Origin: Symbiodinium sp. CCMP2592
Taxonomy: Eukaryota; Sar; Dinophyceae; Suessiales; Symbiodiniaceae
Length of the DNA: 64,000 bases
NCBI GenBank assembly: GCA_905221615.1
Contig: CAJNDT010001291.1
Span: forward strand, 977,014-1,041,013
Direction of reading: 5' to 3'
Position 1 is the stretch's first letter, and each line of letters opens with the position of its first letter. The notes under the pieces were generated by a model. That model ran no database searches and was not told where the DNA came from. It saw only the letters and a list, made by a program, of their open reading frames with translations. Positions 1-64,000 of the stretch are shown here, piece after piece. Made by a program: the position numbers and the translations under genes.

Positions 1-780
1 AAATCTTATATTCTTGGAATTTTAAATCCCCTGAAATGTTTTCGTGTGGCTTTGTCCTTGTTGTGTGTTTAGAAAAAACGTCTTTCCTTCGTTTCATCGA
101 CAGCTTAAGAAAGCGGGCAGTTTGAAGTTAAAAAACGGGGGGGGTTGGGGGGGGGGCGCAGCTCCCCCCAGTTGCAAACCTTCCAACATGAACTTTGGTT
201 TGCTCGCTTATACCCCCCTAAAGCGATTTCATGTGGCTCGACAACTTAAGAAAGCGGGCAGTTTGCAGTTAAAGAACAGGGGGGGTTGGGGGGCGCATTC
301 CCCCACATTTGCAAAGCTTCCAACATGAGATTTGCTTTGCTCGCTTTTACCCCCGTAGAGCGATTTCATGTGGTTCGACAACTCAAGAGAACGGGCGGTG
401 TGCACTTAAAAAAGCGGGGGGGTTGGGGGGGGTGCAGCCCCCCCCCAATTTGCAAACCTTCCAACATGAGCTTTGCTTTGCTCGCTTTTGCCCCCCTAAA
501 GCAATTTCATGTGGCTCTCCCTCTCTCCGTTATCCAAAGAGATGCACGTTTTCGTTTTACTTTGTTTTCTTGGTCTTGCCCTCCCAAAGCGAGCACGTCT
601 GGCTTTCGCCCTTTTGCCTGTCGGTGAAGACGTTTCATTCGTGAGAAGAAAACAGGGGGGGTTGGGGGGCGGCGCAGACCAACATCAACTTTGTTTTGCT
701 CGGTTTACCCCCCCTAAAGCGATTTCATGTGGCTCGACAACTCAAGAAAGCGGGCAGTTTGCAGTTAAATGGCGCGTGGG
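1..780. repeat. ~140 bp G-rich satellite array
   Basis: Four to five imperfect copies of a unit of roughly 140 bp. The landmark GCGATTTCATGTGG recurs at about 223, 360, 501 (variant) and 719, giving spacings of 137, 141 and 218, so one copy is interrupted by unrelated sequence (520-650). Each unit holds a run of 7-10 G, TT, then another G run (about 138-160, 280-296, 415-432, 655-672), followed by a CCAACATGA segment and a TTTGCTCGCTT segment. The short open frames here merely read through the repeats and are not convincing genes. Confidence 0.85.
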
Positions 781-786
781 TGATCA

Positions 787-1064
787 CCTTCCTTTCCGTC
801 CATTTCCTTTCATTCCCTGTTGCTTTTCTTTCTTTCTTTCTTCGCTGCTTCCTTGCTTTTTTCCTTCCTTCCTTCCTTCCTTCCTTTCTGCTTTTCTCTT
901 TCCTACCTTCTCTCCTTCCTTCCTTCTTTCCTCCTTCCCTCCTTTGTTCCGTCCCTCCTCCCTTTAGTGCTTCCCTCCTTCCTTCCTTCCTTCCTTCCTT
1001 TCTTCCTTTCTTCCTCCTTCCTTCCTTCCTTTCTTCCTTCCTTCCTTCCTTCCTGTCGTGCTTT
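787..1064. repeat. CTTT/CCTTC polypyrimidine microsatellite
   Basis: The plus strand is almost pure pyrimidine for about 280 bp, built of TTCC, CTTT and CCTTC units. Open frames here give Ser/Phe/Leu/Pro low-complexity strings and are artefacts of the repeat. It separates the satellite from the 20 bp AT-rich repeat. Confidence 0.9.
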
Positions 1065-1073
1065 CGGCTAAAT

Positions 1074-1166
1074 TAATTTTTTTGATCCAAATTTATTTTT
1101 TTTGATCCAAATTTAATTTTTTTGATCCAAATTTAATTTTTTTTGATCCAAATTTATTTTTTTGAT
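1074..1166. repeat. 20-21 bp AT-rich tandem repeat (GATCCAAATTTA)
   Basis: GATCCAAATTTA followed by a T run recurs at 1084, 1104, 1124 and 1145, with a diverged fifth start at 1164. The period is 20-21 bp and most of the variation lies in T-run length. Confidence 0.9.
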
Positions 1167-1676
1167 GCCTATCCCCTCATTTCAAAACTCCTTCCGTGCC
1201 GATCCATTCTGCCCCAGCGCTGCAAGCGACAGCTAAGTCTTCTGGATACCGCAATCCTTGCAAAGATGCCCGAGAGGCTCACATCCACAGGCAACAACGG
1301 AAGAAGCACATGCCATGACGACCTGACAGAACCCTCGAGTCCGAATGCAAAAGAATGGTCACGATTCAGGGAGATGCTGTCGGAGTCCTGAAAACAAGAT
1401 CTCTCGTCTGCATCGCCATGAGGATGCGGAACTGATATGACATAAATGACGTATAAACACAGTACAGGTCCGCGATCGTGAAAGCACAAATCCTGAAATG
1501 GTGCTACTCCCCGAGGATTGGCACAAAGACATGTCCGAAAAATGAGAAACGTGTCCACTCGTCGTCCCAGTCGGGCCTCTTAGGGACCAATTAGAAACTA
1601 AGGCCTCCGCATCCTCGCGAGGGCTGTCGTTTCGGGGCATCCCTATGAGAATCACGAAGCCACGACATATCTGCCT
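1167..1676. other. Downstream flank of the giant gene; no gene recognised
   Basis: This stretch lies 3' of the last recognisable cysteine-rich module (minus strand). Open frames of up to 129 codons on the minus strand show neither the module motifs nor any family I recognise. It may hold the 3' end or terminal exons of the giant gene, but I cannot define one. Confidence 0.4.
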
Positions 1677-1719
1677 TCAACATGCATCAACAGCTAGGAA
1701 CATTCCTCCCAGCTCCAGC

Positions 1720-2685
1720 GCCCTGAATGAGAACAGGAGCCCGACGGTACGAATTGAAACGCAGAGCGAACCCCTTCCTGCTGTGTGAGGCACCATGTAG
1801 CTTCCTGGAGCATCCGGTGTGTTCATGAGTGAGATGCCCGAGAAGCGGCAGCTCTGTCCACTGACGCAGGTTCGATGCTGCTCCAACGGAGCAACTCCAA
1901 TCACCGAAAACTTGCCCACATCAACAGAGAATTCTTCAGGTAGAAGGCAGTCCAATGCATCCGTCCGATTGCTAGCCATGACATCCTGTGTCAGGGTCAG
2001 ATTCGTTGCGTTGCTCTGGTTGGACTCGCTCAAGAAATTGCCTGACTGTGGCAGACTGGCACACCAGCACAGGCGATATTCGCCTCCAGCAGCGCTGAAT
2101 GGATCTTTCCATATCCACTGCAAGCCACTGGCAGCAACCAAATCAGGACCTATGCCTCGTGTCTGGGGTCCAGTACCACAAGTGTCGAGGACCATCCACT
2201 TGTTGAGGCTTGTCAGGCCCAAACCCTCCACTTCGACCAGGTGGCAAGTCTGTCCACTCACACAGGTTCTGTCCTGCTGCAGGGGTGCTGGTCCGATAAT
2301 TTCCAGCTTACCTAGATCCACGACAAACTCTTCACCCGGAGTGTCAGGATCCGACACCACCGTGGAATTTAAAGCAGTGCTTGGGAAACCGGACCACCAG
2401 CACAGTCTGTAAATTCCCCCCGCGGCTGTGATTTCCTGTGCGCCCCAAGTGACAGCGGCACCACTTCTCGAGACCATTGTGAAGTGACCAGATCTTGGGG
2501 ACCGCGGAATGACCCTGTCCAAGCCACAGGTGTCCATGATGCGGATTTCATCCGACAGAGTCAAACCTTCCCCTTGCAGACCTGCCAAGGAGCACGCATG
2601 CCCGCCAACACAGGTGCGGTCCTGCGTCAGGGGAGTGGGGCCCAGCACGACAAGGGTGCCAAGCCTTGGTAATGGCCACACACAG
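1720..2685 (-). CDS. Most 3' recognised modules
   Basis: About 320 codons beginning at GTLVVLGPTPLTQDRTC, with two LCW motifs (LCWWSG near 2400, with Trp replacing the second Cys, and YRLCWCASL) and a final VIGVAPLEQHRTCVSGQSC half-module. Module wording stops after CRFSGISLMNTPD (about 1810); the open frame to 1677 is unlike any module and may be intron or a unique C-terminal tail. No hydrophobic anchor comparable to a transmembrane segment is clear. Confidence 0.65.
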
Positions 2686-2739
2686 CTACACTCCTGAACA
2701 TCGGCACGGTGCAAAAAAGCTTATTGAGGCTCCGGCCGC

Positions 2740-4519
2740 GTCTGGAACTCCCCGATGTCAGCATCTACAGTTCGATTAGCATTGTTTCGCGCCGGGTTCC
2801 AGCACAGAGTGTAGTGACCACCAGGTGCGGTCATTGGCAGGGTCGGGGCGCTCAACAGCTGTCCCCGGTCTGCAAAGCCAGGTGGAGCCCAGGAGGTAAA
2901 GAAACTGCAAGAGCTGAGAACTGCCACCTCGCCAGCGTCCAAGTCCGAAGGAACCACAGAGACCTGTGGCAGAGCACAGATGCGGCCAGAGACGCAGGTG
3001 TGGGTCTGTTGTATGGGGCTTGGTCCCGCCAACGTCAGTGCGCCCATGTCAACTCGGAATGATTCAGCTGTGCTACACTGCGCGAAGTAAGAGCACCAGC
3101 AGAGCCGATAAACACCACCTCCAGCAGTGACAGCTGCCGAATCCCACTGGATGTTGAATTTTGTTCCGGTCATTCGTCTCGTGGGAAGGCTCGTGTTATC
3201 CAGTGCGATTGGAAAACCTGCGGGAGGAGTTCCACGTGCACATGTGTCCAAGACCAGAAGGCTGTCTTCTGCCAGCAGACCTTCACCAGAAATGCCTCGC
3301 AAAGAACAGATGCTGCCGACATTGCAAGTGTAGTCTTGGCGCAGTGGTGCAATGCCCACGATCGTCATGACACCTGCGTCTTGTGCAAAACTGATGGGCG
3401 TCCGGCATCGGTCTGTCCAATCACTGCTGTTCGTATATTCTTGGCACCAGCACAGCCTATACTTGCCTCCAGGAGCTGTAAATGACGCGCTGCCCCAAGT
3501 CATGGTAGCGCCCTGGTCTTCCACGGCTTCGGCGACCCCGTTTAGGACCAGACCGGAGACCAGATCTGCTGTCCCGCAAGAATTCAGCACCATGACTCGG
3601 GCAGAGGTAGACAGGCCCTCACCCGTGAGTCCATGAACTACACAGGTCTGACCACTAATGCAAGTCCTGTCTTGGTTGAGCGGCGCTAGGCCAACGATCT
3701 TGAGCAACCCGAGCTGCACTCGAAAGTCACTTGGCAGGTTGCAGCCGAAGTTGCCCGAGCACCAGCAAAGCCTATACTCGCCACCCGAGGCCGTGAAGAA
3801 GGCGTCACCGAAGTCGACCCTGGACCCACTGGCCCCCAGCGTAGCAACGACATGGCTCATGGAAGGTTCCTCCTCAGATAAGGCCTCGCCGCACGTCTGC
3901 AGCACGATCAGGGAGTCTGAAGTCGTCGGAAAGAGGACATCGAAGCCTTCAATGACGCAGTTCTGCCCACTCACACATGTCCGGTGCTGCTCCATGGGAG
4001 CAGGGCCGATGATTGTTAGCGCACCTGCTTCGACCCGAAACTCCTCGGTAAGCGAGCATCCAAATGTGCCAGCACACCAGCAGAGCTGGTAGACACCACC
4101 AGATGCAATCAGGTAATCGGTATCCCATGCCACCGAGCGGATATTGTAAGGAGCATCGGCCAAGTGGCCCAATAAGTGCGGCGGCATCTGGTCCCCGCAG
4201 GTATCGAGTACGGCTAGTCTGTCATCCTTTGTCAAGTGAAGTCCGGCAATGCCATCGATCGTACAGGGCTGGCCACTCACGCATGTGCGATCAGGGTGGC
4301 ACTGCGACTCTTCGCAGCTGATGCCAATGACAGTCAAGGTGCCAACATCAACCAGGAAGTCAGAAGCCCCAAGACACGGAAAGCCGGCAGCACACCAGCA
4401 CAGGCGGTATTCTCCACCACCCACAGTGAGGGCATCCTCGTTCCGCGACAGCAGCTTCCCAGTCATGCTTGAGGTGGACAACTTGGACTGATCTCCACAG
4501 GTGTCCAAGACCATGTATC
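2740..4519 (-). CDS. Exon block with six modules
   Basis: About 590 codons with modules EYRLCWCAAG, VYQLCWCAGT, EYRLCWCSGN, KYRLCWCQEY, VYRLCWCSYF and HYTLCWNPAR. The last motif has Asn in place of the second Cys. The exon ends after DADIGEF near 2740; the module continues at GTLVVLGPTPLTQDRTC near 2680, implying a short intron of about 60-80 bp whose exact ends I could not fix. Confidence 0.75.
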
Positions 4520-4667
4520 CTCAGTGGAAAGCACTGCACTCCGCTCCGATTACAGCATGAACCTGCCCAGTGTATATCACAGTCACGAGTGGCTCTGAGG
4601 AGCCGGTAGGGCTGGACATGTGTGTGCGTCAAAACAAACCCTTGCGTTACAATAACTGCCAAGTTGC
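4520..4667 (-). other. Intron, GC-AG, 148 bp
   Basis: The exon ends GACGATC, the intron runs GCAACTTGGC...TCCACTGAG, and the next exon starts GATACATGGTC. The join gives Asp-Arg-Tyr-Met then VLDTCGD, matching other modules (for example DRYLVLDTC). Phase 1, GC donor, AG|G acceptor. Confidence 0.8.
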
Positions 4668-4732
4668 GATCGTCGTCCGAAAGGTCGCGGCCAGAAATGC
4701 TCGGGAGGCAAGGCTGGCCTTGAACACAGGTC
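4668..4732 (-). CDS. 65 bp micro-exon of the giant gene
   Basis: It encodes the segment TCVQGQPCLPSISG through DLSDDD between two resolved introns (GA-AG upstream, GC-AG downstream). Both joins restore module wording: QHR-TCVQGQ before, DDR-YMVLDTCG after. Translation in any other arrangement breaks the module. Confidence 0.85.
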
Positions 4733-4832
4733 CTGCGAATGACAATGTGGGCATTTCGGCAGGCTTTATCAAGCTCCGAGCCCCACAAGGACAACGCGAC
4801 TGGCCCGAAGACACCCCGAAACCTGGACGTTC
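4733..4832 (-). other. Intron, GA-AG, 100 bp
   Basis: The exon ends GGCAGCACAG, the intron runs GAACGTCCAG...CATTCGCAG, and the next exon starts GACCTGTGTTC. The join restores QHRTCV, an exact match to the module motif. GA-AG introns are a recognised peculiarity of dinoflagellate nuclear genes. Confidence 0.85.
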
Positions 4833-7131
4833 CTGTGCTGCCAAAGCGGGTCTGGACCCACAATGCTGATGGAAGCCACGTCCATGAACAGCTTGCCGTC
4901 GCCATCCGGGCAATCCCAATCACACCAGCATGCACGGTACTCCCCACCCGCTCCAGACAACCTTTGACTGCCCCATGAGGCCCACATCGTCACACGCTCT
5001 GCACCTGCCCATGCATCAAAGGTGGATTCGAAGCCCCACTCCGGCACCACAGCGCCATTTGGAAGTGGTGCACGGCTTGCACCTGTGCTACACGTGTCCA
5101 GCACAACCAGCCGGCCATCGGTTGCTGACTCTAGCCAGAAATCCACGCCCGACCAGGTACATGTCTGGCCACTGACACATGTTCTGTGCTGCCCAGCACC
5201 TAGACCAACGAAGGACACGCTGCCGACATCCACCCGAAAATCTTCGAATAAGGAGCAGACATAGGAACCTGCACACCAGCACAGACGGTATGTTCCGCCC
5301 ACAACTTGCTGGTGGATTCTGACACTTCCTTCAAGCGGAGCAGAGCCCCTGCCAGATGCTCCGACACTTAGTGCCATCGCCAAGAACCCAAGAGATGCAT
5401 CCTGGCTTGTGGTTGGCTCTCTGCAGGTGTCGAGAATTGCTACCGAGTCCATGGAGGTGAGGTGGAGGCCACTGAACCCACTCACCGTGCAGGGCAGGGC
5501 TTCACATGTTCGCTGCTGCACGAGTGGTCTTGGGCCAATCAAGAGGAGTTCGCCGACATCGAGGCCAAACTGTTCGGCGCCGCTGCATGGATACCTGTCC
5601 GAACACCAACAGATCCGATACTGTCCACCATAGGCCGTCACAGGCTCAGCGCCCAAAGTCAGGGACCTGGCTCCCCTTTGAAGAACCATCTGCAAGTGTG
5701 ATTCAGGCAATCCTGGTGTGAAGTCTTCGATGCCACAGGTAGCCAACACACGGAAAGCATCCGTTGATGACAAGTACATACCGGCAGGTGCATCGAATAT
5801 GCAAGACTGACCCGACACACAGGTTCGATCCTGCAGAGATGGCGATGGTCCAATGATGGAGAGTTGGCCGAAATCCGTTCGGAATCCCTCCAAGGTCTGG
5901 CATGGGCCCTGAGCCGTCACATCAACAGCCGAGGAGTTCTGCAAACTGCTACCGCCACACCAGCACAAGCGGTACTGGCCCCCCAAGCTCGTGACTTGCA
6001 CGTCCTGCCAGTTCACAGACAGCAGGCTGTCAGCTGCCTGGAAAGTGACCAAGGCATCCACTGGAAACCGCTCAGGCAGAGCGTGGGTTCCACATGTATC
6101 AAGCACTGCCACAGAATCCTCTGCTGACAAGGAATGTCCGTAAATGGCAAGCAGTTCGCACGCCTGGCCAGAAATGCAGGTCCGATCTTGAAAGAGTTCG
6201 GGTCCAATTAAGAGCAGCTCACCGACGTCCAAGACATACTCTTGTGCAAAGTTGCAGTCTGCTGTGCCCTTCATACATGCACACAGCCGGTAGCTGCCAC
6301 CACTTGCAGTCACTATCTCATCGCCCCATTCAATCCGGCCATCTACGGTCCAGTTCTCTGCAAATCCCGCTGTCGGGAAGCCATGCAAGTAAGTGTCGAT
6401 CGCACAAGTGTCAAGGACGAGGTATCGTTCGTTTCCGCGAAAGCCAATGCCGGAGATTCCATCGAATGCACACGTCCGCCCGCTGATGCAGGTCCGATCC
6501 TGTGCCAATGGGCCTGGACCAGTCAGCATGAGCTCGCCAATATCAACCCGAAAGGAGGCAAGCAGGCTGCATGAGACGGATGAGGCATTTGCCAGTGGCC
6601 ACATCTCTAAACTAGAGCACCAGCAGAGGCGATATTGCCCAGATGGTGCGCTGATGGTTGCCGTACCCCAGCTTACCGCGAGCCAGCCCTCGGTCGTCGT
6701 GACTTCCTGGAAGTCAGGGAAGCCGTCCACTCGGGCTGTTCCGCATGTCTCCATCACCAGCACGCGATCATCACTGGACAAATGCAATCCTGTAATTCCA
6801 GCCACAGAGCATGGGAGTCCAGCCACGCACGTGCGGTGCTGCGCACGCATTGGCGCAACTCCGACGACCACAAGCTCACCAGTATCCACCACGAATTGCG
6901 AAGCAGCAGCACACTCAGGTCTTGAGCTCGAATTGGAAACATTGGTGTCCTGCACTCCTGAAAGCACCGCACACCAGCACAAACGATACTGCCCGCCAGT
7001 CATGACTACTGGCGTCCCGTCGCCCCAGAGCGTTGTTGATCTGTTGCCGGTCCAGGTCTGGAGCAGCAGGCGGTCGTCCTCAGAGCTTTGACTGTTGCCG
7101 CAGGTGTCCAGCACCAAGACAACATCACTGC
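4833..7131 (-). CDS. Exon block with seven modules
   Basis: About 766 codons with seven modules (QYRLCWCAVL, QYRLCWCSSL, SYRLCACMKG, QYRLCWCGGS, QYRICWCSDR, TYRLCWCAGS, EYRACWCDWD). It begins at SDVVLVLDTCGN and ends PLWQH plus two bases of Arg. One module reads CAC instead of CWC and one ACWC, so the Trp and Leu of the core are not invariant while the cysteines mostly are. Confidence 0.8.
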
Positions 7132-7248
7132 CTCAGTCAGGGCCAGGACTGCACCGATCTTACTATCACGAACACTGACTATGCAAGGAGCCCTTTGCTA
7201 AAGGCCTAGACGAGCCGGTAAAACCTGCTACAAATCTGAGGCGAAAGC
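7132..7248 (-). other. Intron, GC-AG, 117 bp
   Basis: The exon ends TTCGTTTCCA, the intron runs GCTTTCGCC...GACTGAG, and the next exon starts GCAGTGATGTT. The join reads Ser-Ser-Ser-Asp-Val-Val then LVLDTCG, restoring the module, in phase 1. GC donor, AG|G acceptor. Confidence 0.8.
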
Positions 7249-10200
7249 TGGAAACGAAGGAACCAATGACAGGATCCACCAGACAGCTCTGGCCACTCAC
7301 GCAGGTCCGAATCTGTGACAGAGGATATGGGCCCAACACCAGCAAATCACCCACCTGGACCCTGAAGCTGTCCGCAGTTCCACAAGCTTGGTGCTTCGCT
7401 GCACACCAGCACAGCTGGTAATTGCCTCCAGCAGCAGTGACTGGACTGATGCCGAAGGAGAAGGTAGCCGACTCACCATGCAGCAGGCTAACCTGCGCAA
7501 ATGTTGGAAATCTGGGAAGCACACCCTGGATGCCACAAGTGTCCAGAACGGCCAGCAGATCGTCTCTGTTCAGGGATGTGCCCATAATGTTCCCAAATTC
7601 ACACGTCTGTCCACTGACACATGTCCGACTTTGAAGCATTGGACTTACACCAACAACATGCAGCCGCCCCACATCGACTCCGAAATCCTCTGCAGATTCG
7701 CAGTGAAATGAAGCACCCGCACACCAGCACATCCGATAGTCGCCGCCCGCTGCCGTAAGTACCCTGTCGAAATGAACTTCTAGGTCATGTGTCGTGGAAT
7801 TCAGTAGAAGTGCCACTGTTGGAAAGGACTCCACGAGAGCCGGCTTCCCGCAAGTCTCAAGGACAAGAAGGCGGCTGTTGTTGGGAAGGTGCAGACCTTC
7901 CATATCCAAGAACTTGCATGTCTGGCCGCTTACACACGTTCTGTCCTGTGCCAGTGGCGCGAAGCCAATCAGAGTCAGTTCACCAATGTCCGTCTGCGTG
8001 CTTGGCAAATTCACACAGCTCTCATCGGAAAGAGTGGAACACCAGCACAGGCGATACTGACCTCCAGCACTCGAGACTGGCGTCGTCCACTTCACTTCCA
8101 AGGCTTCGACCTGGACCTCTGCAGAGCCATTGAATGCTACGTCGGCTCCAGACAGGCGAGCCACACCAGCATCGGGAAAGCCACGCAAGCTGCTGTAGGT
8201 GCCGCAGGTCTCCATAACCAGAAGGCGATCATGAGTCAGGGACAAATGTGCTCCGGTTATGCGGCCAAGTGTGCATGTCTGACCGGCGACACAGGTACGG
8301 TGCTGCTGAAGCGGATTTGGCCCGACAAGCTCCAGGCTGCCAAAGTCTACCGACTCCCTGCAGGTTTCAGGACCTGAAATCGAACACCAGCAGAGTCGGT
8401 ACTCCGAGCCAGCAGATGAAATTCTGCTCCAGCTGAGCACCCTCCTCCATGTTGAGAAGTTCTGAGCCACAGCCTCGTAACTCAAGTAGCCAGGGTCTGG
8501 CATGCGCGGAGGCTGCAGAGCATGCGAACATGTATCCAGAATCAAGGCCCTGTCTCCTGTCCGTAAGTGGAGCCCTTCTATGCCAGTCAGAACGCATGTG
8601 TGTCCACTCACGCAAGTTCCCTTCTGGTCCTGAGGGGTGGGTCCCAGAAGCTGCATTTCCCCAATATCGACTTGAAACTGGCCGGCGAACAAACAGTCTC
8701 CACTTCCTGACACTTTCTCGCACCAGCACAGCCGGTAGATGCCCCCAGATGCGGTGATCAGTTCTGGGCCCCAGGAAACAGAGGAGCCACTTCCGAGCAC
8801 CGTTGTCGCTGCACCAAAGCCCGGAAAACGGTTTATGGCACCAGCTAGGCCACATGTGTCAGTCACCAAATATTGGCTGGATGCAGACAAACTATGACCC
8901 ACAAGTCCATCTACTGCGCATGCTCGTCCTGAGACGCATGTACGATGCTGTCGCAAAGGGCTTGGCCCGATGAGAAGCATTCTTCCCATGTCTACTAAGC
9001 CAATGGTACCTCCTGAGCTGTGGCCACAAGCCGAACCACTCCACGAAGTTCCGTTCTCATTCGCAGAGCCAGAGCACCAGCACATGCGATACGCTCCACC
9101 TGAGCCAGAAACCATCTCTGCACCCCATGAGACAATCGCTCCACTCGCCGACACTTCCACAGCGTAGCCGGCTTCTGGCCATCCAGGTGCCAAGGTTCCT
9201 GCCGAACACGTGTCAAGCACCAGGACCCGGTCCGACTCTGAAAGATGAAGTCCCCGAACACCATCAATTTGGCAAGTCCGACCGCTCACACATGTGCGGT
9301 CTTGCTCGAAAAGGCTTACTCCGACGATTGTCAAACTTCCAATATCCACTTGGAAGTCGGAAGCCACGATTCCCGGTGGCCACGGGGCATTGAGAGCAGA
9401 AAGGTTTGCAACTCTGGGAGAACCTGCTTTCCAGCACAAGCGGTACACTCCGCCTCTTGAAGTCACAGCTGCCGGATCCCATGACATTTGGGCTCCCGAT
9501 GCACTCACCTGTTGCACTATGCCTGCAGGAAATTGCGGCAGAACCTCGCCAACGACGCATGTATCCATCACAAGCAGCTGATCTCCGACTGACAGTCCGA
9601 CGCCTTCGAAGCTACGAAGATTGCATCTGGAGCCGCTCACGCAGGTGCGATGTTGCAAAAGTGGCCGGGGCCCCAGCAGCTGGAGCCCCCCGAAATCCGT
9701 GGTGAAGTCAGCAATGTTGTCACATGAACCCGATCCGTGCTCGACACACCAGCATAGTCGGTATTGGCCCCCTGCGTAAGTGAGCATCATGTCGGCCATG
9801 GCTGTTGCCCCAGTTGATACGGCCAGCGCGCTGTACAGAAGATCGGGAGATGTTCGACCAACGCTTTCAGCACATGTCTCCATCACTACGATCCTGTCCG
9901 CATCAGAAAGCTGACCCAGCAGTCCAGATATACGACAAGTCTCACCACTAATGCATGTCCTGTCTTGTTGCAATGGGCCTGGCCCCAGCAGCGTGAATTT
10001 CCCGAAGTCGACGCTGAAATCTTGTGGGACGGTACAGATGGAGCTTCGATTCGCGGCCGATTGTTGAGGGTCTGGGCACCAACAGAGCCTGTATTCACCT
10101 CCAGCAAAAGTCAGTGGAGCGATCCATGTAAGCGTCAAATCGGATATCTGCACGGGCTCTCCCAAAGCCTCACCTGGATGGAAGCTACTACAGGAGTCGA

Positions 10201-11050
10201 GAACCTGCACGTGCCCTGCAATACTTAGATGTCCTGCCAGACCATCGATGTTACAAAACCGGCCGCTGACGCAGGTCCGATCCTGGCGAAGTGGAGCCAG
10301 GCCAGCCACATCAAGTCTTCCTACGTCAACGCGGAAGTCAGAAGGCAAGGAGCAACCGAATAGTGAGGCGTGACACCAGCATAGGCGGTACTGGCCCCCA
10401 GCAAGCAAGAGGAGCGAGTTGCTGCGCTGCAAGCCAGCGACATCTACCAGAGACTCACGTTCGCCGAGCTGGCCACAAGTCTCCAGCACCCACACATCAT
10501 CATCTGCAGAAAGGTCCACTCCGACAAAGCTTTCCATGAGACACGTAGTTCCGGCTATACACGTCCTGTCTTGGGCTAGAGGCGTCGGGCCTATGACCAG
10601 CAGCGCAGCGAAGTCGACCTTGAAATCCGAGTGCGTGTGGCAAGCTCCCGGAGAACCACACCAGCATAGACGATACTGACCCCCAGGCCCACGAAATGCT
10701 GGAAAAGAAACAGTTGCACCTCCTCCCTGAAGCGCTGGAGCTACGGTCAACGTGCCTAAACCATCCCAGGCTTGGTGGTAACTCCGCGGAAACCCGCACG
10801 TTTGCATCATCATAATTCGGTCTGCAGACTGCATATATGTGCCATAGATACCGTCAATCTCACACGTCTGACCGCTCACACATGTGCGCCTAATCGTGTC
10901 CCCCGTCTCCCGTGAGAGCTCCGGCCCAATCACGGTCAGAGACCCGAAGTCCAATCGACGCACAGATGTCTCGGCACAGCGCGCGGAGTCCAAGTCGTCA
11001 GGACACCAACACAGCCTGTACTGGCCGCCAAGGGAACCTGGGCGGCCGTA
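7249..11050 (-). CDS. Largest exon: twelve modules
   Basis: About 1,270 codons without interruption, holding twelve CWC-type motifs from QYRLCWCPDD to NYQLCWCAAK. One module has CWK in place of CWC (VYRLCWKAGS, near 9430), losing the last cysteine of the motif. Module spacing varies by up to about 20 residues in the segment between DTCG and SWG. The exon ends in PVIGSFVSS at the GC donor 7248. Exon size and regularity suggest growth by unequal exchange of ~280-300 bp units. Confidence 0.8.
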
Positions 11051-11114
11051 TCTGCAAGCACAAACTCGCAGCAACTGAAATCTTCAACTACTGTATGTTA
11101 GCCTATCTTACTCG

Positions 11115-12186
11115 TCTTGAGGGCGGGACTGATGCGCACTCCGGATTGAGGTTGACCCCAGTTCACGTAGGCCCACGTGCCTTCATCCCCCTTTGTGTTG
11201 CTGCCCCCGCTCTGGATGCGGGAAGAAAGTCCGCCATCAAGAAAGCCAGCCACCGGATCAGAGTTGGAGCACGTGGCAAGGACGATGACCTGATCCCGAA
11301 CGCTGAGCCCCAGCCCTGACATGGTCAGGCTGCAGACATGTCCCGAGATGCAGGTAGCCGATTGCTCGAGGGGCCCTGGCCCTAGCATCATCAATTCTCC
11401 CATGTCCACCTTGAAGCTTTCCATGACACTACAGCTGTGACCTGGACTGGAACACCAGCACATACGGTACTGTCCCGCTGGCATGACCAAATTAGCGTCC
11501 CAGTTCATCGGCGTCCCGCTGGCACTCACGACAGCAAATCGTCCCGAGGGAGTTGATTCTTGTGGCCAGTGGGCTACGCCACAGGTGTCCAGAATCATGA
11601 TGGACGACGTGTCGAATGGAAGGAACTCGATGTTGGCGATGTCGTGCAGTGCACACCCTTGCCCAGTCACGCAGGTCCGATGCTGCTCCAGAGGACTGGG
11701 TCCGATCAAGAAGAGCTCCCCTGCGTCGAGGACATAGTTCTCAAGCCTGCTACAAGAAAATGAACTGGCCGCACACCAGCACAAACGATATCGTCCGCCA
11801 CTTGCAGAAATCACTGGGCCGTCCCAAGAATCCTGCCCAGCCAGGGTGGTTTGCAGACGACCACTGCTCGGCAGCCGGATCGGCACAGATGCATCGCCGC
11901 AAGTCGAAAGGACAGCCGTCAAGTCTGATGCTTCAACGTGGTATCCGAGCAGTGTTTCAAAGGAGCACAACTGCCCTGTGGTGCATGTCCGGTGTTGGTA
12001 AAGTGGTGCGGGACCCAACATATCCAGAGAACCAATATCAACTCGGAAATCCTCAACTCCACAACTGAAGCCAGCAGCACACCAGCAAAGGCGATACCTG
12101 CCTCCTGCAAGAAATCTCGACAGCTCCCAGTGTGGATGGAAAGCAGAGGCATCAACCTGAACAGATTTCCCTTGATGTTCCCACAT
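11115..12186 (-). CDS. Exon block with three modules
   Basis: About 357 codons from the acceptor at 12187 through three modules (RYRLCWCAAG, RYRLCWCAAS, QYRMCWCSSP) to an unresolved donor just after YVNWGQPQSG, near 11130-11150. The next exon resumes at GSLGGQYRLCWC near 11045. A GA donor after CAATCCG and an acceptor CCCAG would join the frame, but a GT donor two codons before is also possible. The last module carries a Ser/Gly-rich insert (SGGSNTKGDEG). Confidence 0.7.
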
Positions 12187-12308
12187 CTGTGAAATTGCTT
12201 ACTGCGAGCCCATCTGAGCTACGTTCCTGCAAAGAGCGTAAAAACTGACAGTCTCTACCTCTGTGTACCTCTGCCAAAACCTCGTTCTACGGACCTCTCC
12301 CCACTTGC
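12187..12308 (-). other. Intron, GC-AG, 122 bp
   Basis: The exon ends GCAATGCAG, the intron runs GCAAGTGGGG...TTTCACAG, and the next exon starts ATGTGGGAAC. The donor GCAAGT is a textbook GC-type donor. Phase is 0. The acceptor is followed by A rather than G, the only resolved case that breaks the AG|G pattern. Confidence 0.75.
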
Positions 12309-12419
12309 CTGCATTGCTTCTCGAACGTCCATGACGGTGCCACCACAGGTCTGCATGACCATCAGCTGGTCTGTCGGCTCAAGTCCCTGAGCCAGAACCT
12401 TGCAAGGCTGGCCACTGAC
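12309..12419 (-). CDS. 37-codon exon of the giant gene
   Basis: A phase 0 exon of exactly 111 bp between two resolved introns. It encodes VSGQPCKVLAQGL through LMVMQTCGGTV to AMQ, i.e. the middle third of one module: the second cysteine pair and the DTCG equivalent, here QTCGG. Both splice joins restore module context. Confidence 0.8.
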
Positions 12420-12487
12420 CTGAGAGCGCAAGGATTGATCCTCGAATGCTCGCTTGAGAAAGTGCACGACTTATCCGAGGCATGGAC
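12420..12487 (-). other. Intron, GT-AG, 68 bp
   Basis: The exon ends ACGTGT, the intron runs GTCCATGCC...CGCTCTCAG, and the next exon starts GTCAGTGGCCAGCC. The join gives TCVSGQPC, an exact module motif, in phase 0. It is the shortest resolved intron in the window. Confidence 0.8.
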
Positions 12488-15440
12488 ACACGTGGCCTCC
12501 TGGTGCAGGAGGTCGGGACCAATCAGCGTCAAGCCCCCAGCATCGATGTTGAAGTCTGTAGGATCCTTGCAGACAAGGATGCCTGGACACCAGCAGAGGC
12601 GGTAAACACCCCCCGCCGCTGTCAGCGGAGCTGTGCTCTGGAAGCTTTGCCTCCCGCCCAATCCACTGGCAAGTGGCCATACATCCGCACCAAATCCGCG
12701 TGGCAACGAGGGCAAGCCACACGTCTCCAGAACCAGCAGCGCACTTCCGACACTCGGCAGATCTTGACCACCCAGCCCTGAAATGCTGCAAGTTTGGCCG
12801 CTGACGCACGTTCGGTCCTGTGACAGCGGGTTCACCCCAACAAGGGTCAAGGACCCAAGCGTGACCAAGGCATTTTGAGCACTGTCGCAGCCTTCGCCGT
12901 CCGTGGACCCGCACCAGCAGAGCTGGTAAATTCCGCCAGCCGCTGTGACTCGCGTGCTTCCCCAGCTGAAGGCAGCGTCGTTGTTCTCCAGAAAACTGGA
13001 TGCCCCGTTTGTGAAGCCGCAAACAGCTGCTGAGGAAACACTGCAAGTGTCCATGACGAACAACCGGTCAGCCTCCCGGAAGCCCTGACCCTCAATTCCA
13101 GCTATTCTGCAAGTCAGGCCGCTGACGCAGGTGCGGTCCTGAGATAATGGGTTGGCACCGATAACATACAAGCTTCCGGCATCAACCTTGGCGTCAGCTG
13201 ATCCGACACATTGTGGAAGGAACGCTTGATCTGGCATACTGTGGCACCAGCAAAGGCGAAAGACACCACCGGCGGAAGTGATGCGTTGCAGCGAGCTGAA
13301 AGTCGTTCCCGCACTGGTGCGTTGCAACTCCGACCTTCCAGCGTAAGGGAAGCGGGCCAGAGCACTTGCCTGTCCACAGGTTTCAACAGCAAACAGGACG
13401 TCCCCGGCATTTAGACCATATCCTGCAATCTCCTGCAGGAAGCACGTACGCCCGCTCACACAAGTCCGGTGCTGGGCAATTGGGGCGACCCCGATGACGG
13501 TGAGTGTACCAGCGTCGACGCGAAAACTGTCTGCAGTGTCACAAGAAAAGTGTTCGCCGGGGCACCAGCACAACCTGTAGTCGCCGCCTGCCAGCTGAAG
13601 TGGAGAACTGACCCATCTTGCTGAAACCGCTCGGCCGACAGGGGCCGCAAAAGTTTCAAGAGTTTCAGTGTAGGCGAGAGCGGGGCCTGACGCGACTCCA
13701 CAGGTCTCCAGTATCAAGTACTCGTCTGTCTCACTTAGGCCCTGCCCTGTAAGACCCGTGATCTCACAGGTCACACCAGACAGGCATGTCTTGGATTGGG
13801 CCAGTGGGGCAATGCCGACCAGAGTCAAGGCTCCCACGTCTACCTCGAAGTCTCGTGCAGATGAGCAAGCAGAGGCGGCAAGCCCTGAACACCAGCAGAG
13901 TCTATAGACACCTCCGGCAGCCGTGACTGGGGCTACACCCCACTCAATGCCAGCTCCACTTCCAGCAATGACAGGGGTCCCAAAGGCAGGAAACCCGAGC
14001 ACGCTACCTGCAAGACCACATGTGTCCTGAACTACAAAGGCATCTGCAGAGTCCAAGGCTGACCCAAGAACACCGCTCACAAAGCACGTCTGTCCAGCGA
14101 CGCAAGTGCGGTCTTGGTAAAGAGGTCGTGGGCCCAGAACGGTAAGACTGCCAAAGTCTGTCCGAAAGGATTCAAAGCCGCTGCAAAGGTTTGTGGCTGA
14201 AGGGGAACACCAACACAACCGGTGGCTTCCGGCTGAAGCGGTGATCACATCGCCGTCGAAGGACAAAGTGAGACTGCCAGCAAGTGTCGGTTGTGCAGCT
14301 AAGATGCCACTGGCCGGAAGCCGATCCACCAAGCTGGCCTCTCCACACGTATCCAGAACAGCAAACCTGTCTGAAGCAGGCAGACCAAGTCCGCCAATGC
14401 CGTATAGCTTGCATGTTTGTCCTGTGATGCACGTTCGATCTTGCGTCAGCGGCGCAGGTCCCAACACTGCCAGACTGCCCATGTCCACCTGAAACTGGCG
14501 GGCCAGCTCACAACGGCCGCCAGGTGAACACCAGCAAAGCCTGTATACTCCACCAGCCGTAGTCTGCGCTACTTGTGTCCAAAACGTAACACCCGCATCT
14601 TCCACGATCGTCGAGAGAGTACCAGCCTGGCTAAAGCGAGGAACCGCACTGGCGATTCCGCAGGTGTCCAGTGCCATGATTGCTCCTCGCTCCAAGCTGC
14701 TGTCAAAAAGACCCTGGAAGCCTCGGAGGAAACAAGCCTGCCCACTGCTGCAGGTCCGGTCCTGTGTGAGTGGGCTCATTCCAAGAAGAACGAGCCCACC
14801 GGCATCCACGACGAAGCGATCTGGAGAGACGCATGCCAAGCCGGCGCTGCACCAACAAAGCCTGTATTGGCCTCCTGCTGCTGTTGGTGCGACCGAACCC
14901 CATGAAACAGCAGACCCACTGGCCTCCACGAGGCTCGGAACTCCAGCGTGAGAAAAGCGAGGAATGAAGTTGGACTGCCCGCAGGTGTCCATGGCCATCC
15001 ACAGATCACCGTCTGACAAGAAGCTACCAGTAAGTCCTTCTATGGAGCATGCCTGTCCACTCATGCATGTGCGGTCCTGACGCATAGGTGACGTCCCGAT
15101 CACCGTCAATTCGCCAAAATCGGTTGCAAAATCCCGGGCTAGACTGCATTGAGACTCACTCGTCGAGCACCAGCAGAGGCGATATCGACCTCCAGCGGCT
15201 GATACTGGATCAGAGCCCCAGGTGACAGCTGCACCACTCGCATCGACTCGTGACACTTGGCCGGCAGTTGGAAAACGCTCAATAACTGGGTCCACCCCGC
15301 AGGTCTCGAGCACCTGAATCACGTCGTTGACGGACAAGTGCTGCCCCAGAAGTCCATCGAATGCACAAACCCGGCCGCTGACACAGGTGCGATGCTGTTC
15401 CAGTGGCGCCGGGCCGATGACCGTGAACCGGCCTGCTGCA
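12488..15440 (-). CDS. Exon block A with nine modules
   Basis: A long exon of about 984 codons. Module text starts at AGRFTVIGPAPLEQHRTC (about 15437), so the exon extends upstream of the TTG at 15337, where the computed open frame begins. Nine modules follow, from RYRLCWCSTS to VYRLCWCPGI, and it ends at HQEATC on the GT donor at 12487. It is almost identical to block A' except for the module at 12972-13240. Three nucleotides separate the lengths of the two versions of that module, so the frame is kept. One substitution turns SYRLCWC into SHRLCWC near 14222. Confidence 0.8.
12488..15440. repeat. 6.1 kb tandem duplication, copy A
   Basis: Pairs with 18601-21555. The offset is 6113 bp up to about 12972 and 6116 bp from 13241 onward. 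Identity by eye is about 99% outside the swapped module at 12972-13240. The ends of identity coincide with exon ends: GT donor at 12487 versus 18600, and AG acceptors near 15440 versus 21555. Confidence 0.85.
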
Positions 15441-15539
15441 TGAGAATGTGTACCTCGCGCCAGCGTGGTGTCAGGCTTCTGTCGTGGACGGGCTTAGAAA
15501 AAAAGCGATGAACACATAAAACATCACAAAGCCAAGGTT

Positions 15540-16510
15540 CGACATGCGGCGACTGCATCGCCTTGATCTGTTTGACCCAGGGTTGCGGGGCGAGGACACC
15601 AGCAAAGAGCAAAGTTTCCCCCAGGAGCTGTGATACGCGTGGCACCCCATGACACTACATCTGTAAGGACGTCGAATTGGGCGCCGAGCATCGGAAAACC
15701 CGCGACCACCGCGGAGTCAACACGACAGGTGTCCATCACCAGATACGAGTCACCGCTAGAAATGTGCGTGCCCTCGATGCCGTCAATAGTGCAGGAGACA
15801 CCGCTGATGCACGTCCGGTCTTGCCGCACGGGGCTCACACCGATCATGGTCAAAGCACCAACGTCGGTGGCGAAATCAATGGGGCCAGAACATGGTCGAC
15901 CGCCAATCTCGCCGGAACACCAGCAGAGCCTGTAGATGCCTCCTGAAACGAGCACAGAATCGGTGAAGCTGACCACACTACCATATCCTGAAGCTGCGCT
16001 CACTGTAGCAACAGGCATTGAAGACGGCACCGAAGACTCTCCACAAGTGTCTGCCAAAAGAATCCTGTTTCGACTCGAGATGTGCATGCCGAGGAAACCA
16101 TCAAACTCACACGACTGTCCGCTGACACACGTTCTGTCCTGCTGTAATGGGGAAGGACCTATCAAAAGCAGTTCACCCATGTCTGTAGCGAAGTCCGAAG
16201 CCTGGGAGCATCTCGGGGCCTCCCGTGAACACCAGCATAATCGGTAGAGGCCCCCTGCAGCCGTGAGTGCTGCGCTGTTCCAAACGCCGATGCTTCCTTG
16301 AGCTGCTATTTGGTTAGCGAAACCACCATTCACAATCCCAGTCGGAGATTGCCCATCCATCGCACCGCAAGTGTCGGCAACAAGGATGTGGTCTTCGTCG
16401 CTGATAAAGCTTCCGAGAAGACCTTCCACGCGGCATTCCGTTCCACTTATGCATGTCCTCGATTGACGCATTTTGGGGCCAATGACATAGAATCGCCCAG
16501 CTTCCACAAG
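15540..16510 (-). CDS. Exon block with three modules, partly a 1.1 kb duplicate
   Basis: About 320 codons beginning near the segment EAGRFYVIGPKMRQSRTC. The likely acceptor is CTGAG|GTACTCC at about 16531, although the exact base is not proven. It runs through LYRLCWCSRE and IYRLCWCSGE to NFALCWCPRP. The segment 15735-16300 is nearly identical to 16840-17405. After CPRPATLGQ the module wording fades; a donor is expected around 15540 because block A resumes at GRFTVIGPAPLEQHRTC. Confidence 0.7.
15735..16300. repeat. 1.1 kb-offset tandem duplication, copy 1
   Basis: Nearly identical to 16840-17405 (offset 1105 bp). The unit spans two modules. Identity ends abruptly after the shared CCAAACGCCGATGCTTCC. 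Confidence 0.85.
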
Positions 16511-16679
16511 AAAACTCGAAGGAGTACCTCAGAGGCAAGCAGCTGCCGAGATACGGATTTATTAGGCCTGCTATCGTGCGAGCATGGATCAGCAGCACCC
16601 TACCAGGATGGGTCACATTACCAGTTAAGGATGCACAGATGTGTGATTGCAAACACGAGGTCAAGGTGCTACACGTCTC

Positions 16680-18143
16680 CTCCATCAGCGAGGCTCCGGG
16701 ACACCAGCACAAAGCATAGTTGCCTCCAACAGCTGTAATCGGAACCAAGCCCCAAGAGATCAATCCTCCACTCGACTGCAGGGAAACACCGGTTCCTGGG
16801 AACCCAGACAATGCTGCAGAGCGGATACCACAGGTATCCATCACCAGATACGAGTCACTGCTTGAAATGTGCGTGCCCTCGATGCCGTCAATAGTGCAGG
16901 AGACACCGCTGATGCACGTCCGGTCTTGCCGCACGGGGCTCACACCGATCATGGTCAAAGCACCAACGTCGGTGGCGAAATCAATGGGGCCAGAACATGG
17001 TCGACCGCCCATCTCGCCGGAACACCAGCAGAGCCTGTAGATGCCTCCTGAAACGTGCACAGAACCGGTGAAGCTGACCACACTACCATATCCGGAAGCT
17101 GCGCTCACTGTAGCAACAGGCATTGAAGACGGCACCGAAGACTCTCCACAAGTGTCTGCCAAAAGAATCCTGTTCCGACTCGAGATGTGCATGCCGAGGA
17201 AACCATCAAACTCACACGACTGTCCGCTGACACACGTTCTGTCCTGCTGTAATGGGGAAGGACCTATCAAAAGCAGCTCACCCATGTCTGTAGCGAAGTC
17301 CGAAGCCTGGGAGCATCTCGGGGCCTCCCGTGAACACCAGCATAATCGGTAGAGGCCCCCTGCAGCCGTGAGTGCTGCGCTGTTCCAAACGCCGATGCTT
17401 CCATCACCAGCCTGATTCTGTGATCCAAGACCTGTCGGCCGCATTACAACAACGGCATTTTCGGAAGCACAGGTATCAGCAATCAAAATATCGTCGCTCA
17501 AACTTGTCTGCTTTCCTGACAATCCGTTCAATTGACACCCACGCCCACTCACGCACGTGTGTTGCTGGTTCAAAGGAGAAGGTCCAATGATGGTGAGCAT
17601 CCCGAAGTCGACATGAAAATCACTCGGTTCCGCACACAGCGAAGGTACGTTGCCGCACCAGCACATGTGGTAAGTTCCGCCAGCAGCAGAGACAATGTCC
17701 GTCAAAAAGCTTCGGAAATTGCTGCCAGCAGCAGCCGGAAGAGACACTAAAATGCCATCGGCTGGAAATCGTGGCACGATGCTTGGCACGGAGCAGGTCT
17801 CCAGAATCATCACTTCACCCAGAGACACATCCAAGTAGGAGTGAACTGCAACGTCTGTGACTTGGCAAGTCTGTCCGGAGATACATGTTCTGTGCTGTTC
17901 CAACGGACTTGGGCCCAGCACTTGTATCGAACCGAAATCGGTGCGAAAATCTTCCGCCACACGACAGCCCAAGTTGCACCAGCAAAGGCGGTAAACGCCC
18001 CCTGCAGCTGAAACACGTGTTGCACTGCCTAAGAGGATCAGGTTGCCCTCCACTGAATGCCGCAAGCCATCCACTGGAAGTCCTCGTACCACAGAGGGCA
18101 TTCCACAGGTGTCGAGAATGGCCACCAGAGCATCTGCTGCCCA
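16680..18143 (-). CDS. Exon block B with five modules
   Basis: About 480 codons with five modules (VYRLCWCNLG, TYHMCWCGNV, LYRLCWCSRE, IYRLCWCSGE, NYALCWCPGA). It starts at the LVAILDTCG half-module and ends after CPGASLMEETCSTL near 16680, where module wording stops. The open frame that continues to 16314 is probably intron read-through. Two of the modules (17405-16840) are almost identical to those at 16300-15735, a tandem duplication with a 1105 bp offset. Confidence 0.75.
16840..17405. repeat. 1.1 kb-offset tandem duplication, copy 2
   Basis: Partner of 15735-16300. The few differences are scattered single bases. Confidence 0.85.
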
Positions 18144-18149
18144 GATACC

Positions 18150-18316
18150 TTAGAGTGCAATAGGGTGCGCTGCCCCTCGCCGGCGCGACAGGTGTACCAG
18201 CGATTCATAAATTTCAGATCCAAGTCGCCCTGGGAAGCAGCGCAAGTCTCACTCTCCGCAACAGAACATGCCGTGGCCGTGCTCCCACTGGAGACCACGC
18301 AGCTCTGGCCGCTGAC
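18150..18316 (-). CDS. Small exon region starting VSGQSC
   Basis: The exon begins at 18316 with Val-Ser-Gly-Gln-Ser-Cys (the half-motif completed from block A') and must splice into the next block, which resumes at DALVAILDTCG near 18140. The acceptor is one of two closely spaced AGs (GGGCAG or CAGCAG near 18141-18146). The donor is ambiguous, so the 3' limit given here is an upper bound. The sequence after VSGQSC (VVSSGSTATAC) is Ser/Thr-rich and does not match other modules well. Confidence 0.45.
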
Positions 18317-18600
18317 CTTCGAAACCGAAACAGACACAAAGACACTTGCGCTCCGCTGCAAGCGTGTAGCTGCTGACGGCTGACGGCTGCCGGGACGGAT
18401 CCAACAAAAGAAGCAAAAAAACCGAGAGCTGACGACGAGACGCGAGCGCAAAAGCATTCGGAGGCCAAGTCTTACAAGCACGATCAAAGACAACTCGCTC
18501 AATACCCTTGACACCGTGTTTCAGACTAACATCTACGACTGCACGGCTACGATGGCCCTTTCTGCACTGCTTCGGCAAAAGGCACGACTGAGGCAGAGAC
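18317..18600 (-). other. Intron, GT-AG, 284 bp
   Basis: The exon ends ...GCCACGTGT, the intron starts GTCTCTGCC and ends TTTCGAAG, and the next exon starts GTCAGCGGCCAGAGC. The join restores TCVSGQSC. It sits at exactly the homologous position to the 68 bp intron after block A (12420-12487), as expected if the duplication included the intron; the intron bodies now differ completely. Confidence 0.75.
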
Positions 18601-21555
18601 ACACGTGGCCTCCTGGTGCAGGAGGTCGGGGCCAATCAGCGTCAAGCCTCCAGTATCGATGTTGAAGTCTGTAGGATCCTTGCAGACAAGGATGCCTGGA
18701 CACCAGCAGAGGCGGTAAACACCCCCCGCCGCTGTCAGCGGAGCTGTGCTCTGGAAGCTTTGCCTCCCGCCCAATCCACTGGCAAGTGGCCATACATCCG
18801 CACCAAATCCGCGTGGCAACGAGGGCAAGCCACACGTCTCCAGAACCAGCAGCGCACTTCCGACACTCGGCAGATCTTGACCACCCAGCCCTGAAATGCT
18901 GCAAGTTTGGCCGCTGACGCACGTTCGGTCCTGTGACAGCGGGTTCACCCCAACAAGGGTCAAGGACGCAAGCGTGACCAAGGCATTCTGAGCACTGTCG
19001 CAGCCTTCGCCGTCCGTGGACCCGCACCAGCAGAGCTGGTAAATTCCGCCAGCCGCTGTGACTCGCGTGCTTCCCCAGCTGAAGGAAGCGAATTCAGCGT
19101 CCCCTGAGCTGAGACTGCGCAGTCCCTGAGCAAATCCAGAAATTATCGACGTGCCGCCACATGTATCCATGACGTACAGACGATCAGTGTCCTGCAGGCC
19201 GTACCCATACACGCTGGGAATCTCACATGTACTTCCGCTGACACAGGTTCGGTCTTGAAACAAAGATACACCGACCATGAACAGGCTCCCAACGTCAACC
19301 TTAGCTTCGCTTGTCAGACAAGACGGCACATGCTCTGTGCCAAAATTCGGCATACCGTGGCACCAGCAAAGGCGAAAGACACCACCGGCGGAAGTGATGC
19401 GTTCCAGCGAGCTGAAAGTCGTTCCTGCACTGGTGCGTTGCAACTCCGACCTTCCAGCGTAAGGGAAGCGGGCCAGAGCACTTGCCTGTCCACAGGTTTC
19501 AACAGCAAACAGGACGTCCCCGGCATTTAGACCATATCCTGCAATCTCCTGCAAAAAGCACGTACGCCCGCTCACACAAGTCCGGTGCTGGGCAATTGGG
19601 GCGACCCCGATGACGGTGAGTGTACCAGCGTCGACGCGAAAACTGTCTGCAGTGTCACAAGAAAAGTGTTCGCCGGGGCACCAGCACAACCTGTAGTCGC
19701 CGCCTGCCAGCTGAAGTGGAGAACTGACCCATCTTGCTGAAACCGCTCGGCCGACAGGGGCCGCAAAAGTTTCAAGAGTTTCAGTGTAGGCGAGAGCGGG
19801 GCCTGACGCGACTCCACAGGTCTCCAGTATCAAGTACTCGTCTGTCTCACTTAGGCCCTGCCCTGTAAGACCCGTGATCTCACAGGTCACACCAGACAGG
19901 CATGTCTTGGATTGGGCCAGTGGGGCAATGCCGACCAGAGTCAAGGCTCCCACGTCTACCTCGAAGTCTCGTGCAGATGAGCAAGCAGAGGCGGCAAGCC
20001 CTGAACACCAGCAGAGTCTATAGACACCTCCGGCAGCCGTGACTGGGGCTACACCCCACTCAATGCCAGCTCCACTTCCAGCAATGACAGGGGTCCCAAA
20101 GGCAGGAAACCCGAGCACGCTACCTGCAAGACCACATGTGTCCTGAACTACAAAGGCATCTGCAGAGTCCAAGGCTGACCCAAGAACACCGCTCACAAAG
20201 CACGTCTGTCCAGCGACGCAAGTGCGGTCTTGGTAAAGAGGTCGTGGGCCCAGAACGGTCAGACTGCCAAAGTCTGTCCGAAAGGATTCAAAGCCGCTGC
20301 AAAGGTTTGTGGCTGAAGGGGAACACCAACACAACCGGTAGCTTCCGGCTGAAGCAGTGATCACATCGCCGTCGAAGGACAAAGTGAGACTGCCAGCAAG
20401 TGTCGGTTGTGCAGCTAAGATGCCACTGGCCGGAAGCCGATCCACCAAGCTGGCCTCTCCACACGTATCCAGAACAGCAAACCTGTCTGAAGCAGGCAGA
20501 CCAAGTCCGCCAATGCCGTATAGCTTGCATGTTTGTCCTGTGATGCACGTTCGATCTTGCGTCAGCGGCGCAGGTCCCAACACTGCCAGACTGCCCATGT
20601 CCACCTGAAACTGGCTGGCCAGTTCACAACGGCCGCCAGGTGAACACCAGCAAAGCCTGTATACTCCACCAGCCGTAGTCTGCGCTACTTGTGTCCAAAA
20701 CGTAACACCAGCATCTTCCACGATCGTCGAGAGAGTACCAGCCTGGCTAAAGCGAGGAACCGCACTTGCGATTCCGCAGGTGTCCAGTGCCATGATTGCT
20801 CCTTGCTCCAAGCTGCTGTCAAAAAGACCCTGGAAGCCTCGGAGGAAACAAGCCTGCCCACTGCTGCAGGTCCGGTCCTGTGTGAGTGGGCTCATTCCAA
20901 GAAGAACGAGCCCACCGGCATCCACGACGAAGCGATCTGGAGAGACGCATGCCAAGCCGGCGCTGCACCAACAAAGCCTGTATTGGCCTCCTGCTGCTGT
21001 TGGTGCGACCGAACCCCATGAAACAGCAGACCCACTGGCCTCCACGAGGCTCGGAACTCCAGCGTGAGAAAAGCGAGGAATGAAGTTGGACTGCCCGCAG
21101 GTGTCCATGGCCATCCACAGATCACCGTCTGACAAGAAGCTACCAGTAAGTCCTTCTATGGAGCATGCCTGTCCACTCATGCATGTGCGGTCCTGACGCA
21201 TAGGTGACGTCCCGATCACCGTCAATTCGCCAAAATCGGTTGCAAAATCCCGGGCTAGACTGCATTGAGACTCACTCGTCGAGCACCAGCAGAGGCGATA
21301 TCGACCTCCAGCGGCTGATACTGGATCAGAGCCCCAGGTGACAGCTGCACCACTCGCATCGACTCGTGACACTTGGCCGGCAGTAGGAAAACGCTCAATA
21401 ACTGGGTCCACCCCGCAGGTCTCGAGCACCTGAATCACGTCGTTGACGGACAAGTGCTGCCCCAGAAGTCCATCGAATGCACAAACCCGGCCGCTGACAC
21501 AGGTGCGATGCTGTTCCAGTGGCGCAGGGCCGATGACTGTCAACGTCCCAGCTCT
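18601..21555 (-). CDS. Exon block A' with nine modules
   Basis: A long open exon of about 985 codons with nine modules, starting at AGTLTVIGPAPLEQHRTC near 21555 and ending exactly at the GT donor after HQEATC (18600/18601). It is about 99% identical by eye to block A (12488-15440) over most of its length, at an offset of 6113-6116 bp. The exception is one module (about 19085-19356) that is clearly different in sequence. The ATG at 21601-21603 lies upstream of the apparent acceptor and is unlikely to be the real start. Nonsense codons and frameshifts are absent, so both copies look selected or recently homogenised. Confidence 0.8.
18601..21555. repeat. 6.1 kb tandem duplication, copy A'
   Basis: Partner of 12488-15440. 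It contains a 272 bp block (19085-19356) with little similarity to the corresponding 269 bp in copy A although both sides are nearly identical. Confidence 0.85.
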
Positions 21556-21899
21556 CAAATGGAATCTCGACGATGTTCCTTGGAGCAAAGTGCAGGAGCG
21601 CACGGGGCACCCAACATTATCATTTGATCTCGGATGTAAACAGGAATTTTAGCCCCTCCGTACACCCCTACGTTGCCATGTATACTTTTCAGGATGTGCT
21701 CATCTTTATTGCTCGTACATGCGAAGAATGCGAGCAGTGCAAAGTTGGTTCTATTCAATTCTATTTAGAGTTTAGTTTTTAGGGAAGGACTTTGCAGTGA
21801 CGACAACAGTCAGCGGAATCTCTCCAACCCCTTGCATACCACCGACGCGGCAATGCCGCGAGACCCCGCCCAGAAAAGTTCCCCACAGACTCACAATGC

Positions 21900-23566
21900 T
21901 TTGTCGCGATAAATTGGGAGCCCTTCATTCTGTGGCAAGGTTCCACAGACAGGTCCCGCCGACCCCACGCCAGGCAGCCCAGCACACCAGCACAATGAAT
22001 AGACTCCACCTGGAGATGTGACTGGCATCTGTCCCCAAGAGACTCGTGCTCCACTGGAGCTCACCTGTGCAGTCACACCTGCTTCGGGGAATCCCTCGAT
22101 GGCTCCAGCATCGACACCGCAGGTTTGCAACACAGCAAAGTAGTTTGCGACGGAAACATAAGTCCCTGTGATTCCCTCCAGGGTGCATGGCAATCCACTG
22201 ATGCACGTCCTGGCTTGCTGTAAAGGATTGACTCCGATCATTGTCAGCATGCCCACGTCAGTCCTAAACTCCGAGTGATCTTCACATTGTGCCACAAGCC
22301 CGGAACACCAGCAAAGCCGATAGAAGCCGCCAGCAGCCAGAATCGGCGAAGTCCCCCAGCTCACCACGGCAGTTCCGGTCGGCGAAGCAGTAACTTCAGC
22401 AGGTGGCAGTGATGAGGGCGGCAGATGGGTATCACCGCAGGTCTCTGACAGAAGGATACGGTCCTGGCTCGAGATGTACTTGCCAAGGAATCCTTCAAAC
22501 TCGCAGGAAAGGCCGCTGACACACGTCCTGTCTTGCCTTAGTGGTGCCGGACCCAGAAGGAGCAGTCCGCCCATGTCCGTGGAGAACTCAGATGCTGAAG
22601 CGCAAGCTGTGATAGAAGCACACCAGCAGAGTCTGTACTGACCACCGGCAGCTGTAATGATGCTCCATGTCGCTATGCCATCGCCGGCCATTTCTGAAGC
22701 ACCAAAGTTCACAAATCTGGGAACAAACGCAGCTTTGTCGGTGCCACACGTATCGGCAATCAACATGTCATTGGTTCCCGTGTGCTCTCCAGTCAGTCCG
22801 CCTAGATGGCACCGCTGACCACTTGTGCATGTGCGATCTTGCCGCAGAGGGCTTGGGCCAATTATGTCAAGGGTACCGATAGAAACGTGAAAGTCCTCCG
22901 CATCCAGACAAGGTCCGGGAATCATCGAACACCAGCACAACGTGTAGGTCCCACCAGCTGCTGAAATAACATCTGTCTGAAAAGCACCAAGCAGAGACTC
23001 AGAATTTAGGCTTGGCGGAGGTGATATGGGTTCTGCCCAGAGGCGAGGCAAAACACCGTGAGTTGCACACGTCTCCAGAATAAGTAGACGCCCGATTGAC
23101 CAGTCAAATTCGCCGTGGAAAAGCAAATCCGAGACTCGACATGTGCGGCCCGAGACACATGTTCGGTGCTGCTCTAGCGGCGAGGGTCCGAGCAAGAGAA
23201 GCGATCCAAAGTCTGTCCGGAAGTTTTCGGGTCGTGAACACTTGCTGGGCAAACCGCACCAACACAAACGGTACCGGCCACCTGATGCAGATACCCTCGG
23301 AAGCATGCCAGAAGCGAGAAGCCCTGCATTGGGAAAGCCAACTGCAGCAGTGGACTGACCGCATGTGTCTCGAACGGCAATCTGATCGTTGTCGTTCAGG
23401 AAGACTCCTGTAAAAGAGCCGACCAGACAAGTGTACCCACTCACGCAAGTTCGGCTTTGCATCAATGGCGAGGGTCCGACGATGAGAAATCCTCCGGCAT
23501 CCACCCGAAAATCCTCTTGGATGCCACAGGAAAATGTCGCGGCACACCAGCATAATCGGTATACGC
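21900..23566 (-). CDS. Exon block with six modules (diverged partner of 15.5-18.1 kb block)
   Basis: About 550 codons with six YRLCWC-type motifs (VYRLCWCAAT, RYRLCWCGLP, TYTLCWCSMI, QYRLCWCASI, FYRLCWCSGL, VYSLCWCAGL). The 5' edge is the AG|G acceptor at 23567. The 3' edge is an unresolved donor near 21900-21950, after the segment GSAGPVCGTLPQNEG, because the module resumes at AGTLTVIGPAPL near 21555. The order and wording of its modules (a LLLGPSPLEQHRTC module, an ADTCG module, a LSCEFEGFLGKYISSQDRIL module, an ISGLPCTLEGITGTY module) parallel the block at 16.7-18.1 kb, which supports a larger A+B duplication in which the B copies have diverged. Confidence 0.75.
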
Positions 23567-23731
23567 CTGGCAATGAAAACTGAAAGTTGCTAAAGCAAAT
23601 AACATTGAACATGACGAGAAAAACAAGACTCTACTAGATGTCACAAATTGGCCACACGTGCGTTACACCACAATCATCAGCCCCATTGCCCCGACCGAAC
23701 GGACCATCGAAATGAATTGCAGCTAAAGCGC
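23567..23731 (-). other. Intron, GC-AG, 165 bp
   Basis: On the minus strand the exon ends GCGGGTG, the intron runs GCGCTTTAGC...CATTGCCAG, and the next exon starts GCGTATACCG. The join gives Gly-Gly-Val-Tyr, restoring the AAGGVYRLCWC motif seen in dozens of other modules. The intron is phase 1, with a GC donor and an AG|G acceptor. Confidence 0.85.
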
Positions 23732-25100
23732 CACCCGCAGCTGAAATCGTCTCCGGACCCCAACCAACCGTGGCGCCGTGGATCTCTGCAGAGAGGGACT
23801 GACCACGAGGAACTCGCGATACCCAACCAGTCCCGCAGGTATCCTGCAGAGCATAAACATCACCAACGCTTAAGTACTGTCCCACCAGTCCATGGACTTC
23901 GCAGGTTTGTCCGGAAATGCACGTATGATCGTTTCGGCCATAAGGGCCAACAACGTGCAACGCGCCGATATCCGTCATGAACTCTGCGGCAACGCTGCAT
24001 GCAGAGTCGGCGGAGCACCAACAAAGCCGGTATTGCCCACCAGCCGAGGTGCTGTCGCTCCAGCTCAATAAGGCACCACTTGCATCAACAGACATTGTCA
24101 GCCCTGAGTCTGCAAACCTCTCCACCAGTTGATGCCCTGGTCCTAGATGATCCTGACCACATGTGTCCATAACGAAGACCCGATCCAGAGAGTTCAAGAG
24201 ACCGGACACATGGACGGTGCAGCGACTCCCAGAGACGCACGTCCGGTCTTGCTCCAGGGGCTCTGGACCTACGATTAGTAAATGCGCTGCTGTCACCTCA
24301 AAGTGCTCTCCTGAGGAACATGTTGCGACCGCAGAACACCAGCAGAGCCGGTACTGGCCTCCTGACGAACTCGTTGCGACTTCTCCAAAATACACTGTTG
24401 CCCCACTTCTGGCCACATTTGACGAAAAGCCTCCATTCCCAAAACGTGGGACCGTAGCATGATATCCACACGTATCCAGAACTGCATACCGATCCTGTGT
24501 AGTAAGATGCATCCCGGTGATGCCATGAATTACACATCTTAAGCCACTGACACATGTCCGCTGCTGCAAAGGATCCGGTTCCGCTGTCAGTTGACCAGCT
24601 GCTGTTGGTCCAGGACCGATCAGAGTCATTGAGCCAACATCGACCCTGAAGTCCTCCCCTCCATCGCACGGCATGTGCTGCTCAGCCGGACCAGTGTAAG
24701 CCACACACCAACATAGCCTGTACACACCGCCAGCTGCCGAGACGGCAACATCGCCCCAGGAGAAATTCTGATCAACGGCCGGATATGACCTTCCAGAGTT
24801 CGGCCAATTCTTCACGACCCCTGCTTCGGCACAGGTACCCAGCACCATCACTCTGTCCCCGTCTGTGAACGTACCATCTAAGTCGATGGAGCAGGAAAGC
24901 CCTGCGACACAAGTCCTCTCTTGCTGCAGCGGCGAGGGTCCCACTGCTAGTCCAGCTGACTGGTTCTCCAAGCCAACCTCAGACCACAACAACCTGAGAC
25001 CCGTCTGCCACATGTTGAAAACTTCTGGTCGAGTCTCTTGGCTCAGGCGCCGTGCAACGATAGGCTCGTCTCCTTGCAATCGCAGAGCAATTCTGAACTG
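23732..25100 (-). CDS. Exon block, most 5' recognised modules of giant cysteine-rich gene
   Basis: An open block of about 450 codons with three complete modules and the first half of a fourth. Motifs include QQERTCVAGLSC, VYRLCWCVAY, QYRLCWCSAV, QYRLCWCSAD and the split ISAAGG that ends the exon. The 3' end is fixed by the GC-AG intron 23567-23731, which splits the codon of the second Gly in AAGG-VYRLCWC. The 5' end is not a start: no ATG lies near 25079, and an in-frame TAG followed by candidate AG acceptors lies at about 25082-25106, so an upstream exon is expected. The segment before the first module (QETRPEVFNMWQTG) resembles no other module and may belong to an N-terminal region. Confidence 0.7.
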
Positions 25101-25106
25101 GCATCG

Positions 25107-25390
25107 CTACGTGGCTGTGGAGTGCATGTACGTCATGTCACAATAAAAGCTGGCGCATATGTCAGTCATGCCATCAGTTTTGTCCTGCGCTTTCATCTTC
25201 CAGCTCCCGCGCTGCAAGGAGCCGCATAGAACCAATCAAAACCTTAGCAATGCCAGCATGGCGCGAAGCTGGCGCTGGCCGAGGCAACTGTATAGACAAC
25301 TTAAGGTTGCAACCGAATATTCAGCACAATCGGCTTCCTTCGCCTTGTTCACAGACCGGCGTGTAGAGCCGAGACTTGCCCAACACATCC
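25107..25390. other. Intergenic or intronic; nothing recognised
   Basis: No module motif or other recognisable coding sequence. It lies between the 5'-most module exon and the possible cysteine-rich upstream exon at 25391-25648. Confidence 0.4.
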
Positions 25391-25648
25391 TCAAGGGCAC
25401 AGCTGGCAGAGATCTCTGCCGGCGAGAATCTTGCACTTGATGCATGCTGGATACGTGTAGGTGCCAGGTGGAAGCTTGGGAATGCCGAAGTTGTACAAGG
25501 CGTGATCCTTGCGACGCGCACAGGTAAGAAACTTCCATCCGGCATTGCAGCGAGTGGTTTTGCAAATCATCGTACCGGCTGCCTCTGTAGACGGCCGGTA
25601 CGGCCTGCAGGCCACTGTGCATCGCCCCGTTGCTTTGGAGCTCTCCAC
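25391..25648 (-). CDS. Possible upstream cysteine-rich exon
   Basis: A minus-strand open stretch of 85 codons with nine cysteines in spaced pairs (CTVAC, CKTTRC, ACIKC, CQLC) and no resemblance to the module. It lies just upstream of the giant gene on the same strand, and the 5' module exon clearly needs an upstream exon. It may be part of its N-terminal region. No splice join was established; the alternative is chance. Confidence 0.3.
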   Translation of the reverse strand: MESSKATGRCTVACRPYRPSTEAAGTMICKTTRCNAGWKFLTCARRKDHALYNFGIPKLPPGTYTYPACIKCKILAGRDLCQLCP

Positions 25649-25664
25649 GCGAGCTTAAAGCCAC

Positions 25665-27900
25665 GATTGTTGAAAATACTAGGTACGATGTACTCTGTTC
25701 GACTCTGCTCCCTTGCAGCCTTGATCTTGCACAGGAGTCTGTATCGGCGTGGTTCAGGGATGCGCGTGCTGTTTCGGACTTTTGGGCTTCCTACATGTCC
25801 GAAGTTTTGGAAGGCAGGGATGGGCAGGGTCGCAGACCAAACTTCTGCAAGGAGGCGGGAGCTGGAACTCCTCAAGCAGCCGAGCAACTGGCAACTGCAG
25901 AGACACGGAGTGAAGCCGGGACAAGGGAGCGAGTCGGACATGTGCCCAAAACCAGGATCTGAAACTCAAAAAGGGTTGGCAGGCCTTGGAACTGAAAACA
26001 AACATCAAGCCAGCAAGGGAAGCGCCGCACATCCCATCCCTGGCGTCCGGGCCCGTGTCCCTCGCGTCAGCGCCCCACGCCCCTCTGTATGTGGGGTCTT
26101 CTGCGATGGGGTCTTCTTTGAGACGAGTTCTTAGATAGGATCTCCTGCTTTGGCCTGACACGGCTTGTAAGCAAACGTCCCGTGCTTCTGTTGCCCCGCC
26201 CTCCCCACGTCCTCCGTGTCAGCGTTCGCCTCGCGCTGTGTTGCCCACGTTCCTCGAGTGCCCCGCCCGCATGCTTCGCGCCCGCCTCCCTTGCCTTCGT
26301 CCTCCGCAGCTCTGCCCCAAGGCGAAGAGCTTAGCACCCATGGGTTTTGAGGTCTTCGGCCTCGGCCCCTGTTTGGGCAATTCTAGTACGGTTAGACATG
26401 AGAACCGGCAGGACTCGCTGAAATGGCATATGCCGCATATGTGCCTGTACGATTCGGATACGTTTTCTCATCCCCAGGAACTACGATTTCGACACGGACA
26501 CAACTTCGGGTGCGACTGAAGACTTAAGTGACTTAAGATACGATTTCGGACTTGGACCAGGGTTCGAGACACGGGTCGAACTTAGCCTCACAACATGCCT
26601 GACATCGCTACTCTGGGCTGCAAGCTTCAAGATTCCCACGGATTTCGCATAACAATCGTACTCGATCCCACAGCCAAACCAGACAGATAAACGTCGTAAG
26701 TCTGTCCGAACCCAGATTCTCCCTCAGAAAGCCAACTGCATGTGCATGGAAGTACATCTTTCCAAGCATCGTCGTACTGACCGTAAATAAGGCATAAAAA
26801 CCGCATTAAATCGCATCGCAGGTCGTAAAACCGCATCTGCAGCATCCCTCTTCTGGTCGTATGCGACAGGCGCATCCCCGACGCGCGTCCCAATCGTGTT
26901 GAAAAACGAATGAAGAAATTGCCACCAAAATGAAACAAGGACTAGGACTGAAAACACTCCGAACCTCAACGCACCGTGGAGAGGTGGCCCGAAACCACAG
27001 AAGGAAACGGTGTCACTGTACCCGACCAAGGCCGTTTCTGCAGGGCAAACATTAACTTACCTGAAACTTGTAGCCTGATCGGCACGGCCTGCAACTTTCA
27101 CGAAGCGAAGTAAGCTCTTCTGACCGTCCCAACACAAGCCTAAAGGCCTAAACCCGAAAATTAAATCACGCAGGACATCGAAGCCTTAAGCCCCTGGCCC
27201 TACCGCGAAAAGCCTAAGCCCGAACATAGCCTGAGATATCAGCAGACCCTTGCACCAAAAAGACCAACATGAGTAAAAATCGCACACGGGCGAAAGCGAA
27301 AGCGAAAAGTTGCTACTGAGCCCCATTGTCTTGCCGTGCAGCAATGCAGCAGGATGTGTAGGAAATACTTAATATTTGCCGTGACAGTTTCGTGGGGACG
27401 GTCTTGAAAATCCGAAAGCGCTTGTCTGGAAGTTTGCTGCACGAACACTGTTGCCTCTTCAATAGAGCAACTCAGTTCCAAGACTGTCCTGTTAGCAATG
27501 TTGAAGCATAATCCCAAACAAACTTCGGTGGTTCAGTTTGCGCTCTGGTGAGATAGTATATCGACCTTGCAGGCAGACTTGACCACCCGCATGGAAACTT
27601 TGACCCCTGCGGTCCTACTGGCCTCATAGGACTGCAGCAGCACGATTTCACGCCAAAACACCCCCAATCGCGGCGCTGTGACGACTTACAGACACTGCAC
27701 CAGGACTGCAAAGCCACAGCAACGAAGGGTTTCAAAAATCGATGGACAAAACCCGCAGCAAGCGCATGGCAACAATACTGAATTTTTTTTGGACCACGCG
27801 CGATGTGTCAAGGCGTTTGGTGAACCTTTGCCGGAACCCAGGCCGTCAGATACACCGAGGACATGTTCACACACACCTACCAACGGAACTTGGCTCTTCA
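25665..27900. other. Non-coding stretch, no gene recognised
   Basis: Short open frames on both strands without recognisable motifs. No RNA gene was seen. Composition is less GC-rich than the exons. Confidence 0.4.
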
Positions 27901-29480
27901 CCGAACATGCCAAGTCGCCCCTTGACTGCACAACGATAAAACCTTGAAACCTAGAAAACCCTGAAGCAGCAGAACCAGATTGGTGAGGCATACTGTCCAA
28001 CCCAGTCCAACACCGGAGCAGGACAAGGAGACCAACATAGCAATCCCGGCCTCGAAACTGAGAAATCACCCCAGCCCGAAATGTTTGGCCATACCGAACC
28101 TTCAGCCGAAAAATCAAAGTATAGTCAAATTAGAAATGAATGATGTCATATGCTGGACCAAATTTGTTGGGGAATTTTCTCCCGCTGGCCGAAAGCCCTC
28201 AGCCAAAAATAACAACCTTGTTCTGCTGAGCCCATCAGGAACCCTGGACAGAAACATCAGCACTAGCGGAGTGAAGGCCTGCAAGCCTTGAGCTTTCTGC
28301 ATGCAGTGGGCCACGACACAGCAAAAGAATCGGACATCGTGGCATAAACCCTAAACCCGAAAAGATCGTGGCCACCTTGACCTTGATCCCGGCAATAAGC
28401 AAGGTTCCACACCGAACAGGACAGCTTTAAAATACATTAAATGAGCAACAGTCGAACGAATGACAAGATGGAAAAGTGTTGGCAACGAAAAAAGACGCTA
28501 GTAAATCGCATGCCGGAGTTGAGTTTTAAGCCCTAAACCCTAAGATGTCTTCTACCGAACCAAAACGAAGCGCAGCCCGCTCAAACACGAGGCCTTTTCA
28601 CACCCAGACGAAAAAGCAAGCAGTCGCCGAAGCAGGACTGGGAAATCGTCAACCGAAACAGTCTGGTCACCCCGCATACAGCCAGCAAGCCAACCAAAAC
28701 AGCGGTCGGCAAAGTCCCAATCCCAAAACAAGATTGGAAAGTGACAAGCGGGGAAGCTGCAGCTAGGACCAATGCCGACGTCAACCCGTGTGGCTAAGAG
28801 GACGCCAATACAGCCGGCAACGGCGCTGTACTGCTTGCATAACAAGGAGTAGGTTGCAAAGCCCCAAACACTGAAAGGAGATGGTAGTTGCCAAATCCCG
28901 AACAATCTAAACCCAAAACAAGGATGCCAGCCGGCCAAACCCTAAAAGGAGAAACCCAAACCCCAAAGTGAAAGTGGGTTCGTAATTCCAAAAAGCGTAA
29001 AGAAGCCTTAGAACGAAACCCCGAGACATGAAAGCTTGGCAGCACCCAAAAGCCAACAGAAGCTGTTAGTTTGCAAGCCGGAGACCTTAAACGGGAACCT
29101 TCATTGTCGAAAGAGGCTGGCTGCCAGAGCCCAACCTTGGGAGAACATGCTGGTTGGCCAAACCGTGCAAAAAGAACCGCAAGCCCTGAAGCAAGACAGA
29201 TGCAGTTTCACAAAACCTGAACCCTGAAAGAAGATCTTGGTTGGCAAACTTCAGAAATTGTTGCTTGACAAACCCTAAACCCTAAAAGGAGATGCTGGCA
29301 AACCCAACACACAAAAAACAGACTTTAAACCGTGAAAGAAAATAGTGATTCGCAAACCCCAAACCCTAAAACCCTTCCCGCAAACCCTGAATCCCAAAAC
29401 AAGGTCTTGGTTGGCATGCGCAGACGGAGCTGCGAAGCCGCTACAGGGGAGGATGGGTCTCAAACCTTGCAACCTAAAAG
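27900..29480. repeat. Degenerate CCCTAAA-containing repeat field
   Basis: AAACCCTAAA and close variants recur on the plus strand (for example about 28346, 28530, 28940, 29270-29290, 29355-29370), embedded in AA/CC-rich text such as AAGG(A/T)(G/C)(A/T)TG then TTGGCAAACC that itself recurs every several tens of bases. CCCTAAA is the complement of TTTAGGG, the plant-type telomere unit also reported for dinoflagellates. The copies are single or double rather than long arrays, so this is an old or non-telomeric repeat. Confidence 0.6.
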
Positions 29481-31815
29481 CAGACACGAGTTCCCCGAAA
29501 ATCCCAAGCATAGCAGAAGATACCCACAGTCTTGTGCCCTTCACAAGATGCAGAAGCCAAAGCCCAGCCCCCACCCTTTGGTACCCCGCCAGGTTCGAAA
29601 CACATCAAATACTGTGACCTTCGCAACATTCGCACACCCAGTTTTCACAGCATGGCCAGCCAATCGTAGTTGCCTCCAAGTCTTCTCGAATCTTTACAAC
29701 ATACACAAGCCCAGACCTTGAAAAAAAGTGCCACCCAGTCATCTATGATTTTCACACGTTAAACAACAGAAGGCCCGTGACCATCACAGATGATCTCACC
29801 TCCAAGTCGTTTACGATCTTCATCACAACATGCACGAGCCAAGGCTCGTAACAAAGTCACCCCCCCAAATAAAATGAGATGCACCCCCGCTCCCTCTAGT
29901 GCTCATGCAAGCGCAAACTTCATGGAACATGGTGGATAGCGAAATGATTCGCGACTCATCGCAAGGGTGTGTCCAGAACCGATGCTTCACGCAGGAAGGC
30001 TGTTTATGCCATAAACAAGAACACAGACCACCACAACAACCAAAGCCTTCTGCCTTCGTTGGTGCGTTTTCCCCGAGGCTTCACCGGCTTCGTGCCATCT
30101 CCCGAGACTTGTATTCTTCATTCGGATCTTCGATCACTGTGCGGTATAGGGCTAGCCCGACCTCGGCACGATAACAGCATTTAAGTGCAGTCGCGCTGTC
30201 GACACCCCGCAGCCCGCAGTGCCACAGCCCGCGGTCCCGCCACGGTCCGCTCGCGGTCGCGGCCCACGACACGCGAGCCGCACGGGTTCAGCTTTTGGGA
30301 ACCATGTCGCAGAAGCACCTTCTAGTAGGTTTGGGGTACGTGGGAAAGGTCCTTCCAGGATCTGACCATGGCAAAGACAAAAGCAGAACGGAAAACGTGC
30401 CTCCAACCGCGTGATTCAAAAGCATCCAGCTCGGGACACTCACCACACGTACCTGCACATAAACCCTTCACGATGCGTACTCTTGGTGATTCTTTGGGAA
30501 CAGCGTGCCGGCTGTCCACCGCAGTCGATTCGTAATCTGGAAGCCAGTGCCTTCCAGACGGATTGCCTGGAGAAGCCACCGTGCATACGATCAGCGCAAG
30601 AGGAAAGCAATGGCAGCAAGGTTCTGGCGCAGGGCGATCCCAGCGTACATGTGGCATCCTGCAGAAACCGCGGATGCATGCTCCATTCTTCTACGTATAC
30701 CCACCACAGGCTCTGGACCTGCGGCTCTAGATCTGCGGTAACATACGACCTGCGACTTCTGGGAAATTCTGCAGGTGGAACCACTAAGCAGTTCTACGAC
30801 AAGCCACAACTGGGATCCGGGCACATTAAGCAACCCCTCGAAGAAGTTGCCAGAAAGGTCCCTCACCATGTCACCGGGAACCTCCGTTCCGAACCAGCTT
30901 CGACCCCAACCGCTGCCACTCTTCTATGCAACAACTTCAAAGCCGAGCCTTCACCGTGTAAGCAGCACCCGGCTGCAGGGCGGATGTAGGATGCAACACA
31001 AGCGTCCTGAGCACAGCACAGTACAGCAATCAGTTCAGATCCTGAAGTGAGTTTGGGCCCGCACACGTCGCTGTGTGCACAATGTGCCAAAGGCACGATG
31101 TCATGTGCTGGATTGGAGGGAACTAATTTCGCCTGCGCAGAGATCTTAGTTTCGACACACTGGGCTTTACTGCTGCCGGCGCCTGCAAACCACTAGGTCC
31201 AGTGCCAACCTGACAAACATCCAAATCACGACGTGCCCCCTACCCAGTCCTAACCTGCAGAAAGGTGCGGCCTGCACCGGCTCACTAAACGTTATCAGGA
31301 TGGGATCGACTCCATCTGCTTGGTAACCAAGGCCGACCTCGGACTGCTCGGAATCGCGCGGTCGTAGCGCGAAACCACAGATGCAATGGGCCCCCGGCAG
31401 TGCCGCTTTCGGGCTCGACCTTTAGAACCCAAGGCCTGCGATCAAGCAAATTCTTCAATCTGACAGAGACACGCGGAAGCACGAGCGAAAACCCTGGAGA
31501 ACAGAAATTATGCACATGAAGCGCTTCTGCTATATCTTCCTGACACATGTAAAACCTGTCACACTTCTCCGTTACGAAAATGCGATGAATCTTTTCCGCG
31601 ATGATGCAGAAGCGACTCTGCAACTGTCTGCGGTTTGCCTCCTTAGATGTGATATGGATCGTCTCTTTGCACTTCTGGTTGCTTCATTGGACATTCATCC
31701 TTTCCGTTTTCGCTGGATACCATTTGCTGTTTATGTACGTGGCAGGGCTCCACTTCCCGAGCATTTCGCTTTGCTGTGTTGTTCGGCTGCGTGTGAGAAA
31801 ATGACACCTGACACA
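29480..31815. other. Non-coding stretch, no gene confidently recognised
   Basis: Several overlapping open frames of 90-190 codons lie on both strands around 30.4-31.0 kb, but none has a recognisable domain. A GC-rich patch near 30200-30290 is notable only for composition. Confidence 0.35.
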
Positions 31816-31818
31816 TCA

Positions 31819-32055
31819 ACAAGAATAAGAACACGACCGACCGGGTGCAGAAGACCTTGACACGAGCTGCTGAGTCTCCAGCGCCACCACATCTTTTGCA
31901 ATGAAATAGTAAGACTTTCCAAAAATGCCGGCAAAGGGGGTACCATCCGTGTCCTGGATTGAAGTGCATCTGCAGTACTGACAGTGGAAGGAAACATCAC
32001 GCTCGGGGATGACCAGAGTCCAATGTGTCCTCCACGGCTCCGGCAGAAACTGTGA
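31819..32055 (-). CDS. Possible exon, unknown
   Basis: A minus-strand open stretch without a start codon, containing IPERDVSFHCQYCRCT and GIFGKSYYFIAKDVVALE, which reads more protein-like than the alternative frames. It could be an upstream exon of the giant gene or of an unrelated gene. No family recognised and no splice join shown. Confidence 0.2.
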
Positions 32056-32683
32056 CCTGAGACCAAAAGTGCTTCTTGCTCAAGGTGGTCTGAAGTACCC
32101 TGGCCATTCTGAGACGAGCACTATGTACATTTCGCCATTTTGGCGAAAGGACCTGATAAGTTAAAACGAACGCTTTTTGCATGGGCTATGTTCTGATAAC
32201 GCGGACTGCAGCTTCTCAGGTGACCACTCGCTTGGCGTCACCGTCATGAGGTTGCCTGTAATTGTCACCTCCACTTACAGCGAAGTTCCTTCGACACACT
32301 CTTGCTGTCTATTGCAAAATTTTTGCATGGCCTGCGCGATGTCATTAACATTGATCTTGACCGGTTCCTGGCTGCAACCAAAAACAATCTCATCACTCTC
32401 ATGCGCATCTTCCTATCATCCGAGGTGCAAGGGAATCGCTCAAAACGTTCGCATCTCGTTGTGACAAAGCAAACCTTGCATGCCATGAACAATCACGGCT
32501 TTGAATGCTGCGGCGAATGCTCAGAGTCCGGCGGTGCTAGTGTCACCGTGCCGTCACCAGGTCGGATCAAGCTGGAAAAAGTAAGAGAGATGCTTGCCTC
32601 GCTGCCTTACACATCAAGTGAAATCAGCCATAGCACGGAACAAATCGACACGACAATGCAGCCCTGTTTTCAGCCACCTCCGT

Positions 32684-32998
32684 CTAAGACTGGTGCCCAC
32701 GTTGTTTGCTCCGACAGCCGGACTGAACTGCTTCACAGTGAGCAGCTCCTGCTGCACAATGGTCGACGGCAATCACAGGCCACTGGCCCTCTGCCGAGAA
32801 CACTTGAATGCGAAGTACTAAATCGACATTGGTGCAAAACTTTCTCGATTCCTCCTGCGCGTGAACGCCTGTCCAGCATGCCAGGAAAAGCCATAGCGCG
32901 ATGCACCTCAAAGGTCTCAATTCCAAGAGCTTGGGAAAGTCAGCCCGCGACACCGCTAAGCCAGGGACGTTCTTCTGCGGAATGGCCAAAGCCTTCAT
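32684..32998 (-). CDS. Possible signal-peptide exon
   Basis: From the ATG at 32998 the minus strand encodes about 104 residues with a hydrophobic stretch (IALWLFLACWTGVHA) followed by QEESRKFC, i.e. a plausible AxA signal-peptidase site, and then a Cys-containing segment (VDHCAAGAAHCEAVQSGC). About 30 residues precede the hydrophobic core, which is long for a signal peptide. It lies upstream of, and on the same strand as, the giant cysteine-rich gene, so it could be the first coding exon, but 7 kb of poorly understood sequence separates them. Confidence 0.3.
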   Translation of the reverse strand: MKALAIPQKNVPGLAVSRADFPKLLELRPLRCIALWLFLACWTGVHAQEESRKFCTNVDLVLRIQVFSAEGQWPVIAVDHCAAGAAHCEAVQSGCRSKQRGHQS

Positions 32999-33019
32999 AA
33001 GCTTCTGTGCGAAAAAAAT

Positions 33020-34130
33020 ACGGGCCACAGCCAGTCACAGCCTGCAATACTTTTTACGACTGGGTTCTCTTAATGAGGCTCGCCGCCTGTGGAAGGCAGA
33101 GCGACGGGTCAGCACCGGCCATGAGGCCTTGAAGAAGCCACGAAATGAAGAAGGATCTAGAATCTAGATCCCTCCGTCATACTCCGGGCACGCCGTACGG
33201 TCCTCTACAAGGCTGCACGGTTTTGAGGTCTTAGCTGGTTGCCGGCGGCACTGGCCTCATTCAACGATGGCGACAGCTGGGCTTCGTCAGACTCTTGTTC
33301 AAGGGTTGGCGGTGAAGATGCTGAGAATCTGACTCCCACGAACAGCGTCATCAACAGGCCTGGCAGGTGATCGAATCTTTCACGGTGCCAACAGTCGCAA
33401 ATCGATACAAACATGCCAGGCTAGCATGCAGGATACCACACAACCTAACATCCACAAAAGGAGGTGAAGCGCAGTTCACGACAGCCGTGCAAAGCACAAG
33501 TACATGTACTACGAGCCAGCTGCGCACATGTCGATACTCATCTAGTGCGGCAGGCATACAAACTAGCTCTTGGCCGGTCACATTCCACTGCAGCTTGGCG
33601 CGACCTGAGCACAACGGGTCTACACCGTCGCTGATTCACCAAACTGCAGTTGGATGATCTGAGTGCCGCACAAGCAACACTGCTATGCACAGAACAAATT
33701 TTCACCTGGTTGCACATGACATGACACGAACAAATCGCTGCAGTAGCCGTGCCGCCTGCAGCGCCGTGGCGCTCGGGCGGGGATTGCACAGCTACGGGTG
33801 CACGTTGCGTTGATACAGCTGAAGCTTGGCTTGAAACTTTACACTTTTTTTGCACATAAGCATTCCGCTTGCGAGTACAAATCACCTCAATGTCGTCTTC
33901 ACTTCACTTCAAGCTTCTACCTTCCGCATTCACATGTTGAATGATTGTGAAACAAACGATCGACCGCAAGGTTTTGTCAAATGCTGCCAGCCAAAAATCA
34001 GCTCGTCACAACGGTTGCATTGTCGATGAACTCCGCGACTCCTAGACAAACGAGAAAACAAATGCGCACGAGCATAGATTCTCTTCTGGGGTGCACCCCA
34101 TAGCATCCTTGTTCTTGAAACCACGTTCAC
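33020..34130. other. Non-coding stretch, no gene recognised
   Basis: Only short open frames without motifs on either strand, apart from overlapping shadows of one another around 33.4-33.9 kb. No RNA gene was seen. Confidence 0.4.
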
Positions 34131-34139
34131 TGTAAGCCT

Positions 34140-34470
34140 GCACGTATGCATGCGTGAGCGCTTGTTTGCATGCATGTATGTGCCAATGTGTGCGCCTGCC
34201 AAAAGTGCATGCTTGTGTGCCTGCGTGCGCATGCGTGCACGCGCATTGGTTTGTTTGTAAGCTTGTAGTTATGTCAATATGTAAATACGCAAGTATGCAA
34301 GTATGCAAGTATGCAAACACGCCTATGATATGTTGCAAGCATGTGAATATGCAGGTATGACTTGTAGGCAAATAAGCATACAAGTACGTAGGTATGTAAG
34401 TATGAAAGATATCAGTATGTAGTTATGTGGTCATGCAAAAATTCATGCATGCATGCATGCATGCAAGTCT
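34140..34470. repeat. (GTATGCAA)n / (ATGC)n microsatellite
   Basis: AAGTATGC-type octamers repeat around 34290-34320, CATGTATG/TGTGCCTGCG-type purine-pyrimidine alternation flanks them, and an uninterrupted ATGC tetramer run lies at about 34444-34464. Alternating purine-pyrimidine sequence makes the minus-strand frame read Thr/Cys/His/Tyr strings, which are repeat artefacts. Confidence 0.85.
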
Positions 34471-34479
34471 TGCAAATTT

Positions 34480-35760
34480 ATGGCACAACTTGTTGGTGCC
34501 ACAAACCGAACCCGCATTGTGTTGCTCCTCCAAATGCTGACGTTTAACAAACGCAATGATTTGAGGTGAGAGTTCATTTGCGCTGCGAGCGAGTGGGAGA
34601 CGGGGGGAGGCAGGCCGAGGCCGAGGTGGGGGCCGGAAAGAAGGGCTCAGTAAATGCTGATAAGTGTTCAAATAATTCAAATCATGATCATGATTTCAAG
34701 ACTAATCTGAGAAAAACTATATAGCAATCGTTTTTCTTGAAAAAAACTGATCGTTCTGTCGGTTCTGTCTTGGAACTCATAACTGCTGACAATGAGTCAA
34801 GCAAACTTCTGCACCCGCAAATAACATGGAATTGTTGATACAGGTGGAAAGTGATGGCAGAATTGTCTTGTGAGAAATGAACTTGCTTCTCAGCCTCCTT
34901 TTAAAGGACCAGGCAGACCAGAAGGGAGGTCATGCCGCCAGCCGCTTCGTCGTTCGTTCAGGATGCACTCTGCTGTTGAGAATCTGACAACGACAATGGA
35001 TGATGTAATTGGCAAATAAAATCTGAAAGTCATCTTAAATCACAACAATGACATGCATGAACTAGTTTCTGCCGCAACTGCGTGTGCGTGGGCAGCAACT
35101 GGAAGCAAACGCGAGCTTTATTTTCTGAGTTCTATACCCTTTTGGTTCCATGCTGATGATCTTGACAGCAGCAGTTTGCAGGAGCTTCTGGGTCCTTCAG
35201 TTTTCGCAAAGCACGGAAGGTGCTCGAAGCTTCAAGAAAAGCTCGCGCCGCAAAAAGCAACGGTAGTGCAGGGCCGCAGCAATGTTGCAAGTGCATTCCA
35301 ATCCAAGGCATTTCAAACTGAACCACTGGGGAGGCCCCTGTGGCGCACACGTTTTTGAAGGGTTTTCGGCCTCGAACATGAGCCCGTCAAATCTGTCAAA
35401 ATGAAGGTCGAGACAAGGTCCAGGATATTCGGAGGCTCCCACATGAGTTTGCCCTGTGCAGCCTACAATTTCGGTTTCCTCTCCGGCTCTCTGTTATGTC
35501 TCATTGTGTGGAACCCCATCCGCAAAAAACGCTAAACCCAACACACAACATCAAACGCGCGGTTTAAACCAAAACATGCGGGTTGCTATTGTCCTAAACC
35601 CTCCTGCAGGGCCGCTGAAACGTTTTGACTTGCTTCAAACTGAACCAGCTCTGCCTACTCGAGTAACGAATTCATAGCAACCAGCTCTTTCTAGTCTGAT
35701 TTACTAAACGCATGGAGTAACGAATTCACAGCAACTGCTACAGTTTCAGCTACTCCGTGC
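34480..35760. other. Non-coding stretch, no gene recognised
   Basis: A 101-codon plus-strand frame at 35053-35358 has no recognisable feature. A GGAGACGGGGGGAGG purine tract lies at about 34596-34625. Confidence 0.4.
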
Positions 35761-35764
35761 CCCA

Positions 35765-35935
35765 CTACTCCGCGCGACTCTGTCAGAAGGTACAGCAAAT
35801 GCCTCGCAAATACCAGCTCTTTCACCACATCCTAAACACAGCTCTTACCATTCGGATTTACTAAGACGTCGCTACTCCGCGCGACTCTGTCAGAAGGTGC
35901 CGCAAATTCCTCGCAAATACTGGCTCTTTCATTCT
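35765..35935. repeat. Tandem direct repeat, 107 bp offset
   Basis: CTACTCCGCGCGACTCTGTC, followed by AGAAGG and CCTCGCAAATAC, occurs at 35765 and again at 35872, with similarity continuing into CTCTTTC. Earlier GAATTCA-CAGCAAC text (about 35670 and 35720) is also repeated, so this is a short decayed tandem array. Confidence 0.8.
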
Positions 35936-36149
35936 AAAACACTGCATGAAACGGGGACGGAAGGCAGAGTAAGCCTTCCCTTGCAAAAAACAGGATTCAA
36001 GAACGTATTCCGTTTGAAATATATGCTCCATTAAACAGAGACTTAAGGAAAAGGAAAACTCCACGAAGCCGTGTAGAAGACGGATGCTAGGAGTCTACAG
36101 GGGTGGAAGAGGTTGCTGCCGCATCCATGCAATGAGCAAACAACTCGCT

Positions 36150-36350
36150 TCCAAAACGGGCTGCTCTTTTCGACCCCGAAATATTTTTTTCAGACCCCGC
36201 GCTTGGTCCATCTTGATTTCGACCCCGGCATGTCTTTTTTCCGACCTCCATCTTTTCTTCAGCCCCGCGACAAGGTCTAGAAAAAAGATTACGATCTTTT
36301 TTTCGACCTCCACTCTACAATTTAAGCCGTCTTTTTCTCGGCCCCAAAGA
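36150..36350. repeat. Poly-T plus CGACC/AGACC motif cluster
   Basis: TTTT(T)C(G/A)(A)CCCC-type units recur about eight times (for example TTTCGACCCCG, TTTCAGACCCCG, TTTCCGACCTCC, TTTTTCGACCTCC). The plus strand therefore alternates T runs with C-rich patches. No gene assigned. Confidence 0.55.
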
Positions 36351-36629
36351 CTGATTAAGCCCTGAGTTGGGCACTTCTCACAAGCAAAAGTTCCAACTTC
36401 CGTCTGTTTTACATCAGAGAAAGTTTCCTTTAAGCTGCCAACAGCCAGCCACCCTCTCAAGACAACTCTTCTCAGATATTAACCAGGCAAAGCATGGCTT
36501 TGAAAACAAACATCAGTTGGATGAGTATATCAGAAACACCGCTACGACAGGATCTTGGCAGTTGGTTAGAAATTTGAAGTGGGCTAGAAGGCGGCTGGCG
36601 TCTTCCGCGTTTTGCCGAACAGGTCCATT

Positions 36630-36634
36630 CTGGC
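36630..36634. repeat. Target-site duplication, 5' copy (CTGGC)
   Basis: CTGGC directly precedes the 5' LTR start TGTAAAC, and the identical five bases directly follow the 3' LTR. Confidence 0.85.
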
Positions 36635-36960
36635 TGTAAACGTATATCCTCTGTTTGGGAGATGGTGGGCGTCCGGCTCATCTGTAGAAACCTGAACATT
36701 TCGCTAGTCTCCTGGCACTTGGAGTGTGAGGGACTCTTTTCGCTTTGAAGCCGCAGGTCCTGTAGGTTTTCCCTGTTTTCGGACGTTCTGAGGAGCTTTG
36801 GTACCAGGGTGCTTTTGGCCCATGGGAAGGTTGCTGGAAGACTTTGTGCCGACTCAAGACCGGAACTGCGTGTGGAGTGCAGCAAAACGAAGGTCTCTGT
36901 CCGAGTGTTGTGCTTGGTAAGGGGTTTTGCTGGGGCTTGTTGCAGTTTCGTTCTTTTTCG
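36635..36960 (+). repeat. 5' LTR, 326 bp
   Basis: Starts TGTAAACGTATATCCTC and ends GTTCTTTTTCG. It matches 44342-44726 along its whole length but lacks about 46 bp present in the 3' LTR between CATGGGAAG and TTGCTGGAAG, plus a few small gaps. The divergence suggests an old insertion or recombination with another copy. Confidence 0.9.
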
Positions 36961-36974
36961 TGATAGCGGAGCGT
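36961..36974 (+). promoter_or_regulatory. Primer binding site, initiator-Met tRNA type
   Basis: TGATAGCGGAGC immediately follows the LTR end and is close to TGGTAGCAGAGC/TGGTATCAGAGC, the complement of the initiator methionine tRNA 3' end commonly used by copia elements. Two bases differ from the first form. Confidence 0.65.
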
Positions 36975-37179
36975 GTTTTGATCCTCAGGGACGCACGCTT
37001 GACCGCTTTGAGAGAAGTGAGCCCAATACGCAAGTTTTACAACTGAGTTGAGGGTTTTCGTTGCGTCGGTGAAGCATGAAAGGGCGAGAAAGACCGGGTT
37101 CCTTACTGGCTCCTTTACGGTTCCACCGGGGTTAGCACCGTCACCAGTGCCGAGCGCTCAGGGCGCGGCGCCTTCACAC

Positions 37180-37572
37180 ATGGAAACGCTGTTGATGCAT
37201 ACGGTGCAGGAGCAGCAGAAGCAGATCAGCCAAATGGTCACGCTAGTTGAGGGTTTGGTGTCGAGGGAAAGCCAGAGGGAGACCAAGGGAAAAGGGAATG
37301 GAAGCCTGTCCGACATCTCTGGTTCTTCCACGGATGTTGACGAGGGTGCTCCTTTAAGGAACCCCAAGGCTGAAGCTTACATCCCGAAGCTGCCTTCTTT
37401 GGATGGGACTAGGATGGCAAAGGGCAGGAGGGCTGAGATTGAAACCTGGGTTGAGTACCTGGAAGTTTTCCTTCCATGGCTAGCGTTGTTTGATGACCGT
37501 ATCCCAGGGGAGATTCAAGCCTATATGACCAAGGACAGCACCATCCAGAACAGCAGTTTGTCGAAGGGGTGA
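37180..37572 (+). CDS. gag, N-terminal part
   Basis: From the first ATG in this frame (37180) to a TGA at 37570. It begins METLLMHTVQEQQKQISQM, a probable short coiled coil, then a Lys/Glu/Ser-rich linker and a segment (EIETWVEYLEVFLPWLALF) resembling the start of a copia gag core. The open frame extends upstream to 37048 without an ATG. The core evidently continues in the next ORF in another frame, so a frameshift lies around 37560-37580. Confidence 0.65.
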   Translation: METLLMHTVQEQQKQISQMVTLVEGLVSRESQRETKGKGNGSLSDISGSSTDVDEGAPLRNPKAEAYIPKLPSLDGTRMAKGRRAEIETWVEYLEVFLPWLALFDDRIPGEIQAYMTKDSTIQNSSLSKG

Positions 37573-37576
37573 GAGC

Positions 37577-39022
37577 GTGAGAAGCACGAGGGTTTTCCTT
37601 TATCTGCGTCAGAGTTTTGGGGCCTGCCCAAGGGGTCTCGATGTTTTGAAGCAGGTTGAGAAGGAGCAGCTTGGCGCACCTGCGGGATATGAAGCTATGA
37701 GGCGACTCCATTCTGAGCTCAGTGTGTGTAGCAGGATAGAAGCTAGTTCGCTGAGGGAAGAGATCCTGAAGTTCACTGTGCCCAAGGGTTCTGTGAGGCC
37801 CCTCGAGGTCTTTCGCTGTGTGCAGGTTGAGCTGGCCAAGTACCAGCGACTCACGGCAGCGTTTGGGGACTTAGGGTTGACCGAGGCAGACAGGTGCATG
37901 GTAATGCTTAGGAATTTGGATACCGAAGTGAAGAAGTATGTCTTGCTTCATGCCAAGATTGATTCTATTGATCAGTTGGAGACCGCACTCAAGTTTTATG
38001 ATGCGAATTTGAAGATCTTGATGTTCCAGGAGAAGCCTGGCGGGAAGGGGGATCATGCAAATCAGCTTCAGTTTGAGAAGGAGAAAGGAAAAGGAAAGGA
38101 CAAAGGAAAGGACAAAGGAAAAGGAAAGGACAAAGGAAAGGAAGGAAAGAAAGGAAAAGGAAAGGACCAGAAAGAAGGCAAGGACAAAAAGAGCAATGGG
38201 AAGGAAACCCCGAAGGGTGGCAAAGGAAAGGACCAAGGAGCGGCGGTGACACCGCCCCCAGGGAACGGCACGCAGAAGAAGTGTTATGTTTGCCAAGAGG
38301 TCGGCCACTTTGCAAGGGATTGTCCTTTGGTTGCTCAGGCTCAGGGTGCTGCAGGGAAGCAGGGTAAGGGAAACCAAGGGAAGGATCAGAACAACAGGGC
38401 AGCCACGGTTTTGATGGAGCCGGAGTTGTGTGCCGCTGTGCATCACGTGATTCATGATAGGGAGGAAGACAGTTTCTCCGAGACGTCGCTTGATTTTTCC
38501 GATTGTGATTGGGAGAATTTTCAGAACAGTGTTTTGGAAGAGCCTGTGGTGGAAGACCAGGGTTCCGGCGACCAGGGTTTGCGTGATGAGGGTCCAGGGT
38601 TTCCGCGTGCCAGCGAGGGTCCTGTACAGCACGTAGCAGCAGTAGCCAGCAGCACCGAGAACACCCAACACAACAACAGCATGCTTCCTCATGTGCATCA
38701 TGTTTCTGCAGTTGCCCGCGCCGCCGCCCATGGAGAGGAGGTGGACCATGTCTTGCTCGACTCAGGAGCCTCTGTGCATCTGATTGCTGAGAGCATGTTT
38801 TCCAGTGGGTCTGCAGAGTTTTTGGAAGCATTGGGTGATAGCGGTGTTGGCTGTGTCACGGCAACCGGGGAGGACATTCAGATTAGAAGGCGTGCTAGGG
38901 TTAGGGTTAGGTTGGCCTTGGCCTCGAGCAACGGATCTCCTCCTTCAGGTTCAGTGCCGGTGACCTTTGAAGCTTTAATCGCACCTGTGCGTATAGCCTT
39001 CTGTCTCTGGGCCTCCTTTTGA
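37577..39022 (+). CDS. gag core, zinc knuckle and aspartic protease
   Basis: An open frame of 481 codons beginning at a non-ATG codon, so probably a continuation of gag by frameshift. Visible in order: gag core (residues 10-150), a Lys/Gly-rich tract encoded by AAAGGAAAGGAC repeats (about 165-225), a CCHC zinc knuckle CYVCQEVGHFARDC (about 236-249), an acidic linker, and a retroviral-type aspartic protease active site VLLDSGASVHLIAES (about 391-405). It then leaves frame near 38990, where the pol reading continues in the frame of the next ORF. Confidence 0.8.
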   Translation: MRSTRVFLYLRQSFGACPRGLDVLKQVEKEQLGAPAGYEAMRRLHSELSVCSRIEASSLREEILKFTVPKGSVRPLEVFRCVQVELAKYQRLTAAFGDLGLTEADRCMVMLRNLDTEVKKYVLLHAKIDSIDQLETALKFYDANLKILMFQEKPGGKGDHANQLQFEKEKGKGKDKGKDKGKGKDKGKEGKKGKGKDQKEGKDKKSNGKETPKGGKGKDQGAAVTPPPGNGTQKKCYVCQEVGHFARDCPLVAQAQGAAGKQGKGNQGKDQNNRAATVLMEPELCAAVHHVIHDREEDSFSETSLDFSDCDWENFQNSVLEEPVVEDQGSGDQGLRDEGPGFPRASEGPVQHVAAVASSTENTQHNNSMLPHVHHVSAVARAAAHGEEVDHVLLDSGASVHLIAESMFSSGSAEFLEALGDSGVGCVTATGEDIQIRRRARVRVRLALASSNGSPPSGSVPVTFEALIAPVRIAFCLWASF

Positions 39023-42000
39023 AGAAAGGTTGGGATGTAGATTTCAGCAAGGTTCGGGTTTTGGGTCCCAGCTCGCGAGGGAAGCCCGGATGCAAGCTGT
39101 ACGTAGAGAGTTTTCAGAACTGTTTCTGGTTGTCTGCAAGCCGTTTTGTGCCCGAGAGCACCCGCCTGCGTTTTCAGCTCCTGTCTGCTGCGGTGCAAGA
39201 TGAGCAGCAGCTCGGAAGAGGAGGTTCCAACGTGGCGCCGCCCAGAGATGCTGGGAGAGGGCCAGGACCGCGAGGGTCAGGGATCTCTGTCGAGCGAGGG
39301 TCAGGGGTTGCAGGGTCAGGTGCCGCGTCCCAGGGTCGAGGGTCTGTTGGAGCCAGGGTTGCCAAGTGTGATGGGGACAGAGGGGGTTCGCCTGAAGCCG
39401 GGTCCTCAAGCCGTTCATTCGGTACCGCCTCTGCTTGCGCAGCTGGCAACGGATTATGCTTCAACGTCGGGGGAAACTGTTCGGTCTCAGGAGATGGACA
39501 GCGCCGAGAAGACCAAGGACCAGGGAGCATCCAAGGGAGCCAAGGGCAGCGTCGGAAGGGTGAAGCCAAAGGTGAAGAGAATGCCGAAGTATCCGGCGAC
39601 CAAGGCCATGCCGAAAGTGGCTCTCCGACCCAGGAAGGGCGCGATGGTGAAGAACAAGCCCGTGGGGAAACATTGGAGGCCATACCCGAGGAATCGGGGA
39701 AAGAAGCACGGCTCGGGGTCAGGGTCCAAGGACAAGGGCAAGCCGGAGATGGTGGACCAGGAGACGCAGACGCCGGAGCTAAGGACCGTGGCGCAGCACG
39801 GGGAAGCTCATGCGGGGATGACCAGGTACGCCAGAGCATTTGCGGGGCATCTCGAGAGTCGCCAGAGCACAGCCGAGTTCAGTGCAGAGTTTCCTCTGCT
39901 CAGCATATCGGTGGCAGCCGGCTTCTTCGAGGTGCGGACACGCTCTTTGGTTCCCCTGTCGGACGAGATCACCTACAGGTCGGAAGGGATGCAGGGCACG
40001 GAGCCGCCTATGGAGCTGCCGGTGCCGCCTCCTCCTCCACTTCCAGAGTGGACGGCTATGCACCAAGCGCCTCCGGAGCCAGCGAGCGGGTCAATGGAGA
40101 TCCCGGCCATGATGCAGCAGACGCCGCCGCCTCTTCCTCGAGGCCCGCCGCCAGTCCGAGCACCTGTGGCAACCACGCCGGCGGGGTTCCCATTGCCACC
40201 GGGGGTGGTGTGGAACGATCTGTAGATGAGTCTGTAATGGCAGCAGTCCCCTCCGAAAGCCAGAAGCGTCCGCTGATGGCCGTTTTGAGGGGTGATCTTC
40301 CAATGATCTTTGGCCAGAGTTCAAAAGAGAGCGTCAATGCAGTGGGTCCAAGTTCCTTTGCGCAGGGTTCCGAGGGTCCAGTTGCACAGGGTTCTCAGGG
40401 TCCAGTTGCAGAGGGTTCTCAGGGTCCAGTTGCAGAGGGTTCTCAGGGTCCAGTTGCAGAGGGTTCTCAGGGTCCAGAAGATCATGGTAGCATCGAGGGT
40501 GGCGTTGCTCCTTGGATCGTTGCAGGTGATCAGGGTTACCTTTCGTCGAGTGACTTCTCTCTCTTGCAGAATGAGCATGTGTTGCGGTCCCACATCCCCT
40601 ACAATTCCAGCTGTGAGGAGTGTCAGCGTGGCCGGGGTGTGTGCCCACAACGGAAGTTGCCCGAGGAGCGCAAGGATCGGAGGGAAGTGCAGGCAGATAA
40701 GTTTTGGTTCAAAGGGATCGCCATGCTAGTGCTTGTTGCCGTTGGGTGCGGGGTCTTAGGGACCATCCAGTGGCAGCCAGATCGTGAGTCGATGGTGACC
40801 TCTTTTGTGCGTTGGACCAGAAGTGCAGGGTTGGCAGGGTCGCAAGAAGTGATCATCTCCATGAGATCAGACGGTGAACCCGCTCTGGTGTCGTTCCTTG
40901 AGCGGTGTGCCCGGGAGCTTCCTCACGCTTTGCTCGAACAGGTTCCGGTGGACCGCCACGCTCCCAACGCGGAGAGGGCGATCAGGACCTTGAAGGAGCT
41001 CGCCCAGGTTCAGCTGTGTTCTCTGGAGAAGGTAGGGTTGACTATTGCGTCCGGGGGTATACCGTACTTGTTTTCGCACCTTAGCGTTGCACACAACAGG
41101 TATCACCTTGATGAGGGTTCTTCTTTGACACCGGAGCAAAGGTGCCGCATGAAACGCATCCCGGCACATCCCACGTATATCTTTGGTGCCTCTGTGTTGT
41201 GCCTGCCTCCGCCTTCCATTGCACATTTGGTGAACGGTCGTCTTTGCAAAGGGTCTTACATGGGTCCTGAAGTCGCGTCGGGGAGCCACTGGGTCAGGGT
41301 TCAGTTGAACAATGGTGAGAAAAGGGTGGTGAGATCACCTAAGGTCAGGATGCTGATGCCGTTGAGGTACGAGGTTGGCTTGCTTCGTGGGGTTTGTCGC
41401 CTTCTTCCAGGGAGGGATCCGCCCGCCGAGGGACCACCCGTTGACCCGGACAGCCTGGCTGCCTTGCCTCTACCGAATACGAATACCCGGGGACCTCCGA
41501 AGACGTGGGTCGAGGAACATGGGAAGACGCCGCGCTGCCGCGCATGCAAGATCCAAGGTTTTGACATGGACAAGGCAATGCACACTCCAGCCTGTAGGGC
41601 TCGTTACGCCAAGTACCTCAGGGATACCTTTGACCCCAAGGGATCGCTGGAAAGGGATAAGGAGATCGATGCCGAGATGGGGTTTGATGCTCCGGTTCCT
41701 GACCTAGGGGATTTAGGGTTTGAGGGAGGGCTTGGGGAGTATGTAGAGTTGCCCGGTGACGTTGCGGGAGTTCCGGAAGACTACGAGGACTCTTTGTATG
41801 AGCCCTCCATTGCTGATGATGATAGCCGGGAGCTGCCAGAGCAGCCAGCAGGTGAGATCACCAACGAAGAGATGCAGGACCTCATGGAAGTTGAGGCAGA
41901 GCCTCTGGACAGGGTCCCAGAGGGGGTCGCTGATGCGTTTGCTGGTCGCATTGAGCATCAGGAGGCTCTGGGCAATGTTGCTTCAGCAGTTTCCACAGTT

Positions 42001-43308
42001 GGTGAAGAAACCAAGGACGGGGAAATCATTGTCGAGCTTGGGGGTGGGCTTGTGAAGGTCCAGAGGCCCTGTGCCTCCCGGGACGATGTCACCGAAGTTG
42101 AGCTTGACCTAGGGTTGACCTATGATGGGATGATCAAGGAGCTGAGGGCTTTGGAGAGTTTGGCAGTTGGGGATATGTTGTGGCACGTTGATGCAAAGCA
42201 GCGGGTAATCAGCACACGTTGGGTGGTGGCTGCTAAAACCGAACGGATTGAGGGTCGCGAGACGCCCCTGGTCCGCTGCAGAATCGTCGCCCGTGACTAT
42301 TCCACCGGACCGTCAGCCGCGCAGTTAGGCATTAGCTCTCCCACGGCATCCGCCGAGGCGCTGAAGCTGTTTCTTGCGGTTGTTGGGGCCCAGGGTTTTA
42401 ACATTCTGGGGCTCGACGTGTCTACGGCTTTCCTCTTCGCTTACCTTAGGGGGGAGCAGGTTGTGGTGAGCATGCCTGAGGGTTGTCGGGGTCCCGCCGG
42501 AGAGAGATTGTTTCTCAAACTGAATAAAGCATTGTATGGCCTGCGCTCGGCAGCGCTACACTGGACGCGCCATCTCTCTCAGCTCCTGCACAAGCTCTTC
42601 AACATGAAGGCCTGTCCCACTGAGCCCTGTCTCTTCGTAGGGTCTTACAAGGGTCAAGCAATCTACATCTTGAGTTATGTTGACGATTTGCTTTTGGCTG
42701 GGCCAGACACAGCTGATCTTTACCAGATGGTGGAGGAACTACGCAAGGAGCTGAAGCTCAAGGTCACCGCGGACCTCGCCAAAGATGGTAAGATACATTT
42801 CCTAGGAAGGGAAGTTTTTCGGTCTGAGCAGGGTGGGGACCTTAAGTTTGGAATGGACCCAGGGTACATGAACGATATTCTGGAGGAGTACAAGCTTGAG
42901 AACGCCAAGGGTGTCCCAACGCCACCTTGCTTTAGGGATTTGCTTGACAGGTCTCTGGACGAGCCAGGGTTAAGGGTTCCTCTTTCTGCCGAAGCTGCTG
43001 CCCGCTACCGCCGTGCACTCGGCAAGCTAAGCTGGTTGAGCTCGCCGCTGGAGGTGCATGAGCGCGCTATGCGCGCTGTCTTGCGGTACCTCAAGACTGT
43101 CGTCAACTACTTTCAGCTTTTTCCACGCCAAAGTGTTGAGAAACTCCGTCTCCATGCCTATGTGGACGCCTCGTGGGGCAGCGAGCGCTCCGTCGATCGT
43201 CGGTCGATCTCGGGAGGGTGCCTCATGCTTGGAAAGGCCTGTATTAAGACGTGGGCAGCAGTCCGTTGCTTTGTCTTCGGCCGAGAGCGAGCTCTATGCA
43301 TTGGTTGA
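39019..43308 (+). CDS. copia pol: integrase, reverse transcriptase, start of RNase H
   Basis: An open frame of 1429 codons without an ATG at its start. Residues 1-35 continue the protease region. Residues 60-400 are low-complexity and probably not the real frame (see 39198-40225). The integrase zinc-binding HIPYNSSCEEC lies near 522-532. The integrase core is weak: the first acidic segment is replaced by a hydrophobic stretch (GIAMLVLVAVGCGVLG), while SDGEPAL and NAERAIRTLKE supply the later Asp and Glu. RT motifs are LDVSTAFLFAYLRG (about 1132), LNKALYGLRSA (about 1168) and SYVDDLLLAG (about 1220). RNase H starts at YVDASWGSERSVDRRSISGG and is cut by a frameshift near 43250. Confidence 0.85.
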   Translation: MKKGWDVDFSKVRVLGPSSRGKPGCKLYVESFQNCFWLSASRFVPESTRLRFQLLSAAVQDEQQLGRGGSNVAPPRDAGRGPGPRGSGISVERGSGVAGSGAASQGRGSVGARVAKCDGDRGGSPEAGSSSRSFGTASACAAGNGLCFNVGGNCSVSGDGQRREDQGPGSIQGSQGQRRKGEAKGEENAEVSGDQGHAESGSPTQEGRDGEEQARGETLEAIPEESGKEARLGVRVQGQGQAGDGGPGDADAGAKDRGAARGSSCGDDQVRQSICGASRESPEHSRVQCRVSSAQHIGGSRLLRGADTLFGSPVGRDHLQVGRDAGHGAAYGAAGAASSSTSRVDGYAPSASGASERVNGDPGHDAADAAASSSRPAASPSTCGNHAGGVPIATGGGVERSVDESVMAAVPSESQKRPLMAVLRGDLPMIFGQSSKESVNAVGPSSFAQGSEGPVAQGSQGPVAEGSQGPVAEGSQGPVAEGSQGPEDHGSIEGGVAPWIVAGDQGYLSSSDFSLLQNEHVLRSHIPYNSSCEECQRGRGVCPQRKLPEERKDRREVQADKFWFKGIAMLVLVAVGCGVLGTIQWQPDRESMVTSFVRWTRSAGLAGSQEVIISMRSDGEPALVSFLERCARELPHALLEQVPVDRHAPNAERAIRTLKELAQVQLCSLEKVGLTIASGGIPYLFSHLSVAHNRYHLDEGSSLTPEQRCRMKRIPAHPTYIFGASVLCLPPPSIAHLVNGRLCKGSYMGPEVASGSHWVRVQLNNGEKRVVRSPKVRMLMPLRYEVGLLRGVCRLLPGRDPPAEGPPVDPDSLAALPLPNTNTRGPPKTWVEEHGKTPRCRACKIQGFDMDKAMHTPACRARYAKYLRDTFDPKGSLERDKEIDAEMGFDAPVPDLGDLGFEGGLGEYVELPGDVAGVPEDYEDSLYEPSIADDDSRELPEQPAGEITNEEMQDLMEVEAEPLDRVPEGVADAFAGRIEHQEALGNVASAVSTVGEETKDGEIIVELGGGLVKVQRPCASRDDVTEVELDLGLTYDGMIKELRALESLAVGDMLWHVDAKQRVISTRWVVAAKTERIEGRETPLVRCRIVARDYSTGPSAAQLGISSPTASAEALKLFLAVVGAQGFNILGLDVSTAFLFAYLRGEQVVVSMPEGCRGPAGERLFLKLNKALYGLRSAALHWTRHLSQLLHKLFNMKACPTEPCLFVGSYKGQAIYILSYVDDLLLAGPDTADLYQMVEELRKELKLKVTADLAKDGKIHFLGREVFRSEQGGDLKFGMDPGYMNDILEEYKLENAKGVPTPPCFRDLLDRSLDEPGLRVPLSAEAAARYRRALGKLSWLSSPLEVHERAMRAVLRYLKTVVNYFQLFPRQSVEKLRLHAYVDASWGSERSVDRRSISGGCLMLGKACIKTWAAVRCFVFGRERALCIG
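39198..40225 (+). CDS. Alternative-frame ORF inside pol, Pro/Lys-rich
   Basis: From an ATG at 39198 this frame is open for 342 codons (MSSSSEEEVPTWRRPE to VVWNDL), entirely within the pol ORF but in another frame. Its composition is more protein-like: a basic Lys/Arg segment (about 130-190), a segment LSISVAAGFFEVRTRSLVPL, then a proline-rich tail (LPVPPPPPLPEW, TPPPLPRGPPP). The pol frame over the same stretch is Gly/Ser/Ala-rich. It is either the true pol spacer reached by frameshift or a separate overlapping protein. No known domain. Confidence 0.5.
40364..40485 (+). repeat. 24-27 bp tandem repeat in pol
   Basis: Units of GGTTCTCAGGGTCCAGTTGCAGAG repeat about five times and encode QGSQGPVAE. 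A coding minisatellite just before the integrase. Confidence 0.9.
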
Positions 43309-43672
43309 AGGGGCTAAGGAAGCCCTAGGGGCACGGTGTGCTGTTGAGCATATTCTGGGATGTGACCCAGTTGTGCCTCTGCTTTACTGTGATAGTGAGG
43401 CCGCCGTTGCAATCAGCCAAGCTGAGGGTCTTCGCAAGCTACGCCACATCGATATCAGGTCTTGTTTTCTCCAACAAGAAGTTCAGTCCGGATCCCTCCG
43501 CGTGGTTTCTGTGCGTGGCACTGAGAATCCTGCGGATATCTTTACCAAGAACTTAGATTTAGCCTCCACGCTTAAGCACATGCATCATGTGGGTCTGCGC
43601 GCCGCCTTGCTTCCAGAGGGGGTAAAGGGGTTGGCAATGACAATTTTGCGGAATTGTGTTGCACTACTTTAA
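43250..43672 (+). pseudogene. RNase H, C-terminal part, out of frame with pol
   Basis: It continues copia RNase H in a different frame: SVALSSAESELYALVEGAKEAL, YCDSEAAVAIS, RKLRHIDIRS and NPADIFTKNL are typical of the family. It is joined to the pol ORF only by a frameshift near 43250, so the RNase H of this copy is split. The upstream part of this frame (43058-43250) is not coding in this frame. Confidence 0.8.
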
Positions 43673-43913
43673 GCTACAGAAGTACCAGATCCATGATTCG
43701 ATTGTGGATGCGTGCTCCGTTGGCCTTCAGGGGTGCGATGGGCTCTTGGTTTCTAAGCGTTGGAGGGTTAGGGTTACACACGAGAGGGTCGCGACTCAGC
43801 TCTCTGCTTTGCGCTGTGACGGCTCTCACGAGCATTCTATGCGCTTTGTGCTTCGAGATACTCAGCACTACCCCGAACTTCTGTGTAGAAGGGCTTTGGA
43901 GAGCTTAGAGTGA
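43656..43913 (+). CDS. Small ORF after RNase H, unknown
   Basis: 85 codons from a non-ATG codon overlapping the RNase H stop, reading YFKLQKYQIHDSIVDACSVG. No recognised domain. It lies between RNase H and the ORF at 43981, where copia elements normally have nothing but an untranslated region. Confidence 0.3.
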   Translation: MLHYFKLQKYQIHDSIVDACSVGLQGCDGLLVSKRWRVRVTHERVATQLSALRCDGSHEHSMRFVLRDTQHYPELLCRRALESLE

Positions 43914-43980
43914 CTAAGTTCCTCTTCGCAGCCATTTCCACTCAAAATTTTCCTTTTAAGGGTTTGGTAGTCCCGCCGGA

Positions 43981-44322
43981 ATGGACCACTACGGTCTCCA
44001 GGCTTTCAAGGATGCCATGGTTTCTCTTTCTTTCGTCGACTTGCAGAACGAAGCACCGCTTCTTGAGAGACTGCTTGTCTTGACTTTTGCCGCAGGGTTT
44101 GTGACAGGGTGCGTCTTCCTAGGGGTTGGTCGCTGTCTGTACGCCCGCTGTCTGGCAGAGCCAGAATGGCCAGTACTTTACTTGACTTCCAAAGGTGCTT
44201 GCTATCACGTGAAACGTGATTGTCCAAGCATTCGGCATACGACGCCGCTGACACGCAGGATCTGTCTTTTCTGCGCTCGGGAACCTTCGAGGCTTCAAGA
44301 GTCTACAAAGAAGGGTGACTGA
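43981..44322 (+). CDS. Accessory ORF between pol and 3' LTR: membrane segment plus Cys/His motif
   Basis: An ATG-initiated 113-codon ORF. Residues about 27-50 (LLERLLVLTFAAGFVTGCVF) form a plausible transmembrane segment. The tail LYLTSKGACYHVKRDCPS followed by CLFCAREP has a Y-x-H...C...C-x-x-C pattern suggesting a small zinc-binding knot. It ends just before the polypurine tract. Its position is that of env-like accessory ORFs of some copia/Sirevirus-like elements, but no sequence similarity to an envelope protein is claimed. Confidence 0.55.
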   Translation: MDHYGLQAFKDAMVSLSFVDLQNEAPLLERLLVLTFAAGFVTGCVFLGVGRCLYARCLAEPEWPVLYLTSKGACYHVKRDCPSIRHTTPLTRRICLFCAREPSRLQESTKKGD

Positions 44323-44332
44323 CCCGAACGCC

Positions 44333-44341
44333 CAGAGGGGG
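44333..44341 (+). promoter_or_regulatory. Polypurine tract
   Basis: CAGAGGGGG immediately precedes the 3' LTR start TGTAAAC, the expected position of the plus-strand primer. Confidence 0.75.
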
Positions 44342-44726
44342 TGTAAACGTATATCCTCTGTTTGGGAGGATATGGTGGGCGTCCGGCTCATCTGTAGAAA
44401 CCTGAACAGTTCTCGGCTAGTTTCCTGGCACTTGGAGTGTGAGGGACTCTTTTCGCTTTAAAGCCGTAGGTCCTGTAGGTTTTCCCTGTTTTCGGACGTT
44501 CTGAGGAGCTTTGGTAGTACCAGGGTGCTTTTGGCCCATGGGAAGTTGTTTAGAGAGCTCCGAGCCACCTTTAGGTAGTTTGCACCTCGGTTTGCTGGAA
44601 GACTTTGTGCCGACTTGGCTCAAGACCGGAACTGCGTGTGGAGTGCAGCAAAACGAAGGTCTCTGTCCGAGTGTTGTGCTTGGTAAGGGGTTTTGCTGGG
44701 GCTTGTTGCAGTTTCGTTCTTTTTCG
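44342..44726 (+). repeat. 3' LTR, 385 bp
   Basis: Matches the 5' LTR end to end with an extra ~46 bp segment (GAGAGCTCCGAGCCACC region) and short gaps. It ends GTTCTTTTTCG and is followed at once by the target duplication CTGGC. Confidence 0.9.
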
Positions 44727-44731
44727 CTGGC
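44727..44731. repeat. Target-site duplication, 3' copy (CTGGC)
   Basis: Identical to 36630-36634; a five-base duplication is the size expected of copia integrases. Confidence 0.85.
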
Positions 44732-45148
44732 GAAAGAATTGTTTTCGTTTCGTGGGCCCAGAAACGGGGTTGTCCGCAGATCATTTCTTGACACGTTTCC
44801 GCGGGCGGATAACTCTTTCCACCTAAACTCCAAGGTTGTTTTATTTGAGGGAAATCCTTCGCCCTCAAAATGGCGACAACCGCGAACCGTTTAATTGCAT
44901 GATTTCAATCTTTTAAATTTGTGTGAAATCATGATTTTATCACACAAATGTTTTTATACCTGTCTGGTCTTTGCATTCAGTTCTTTTCACGCATGTCTCA
45001 GTTCCGAATGTTTAATGCACCGGCAGTTTGTAGCTCAAGTGGCTTTGGGAGCCACAGAGAAAATTTTTGTAGCGGGGGAGCCGGTGTGCAGTCTTAGTAC
45101 CCTCGGGGAAAAGTCTGTGTGCTGGCCGGTGTGTCCTAGGCCCGCTGC
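44732..45148 (+). other. Leader-like stretch with overlapping hairpins
   Basis: No gene. It contains two interlocking perfect 10 bp inverted repeats: CATGATTTCA (44898-44907) with TGAAATCATG (44924-44933), and ATTTGTGTGA (44917-44926) with TCACACAAAT (44940-44949). They share bases and so are mutually exclusive. It may be the 5' leader of the recombinase-type element that follows. Confidence 0.5.
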
Positions 45149-45406
45149 ATGCGCCAACAGGAGCTGTGGAACGTTGATCTTGATTCCTCTGGTCGCTCCG
45201 GCAGTCGCTCTCCATCAACAGTGAGCCTGGTTAGTCGGCACGTGCATCAACTCGATTTGCAGCTGCGCACCCTTAGTGCCCACGTGACAGCCTGTGAGCG
45301 CCGTATTCGCGAGGTGGAACATCAGCTTGCCGAGCTCCAGCAAGTGCGCGAACCGCAGAGTGCCTCCTTTTGGGATTCCTTCAGGGCTTGCTTTTCTCGT
45401 TCCTAA
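45149..45406 (+). CDS. Small coiled-coil ORF
   Basis: An ATG-initiated 85-codon ORF ending one base before the ATG spacing of the next ORF (TAAAATG). The central part (VHQLDLQLRTLSAHVTACER followed by IREVEHQLAELQQV) is a regular heptad-like helix. It may be an N-terminal accessory or gag-like product of the element. No family recognised. Confidence 0.45.
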   Translation: MRQQELWNVDLDSSGRSGSRSPSTVSLVSRHVHQLDLQLRTLSAHVTACERRIREVEHQLAELQQVREPQSASFWDSFRACFSRS

Positions 45407-45407
45407 A

Positions 45408-45923
45408 ATGAGTGACGCTTGTACCGAGTCCCAACGGGCATTCTTGGAAAATTTGCAAGAGAGCTTGCGTGCTTCTCGTGAGATTCAGCAGCCTGTTGCT
45501 GGCCCGCCTCCGTGGTCGCAGGCCTTCTCAGAGTCAGGTGCGCCGGCCCCCAGTTTTCCGCACGAGAGAGACCGCTCTCGTTCCAGATCCAGGAGCCCGC
45601 CACGGCGTGCTCCGTCAGGGGGCTCTCTTCTTGCTCAGGTTCTTCGTGAGGCTGCCACTGCCCTTGAACAGCAGGTTCCAGCTTCTGAGTTCAGGCTTTT
45701 GCACTATCGGGTCTCTTCTGCTGAGGGCCGCTTGCAGCATTTGCTCCTGGAGGATGAAGGTGCGGTCCGCCGCCTTGGCGAGGACCCTTCCTACACAAGT
45801 GCGTTCTTCTTGCTCAGCAGTGCAATCCAGAGTTTGACTCAGGGGCTCGAGCAGCAGGCTTCGCGCATTGCTGTTCTCGAGGCTGCGGTGCTGGCCCTTC
45901 GCGGCGCTGACCCTAATCCCTAA
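45408..45923 (+). CDS. Small Arg/Ser-containing coiled-coil ORF
   Basis: 172 codons from the ATG at 45408; the frame is open upstream to 45294 but overlaps the previous ORF. It has an N-terminal helix (RAFLENLQESLRASREIQQ), an RS-like basic segment (RDRSRSRSRSPPRRAP), then two helical stretches ending SRIAVLEAAVLALRGADPNP. This resembles a nucleic-acid-binding gag accessory in composition only. Directly downstream of the previous ORF, so probably expressed from the same transcript. Confidence 0.5.
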   Translation: MSDACTESQRAFLENLQESLRASREIQQPVAGPPPWSQAFSESGAPAPSFPHERDRSRSRSRSPPRRAPSGGSLLAQVLREAATALEQQVPASEFRLLHYRVSSAEGRLQHLLLEDEGAVRRLGEDPSYTSAFFLLSSAIQSLTQGLEQQASRIAVLEAAVLALRGADPNP

Positions 45924-46180
45924 CCTGCCTCAGCCGATGCCCTTGCTTTCCGGCGGACCCCCAACCCTGGATCGTGCCACGCGGCCTCCTGAAGGTCGCC
46001 TCTTTTCCAGGACTCCGCTACAATTTTGAGCTCAGGAGGACATCGTGCTAGAAAGCTCAGCGCTGTGCCCCGCAGTCTTGCGTGTTGCCTTGATTGCACA
46101 TGTTGCAAGCCTTCGAAAACTTGGCTGAGCTTCGTCATGCAAGTTTTGTTTCAAGCTGTTGACCCAGGCTTTCTTCTGCC

Positions 46181-48382
46181 ATGGAATCCTTTGCGGCCGA
46201 TTCCTGTGAATTAAGGGGTTCTACGGCCCAGGAACCTCCGCAGGAAGCCCCGGCTGAAGGAGTCCCTATTCAGCCAGAGCCAGACCAAAACTCTCATCTT
46301 TCAGAAGGACAGCCTCGTTGCGAAAGCCCCGTCCGGTTGGAGGACGAACAAGGCGATCTCGAGTTTCAACAACATCTTGACGATTTGCTGTCCCGGGCTG
46401 GAAGTGACGCGAGGGACCAACTTGATCTTCAGGAGGCTGATGACGGCACCTGCTTTGGAGTGAGTGGCTGGAGCGATCTCGGTTCCGCAGCCGAGGAAGC
46501 TTGGTACGGCGATGTGCGCCGGCCTGCCAGTGATGAAGCTGAGGCTTCAGTGTGGTCAGTTGTTGAACGTGGACCCGAAGCTCCGAAACTCTTGGCTTCG
46601 CCTATGGACGACAGGGATGTGCAAAGGATTGCGGCGGAGCTTGAAAGGAAGCAGGCTGCCGAGACAGTGCCGAAACAAGCCTGGGAGCTCCCAGGCAGAT
46701 TGAGCTACGCTTGGGAAGTTAAGAGACCTTTGAGGCTGATTGGCATCCCCGAGGTTGCTACCTCACTGGACCCCGAGCCGGCATTGGAGACGGAGCTTAA
46801 TCTGAAGCTGAACCCCATGGTTCGAAAATACTTGGAAAGGATGCCTGTGCAGAGGTCCGAGGAAGAGGCTAGATCACACGCGCTAAAGAACTTGAAGTTT
46901 ATGATCCTCTTCGACGTCGAGGCCACTCAGCTGGGGATGAGCCTAGCAGGCTTGGTCGGTCGTGCGGCTGAAGAAGATGAGATCAAAAGCTCTTTCGTGG
47001 CGGCTTTCCGCTTGAAGGCCACCAGCACTCTATGCAAGAGAACTTCGGCCCTTCTGAAGTTCTTTAGGTGGGCACTGAACGGCTCCCTGCACTCGCCGCT
47101 TTCTTTCGGTGAAAAGCACCTCTTCGACTACATGAAGGTTTTCCAGAGTGGCCAAGGGGGCCCCACTTCGGCCTCCCAGTTCCTGGAAGCTCTTCGCTTC
47201 TTGCATGGGGTGGCCGTCTTGAGGCACGTCGCCCTCGACGACTGCATCAGTGCAAGGGTCAAGGGTTTGGCAGCAGACCTCTACCTGACAAAGGCCCCCC
47301 TAAATCAACGGGATGAGCTCACTCTTAAGATGGTCGTGGCGCTGGAGACGGCTATCGACGTGGAGAACGACCGAGACGCTTGTATCATGGGGCAGCACTT
47401 ATTTTGCCTACACTCGGGGGCGAGGTGGACGGATTCGCAAAGGCTGAAGTCAATCACCGTGCAAACCTCCCATGGCGAGACCTTTGTGATTGCGGAAGGC
47501 CTCACCTCGAAGACTTCGAAAACTCAGGAGGCCAAAACCCGGCTGCTGCCCTATGCAGCGATTGGATCGGGTGTAAAGCTTCCGTGGGCAAACCGTTGGC
47601 TCGAAGCTCGCCAAAACCAAGGATTGAAGCTTGGGGCCTTCACCCTGCCGGGCTGGTCGGAAACTTCCGGAGAATGGACTTCCCTGCCTATGCTAGCGGG
47701 GGAGGCTACCTCTTGGTTGCAAGATTTCCTCTTGAGGGCTGGCTTTGAAGAGGAAGAAGTCCTGAAGCGCGGCTCCCACTCGCTGAAGGCGACACTTACT
47801 ACTTGGACCTCCCGGTGCCCGACGGTCTCTTTCTCCTCTGGTGACCAGAGGTTGGTGGGCCATCACGTGAAGCCCAAAGACAAGTCTCCTTTGATCTACT
47901 CTAGGCAGGCATACACCGCTCTCTACGGCAAGATCCTCGCGATGTTCATCGACATTCGTGAGGGACGCTATGATCCGGATTTGCCGGAGGTTGATAGAGT
48001 CCTCGCTGCAGCCGCTGAAAACTCGCATAGAAGGCCAACTGAGCCTAAGGCAAACACGATCCCTCCCGCAATCGGGCCTCTCGATGAGGCTAGCGGAGAG
48101 GAGGGTGGCTCGACTTCCGAAGGGAGCGAGGAAGCACTCTCGGGGGAAGACCGAGCCGATGTGGCGAGAGCACCTTTTCAGCAGCCGGTGGACTTGGAAC
48201 TTGTTTACGTGCACCGGGTGTCAGGCGTTGTTCACTGCCTGAAGGACCCTCGAAGCACGGATTTCTTTTGTGGTCGTTTCTTGACCGCAGCGTACATGAA
48301 ATTCGGAAGGGCCGGCGCGGCAGCAGCAGATCCAGATTGCTGCATTCAGTGCCGGAGAGCGCGCGACCGGGAGCCGGTTTGA
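46181..48382 (+). CDS. Tyrosine recombinase of the retroelement
   Basis: 733 codons from an ATG. The acidic N-terminal 200 residues have no recognised domain. A helical core-binding region (about 230-380) is followed by a catalytic domain with the expected spaced residues: the first Arg in HSGARWTDSQRLKS (about 411-424), the beta-hairpin Lys in TSKTSKTQEAKTR (about 440-455), HSLKAT (about 533-538, Lys in place of the usual second Arg), GHHVKPKDKS (about 560) and the nucleophile Tyr in LIYSRQ (about 572-577). The C-terminus adds a Cys/His tail (VYVHRVSGVVHCL, FFCGR, CCIQC). Such enzymes integrate DIRS-class elements by site-specific recombination. Confidence 0.8.
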   Translation: MESFAADSCELRGSTAQEPPQEAPAEGVPIQPEPDQNSHLSEGQPRCESPVRLEDEQGDLEFQQHLDDLLSRAGSDARDQLDLQEADDGTCFGVSGWSDLGSAAEEAWYGDVRRPASDEAEASVWSVVERGPEAPKLLASPMDDRDVQRIAAELERKQAAETVPKQAWELPGRLSYAWEVKRPLRLIGIPEVATSLDPEPALETELNLKLNPMVRKYLERMPVQRSEEEARSHALKNLKFMILFDVEATQLGMSLAGLVGRAAEEDEIKSSFVAAFRLKATSTLCKRTSALLKFFRWALNGSLHSPLSFGEKHLFDYMKVFQSGQGGPTSASQFLEALRFLHGVAVLRHVALDDCISARVKGLAADLYLTKAPLNQRDELTLKMVVALETAIDVENDRDACIMGQHLFCLHSGARWTDSQRLKSITVQTSHGETFVIAEGLTSKTSKTQEAKTRLLPYAAIGSGVKLPWANRWLEARQNQGLKLGAFTLPGWSETSGEWTSLPMLAGEATSWLQDFLLRAGFEEEEVLKRGSHSLKATLTTWTSRCPTVSFSSGDQRLVGHHVKPKDKSPLIYSRQAYTALYGKILAMFIDIREGRYDPDLPEVDRVLAAAAENSHRRPTEPKANTIPPAIGPLDEASGEEGGSTSEGSEEALSGEDRADVARAPFQQPVDLELVYVHRVSGVVHCLKDPRSTDFFCGRFLTAAYMKFGRAGAAAADPDCCIQCRRARDREPV

Positions 48383-48563
48383 GGCGAGCTTTCGACGATC
48401 AGAGGAGATCTGGGCCTTGGCCCATCCTCGCACCTTTGCCTGCATGCAGCTTAGGCAAAACATGGTGTGTCGTCGGTCTCAGTGACAGCCTGCAGTTATC
48501 GCACGAATGTCTGTTTGTGTGAGGCGCTTGACTCAAGTCACTTAGCGCTAGAGGGTTGCGAGC
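48383..48563 (+). other. Spacer between recombinase and gag
   Basis: 181 bp without a gene. It contains GCATGCAGC and TCACTTAGCGC text but no repeat was matched to the element ends. Confidence 0.4.
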
Positions 48564-49769
48564 ATGGCCGGAGTGACATTGGACTCGGAAGCAGCCTTTA
48601 AAGAACGTGCTTTGAAGGTGGGACTCTCTGCTGCAAATCACGCCACCCTGGAAGCGCAGGGATACAGCACTTTTGGCGCCTTGGCTTTCGCAGTTTCAGC
48701 CTCGCCCAACAGCGTCAGCGAGGAAGAGGTAAAGGAATGGATTCGTGCAGTCTTCACACCGGCACCCGACCACCACCAGGTTTCCTGCTTGCGACGTTTG
48801 CTTTTCGAGGCCCAGGCCCTCTCAATCAGTGACATGAAGAACCGAGTGGAGCCTTCAAACGATTTCGTCACCAGGAAGATGCCAGTTGCCGAGCGCCTTG
48901 CCAGGCAAAAGGCGCAGGAATCCCGGCTCACAGGGATACATTTTTCGCCAGAAACCACACCATCCCATGGTGTGGTAGATCGACTTGTGGAAATGCTTGA
49001 AACCGGGACACTAGTCTACCTGCCTCCCGGTAAGTACCTCTCAAGGGCTCAGGAAATTCAGTCGGCCAAAGCAGACAAAGCTTTGTCGATTGATTCAGAT
49101 GGAAACCTTAAGGTCACTTCCAAGCTTGACAAGTTCGAACATTGTGACACGGGTTCCGAGTGGACCCTTCGCCAGGCTTGGGCGAGAAGGAGCCTCGCCT
49201 TTGATCTTGCGGGCCTCGCGACATATCAGGCCATGGAGGCTTGGGTGCATAAGCTTTTTGTGACACTTGAGCGGCCTTCCCCTCCTGGCTACCACGGAGT
49301 GGCGTTGACTCAAATCGTGGCAGCCGATCGTCACTTGTTCACCCTGGCCGCCTCCAATCTGCTAGGAGCCCTTGCTGCCGCCCCGGGCTGCGTCAAACCG
49401 CTTGATGAACAGCTTAAGCTCCTCAGCGATCACAGTGATGTGTTGCAGTTTCTGAATCACCTGCCTGCCCAGAGCTTGCCGTCCAATCCTCTCAAGCGCT
49501 CCGAGAAAGGTGACACCCCCCAAGGCCGAGGCAAAGGCAAAGGCAAGAAAGGCAAGGATCGTGGAACTGCTGCTTCCATTACCGTGCCTGAGGGAGCAGT
49601 CACTAAGGTGAATGACAAACCTGTGTGTTTCGCCTTTAACTGCGGCTCCTGCAAGTTCAAGGTGTCCAAGAAAGGCAGGTGCGGGCGAGGCTTTCACCTG
49701 TGTTGGTGGAAAGGCTGTGGTGGTGCCCACCCGGGGCACGAGTGCACAAAGGCTCGCCCGAATCAGTGA
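48564..49769 (+). CDS. gag-like protein with C-terminal zinc region
   Basis: 401 codons from an ATG. The helical N-terminal and middle part includes a conserved-looking TWTLRQAW-type segment (EWTLRQAWARRSLAFDLAG) and WVHKLF. A basic linker (GRGKGKGKKGKDRG, about 313-326) is followed by CFAFNCGSCKF, CGRGFHLCWWKGC and HPGHEC (about 354-395), the Cys/His pattern typical of gag proteins of DIRS/Ngaro-type elements. It ends in UGA (49767-49769), and the same frame then stays open for 2.4 kb into the dioxygenase-methyltransferase ORF. Confidence 0.75.
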   Translation: MAGVTLDSEAAFKERALKVGLSAANHATLEAQGYSTFGALAFAVSASPNSVSEEEVKEWIRAVFTPAPDHHQVSCLRRLLFEAQALSISDMKNRVEPSNDFVTRKMPVAERLARQKAQESRLTGIHFSPETTPSHGVVDRLVEMLETGTLVYLPPGKYLSRAQEIQSAKADKALSIDSDGNLKVTSKLDKFEHCDTGSEWTLRQAWARRSLAFDLAGLATYQAMEAWVHKLFVTLERPSPPGYHGVALTQIVAADRHLFTLAASNLLGALAAAPGCVKPLDEQLKLLSDHSDVLQFLNHLPAQSLPSNPLKRSEKGDTPQGRGKGKGKKGKDRGTAASITVPEGAVTKVNDKPVCFAFNCGSCKFKVSKKGRCGRGFHLCWWKGCGGAHPGHECTKARPNQ

Positions 49770-52250
49770 AAGCCCGCAGGGACCGCGGCGCACCCTGTGG
49801 ATTCCCAGTCGTCGCAGTGCCAGGCAAATGTGCTTGCAGAGCCAAGGGGCCCTCCTTTGCACCCTGCCGAAATCTTTGCAACATCCCTTTTGGAACTTTC
49901 TTCGGCCAGTCGTGTAGATTTGCTGAAGCTTTTTGACTTGCTCCCTCACGAGGATGCGCCTACTGCTGGGCGTGCAGAAGCTGGAGGTTTTTCCTTCGGC
50001 ACCGGCACCTGGGTGCATGGAAACCTTGTGGGATTGCGAAACAACTGCCGCCTTTTCCCTTTAAGCACTAAAGTTTTTACTCGTTTTGTGTTGCAGGAGT
50101 GCCCCAGCCACTCCTTTTCTGCCATAGTCATCCTTGACAACGTTTGCACTGTCGCGCACCGCGACACTCATAACCTAGAGTCGGCTCGCAATGCTGTTTT
50201 CGGGCTGTCTGATTACTCAGGCGGCGAAGTCTGGGTCCAGAATGCTCAGGGCCTCACGCCCCTGGAGGTGAATGGCAAGAGGCTTCTGGGAGTTGCTTTG
50301 CCAACGATCCCGGGCCCTGCTGTCTTCTCAGCCAGATCGGCCCTACATGCGACCTTACCATGGTCTGGCCGCCGTGTAGTCTTAGTTGCGTACACAACAA
50401 ATTTCATCGACAAATTGTCGACCGCTGATGCTGACTTCGCTTCCAGCTTGGGCTTTGCCGCGTGTCAGCATTCTATCCACAAGCTGAGCCGCCAGCCTTT
50501 TGCGGTGGAGGTCTTCAGCGGCACCGCTGTTTTGTCTCGGGCCCTCTTCGCCGCTGGCTTTGCAACTCTGGCCGTCGATCACCGGCCTCGCGCCGCTCTT
50601 ATGCCAACAGTGCGCTTGGATCTCGCTCAAGAGGCCCAGCAAGATCTGCTTATGGATCGTCTTCGGGCAACCCCTCCTGATGCAGTGCATATAGCCCCGC
50701 CTTGCGGTACCGCCAGCCGAGCCCGTGAGCGCCCCCTGCCATCAGCGCTGCTGAAACAGGGCGTTCGAGAGCCCAAGCCCTTGCGATCTGCTCGGTATCC
50801 CTTGGGTTTGCCAAGCCTTGACAAAGCCTCATCTCAATACCACCGCGTGCGGCAGGCAAACCTGCTCTACCTCTTCACTTTCAACTTGGTCTGCTGGGCG
50901 CTTGAGAATGCTGTGCCTTTCACGCTTGAGAATCCCGCCAACAGCCACTTTTGGGCCGTTTTTGCTTCGCTGGCTCGTGCCCGCCCTAAAGCAGCCTGGC
51001 ATCGCTTCAGCCACAGAACCTTTCAGGTGGAGTTTGATCATTGCATGTATGGCGGGGCTCGGCCAAAAACTACACGGTTGCTCACCAATTGCAAGCAGAT
51101 GGCCGACTTGTGTGCCCGTTGCGATCGCTCTCATGATCACGCCCCTTGGGGGGCTCAGCGCGGGCCCCATGGCTGGGTTTTCGCCACTCACCTCGAGGCT
51201 TCCTATCCCGTCCAGCTTGCTGAAGCCTTGGCTGCACGCTTCAGCGCCCAAGCTCAGGCCTCTGGCCTCTCCTTTTGCCCGCGGCCGCTGGACGTGCAAC
51301 ATGCTGCTTACGCCGCCCAGGGCGTGCAGCATCGCAAGAGTCAGCCTCTCATCTCCGAGTTTGCCGCCATAAAGCCTGTGCCCAAGTCGGCCGTCGACGA
51401 ATCTTGCATGAAGGTTCTCACGGCCCCAATGATTGGGGTGAAGACGGGGGGCCTGCCGAAACCCTCTGACCATGAGCCTTCGTCCATTGTCGAGCACCCT
51501 GGGCCCCCAGAGGGAAACCCTGTCCCCTCGCCTGCCTCTTCGGGTTTAGTCCCCAACCCCTTGTGTGAAACCCCGCGGCACGCAGGACCCGAGCCTGGTG
51601 CGGGGCAGGGGATGGTTACCGTTGGGGTTTATCGTAGTCCCGAGGTGTGGGTAAAGGAGGCCCTTAAGCTGCCGCATCCGATGGACTCGAATAACCCTCT
51701 GGCCGAAGCCACCATGATGGCCATCAAGGAAAATCTTACTTCGGAGGCTAAGGTGCTTAAGCTTAAGCAAAAGATTGCCCTGACTAAGATGGAGATCCGG
51801 GCCAAGCAACTTGAGTCGCAGGAGAGAGCACTGCATCAGTCAAAGCCACCTTGGATGCAAAAAGTCCTCAAAGGAAAGCGCATTCTGTTGCTGCGCGACC
51901 TGTTGTCGCAGCACGGTTTTGATGACATGGGGGTCGTGGACCTCGTTAGCGACGGGTCACATCTAGTGGGGTCCGCTCCGAAGCCCGAATGCTTTGAAAC
52001 GCGCGTTAGGCTGGCAAAGCTCTCTCCCGAGGCCTTAAGAGCTGCAGCCCAGGACTTGAGGAAAGCCATCCTTGCAAATCCCAGGAAAGTCTCTGCGGAC
52101 GAGGCGGCTGAACTTCGGAAGGTCTCAGATGAAGAGACGGCTGAAGGTTTCCTCTACGGGACCGTTCGAGTCCGAGGATGCAGTGTCAGACCACCTCGGA
52201 ACCCAAGATTGGGTGGCTGTGAGGAGATTTCTCCTTCAGCAGTCCGATAA
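49770..52250 (+). CDS. 2OG-Fe(II) dioxygenase-like plus C5-cytosine methyltransferase-like fusion
   Basis: In frame with gag after a single UGA and lacking any ATG until deep inside the methyltransferase, so probably made by read-through or as part of a polyprotein. Residue numbers are from the GTG at 49797. Dioxygenase-like part: VAHRDTHNL (HxD, about 119-127), YSGGEVWV, then ALHATLPWSGRRVVLVAYTT (distal His about 183, Arg about 190), the order expected of a double-stranded beta-helix iron site. Methyltransferase-like part: motif I-like VEVFSGTAVLSRALF (about 237-251), motif IV-like APPCGTASRARE with the catalytic-type Cys (about 300), motif VI-like TLENPANSHFW (about 375), then CMYGGARPKTTRLLTN (about 416). 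A long linker and a helix (about 645-675) precede the overlap with RT. Function is inferred from motifs only. Confidence 0.75.
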   Translation, partial: KPAGTAAHPVDSQSSQCQANVLAEPRGPPLHPAEIFATSLLELSSASRVDLLKLFDLLPHEDAPTAGRAEAGGFSFGTGTWVHGNLVGLRNNCRLFPLSTKVFTRFVLQECPSHSFSAIVILDNVCTVAHRDTHNLESARNAVFGLSDYSGGEVWVQNAQGLTPLEVNGKRLLGVALPTIPGPAVFSARSALHATLPWSGRRVVLVAYTTNFIDKLSTADADFASSLGFAACQHSIHKLSRQPFAVEVFSGTAVLSRALFAAGFATLAVDHRPRAALMPTVRLDLAQEAQQDLLMDRLRATPPDAVHIAPPCGTASRARERPLPSALLKQGVREPKPLRSARYPLGLPSLDKASSQYHRVRQANLLYLFTFNLVCWALENAVPFTLENPANSHFWAVFASLARARPKAAWHRFSHRTFQVEFDHCMYGGARPKTTRLLTNCKQMADLCARCDRSHDHAPWGAQRGPHGWVFATHLEASYPVQLAEALAARFSAQAQASGLSFCPRPLDVQHAAYAAQGVQHRKSQPLISEFAAIKPVPKSAVDESCMKVLTAPMIGVKTGGLPKPSDHEPSSIVEHPGPPEGNPVPSPASSGLVPNPLCETPRHAGPEPGAGQGMVTVGVYRSPEVWVKEALKLPHPMDSNNPLAEATMMAIKENLTSEAKVLKLKQKIALTKMEIRAKQLESQERALHQSKPPWMQKVLKGKRILLLRDLLSQHGFDDMGVVDLVSDGSHLVGSAPKPECFETRVRLAKLSPEALRAAAQDLRKAILANPRKVSADEAAELRKVSDEETAEGFLYGTVRVRGCSVRPPRNPRLGGCEEISPSAVR

Positions 52251-53628
52251 GAAGCGTCCCATTGATGACGGCCACGAGGCCCACCTCAACGATGCTTATG
52301 GGTCGGCCATCCGCTTGAGGCTCCAGGATAGTGCGTACTTTACGGCCATGGCACTGGCTGTTGCAAAGATGCAAAAGGACCTGGGTGTGCATGTTCCATG
52401 GAAGGTCAAATGCCTAGACTTGTCGAAGGCTTACAAACAATTTTGTGTAAGCGAGCGGGATAGGTGCCTTTCGGTTATAGTCATTTTCGACGAAAAAGGA
52501 AAGCCAACCTGGTATGTGGCGAACGCCTTAATGTTTGGTGCCGCTGCCAGCGTTTTTAGCTTTAACCGTATAAGTCGGGCCATACATTTCTTGTTCACCA
52601 AAGTCTTGAACGTGGTGTGCTCGTACTTCTATGATGACTACCCGATGTTATCCCGCTCCGACATGGCAGAGGCAACTGATGAGGCGTGCGGCCGCATGCT
52701 GAGTCTGCTTGGCATCCGATATGCCGAGACGGGGACTGGATCCAAAGGTTTGCCCTTCGATGCATCATGCAGTGTTCTGGGACTCAAAATGTCAGTGGAA
52801 CATCTTCACTTGGGGAAGCTCTCGATTTCAAACAAACCGGGAAGAATAGAGCGGCTCGTGGAGTTGTTTGGCAAGGTCAAAGCCGAGGGATCGATGACAA
52901 AGCATTTTGGCCAGGTGTTGCTTGGACTTTTGCGTTTTGCGGCAGGCTCATGTGTGGGCATGTCGCTAAATCACATTTGCGCTGACTTGAATAGGATAGT
53001 CCATGGTGAAGCTTTTCCCTCTCCCGAGGAGTTTGCAAAGCTTTGTGATCGGGCTTTGGATTTTCTTGGCAGTGCCCGTCCAAGGGAGGTGAAGGTGTCA
53101 GATCGAAAGGAGGTGGTTCACATCTTCACGGATGGGTCTCTTGAAGGCGACTTCGCTGGCATAGGGGCCGTGATGATTGATTCGGCCGACGGCTTCACGC
53201 GTGTGTTGCAAGGTGAGCTCCCGCCTGAGCTCAGGAACGCATGGCGAAACGAGGCCAGCGAACACTTGATCTGCCAGGTCGAGTTATATGCGATTTTCTG
53301 TGCAAAGCTTGTTTTCCGGGAACGGCTGGAGGGCAGGCGAGTCGTCTATTGGATAGACAATGAGCCTGCACGTCTAGCCCTTGTGAAGGGCGTGAGCAGA
53401 TCTTGCATTATGGATCGCATGCTTCGCGAGCTGTGTAGGCTTGAAGACAACATGATCTCCTACGCGTGGTACGCTCGAGTACCGTCGAAGTCGAACATCG
53501 CCGACGGACCTTCAAGGGGCAAGGGCGATGATGTGGCCAGAGCGTTGGGCCTGGTCAGTGCAGAGACGTTCCCTGGATGCATTCCATGGCAGCACTTGTT
53601 ATGGGGGCAATCGGGTGCTGACACATAG
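52129..53628 (+). CDS. DIRS-type reverse transcriptase and RNase H
   Basis: The open frame starts at 52072 (first ATG 52129) and overlaps the previous ORF by about 180 bp in a different frame. Residue numbers are from 52072. RT motifs: KKRPIDDGHEAHLNDAYGS (about 60-78), KCLDLSKAYKQF (about 113), NALMFGAAASVFSFNR (about 152), and the catalytic SYFYDDYPML (about 184, F/Y-x-DD). RNase H follows with IFTDGSLEGDFAGIGAV (about 351), CQVELYAI (Glu, about 402), WIDNEPAR (about 427) and SNIADGPSRG (about 475), giving the four-acid site. This RT clade, with no integrase, is that of DIRS-like elements. Expression by frameshift from the upstream frame is likely. Confidence 0.85.
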   Translation: MKRRLKVSSTGPFESEDAVSDHLGTQDWVAVRRFLLQQSDKKRPIDDGHEAHLNDAYGSAIRLRLQDSAYFTAMALAVAKMQKDLGVHVPWKVKCLDLSKAYKQFCVSERDRCLSVIVIFDEKGKPTWYVANALMFGAAASVFSFNRISRAIHFLFTKVLNVVCSYFYDDYPMLSRSDMAEATDEACGRMLSLLGIRYAETGTGSKGLPFDASCSVLGLKMSVEHLHLGKLSISNKPGRIERLVELFGKVKAEGSMTKHFGQVLLGLLRFAAGSCVGMSLNHICADLNRIVHGEAFPSPEEFAKLCDRALDFLGSARPREVKVSDRKEVVHIFTDGSLEGDFAGIGAVMIDSADGFTRVLQGELPPELRNAWRNEASEHLICQVELYAIFCAKLVFRERLEGRRVVYWIDNEPARLALVKGVSRSCIMDRMLRELCRLEDNMISYAWYARVPSKSNIADGPSRGKGDDVARALGLVSAETFPGCIPWQHLLWGQSGADT

Positions 53629-53861
53629 CGGATTCTCTTACCGCAAACCGCTTTGTGGAAACTCTACCACACGTGTTATGCACCGAAGTTGTCGGTGCGA
53701 AAACCCTTTTCGAACAGCCCCTTTCGAGTGCTCGGAAGAAAAGAGATCGCGACTTCAGTTGTGCGAATATATTCGGGAGCATTTTTGATAACTGGCTCCA
53801 ATACTTATTATATTCTCGGGCATTCTTTATATTGAGCCCGGATACTGTTTCACGAATCTTT

Positions 53862-56800
53862 ATGCAATATACGGTTCTGGAGTTTTGGGCTCAAGTGGGG
53901 AGGGGCTCCGCGTGCCTTGAGCTGGTTAACCTGTACTTTCCCGAGTGCAGGGCTGACACTTCCCACACGTGCCTTCGGGCCATGGCTCCTTCTTCTGGAG
54001 GCCTTGATTGTGGGTTCTACCTACACTTATGGCGATCTTTGAAGCGAATGAATTGTGCTTTGAGTGATGGTGCTTCTTTGTTGGGAAAAGAAGTGATTGG
54101 GAAAGAAAAGAGCTGTTTCGGCAGCTGGGGCAAAGCGTCTGGCAATGACCGAGATGCGCAACCGAGGGTGGCTCAGCGCCTGCAGATGCTGAGCGCTTTC
54201 ATTGTTCGAGCACGTGATTTTCAGCCTCAGCTGTTCCAGAAGGATTTTGATTTCTTGGCTCAACGTGGTGTGCCGAGAACCATGGTGTGGAGTGCAGTTG
54301 GGCCTTGGGGGCTCCGACTAGGGGCTTCGGAGATGGAGTGCTCTGATGGCACGTGTGTGAGCGGCAACCCGCTTGCTGCTGCAACCTCTTGGTCCTCGGG
54401 GATGGATCACGGGATTGCTGGGGATGAATGCCCTGCTCAGGGGCTACCTTTGGCGAGTGAGCCTTGTGCGCATGCTTCTGACACGCAGGCAAGTGCAACT
54501 TTTGGGCTTCACATGATTGAGGACACTTTCTCTGAGGAGTTTCTTTACTACGTGCCGCAGGCAAGTGCAGCATTTGGGCTTCACTTGATTGAGGACACTT
54601 TCTCCGAGGAATTTCTTTACTACGCGCCGCAGCAGCAGCTTCTTCCCTCAGCGGCTGGTCTGGACCTTGGTGCTGGGCTGTGTGGGACGTCGTCTTGCGC
54701 TGCTGAGAGCCCTGTGTGTGACTTTCAAGAAATCAACAAGACCCGTGAAAGGGCAAAGAGCCTTAGAGGCCTAGCTAGTGATGATTGTGTGTGTCAAGAA
54801 ATCAACAAGACCCGCGAAAGGGCAAAGAGCCTGAGAGGCCTAACTAGTGCCGATTGTGATGGTGAGTGCGAGCCTGACCGTAGGACGAAGAGCCTTTATG
54901 GCCGTGTTCTTAGTTTTCTGTGGGAGCTCAGCACTATCAAGACCCGCGAAAGGGCTAAGAGTGAGACTGATATCGGGCCTCTGGCGCCTGCTACTAGTTC
55001 TAGTGGTAGACATGGCTCCCCGGAGCCCCCCTGTTCTCCCTCCTCGCAGTGCTGCTGCCATGGCCTGGGCTCGCTGGCGGCTGGCGACGGTGGCGGCCAG
55101 TTCTTCATCGCGCAGGGCAAGGACACTGGAGTGGTTGCCGATGACGCTTCTTGCCGGGGCTGCTGCCCATGCCGTGGTTCCTCTGCCCCCCTAGGGTTTA
55201 GGTCCTCCCCCATAGGGGTACCCGTGTCTTCTGTTGGGGGCGATGCGCTGCCCCATTGCTGCACTGACCAAGCTTCACTTTCTCCCCTTGGGTTTAGGCC
55301 TTTGGTTTCTTGGGTACCTGAAGTCCAGGCTGCTGCAACAGCTGATCGGGATGATCTTGTGATGCCTAACAGAGCGTGCCCCCGGAGCCCAGGCGGTGGG
55401 TGTAATCCGGGTTTGGAGTTTTTGCCAGGAGGAGGTGGGGTCGCTGACCCAGGGCTCCGGGGGCCTTCCCAATACAGGCCGCCGTCGGTGTGCAATACAT
55501 CAGTGGGTCGAGGGGACTGTGGTCCCGTTGAGCAGTCTCAGGACGGTGCCAAGATCGATGCAGTTCCCCCTTGCATGTGTCAGGTGCCTGCGACGCGCCT
55601 GGCGGGACTGCTGCAAACTCAGAGTGATCTTGACGGTGTGCAACTGCAGGGGCCACTGGGTCAAGACAGGCCGAAAGGTCCGAGTATATCCCGCGTGGCC
55701 CCTGGTAGTTTGACGTCTTGCTGCCTGTGTTGCGAGTGCCATGCTGCCATGCTTGATCCGAGATGCCCGCCTGTCTGTGTGCAGTTGCAGGGGTCAGTGG
55801 GTCAAGGTAGGCCGAAAGGTCCGAGTATATCCCATTTGGCCCCGAGCAGCCTGCTTCCAACTTGTGTGTGCGAGGCATGCCCTGGCGAGATGCGCAATTG
55901 CGATTGTGAACTGCGGCCTGCTCATGGGCGGCCTCTTCCGAGGCAGGGTGGTGACGGGCAAGTGCAAGGGATCTCGGGCCAGGACCTGGACTCTGCTGCT
56001 ATCTTGCGCTCCTGCTTGTCAGAGGGCTGCTCGGGTCCCCCTGGCCTAAGGTTTGGAGGCGGTAACCCGTTTGAGGGCATGATGGCCAGTATCACGGAAC
56101 AGCTTATGCCCATGATCACTGCGCTCATTCAGAAAGCTGTGCAGGAAGCCATTGCAAATGCAATGGGAGGTGCCCCGGCAACCCCTCCCCGTGTTGTGCT
56201 GCAGGAGCCGGACCTGGAGCGAGGGCCCAAACGCCATAAGCCTGACCCTAACCCCAGTAACAAGCGAAAAAACCAGGAGTCGAGCCGCCATCCTTCTTCT
56301 CGTGCGCCGGGCGAGGGCAAAGCATCTGGTGGCAGAGGTGGTCAGCCTGCTGCTGCAAAGGGCTCGGCCAAGAGTGCTGCTAAAGGTAGTGCAGAGGCGT
56401 CCCCACCCAAGTCTGGACCTAAAGGCAAAGGGCAGGGCGATCGACCTCCTCGCGATGCTGAGGGCTGGACCAAGGTTCAGCGTGCTCCCCCGCAGGGCCC
56501 CTTCCAGCTCCGAAGGCAGGATTGGAGCGCGCAGTTGTTGTCGCAGGATGGCATTGCCAAAGCATTGGACGATCTTAAACCGGGTTCTACACTTGAAGCT
56601 GTCATTCTTGTCGAGCCCTCGGCGCTGCCGAGAATTCGCACCATGCTTGCTGGCACCAGCAAATCCCATAAAATCACCCTTGTAACCTTGGACGCGAGTG
56701 GTCCTCACAAGGTTCCGGGATGTGTGGGCGATCTCCTGCGTTTTCGGCGAGCCTCGATTGTGCATTGCAAATCCGACCCTGCTGATGGTGGTGTCCCTTG

Positions 56801-59294
56801 CTTTGCGGGACACAAGGCCAAGGCCATTAAAGTTGTTCCGGCGTCCACTTCGGTCGTCTACTTTAAGGTGCCCGAGAAGTACATGACGCCTGATAAATTC
56901 AAGCATTGGAAGAACAACCCGAGTCGTGCTGCTTCTTCTTGGGCCAGTTCTCACCAAATCACTTTGAGTGACACGTGGGGTTGGGTCGAGGAGCAGCAGG
57001 CTGGCAAGCAAGGTTTGCAGCTGTTTGGCATTGCTCGCCTCCTGGATGCCGAGTTGTCTTCTCTCGTCGCTGTCAGTGGCCGGGATGGAGTCTTTGTTGA
57101 TGTGCCGCGCGGCAAGCTTGTCTCCACTGTGCAGTGGCTCGCTGTTACCAAGGGGGAAGCTCCGGCTGCGTATCTTGAACGCGGCCTCCGCATGAGTGCT
57201 CCTTATGGTCTTGCCACCCAGGGCGGACGCCTTGGCGCCAGATCGCCTAGAGATCCCTCACAGGCTGTCCCGCGTGTTTGGAATTTCCCTCATGTGCCGG
57301 CTACCTGGGGACAGAAGGAAGTGCTGCAGGTGTTGGACCAGTCCTTCAAGGATGTGGCTTTGATTCAGCATAAGCGCACTGGCGCCGAGTACTTGTATCG
57401 CTTTAGAGCTACGCTCAAACACAGCGATCTTGATCTGGTCCCTTTGAGTGCTATCGTCGAGAGCGAGCCGGGGAAGGACAATGAAATCACGCTGTGGGCC
57501 ACGGTTGCACCCTATAAGCCTAAGCAAGCTAAGCAGCGACCTCTGCGATGTGCGCCGACTCCCTGCCTTGCCAAGGAGAAGCCTGCACTGGAGCCCAAAC
57601 CTGTTAAACTTGAGGTCCCTGCTGAGCTGGATGATGAAGGTAAGGAGGTGTCCCCTGCCAAACATGTTGCGGCTTCGCATCGGCAAATCCCCTCGGGGTG
57701 TGATCTCATTGAGACTCCGAAAGACGGAGCCTGTTTGTTTCACGCCATAGCGCGTGGCCTCCACTGGCTTTCGGGCCCTAAGAAGACGGAGTACTCCCAC
57801 AGGGACTTGAGGGCGCGCTGTGTAGAGCACTTACGAAAATATGCTTCGCAATATATAGGGGAATGGGACGGCCACGGGCCGGCTCTACAAAAATTGCGCG
57901 AAAATGCCGCATCTCCGGAGGACGCCTTTGAGGAATACCTCAAGTTAATTGCTTCGGAATCTGCATACGCCTCTACCATCGAGCTGAAGGCTCTCGGACG
58001 TTTATTTGATTGCCACATCCTTGTGATCCCACGCGATGGGAATTTTAGTGCGATGTCGTTTCATGCGCAGCAGCGCAAAAGGAGGCTGGTGTTATGGTAC
58101 ACGCCTCGGCACATCGAGCTTCTTTTGCCAGCTAAGGATGCTAAAGACTACCCAGAGGAGGTTTTCTCCGTTACGAGTGGTGCTGTCGTTGACCTGAGGG
58201 CTGGAGGGGATGATGCTTCCCAGTGCTCTGGCACTGTTTGGACTGCTTGCGCCCGATCAAACCGATCCAAGGCCAGCCGATCATCCTCTGTGAAGGCGGG
58301 CACTGTGTGGACTGTCACCAACGCGTCGAGCAGAACGACCGCTTCTTCTCTTAAGCGCGCTCGCGGTGCTGCTGCGACGGTCTGGTCCCGAGCCGTCTCC
58401 TCTGGTGCTTCCGTGCATTCTCAAATGCCTGCCTTGCCGGAGTGCGACGATGATGATGCCCCGCAACCTGAGCGGTTGCATCATGCCAGCCGGGCCCTGC
58501 CTCAGTCTGCCCTTGTGATGGCCCGTCGTAATCGCGGCCGAGCCTTCCCTGATGGAGTTGCTAAATGCAGGCTTTGTCCCTTTCGCCGCAAGTGTGCTGA
58601 TCCTGTGAAGGCCTATGCGGCCTATCAGCGGCACTTCTTGGATTCGCATCCGGGGGAGAAGCTTGGGCTCGCTCCTGCCCGCAAGGCTTCCTGTGTTCGT
58701 GACCTCGCTGATGGCGAGGGGGCGTACTGGAGATGCAAACGGTGCCAGGCAGGCATCTCTACTGCTGATGCGGCCCGTTTTGGCAAGGACTCTCTGTGCC
58801 GCTTTCGCCGGGAGCATAAAACACAGGCCCACCCGCGCGTCTCTTGGGCTGTGTGGAACAAGGAAGCGAAATCACACTCGGCCACCAAATGGGCCTCAAA
58901 GATCAGTGCCACTCGCAACAATGCCCAGAAGGCTAAGCTCCTGCCGGTGCTGCGCGAGCTTGAGGCTCAGGACTTTGATGCCTTCGGATGGCCGCGCCAG
59001 GCCGGGAAGGACACCAATACTGTTGATAAGTATCCCTTGCGCATATGCCCGGCTTGGGTGTGTCGCAAATGCCGAGCGCCGTGCCCCTCTGCAGAGATCG
59101 CTAGGAAGCATCGCTCGGTAAAGGGACAGTGCCCTTCTCGCACTGCTAAGGCGAGGGCGTGGATTCGGTTGCGCTCCCTTGCTGCCAATAAGAAGCTTCA
59201 TGATGCTGCACCTGCCTCGGTTCGCAAAGAGCAGGGCGAGCTTGCCTTTGCTGCTGCTGAAAAGGCCTTGCGAGCCCCCATGTTGTCGGTGTGA
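53862..59294 (+). CDS. LINE ORF1: repeats, OTU-type protease and zinc fingers
   Basis: The frame is open from 53655; the first ATG is 53862 and a better-looking start is 53982 (MAPSSGGLDCGFYLHLW). Residue numbers are from 53655. The N-terminal third holds internal duplications: FGLHMIEDTFSEEFLYY twice, INKTRERAKSLRGL twice plus a partial third, and QGRPKGPSIS-type segments twice. It then has an amphipathic helix (MMASITEQLMPMITALIQKA, about 810) and a Lys/Arg-rich segment. An OTU domain spans about 1345-1490, with DGACLFHAIA (catalytic Cys, about 1357-1366) and RHIELLLP (catalytic His). Three Cys/His fingers follow (CRLCPFRRKC, CKRC, CRKCRAPC, about 1638-1825). ORF1 proteins bind RNA; the OTU could act on ubiquitin-like modifiers or process the polyprotein. 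Confidence 0.8.
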   Translation: MQYTVLEFWAQVGRGSACLELVNLYFPECRADTSHTCLRAMAPSSGGLDCGFYLHLWRSLKRMNCALSDGASLLGKEVIGKEKSCFGSWGKASGNDRDAQPRVAQRLQMLSAFIVRARDFQPQLFQKDFDFLAQRGVPRTMVWSAVGPWGLRLGASEMECSDGTCVSGNPLAAATSWSSGMDHGIAGDECPAQGLPLASEPCAHASDTQASATFGLHMIEDTFSEEFLYYVPQASAAFGLHLIEDTFSEEFLYYAPQQQLLPSAAGLDLGAGLCGTSSCAAESPVCDFQEINKTRERAKSLRGLASDDCVCQEINKTRERAKSLRGLTSADCDGECEPDRRTKSLYGRVLSFLWELSTIKTRERAKSETDIGPLAPATSSSGRHGSPEPPCSPSSQCCCHGLGSLAAGDGGGQFFIAQGKDTGVVADDASCRGCCPCRGSSAPLGFRSSPIGVPVSSVGGDALPHCCTDQASLSPLGFRPLVSWVPEVQAAATADRDDLVMPNRACPRSPGGGCNPGLEFLPGGGGVADPGLRGPSQYRPPSVCNTSVGRGDCGPVEQSQDGAKIDAVPPCMCQVPATRLAGLLQTQSDLDGVQLQGPLGQDRPKGPSISRVAPGSLTSCCLCCECHAAMLDPRCPPVCVQLQGSVGQGRPKGPSISHLAPSSLLPTCVCEACPGEMRNCDCELRPAHGRPLPRQGGDGQVQGISGQDLDSAAILRSCLSEGCSGPPGLRFGGGNPFEGMMASITEQLMPMITALIQKAVQEAIANAMGGAPATPPRVVLQEPDLERGPKRHKPDPNPSNKRKNQESSRHPSSRAPGEGKASGGRGGQPAAAKGSAKSAAKGSAEASPPKSGPKGKGQGDRPPRDAEGWTKVQRAPPQGPFQLRRQDWSAQLLSQDGIAKALDDLKPGSTLEAVILVEPSALPRIRTMLAGTSKSHKITLVTLDASGPHKVPGCVGDLLRFRRASIVHCKSDPADGGVPCFAGHKAKAIKVVPASTSVVYFKVPEKYMTPDKFKHWKNNPSRAASSWASSHQITLSDTWGWVEEQQAGKQGLQLFGIARLLDAELSSLVAVSGRDGVFVDVPRGKLVSTVQWLAVTKGEAPAAYLERGLRMSAPYGLATQGGRLGARSPRDPSQAVPRVWNFPHVPATWGQKEVLQVLDQSFKDVALIQHKRTGAEYLYRFRATLKHSDLDLVPLSAIVESEPGKDNEITLWATVAPYKPKQAKQRPLRCAPTPCLAKEKPALEPKPVKLEVPAELDDEGKEVSPAKHVAASHRQIPSGCDLIETPKDGACLFHAIARGLHWLSGPKKTEYSHRDLRARCVEHLRKYASQYIGEWDGHGPALQKLRENAASPEDAFEEYLKLIASESAYASTIELKALGRLFDCHILVIPRDGNFSAMSFHAQQRKRRLVLWYTPRHIELLLPAKDAKDYPEEVFSVTSGAVVDLRAGGDDASQCSGTVWTACARSNRSKASRSSSVKAGTVWTVTNASSRTTASSLKRARGAAATVWSRAVSSGASVHSQMPALPECDDDDAPQPERLHHASRALPQSALVMARRNRGRAFPDGVAKCRLCPFRRKCADPVKAYAAYQRHFLDSHPGEKLGLAPARKASCVRDLADGEGAYWRCKRCQAGISTADAARFGKDSLCRFRREHKTQAHPRVSWAVWNKEAKSHSATKWASKISATRNNAQKAKLLPVLRELEAQDFDAFGWPRQAGKDTNTVDKYPLRICPAWVCRKCRAPCPSAEIARKHRSVKGQCPSRTAKARAWIRLRSLAANKKLHDAAPASVRKEQGELAFAAAEKALRAPMLSV
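55150..55310 (+). repeat. ORF1-internal copies of the 3' region repeat
   Basis: CCCCCTAGGGTTTAGGTCC (about 55186) and TCCCCTTGGGTTTAGGCC (about 55282) match the core of the units in 63.4-63.95 kb, including the preceding GCTGCTGCC text. In ORF1 they encode APLGFRSSP and SPLGFRPLV. Confidence 0.7.
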
Positions 59295-62200
59295 TTCGTA
59301 TTTCGTGCTTGAATGTTCACCGGCGTGGCACGTCGACGGTGGGGCTGCTTGATGCTCTGCTTCGGCAAGGCCCCCCACAGATTATGGCTTTATCCGAGGT
59401 CAATGTTCCTGCAACGGCTGGCATCGGCTATCGCAACCAGTGGAAAACGCACGGCCGGCATGTTGCTCTGAGCGCCCCCGAGGATCTCGGCAGCCGGGTT
59501 GCTTTGGTCAGCGATTTTCCTTTTCGGCATGTCCAGCTGTGTAAGGGTCCTGCTTCCACCAGGCACGTGGCGGGGCTCTTTAATTTGCGATCCCTCCCTG
59601 AGGATGATTCTTCGCTCCCTGCGAGCTCCAGGAGTGCCACTGATGAAACCATCCTGGTGGTGGCCTTTTATGGCCAGGCCGGCAACGAGCCAGTTGCCCA
59701 GACACAAGTGGATGAGGTTTTGGAGTGTGCGGTTGCCTCGGGTTATAGGTTTGTGGTTTTGGGCGACTACAACCTTGAGCCTTCCCAAGGCCGCTTAGGA
59801 TCGCTAATTTCGCAAGGCACCGTGCTTGCTGGTGATGAATGTGCGCGTGGCCGGCCCCTTCCTGCCACGGGCCCGGTCAATGCCCAAGGCGTGCGCACTC
59901 GTCGCATTGATTTTGCCGTTAATCATCGTGACTTGCCTGCGGTTTCTGTAGATCACTTTACGTGCGATTTTTCGGACCACTTGGGGGTACACTACTTGTA
60001 TGCCCTCGATGCTCCTTGTCCCTTGGTTGGGCCCAAGCGATGCAAGCCTCGTGATGATCTCCAGTCTTCTGACTTGGAGTCCAGATGTGCTCAAATTGAT
60101 GCTGGACCCTTTGCAAGCGCCTTGGAACAGAATGATTTGGACGGGGCGTGGCGCTTCTTGTCGGACACCGCCGAGCTTCTGCTGTGTGAGCCGTGCTCTG
60201 CAGAGTGCGTTCCTCGCGCGTCTTCCTGGGAGCCTGTCGCCCATAGTGCGGCGGGACGGGCTGGCAAGCAGCTTGTGACGTCGGAGGGCCTGCGCCTTTT
60301 GCTGCGACTCCGTGCGAGGCTTCAGGTTCTTTCCCACCGGACGAACGATGCTTTGCTGGTGGCGCGCATCAGGCGCTCACTCCGGTCCACGCGCTTGAAG
60401 GTGCCCAGCCTGCCTTATGCCCGTGATGGCGATGAGCTCTCCCTTCTTCCACATGTTGCACAGCTCATTGAGACTTTCACGCAGCAGGAGGAGGAGGCAA
60501 GAAAGCAGATGTGGCGCACCAGGACGCGTGCGGACCTGCCTCGTGCCCGGTCTTTTGTCAAGCGGCGCGCTGATGAGCAGCTCGCTTGGGAGCGTCAGCT
60601 TCCGGATGTTGCCAGTCCGGGCGACCCTGCACATCCGGCGGTCGCGGTTGCAGCTGTGGCAAAGGACCTGCGGGCGAAGCTCTGTCCCGCGTCCTTTAGG
60701 GCGGTTGACATGCAGGCCATGCGTGATCTGTTGCGGCCCCTGCCGCGCCCCGCAAGCACGGAGGTCGTGCCTAACATCACGCCAGAGGCTCTCCGACGCT
60801 CTATGCAGTCCATGAGGCACCGTGCTGCCGGGCCGGATGCGTGGAAACCTGGACTGCTATGTTCCCTGCCTGATCTTTGGTGGGTGTGGACCTCCCAGCT
60901 GTGGAATCGGTGCCTTGCTTGTTGTGACGTCCCCGCCCAGTGGGCACAGGCACGTGTGGTGATGATTAAGAAAATCAAGGGGGGCTTCAGGCCGTTAACC
61001 ATCTCTCAAGCTGTCTGGCGTGCGGGAGCAAGGATTTTGAATGCCCAACTCTCCGACTGGATAGGTTCTTGGAGCTCTCCGTCGGATGCCGGTGGCATCC
61101 CGGGCACGTCGGTGTCGGGTGCCCTGCTTCAGCTGAATGCTGCAATGCGCGGTGGCGCTAACGTTGCGGTTCAACAGGACATTGCGGGGTTCTTTGATGC
61201 CATCCAGTTTGAGGCCCTAGAGGTCCTCCTTTCTCATTTGAAAGCGCCGCCTTTTCTTTGGCCGCTGCTGAAGGCCTTTTACACGCGAGCTTCGCGCATC
61301 GTCCAACTTGATGGTGCATACAGTGATGCCTGGTTTAAGCCCCGCTTGGGTATAGCTCAGGGTTGTCCCTTAAGTCCCACCCTTGCTGCCGCATTTAGCC
61401 ACCTTTGGACCTTGGCTGTGTTGAGGCAAGGGGTTTCAGGCCTGGTCTACCTGGACGACCGGTCCTTCTGGACTTCCTCTGCGGATCTTGGCGACCTGGA
61501 GCATGCGATTCGGCGCTCCGACCGATTCGATGCCACTTGTGGTCTTGAAATTTCCCTGCCAAAGTGTGCGATCGTGGCGCCGGAGGGTCATGTCGAGGCC
61601 TCTGCTCTGGCTGCCCGATTCAACTATCAGTTTTCGCAAACCCTTGAAGTCTTAGGTGTCACTGTTTCCTTTAATGATGAATGGGGCTTGCTGAAATTTT
61701 CCTTGAGAAAAGCTTTGCTGCGCATGGACCTTTTGCGCTGGGTGACCGCTTGCAGTCGACTGCGGGCCCTCATGCTGAAATCACTTGTTTACCCGTGCTT
61801 GGTGTGGGCCGCTGCCTATGCCACGCCACTGGCAGGCCAGATGAAGCAAGTTAGAGATGCTGCGATTCGTGTTTTTGACTGTCAATTTTCCTTTGAAGCC
61901 CCGCGTGTCCTGATCTTCGAACATGTGGGGTGGATGCTGGAGCCACAGTGCGCTGCTGACTCTGCTGTGCTCCGCGAGGCCTGGCGCCTCCTCTGCCAGC
62001 CTCCGGCCTTTGCTCTGGAGCAGCCGCGTGATGCCCGGGGCCAGCGCTGGGATCAGCTGTTGCCTGCTGCGCCTGGCCTCCTTCGCAAATTGGGGTGGAG
62101 CGTCGTTGAACGCCCTGATGGCTTCTTTTTCGCCTGCCGTGATGACTTAGGGATCTCTCGTGAGGTGCAGGTCGGATGGGAGAGCTTTGCTGAGGTTAAG

Positions 62201-63313
62201 GGCTGGCTGTTTGACCATTACCGGCACCTTTACATGCAGAGATGCCAGCGCGTCTGGCGGAGCTTTCATAGGCCGGACCCGAGCCTTGCACGCGGCCTGG
62301 ATCTGGCACCTCCGTCGCGGGATGCGCGCTTCAGCTTTCGTGGGCACCGCGTTGCCATGCATGAGGCGACCACTCCTTATATGAGACGGGCTGCTGCTGT
62401 CACGGGAGGCTCGTGCTGGTTCTTTACGGCCGGGCAGGGCTTGAACGAGCAGCATAGGCGCATGCAGTGCCTCTGCGGAGCGACTGCTCCGTCGCGACCG
62501 CATGTGACCTGGGTTTGCGAGTGCACCGAGGCGCTCCGGCGGGATCACCCCCCTCCGACGAATCGGGCGGAGGAGCGCATGTTTGCCAAGTCGACTCCCT
62601 TGAAACCTCCGGCGCCTGCCGCCTCTGACTGTGGGGCTTTTCGGGCGGACTTGGATGCTGCTTTCCGTGCTGCCCTCGGCTCTGGCAGGAGCAGGATTTA
62701 TGCGGCTACTGATGGCTCCAGCCATCGATCTGTCGGTGCTTATGCGGTGGTGATCGGCGATCCGTCTTGTGTCTATGCCATGGGCACTGGGGCAGAGGAT
62801 CAATCCCCGTATCGGCAGGAAGTTCTGGCCCTCCACGCGGCCTTTGCTTCGGTCCACCGGGTGTGGAGTGAGGGCTGCGAGACGTGCATTTTCATCTTGA
62901 CCGACTGCAAAGCTGCCCTGACGGCCATCTCGGGCCATGGTGATGATCCCTTTAAGTTGGGCCTCTTGCTGAGGGACGCGCGCCGTCTCTGGAAGGAACT
63001 GGTGAGGCGCGGCTGTGCTATCTCCTTGATTTGGGTGCCGTCACACAATAAGCACCCCCGCTGGCGGCCTTCGCCGGATCACGATGCGGATATGCTCCGC
63101 GCCTTTAACCATGTTGCAGATCAGGCGGCGGGCAATTGCATGCAAAACAGGCTCTTGGGCTCTCTCCGGGAGCGATGGCATCAACAGTGTGAGCAGGCTC
63201 GGGATTGGGAGCTGGCTACCGTCAGACTTGCGGCAGCTGCTGCCGAGAAGCTGGACAAACATGTGAAAAGTGTTCCCCTTGATGATGCTGAGTCCGCAGG
63301 GGCTGGGTCTTGA
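59291..63313 (+). CDS. LINE ORF2: endonuclease, reverse transcriptase, RNase H
   Basis: 1340 codons. It begins in the overlap GTGTGA with ORF1, and no ATG precedes the conserved endonuclease start, so translation is probably coupled to ORF1 termination or frameshifted. Endonuclease: ISCLNVHRR (about 4-12), ALSEVNV (Glu, about 33-39), VLGDYNLEPS (about 155) and FSDHLGVHYL (about 226, terminal SDH). RT: GPDAWKPGLL (about 513), IAGFFDAIQ (about 632), AQGCPLSPTL (about 690) and YLDDRSFW (about 719). RNase H: ATDGSSHRSVGAYAV (about 1139), QEVLALHAAF (about 1177), LTDCKAAL (about 1202) and HVADQAAG (about 1272). All catalytic residues expected for an active enzyme are visible. Confidence 0.92.
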   Translation: MIRISCLNVHRRGTSTVGLLDALLRQGPPQIMALSEVNVPATAGIGYRNQWKTHGRHVALSAPEDLGSRVALVSDFPFRHVQLCKGPASTRHVAGLFNLRSLPEDDSSLPASSRSATDETILVVAFYGQAGNEPVAQTQVDEVLECAVASGYRFVVLGDYNLEPSQGRLGSLISQGTVLAGDECARGRPLPATGPVNAQGVRTRRIDFAVNHRDLPAVSVDHFTCDFSDHLGVHYLYALDAPCPLVGPKRCKPRDDLQSSDLESRCAQIDAGPFASALEQNDLDGAWRFLSDTAELLLCEPCSAECVPRASSWEPVAHSAAGRAGKQLVTSEGLRLLLRLRARLQVLSHRTNDALLVARIRRSLRSTRLKVPSLPYARDGDELSLLPHVAQLIETFTQQEEEARKQMWRTRTRADLPRARSFVKRRADEQLAWERQLPDVASPGDPAHPAVAVAAVAKDLRAKLCPASFRAVDMQAMRDLLRPLPRPASTEVVPNITPEALRRSMQSMRHRAAGPDAWKPGLLCSLPDLWWVWTSQLWNRCLACCDVPAQWAQARVVMIKKIKGGFRPLTISQAVWRAGARILNAQLSDWIGSWSSPSDAGGIPGTSVSGALLQLNAAMRGGANVAVQQDIAGFFDAIQFEALEVLLSHLKAPPFLWPLLKAFYTRASRIVQLDGAYSDAWFKPRLGIAQGCPLSPTLAAAFSHLWTLAVLRQGVSGLVYLDDRSFWTSSADLGDLEHAIRRSDRFDATCGLEISLPKCAIVAPEGHVEASALAARFNYQFSQTLEVLGVTVSFNDEWGLLKFSLRKALLRMDLLRWVTACSRLRALMLKSLVYPCLVWAAAYATPLAGQMKQVRDAAIRVFDCQFSFEAPRVLIFEHVGWMLEPQCAADSAVLREAWRLLCQPPAFALEQPRDARGQRWDQLLPAAPGLLRKLGWSVVERPDGFFFACRDDLGISREVQVGWESFAEVKGWLFDHYRHLYMQRCQRVWRSFHRPDPSLARGLDLAPPSRDARFSFRGHRVAMHEATTPYMRRAAAVTGGSCWFFTAGQGLNEQHRRMQCLCGATAPSRPHVTWVCECTEALRRDHPPPTNRAEERMFAKSTPLKPPAPAASDCGAFRADLDAAFRAALGSGRSRIYAATDGSSHRSVGAYAVVIGDPSCVYAMGTGAEDQSPYRQEVLALHAAFASVHRVWSEGCETCIFILTDCKAALTAISGHGDDPFKLGLLLRDARRLWKELVRRGCAISLIWVPSHNKHPRWRPSPDHDADMLRAFNHVADQAAGNCMQNRLLGSLRERWHQQCEQARDWELATVRLAAAAAEKLDKHVKSVPLDDAESAGAGS

Positions 63314-64000
63314 CTAGTTTGGCCGCACCAGAATGCTCTATGACTACTTACCTTTGGCTCCTCAATTCCTTGATTGCCCTTGGTATGTCTTTCGTGTGTG
63401 TGCAGCTTGTGCTTTCATGTGCCGGGCGGAACGAACTTTCACTCCCTGCCCTCCCCTTCGGGTTTGCTCGGGTTTAGGCCCCTTCTCTCCCCTAGAGGCT
63501 CCGGTGTGCACCTGGCGTAAACTTCTCTATGCATGAGCGCGGCCTCGCTTGTTGCGTGGTGCTGCTGCCATTGTGTGGAGCTCGCTTTCCCAGGCCTCCG
63601 TGGCTCCGCGATGCCCTTGCCTCCCCTTTGGGTTTCTTGGGTTTAGGCCCCTCTCCCCTCGGGGTACTCTTGTGCATCTTGCGTGAGCTCAGGCCCTTCT
63701 GCTGAGCGCGGCAATGCTTCCTTGTGTGGCGATGCTGCTGCCGGCGGGAGTCCCTGATTCTGGGATGTTTCTTGTAACAATCTTTTGCTGACCTTGCTAT
63801 GGCCCGTCCGCTTCTACCGGGTGCGTGCTTCGAACCACTCCGAGCGCTGCTTGCCTGGCTTCTGCCTGGCACTGCTGCTGCTGGTGTGGGCTCGTTTCTT
63901 TAGGCTGGTCCTCTCCTTTTGGGTTTTTTCGGGTTTAGGCCCTTCCCTCCCCTTAGGAGCCCTGTGTGCAATGAGGTGCGCTTTGGCCTCTCGCCGAATG
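63314..64000 (+). repeat. LINE 3' region with ~160 bp repeats bearing GGGTTTAGGCCC
   Basis: CTCCCCTTYGGGTTT, then GGGTTTAGGCCC and a TCCCCT-rich segment ending in TGTGCA, occur at about 63453, 63617 and 63907. GAGCGCGGC and GCTGCTGCC text recurs between them. The same unit, in frame, is embedded in ORF1 at about 55150-55300. No ORF of significance; no poly(A) in the window. Confidence 0.75.

Follow-up and report, generated by a model that had tools for sequence, protein, structure and literature searches.

A TET/JBP-like oxygenase domain joined to a C5-cytosine-methyltransferase-like domain in a probable DIRS-like retrotransposon of Symbiodinium

The window analysed was a 64,000-nt stretch of the Symbiodinium sp. 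CCMP2592 genome (contig CAJNDT010001291.1, positions 977,014 to 1,041,013). It holds one copy of an element whose plan comprises a tyrosine-recombinase-like ORF, a gag-like ORF and a region for OX (oxygenase-like), MT (methyltransferase-like), reverse transcriptase (RT) and RNase H, with split repeats in the order A-coding-B-A-B, as seen in sister copies (Table 1). The first-pass annotation had reported an HxD...H...R pattern followed by C5-methyltransferase (C5-MTase) motifs in one frame, and both were present as claimed. In OX, H130 and D132 lie in VAHRDTHN and are followed by H193 and R202 in ALHATLPWSGRR; in MT, VEVFSGTAVLS (motif I-like) is followed by APPCG (C312) and ENP (387-389). The same annotation had proposed a retrotransposon ORF that fuses the two domains, and OX and MT are indeed joined in one frame. 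Two details depart from its picture: the OX-MT frame starts directly behind the in-frame TGA that closes the gag-like ORF, and RT lies in a different frame in the window copy.

Table 1. Features of the element copy in the window (positions are those of the window).
Feature	Position	Strand	Details
Repeat A, left copy (A1)	44790..45070	+	281 nt; 98.9% identical to a stretch in sister copies L031:335-615 and L032:366-646
Tyrosine-recombinase-like ORF, 739 aa	46163..48382	+	GARWTDS at aa 419, HSLKATL at aa 539, GHH at aa 566, YSRQ at aa 579
Gag-like ORF, 405 aa	48552..49769	+	C-terminal Cys/His-rich stretch
Single in-frame TGA (CAG TGA) at the junction of gag-like and OX-MT ORFs	49767..49769	+	In 29/29 near-full-length copies, three subfamilies
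OX-MT-linker part of the Pol polyprotein	49770..52250	+	826 codons open; 56 own-genome matches
OX, TET/JBP-like 2OG-Fe(II) oxygenase domain, aa 40-235	49887..50474	+	H130, D132, N135, H193, R202
MT, C5-cytosine-methyltransferase-like domain, aa 242-500	50493..51269	+	FSGTAVLS (motif I), C312 in APPCG, ENP 387-389, RPKTTRLL
Linker, aa 501-798	51270..52163	+	Conserved among relatives
RT plus RNase H-like ORF	52060..53628	+	YFYDDY; acidic RNase H motifs by eye; out of the OX-MT frame in the window copy
Repeat B (B1)	53603..53887	+	285 nt; 100% identical to B2 in L032:666-950

The element is most likely a DIRS-like tyrosine-recombinase retrotransposon; this had been suggested before, and the split repeats support it, as do, less firmly, the motifs of the recombinase-like ORF. 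The split repeats were revealed by comparison with sister copies. Within the window alone, no element-end repeats of 20 nt or more were detected, only tandem copies near 54.5-55 kb. At the right end of L031 and L032, the counterpart of A1 is flanked by B on either side, giving B-A-B in both sister copies fetched there (2/2); B2 of L031 measures only about 75 nt. L033, the sole sister for which the left flank was fetched, shares just the last 46 nt of A1. Within the window, A2 and B2 were not found after B1. The window copy is broken, with a frameshift before RT.

In the recombinase-like ORF, R, H-x-x-K, GHH and Y motifs follow each other in that order, which we take to be the tyrosine-recombinase family pattern. 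This ORF gave no Pfam, PHROGs, NCBIfam or PDB-sequence match, and no integrase was matched among the four ORFs scanned with Pfam. The RT and RNase H expected of DIRS-like elements were both found. The window RT matched RVT_1 at 1.6e-3 (18.6 bits, below the gathering score of 29.6); relatives reached 2.8e-7, and a few of them matched RNase H families. An RT profile matched 58/74 relatives, and an alignment profile with RT columns matched Ty3-type RT chains of the PDB at 2.3e-5 and 5e-5; the RT sequence search of the PDB gave nothing useful. The gag-like ORF has homologues in two relatives, namely the part that precedes OX-MT in P0068 (30%, 2e-35) and the part that precedes MT-OX in P0063 (32%, 8e-22). 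It had no library match and was labelled gag-like from its position and its Cys/His stretch.

Structure models of OX and MT were confident (pLDDT 92 and 94). The OX model is predicted to adopt the double-stranded beta-helix fold of the 2OG-oxygenase superfamily. Structure search matched it to TET2 and NgTET1, but AlkB-type enzymes scored equally well: TET2, NgTET1, 6n1f, NMAD-1 and ALKBH5 were within 1 Z of each other, so that TET, AlkB-type enzymes and one bacterial 2OG oxygenase tie. The protein and small-molecule hydroxylases PHD2 (Z 9.9) and SnoN (Z 10.1) scored little lower than the top matches. Phage and giant-virus proteins labelled JBP1/TET were among the best matches in a BFVD structure search. 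At the sequence level, Pfam Tet_JBP (PF12851.13) matched the window OX at 3.2e-6 and 26.9 bits, without reaching the gathering score of 34.9; the best of eight short OX relatives scanned with this model scored 28.7 bits, also below that threshold, and a precomputed PF12851.14 label was carried by 3/29 relatives. When 19 OX fragments were compared with Pfam, Tet_JBP matched seven, and 2OG-FeII_Oxy_3 and Asp_Arg_Hydrox one each. OX sequence searches returned two unrelated chains and nothing useful from the PDB, and no match among 50,697 phage records. The Fe-binding H, D and H and the 2OG-binding Arg were invariant in 19/19 aligned OX sequences (the window and 18 picked from 30 relatives, P0010 not included). 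In a second alignment of 24 sequences (the window and 23 relatives), H130 and D132 were kept in 23/24, P0033 beginning too late to be scored, H193 in 23/24 (Arg in P0010) and R202 in 24/24. TET/JBP appears to be the best-supported sequence family for OX. We dropped the view of OX as first and foremost an AlkB-type repair enzyme, since the sequence favours Tet_JBP.

The MT model is predicted to have a C5-MTase fold and matched both DNMT3A and M.HhaI, with structural Z tied between them. The motif IV Cys (C312) and motif VI Glu (E387) were present in 24/24 aligned sequences, and N388 and P389 in 23/24 each; P0075, outside this alignment, has EGP in place of ENP. PF00145 (DNA_methylase) matched neither the window ORF (E up to 10), nor the 24 sequences (E up to 1), nor 46 MT-only relatives (E up to 1), one of which matched Methyltransf_23 at 0.0016. 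The alignment profile matched short stretches of the methyltransferase chains 7zgt (0.0034) and 9gdj (0.16) in the PDB. PHROGs and NCBIfam gave weak matches at most (MT against a phage DNA methyltransferase family, 0.053), and a PDB sequence search with ORF3 gave nothing useful.

Of what had been foreseen for the two halves, the 2OG-oxygenase fold of the first was recovered by structure search, with TET/JBP as its best-supported sequence family, and the C5-MTase-like nature of the second was matched by structure. In the profile check proposed at the same time, Tet_JBP found OX, below its gathering score, and DNA_methylase did not find MT. We are highly confident that the domains are a 2OG oxygenase and a C5-MTase-like domain. 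Chance origin of the OX and MT motifs is untenable because of the fold matches, the conservation and the low omega described below.

In its own 1.1-Gb genome the element has at least 29 near-full-length copies in separate places, and 17/29 hold OX, MT and a full RT profile match in one open frame. The catalytic residues of OX and MT are intact in 29/29. Omega between subfamilies was 0.12 for OX, 0.06 for MT and 0.19 for the linker; OX and MT are both under purifying selection. C-to-T/G-to-A variants were enriched 2.3-fold at CpG (16 per 674 positions vs 25 per 2355, p=0.013), in a test restricted to variants present in at most 3/16 near-identical copies, which are not independent. This enrichment is mildly consistent with methylated copies, and host methylation could be an alternative source of the CpG decay.

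Restriction of the fusion to the window copy had been named as a finding that would speak against it; besides these genomic copies, the fusion recurs in protein relatives. OX was found in 28/74 of them, in two domain orders (OX-MT and MT-OX), and in 30/76 of a set of long relatives; a linker-derived profile matched 66/74. MT stands without OX in 46/74, and OX is therefore dispensable for such an element lifestyle in general. In the set of 76 long relatives, every one of the 30 proteins with OX also carries a C5-MTase; this set was gathered with an MT-containing query or restricted in length. Among 29 shorter OX relatives, with lengths up to about 336 aa, the start of MT was visible in only four; these may be cut gene models. 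Some family members may be inactive, judging from their residues, because P0010 lacks the distal His (replaced by Arg) and P0075 has EGP for ENP. The same genome holds a second, distantly related MT-OX-RT lineage, the MT of which is separated by a 100/100 branch. The trees of MT and OX hint at separate OX-MT pairing events behind the two domain orders, but a single OX clade for P0058, P0066 and P0076 was not rejected by the AU test (p 0.176). Searches beyond the protein catalogue gave 30 pattern matches in IMG/VR viral contigs and 59 in GTDB species genomes, with 0 confirmed relatives in either.

TET/JBP-bearing DNA transposons of fungi were reportedly described by Iyer et al. 2014. According to Kojima 2025 (PMC12730594), they too are mobile elements that carry a TET/JBP-type dioxygenase, and the domain has moved from one element lineage to another; the carriers there are DNA transposons and Helitrons, with no fused C5-MTase mentioned in the passages covered, whereas here a retrotransposon carries the fusion. 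SymbioDIRS-Dnmt3 (de Mendoza et al. 2018, PMC5890265) is likewise a dinoflagellate DIRS-like element: its Pol includes a C5-MTase, and it has a tyrosine recombinase ORF and repeats in the order A-coding-B-A-B. The DNMTs of those elements were counted with the Pfam DNA_methylase model and assigned to Dnmt3, whereas this model matched MT in none of the members scanned. MT also lies upstream of RT and is fused to a TET/JBP-like oxygenase; JBP and TET have 0 occurrences in the main text of that paper. Phage sets of a C5-MTase plus TET/JBP (plus glycosyltransferase) likewise encode a writer and a 5mC oxidiser together, according to PMC12730594. Such hypermodification sets are genes of DNA phages, whereas a single retroelement polyprotein is concerned here, and no glycosyltransferase, which phage sets may add, was matched in the four ORFs scanned. 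We know of no oxygenase in DIRS elements with a Dam-type enzyme. These are likewise YR retrotransposons with a DNA methyltransferase domain, in this case an N6-adenine methyltransferase that, according to PMC5890265, acts on adenine and is structurally unrelated to C5-MTase.

The OX-MT cassette probably has the nucleic acid of the element itself as its target. That it works by sequential 5mC formation and oxidation, rather than being put to another use, is our tentative reading. Ribosomes would produce Gag and, by readthrough of the observed TGA, a lesser amount of Gag-OX-MT-RT-RNase H. By analogy with other gag-pol elements, the polyprotein would remain with the element RNA and the new cDNA. 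MT, as its enzyme family suggests, would methylate cDNA cytosines; for SymbioDIRS-Dnmt3, the authors cited de novo CG methylation and considered cDNA the likely substrate (PMC5890265). OX, again going by its family, would oxidise 5mC to 5hmC or further. The extrachromosomal cDNA and the fresh insert would then bear a self-made mark, neither naked nor plain 5mC, which the silencing and DNA-sensing systems of the host may largely overlook. The first-pass annotation had likewise suggested that the element could set and edit its own marks, whether to evade silencing or to tag its DNA. More doubtful is the full picture of a Pol that combines RT, cytosine methylation and methyl oxidation, giving cDNA an oxidised-cytosine (or hmU) coat like that of some DNA phages, with dinoflagellates having put such a cassette together at least twice, starting from distant MT lineages.

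5-Hydroxymethyluracil (hmU) is abundant in dinoflagellate DNA. OX could instead act on thymine, JBP-like, to give hmU, the cDNA receiving 5mC from MT and hmU from OX in parallel, both of them host-like marks. The TET/JBP family includes thymine hydroxylases (PMC12730594), the repetitive DNA of Breviolum minutum shows hmU enrichment (PMC11071213), and Li et al. 2024 (PNAS), by its title, concerns a dinoflagellate hmU enzyme and TE silencing. That title also counts the other way: if hmU silences dinoflagellate TEs, as it suggests, the element has little reason to write hmU. The C5-MTase partner in 30/30 OX-bearing long relatives, given how that set was gathered or length-limited, fits sequential work on cytosine, and we consider action on thymine unlikely.

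Separate targets for the two domains are also unlikely. In that case OX would strip the silencing 5mC that the host has put on copies already in place, and MT would shield cDNA or mark loci of the host. Escape from methylation silencing has been proposed for TET-bearing DNA transposons (Kojima 2025, PMC12730594), but opposed activities on the same base in one chain would cancel unless separated, and OX and MT share Pol with RT instead of being expressed as a protein of their own. An RNA-acting or structural (nucleic-acid binding) role of one or both domains, for instance MT on element RNA and OX as an AlkB-like demethylase or repair enzyme protecting RNA, is quite unlikely: profile support goes to Tet_JBP (7/19 OX fragments, two other 2OG families 1 each), MT has C5-MTase motifs, and the catalytic residues kept in 29/29 copies make a role that is structural alone improbable. 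The idea that the fusion is a dead passenger, or an artefact of assembly or annotation, for which the frameshifted window copy lacking A2-B2 inside the window might speak, is refuted by the 29 near-full-length copies at distinct sites, the 17 one-frame copies and the low omega, and relatives P0001, P0003 and P0063 carry a Symbiodinium label from their source.

DNMT3-bearing DIRS elements, TET-bearing DNA transposons and the pairing of writer and oxidiser in viruses of bacteria are already known. Among the literature matches listed, no description was found of a retrotransposon with TET/JBP, or with TET/JBP and a methyltransferase; preprints were outside the search and a prior mention is possible. 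C5-MTase-like domains such as MT would be missed by DNMT counts that use the Pfam DNA_methylase model. The element would be a retrotransposon that combines a TET/JBP-type oxygenase with a DNA methyltransferase, and the DNA of its host lineage holds both 5mC and hmU. It would offer a testable case of a mobile element that writes and edits base modifications by which the host may recognise it, with the OX-less sisters that have the same kind of MT and RT as natural controls.

A single retroelement was found to span ~44.8 to 53.9 kb on the plus strand of the window. The first-pass annotation had described, in the ORF at 49770-52250, a dioxygenase-like domain followed by a cytosine-methyltransferase-like domain. 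This observation was confirmed: its coordinates and motifs were exact and its anatomy and domain calls were supported, any function being proposed from the sequence. The two domains, a TET/JBP-like 2OG-Fe(II) oxygenase (OX, aa 40-235) and a C5-cytosine-methyltransferase-like domain (MT, aa 242-500), are followed by a linker (aa 501-798). The ORF at 46163-48382 gave no match in Pfam, PHROGs, NCBIfam or PDB sequences; its four motifs (listed in the table) resemble those of a tyrosine recombinase.

Features of the DIRS-like element and of its neighbours in the window
Feature	Position	Strand	Remarks
Eleven long ORFs in a run	1677-25106	-	~23 kb
Copia-type RT ORF	38971-43308	+	RVT_2, 8.2e-31
Repeat A1	44790-45070	+	left end
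Tyrosine-recombinase-like ORF	46163-48382	+	739 codons; GARWTDS aa 419, HSLKATL aa 539, GHH aa 566, YSRQ aa 579
Gag-like ORF	48552-49769	+	405 codons; Cys/His-rich C-terminal stretch
OX-MT ORF	49770-52250	+	826 codons
RT plus RNase H-like ORF	52060-53628	+	
Repeat B1	53603-53887	+	
LINE-type element	53622-63313	+	follows DIRS-like element
LINE-type element, first ORF	53622-59294	+	OTU-like cysteine protease domain, Pfam 9.3e-13
LINE-type element, second ORF	59261-63313	+	endonuclease and RT

The window copy has A1 at its left end and stops at the end of B1, no A2-B2 being found within the window; the LINE-type element comes next and the contig ends with the window. The right end is B1-A2-B2 in both sister copies whose right flank was retrieved (L031 and L032), L032 having a second B of 285 nt and L031 one of about 75 nt. 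L033, the sole copy with a retrieved left flank, aligns with the window from 45025 onward and therefore holds just 46 nt of A. The repeats of the window element and of its sister copies agree with the A-coding-B-A-B plan of SymbioDIRS-Dnmt3, as given in PMC5890265. Elsewhere in the window, five of the eleven minus-strand ORFs were scanned (4769-7132, 7166-11083, 12362-15493, 18547-21648 and 21891-23630) and the sole Pfam match was sub-threshold (HydF_tetramer, 0.0033); this run may belong to a large mobile element or a viral-like one.

The genome of the window (5383 contigs totalling 1.098 Gb) yielded at least 56 matches to the OX-MT ORF, 29 of them near full length; a further 11 are 38% identical and have 1269-codon frames. 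All these counts are lower bounds, as scoring covered 55 of the 6544 first-look candidates. The open frame contains the entire RT profile match in 17 of the 29 copies, where it has at least 1282 codons; it stops within RT in 11 and ahead of RT in the window copy. Eight of the 16 near-identical copies (L004, L006-L009, L012, L013 and L015) share the same open-frame end (codon 848, or 838 where 10 codons are deleted); a form broken early in RT therefore seems itself to have been copied.

Catalytic residues are intact in all 29 near-full-length copies. When the window and 23 relatives were aligned, HxD was retained in 23/24 sequences, as was the distal His of OX (Arg in relative P0010), and the OX Arg, the MT motif-IV Cys and the MT motif-VI Glu in 24/24. 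The Asn at +3 from the Asp (HxDxxN) is near-invariant, being lost in relative P0009; TET2 has an Asn at the equivalent place, which contacts 5mC. Over 208 pairs, each joining one of the 16 near-identical copies (≥97% protein identity) to one of 13 copies that share 84-88% identity with them, median omega was 0.12 (OX), 0.06 (MT), 0.19 (linker) and 0.36 (residues 1-39). The two groups together make up the full-length copies among the 56 genome matches, the partial and 38% ones being left out.

A single TGA divides the gag-like ORF from the OX-MT ORF, in the same frame, in 29/29 copies. Among the 16 near-identical copies, the first ATG comes no earlier than codon 278, past the end of OX, in 15 and at codon 167, within OX, in one. 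Since no ATG lies ahead of OX, its expression in the window's subfamily would need readthrough or a non-AUG start. The other 13 copies, which form two subfamilies, have their first ATG at codon 29-35, immediately upstream of OX, and for them a start at this ATG is likewise possible. The gag-like sequence runs uninterrupted into the enzyme domains in relatives P0068 and P0063.

In the likeliest mechanism, a gag-OX-MT-RT protein would accompany the element RNA and produce cDNA, which MT would methylate and whose 5mC OX would oxidise, giving a self-made mark. Alternatively, in dinoflagellates OX may oxidise thymine to hmU instead; PMC11071213 reports hmU enrichment on repeats of Breviolum minutum. 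C-to-T/G-to-A variants (those present in no more than three of the 16 copies) numbered 16 at 674 CpG positions vs 25 at 2355 other C/G positions, both denominators being counts over the whole alignment (odds ratio 2.27, p 0.013; copies non-independent). This excess is a weak sign of methylated copies, but host methylation would give the same pattern. CpG observed/expected is 0.78 in the element, similar to the rest of the window (0.68-0.84, 4-kb blocks).

A search of 5.8 billion proteins, in which just the 7993 candidates with most words in common were scored, gave 74 relatives. Using domain profiles built in this study, OX was detected in 28 and MT without OX in 46, some of which start near MT and may be incomplete gene models. 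OX precedes MT in 24 of the 28 and follows it in 4; 16 of the 24 extend into RT. An OX-region query added 2 relatives (OX in 30/76), and a profile search restricted to short proteins gave 29 further OX-bearing ones, the MT start being visible in 4. P0001, P0003 and P0063 are labelled Symbiodinium in the database, which suggests a Symbiodiniaceae-like dinoflagellate as the probable source of the element. On a quick RT tree (51 rows), starred branches force at least 6 changes in OX presence, a count affected by possibly incomplete gene models and by long rows. P0091 (274 aa, cluster of 73) matches the OX profile at aa 48-187, with no MT or RT match in its gene model; it may be a relative of OX that stands alone or belongs to the host. 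DUF4326 (PF14216) was matched by 2/46 MT-only proteins (best 3.9e-16) and labels the MT-RT relatives P0039 and P0067; it is a possible additional accessory enzyme of MT-bearing retroelements.

Symbiodinium DIRS and LINE elements are already known to carry C5-methyltransferases. A literature search limited to open-licence papers found no retrotransposon that carries a TET/JBP domain, alone or beside a methyltransferase; a methyltransferase together with TET is described for phages in PMC12730594. In relatives P0058, P0066 and P0076 the order is MT-OX, followed by a C-terminal half with no match to the RT profile built here (weak RVT_1 match, 0.011, in P0076), through which P0066 and P0076 align with P0058. 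With P0076 as query, scoring of 37 among 7367 candidates from the window's genome gave at least 41 matches; at least 14 cover it from residue 1 or 2 to the end at 55-61% identity, 12 of them without internal stop. On the MT tree a branch with 100/100 support and a length of 2.2 changes per column separates the three proteins from the rest, whereas on the OX tree they are intermixed with other sequences. From these trees, OX seems to have joined two distant MT lineages, but one OX clade holding all three is not rejected (AU test, p 0.176). Such shuffling of OX among retroelements would resemble that of TET genes between DNA transposon lineages, as described by Kojima in PMC12730594.
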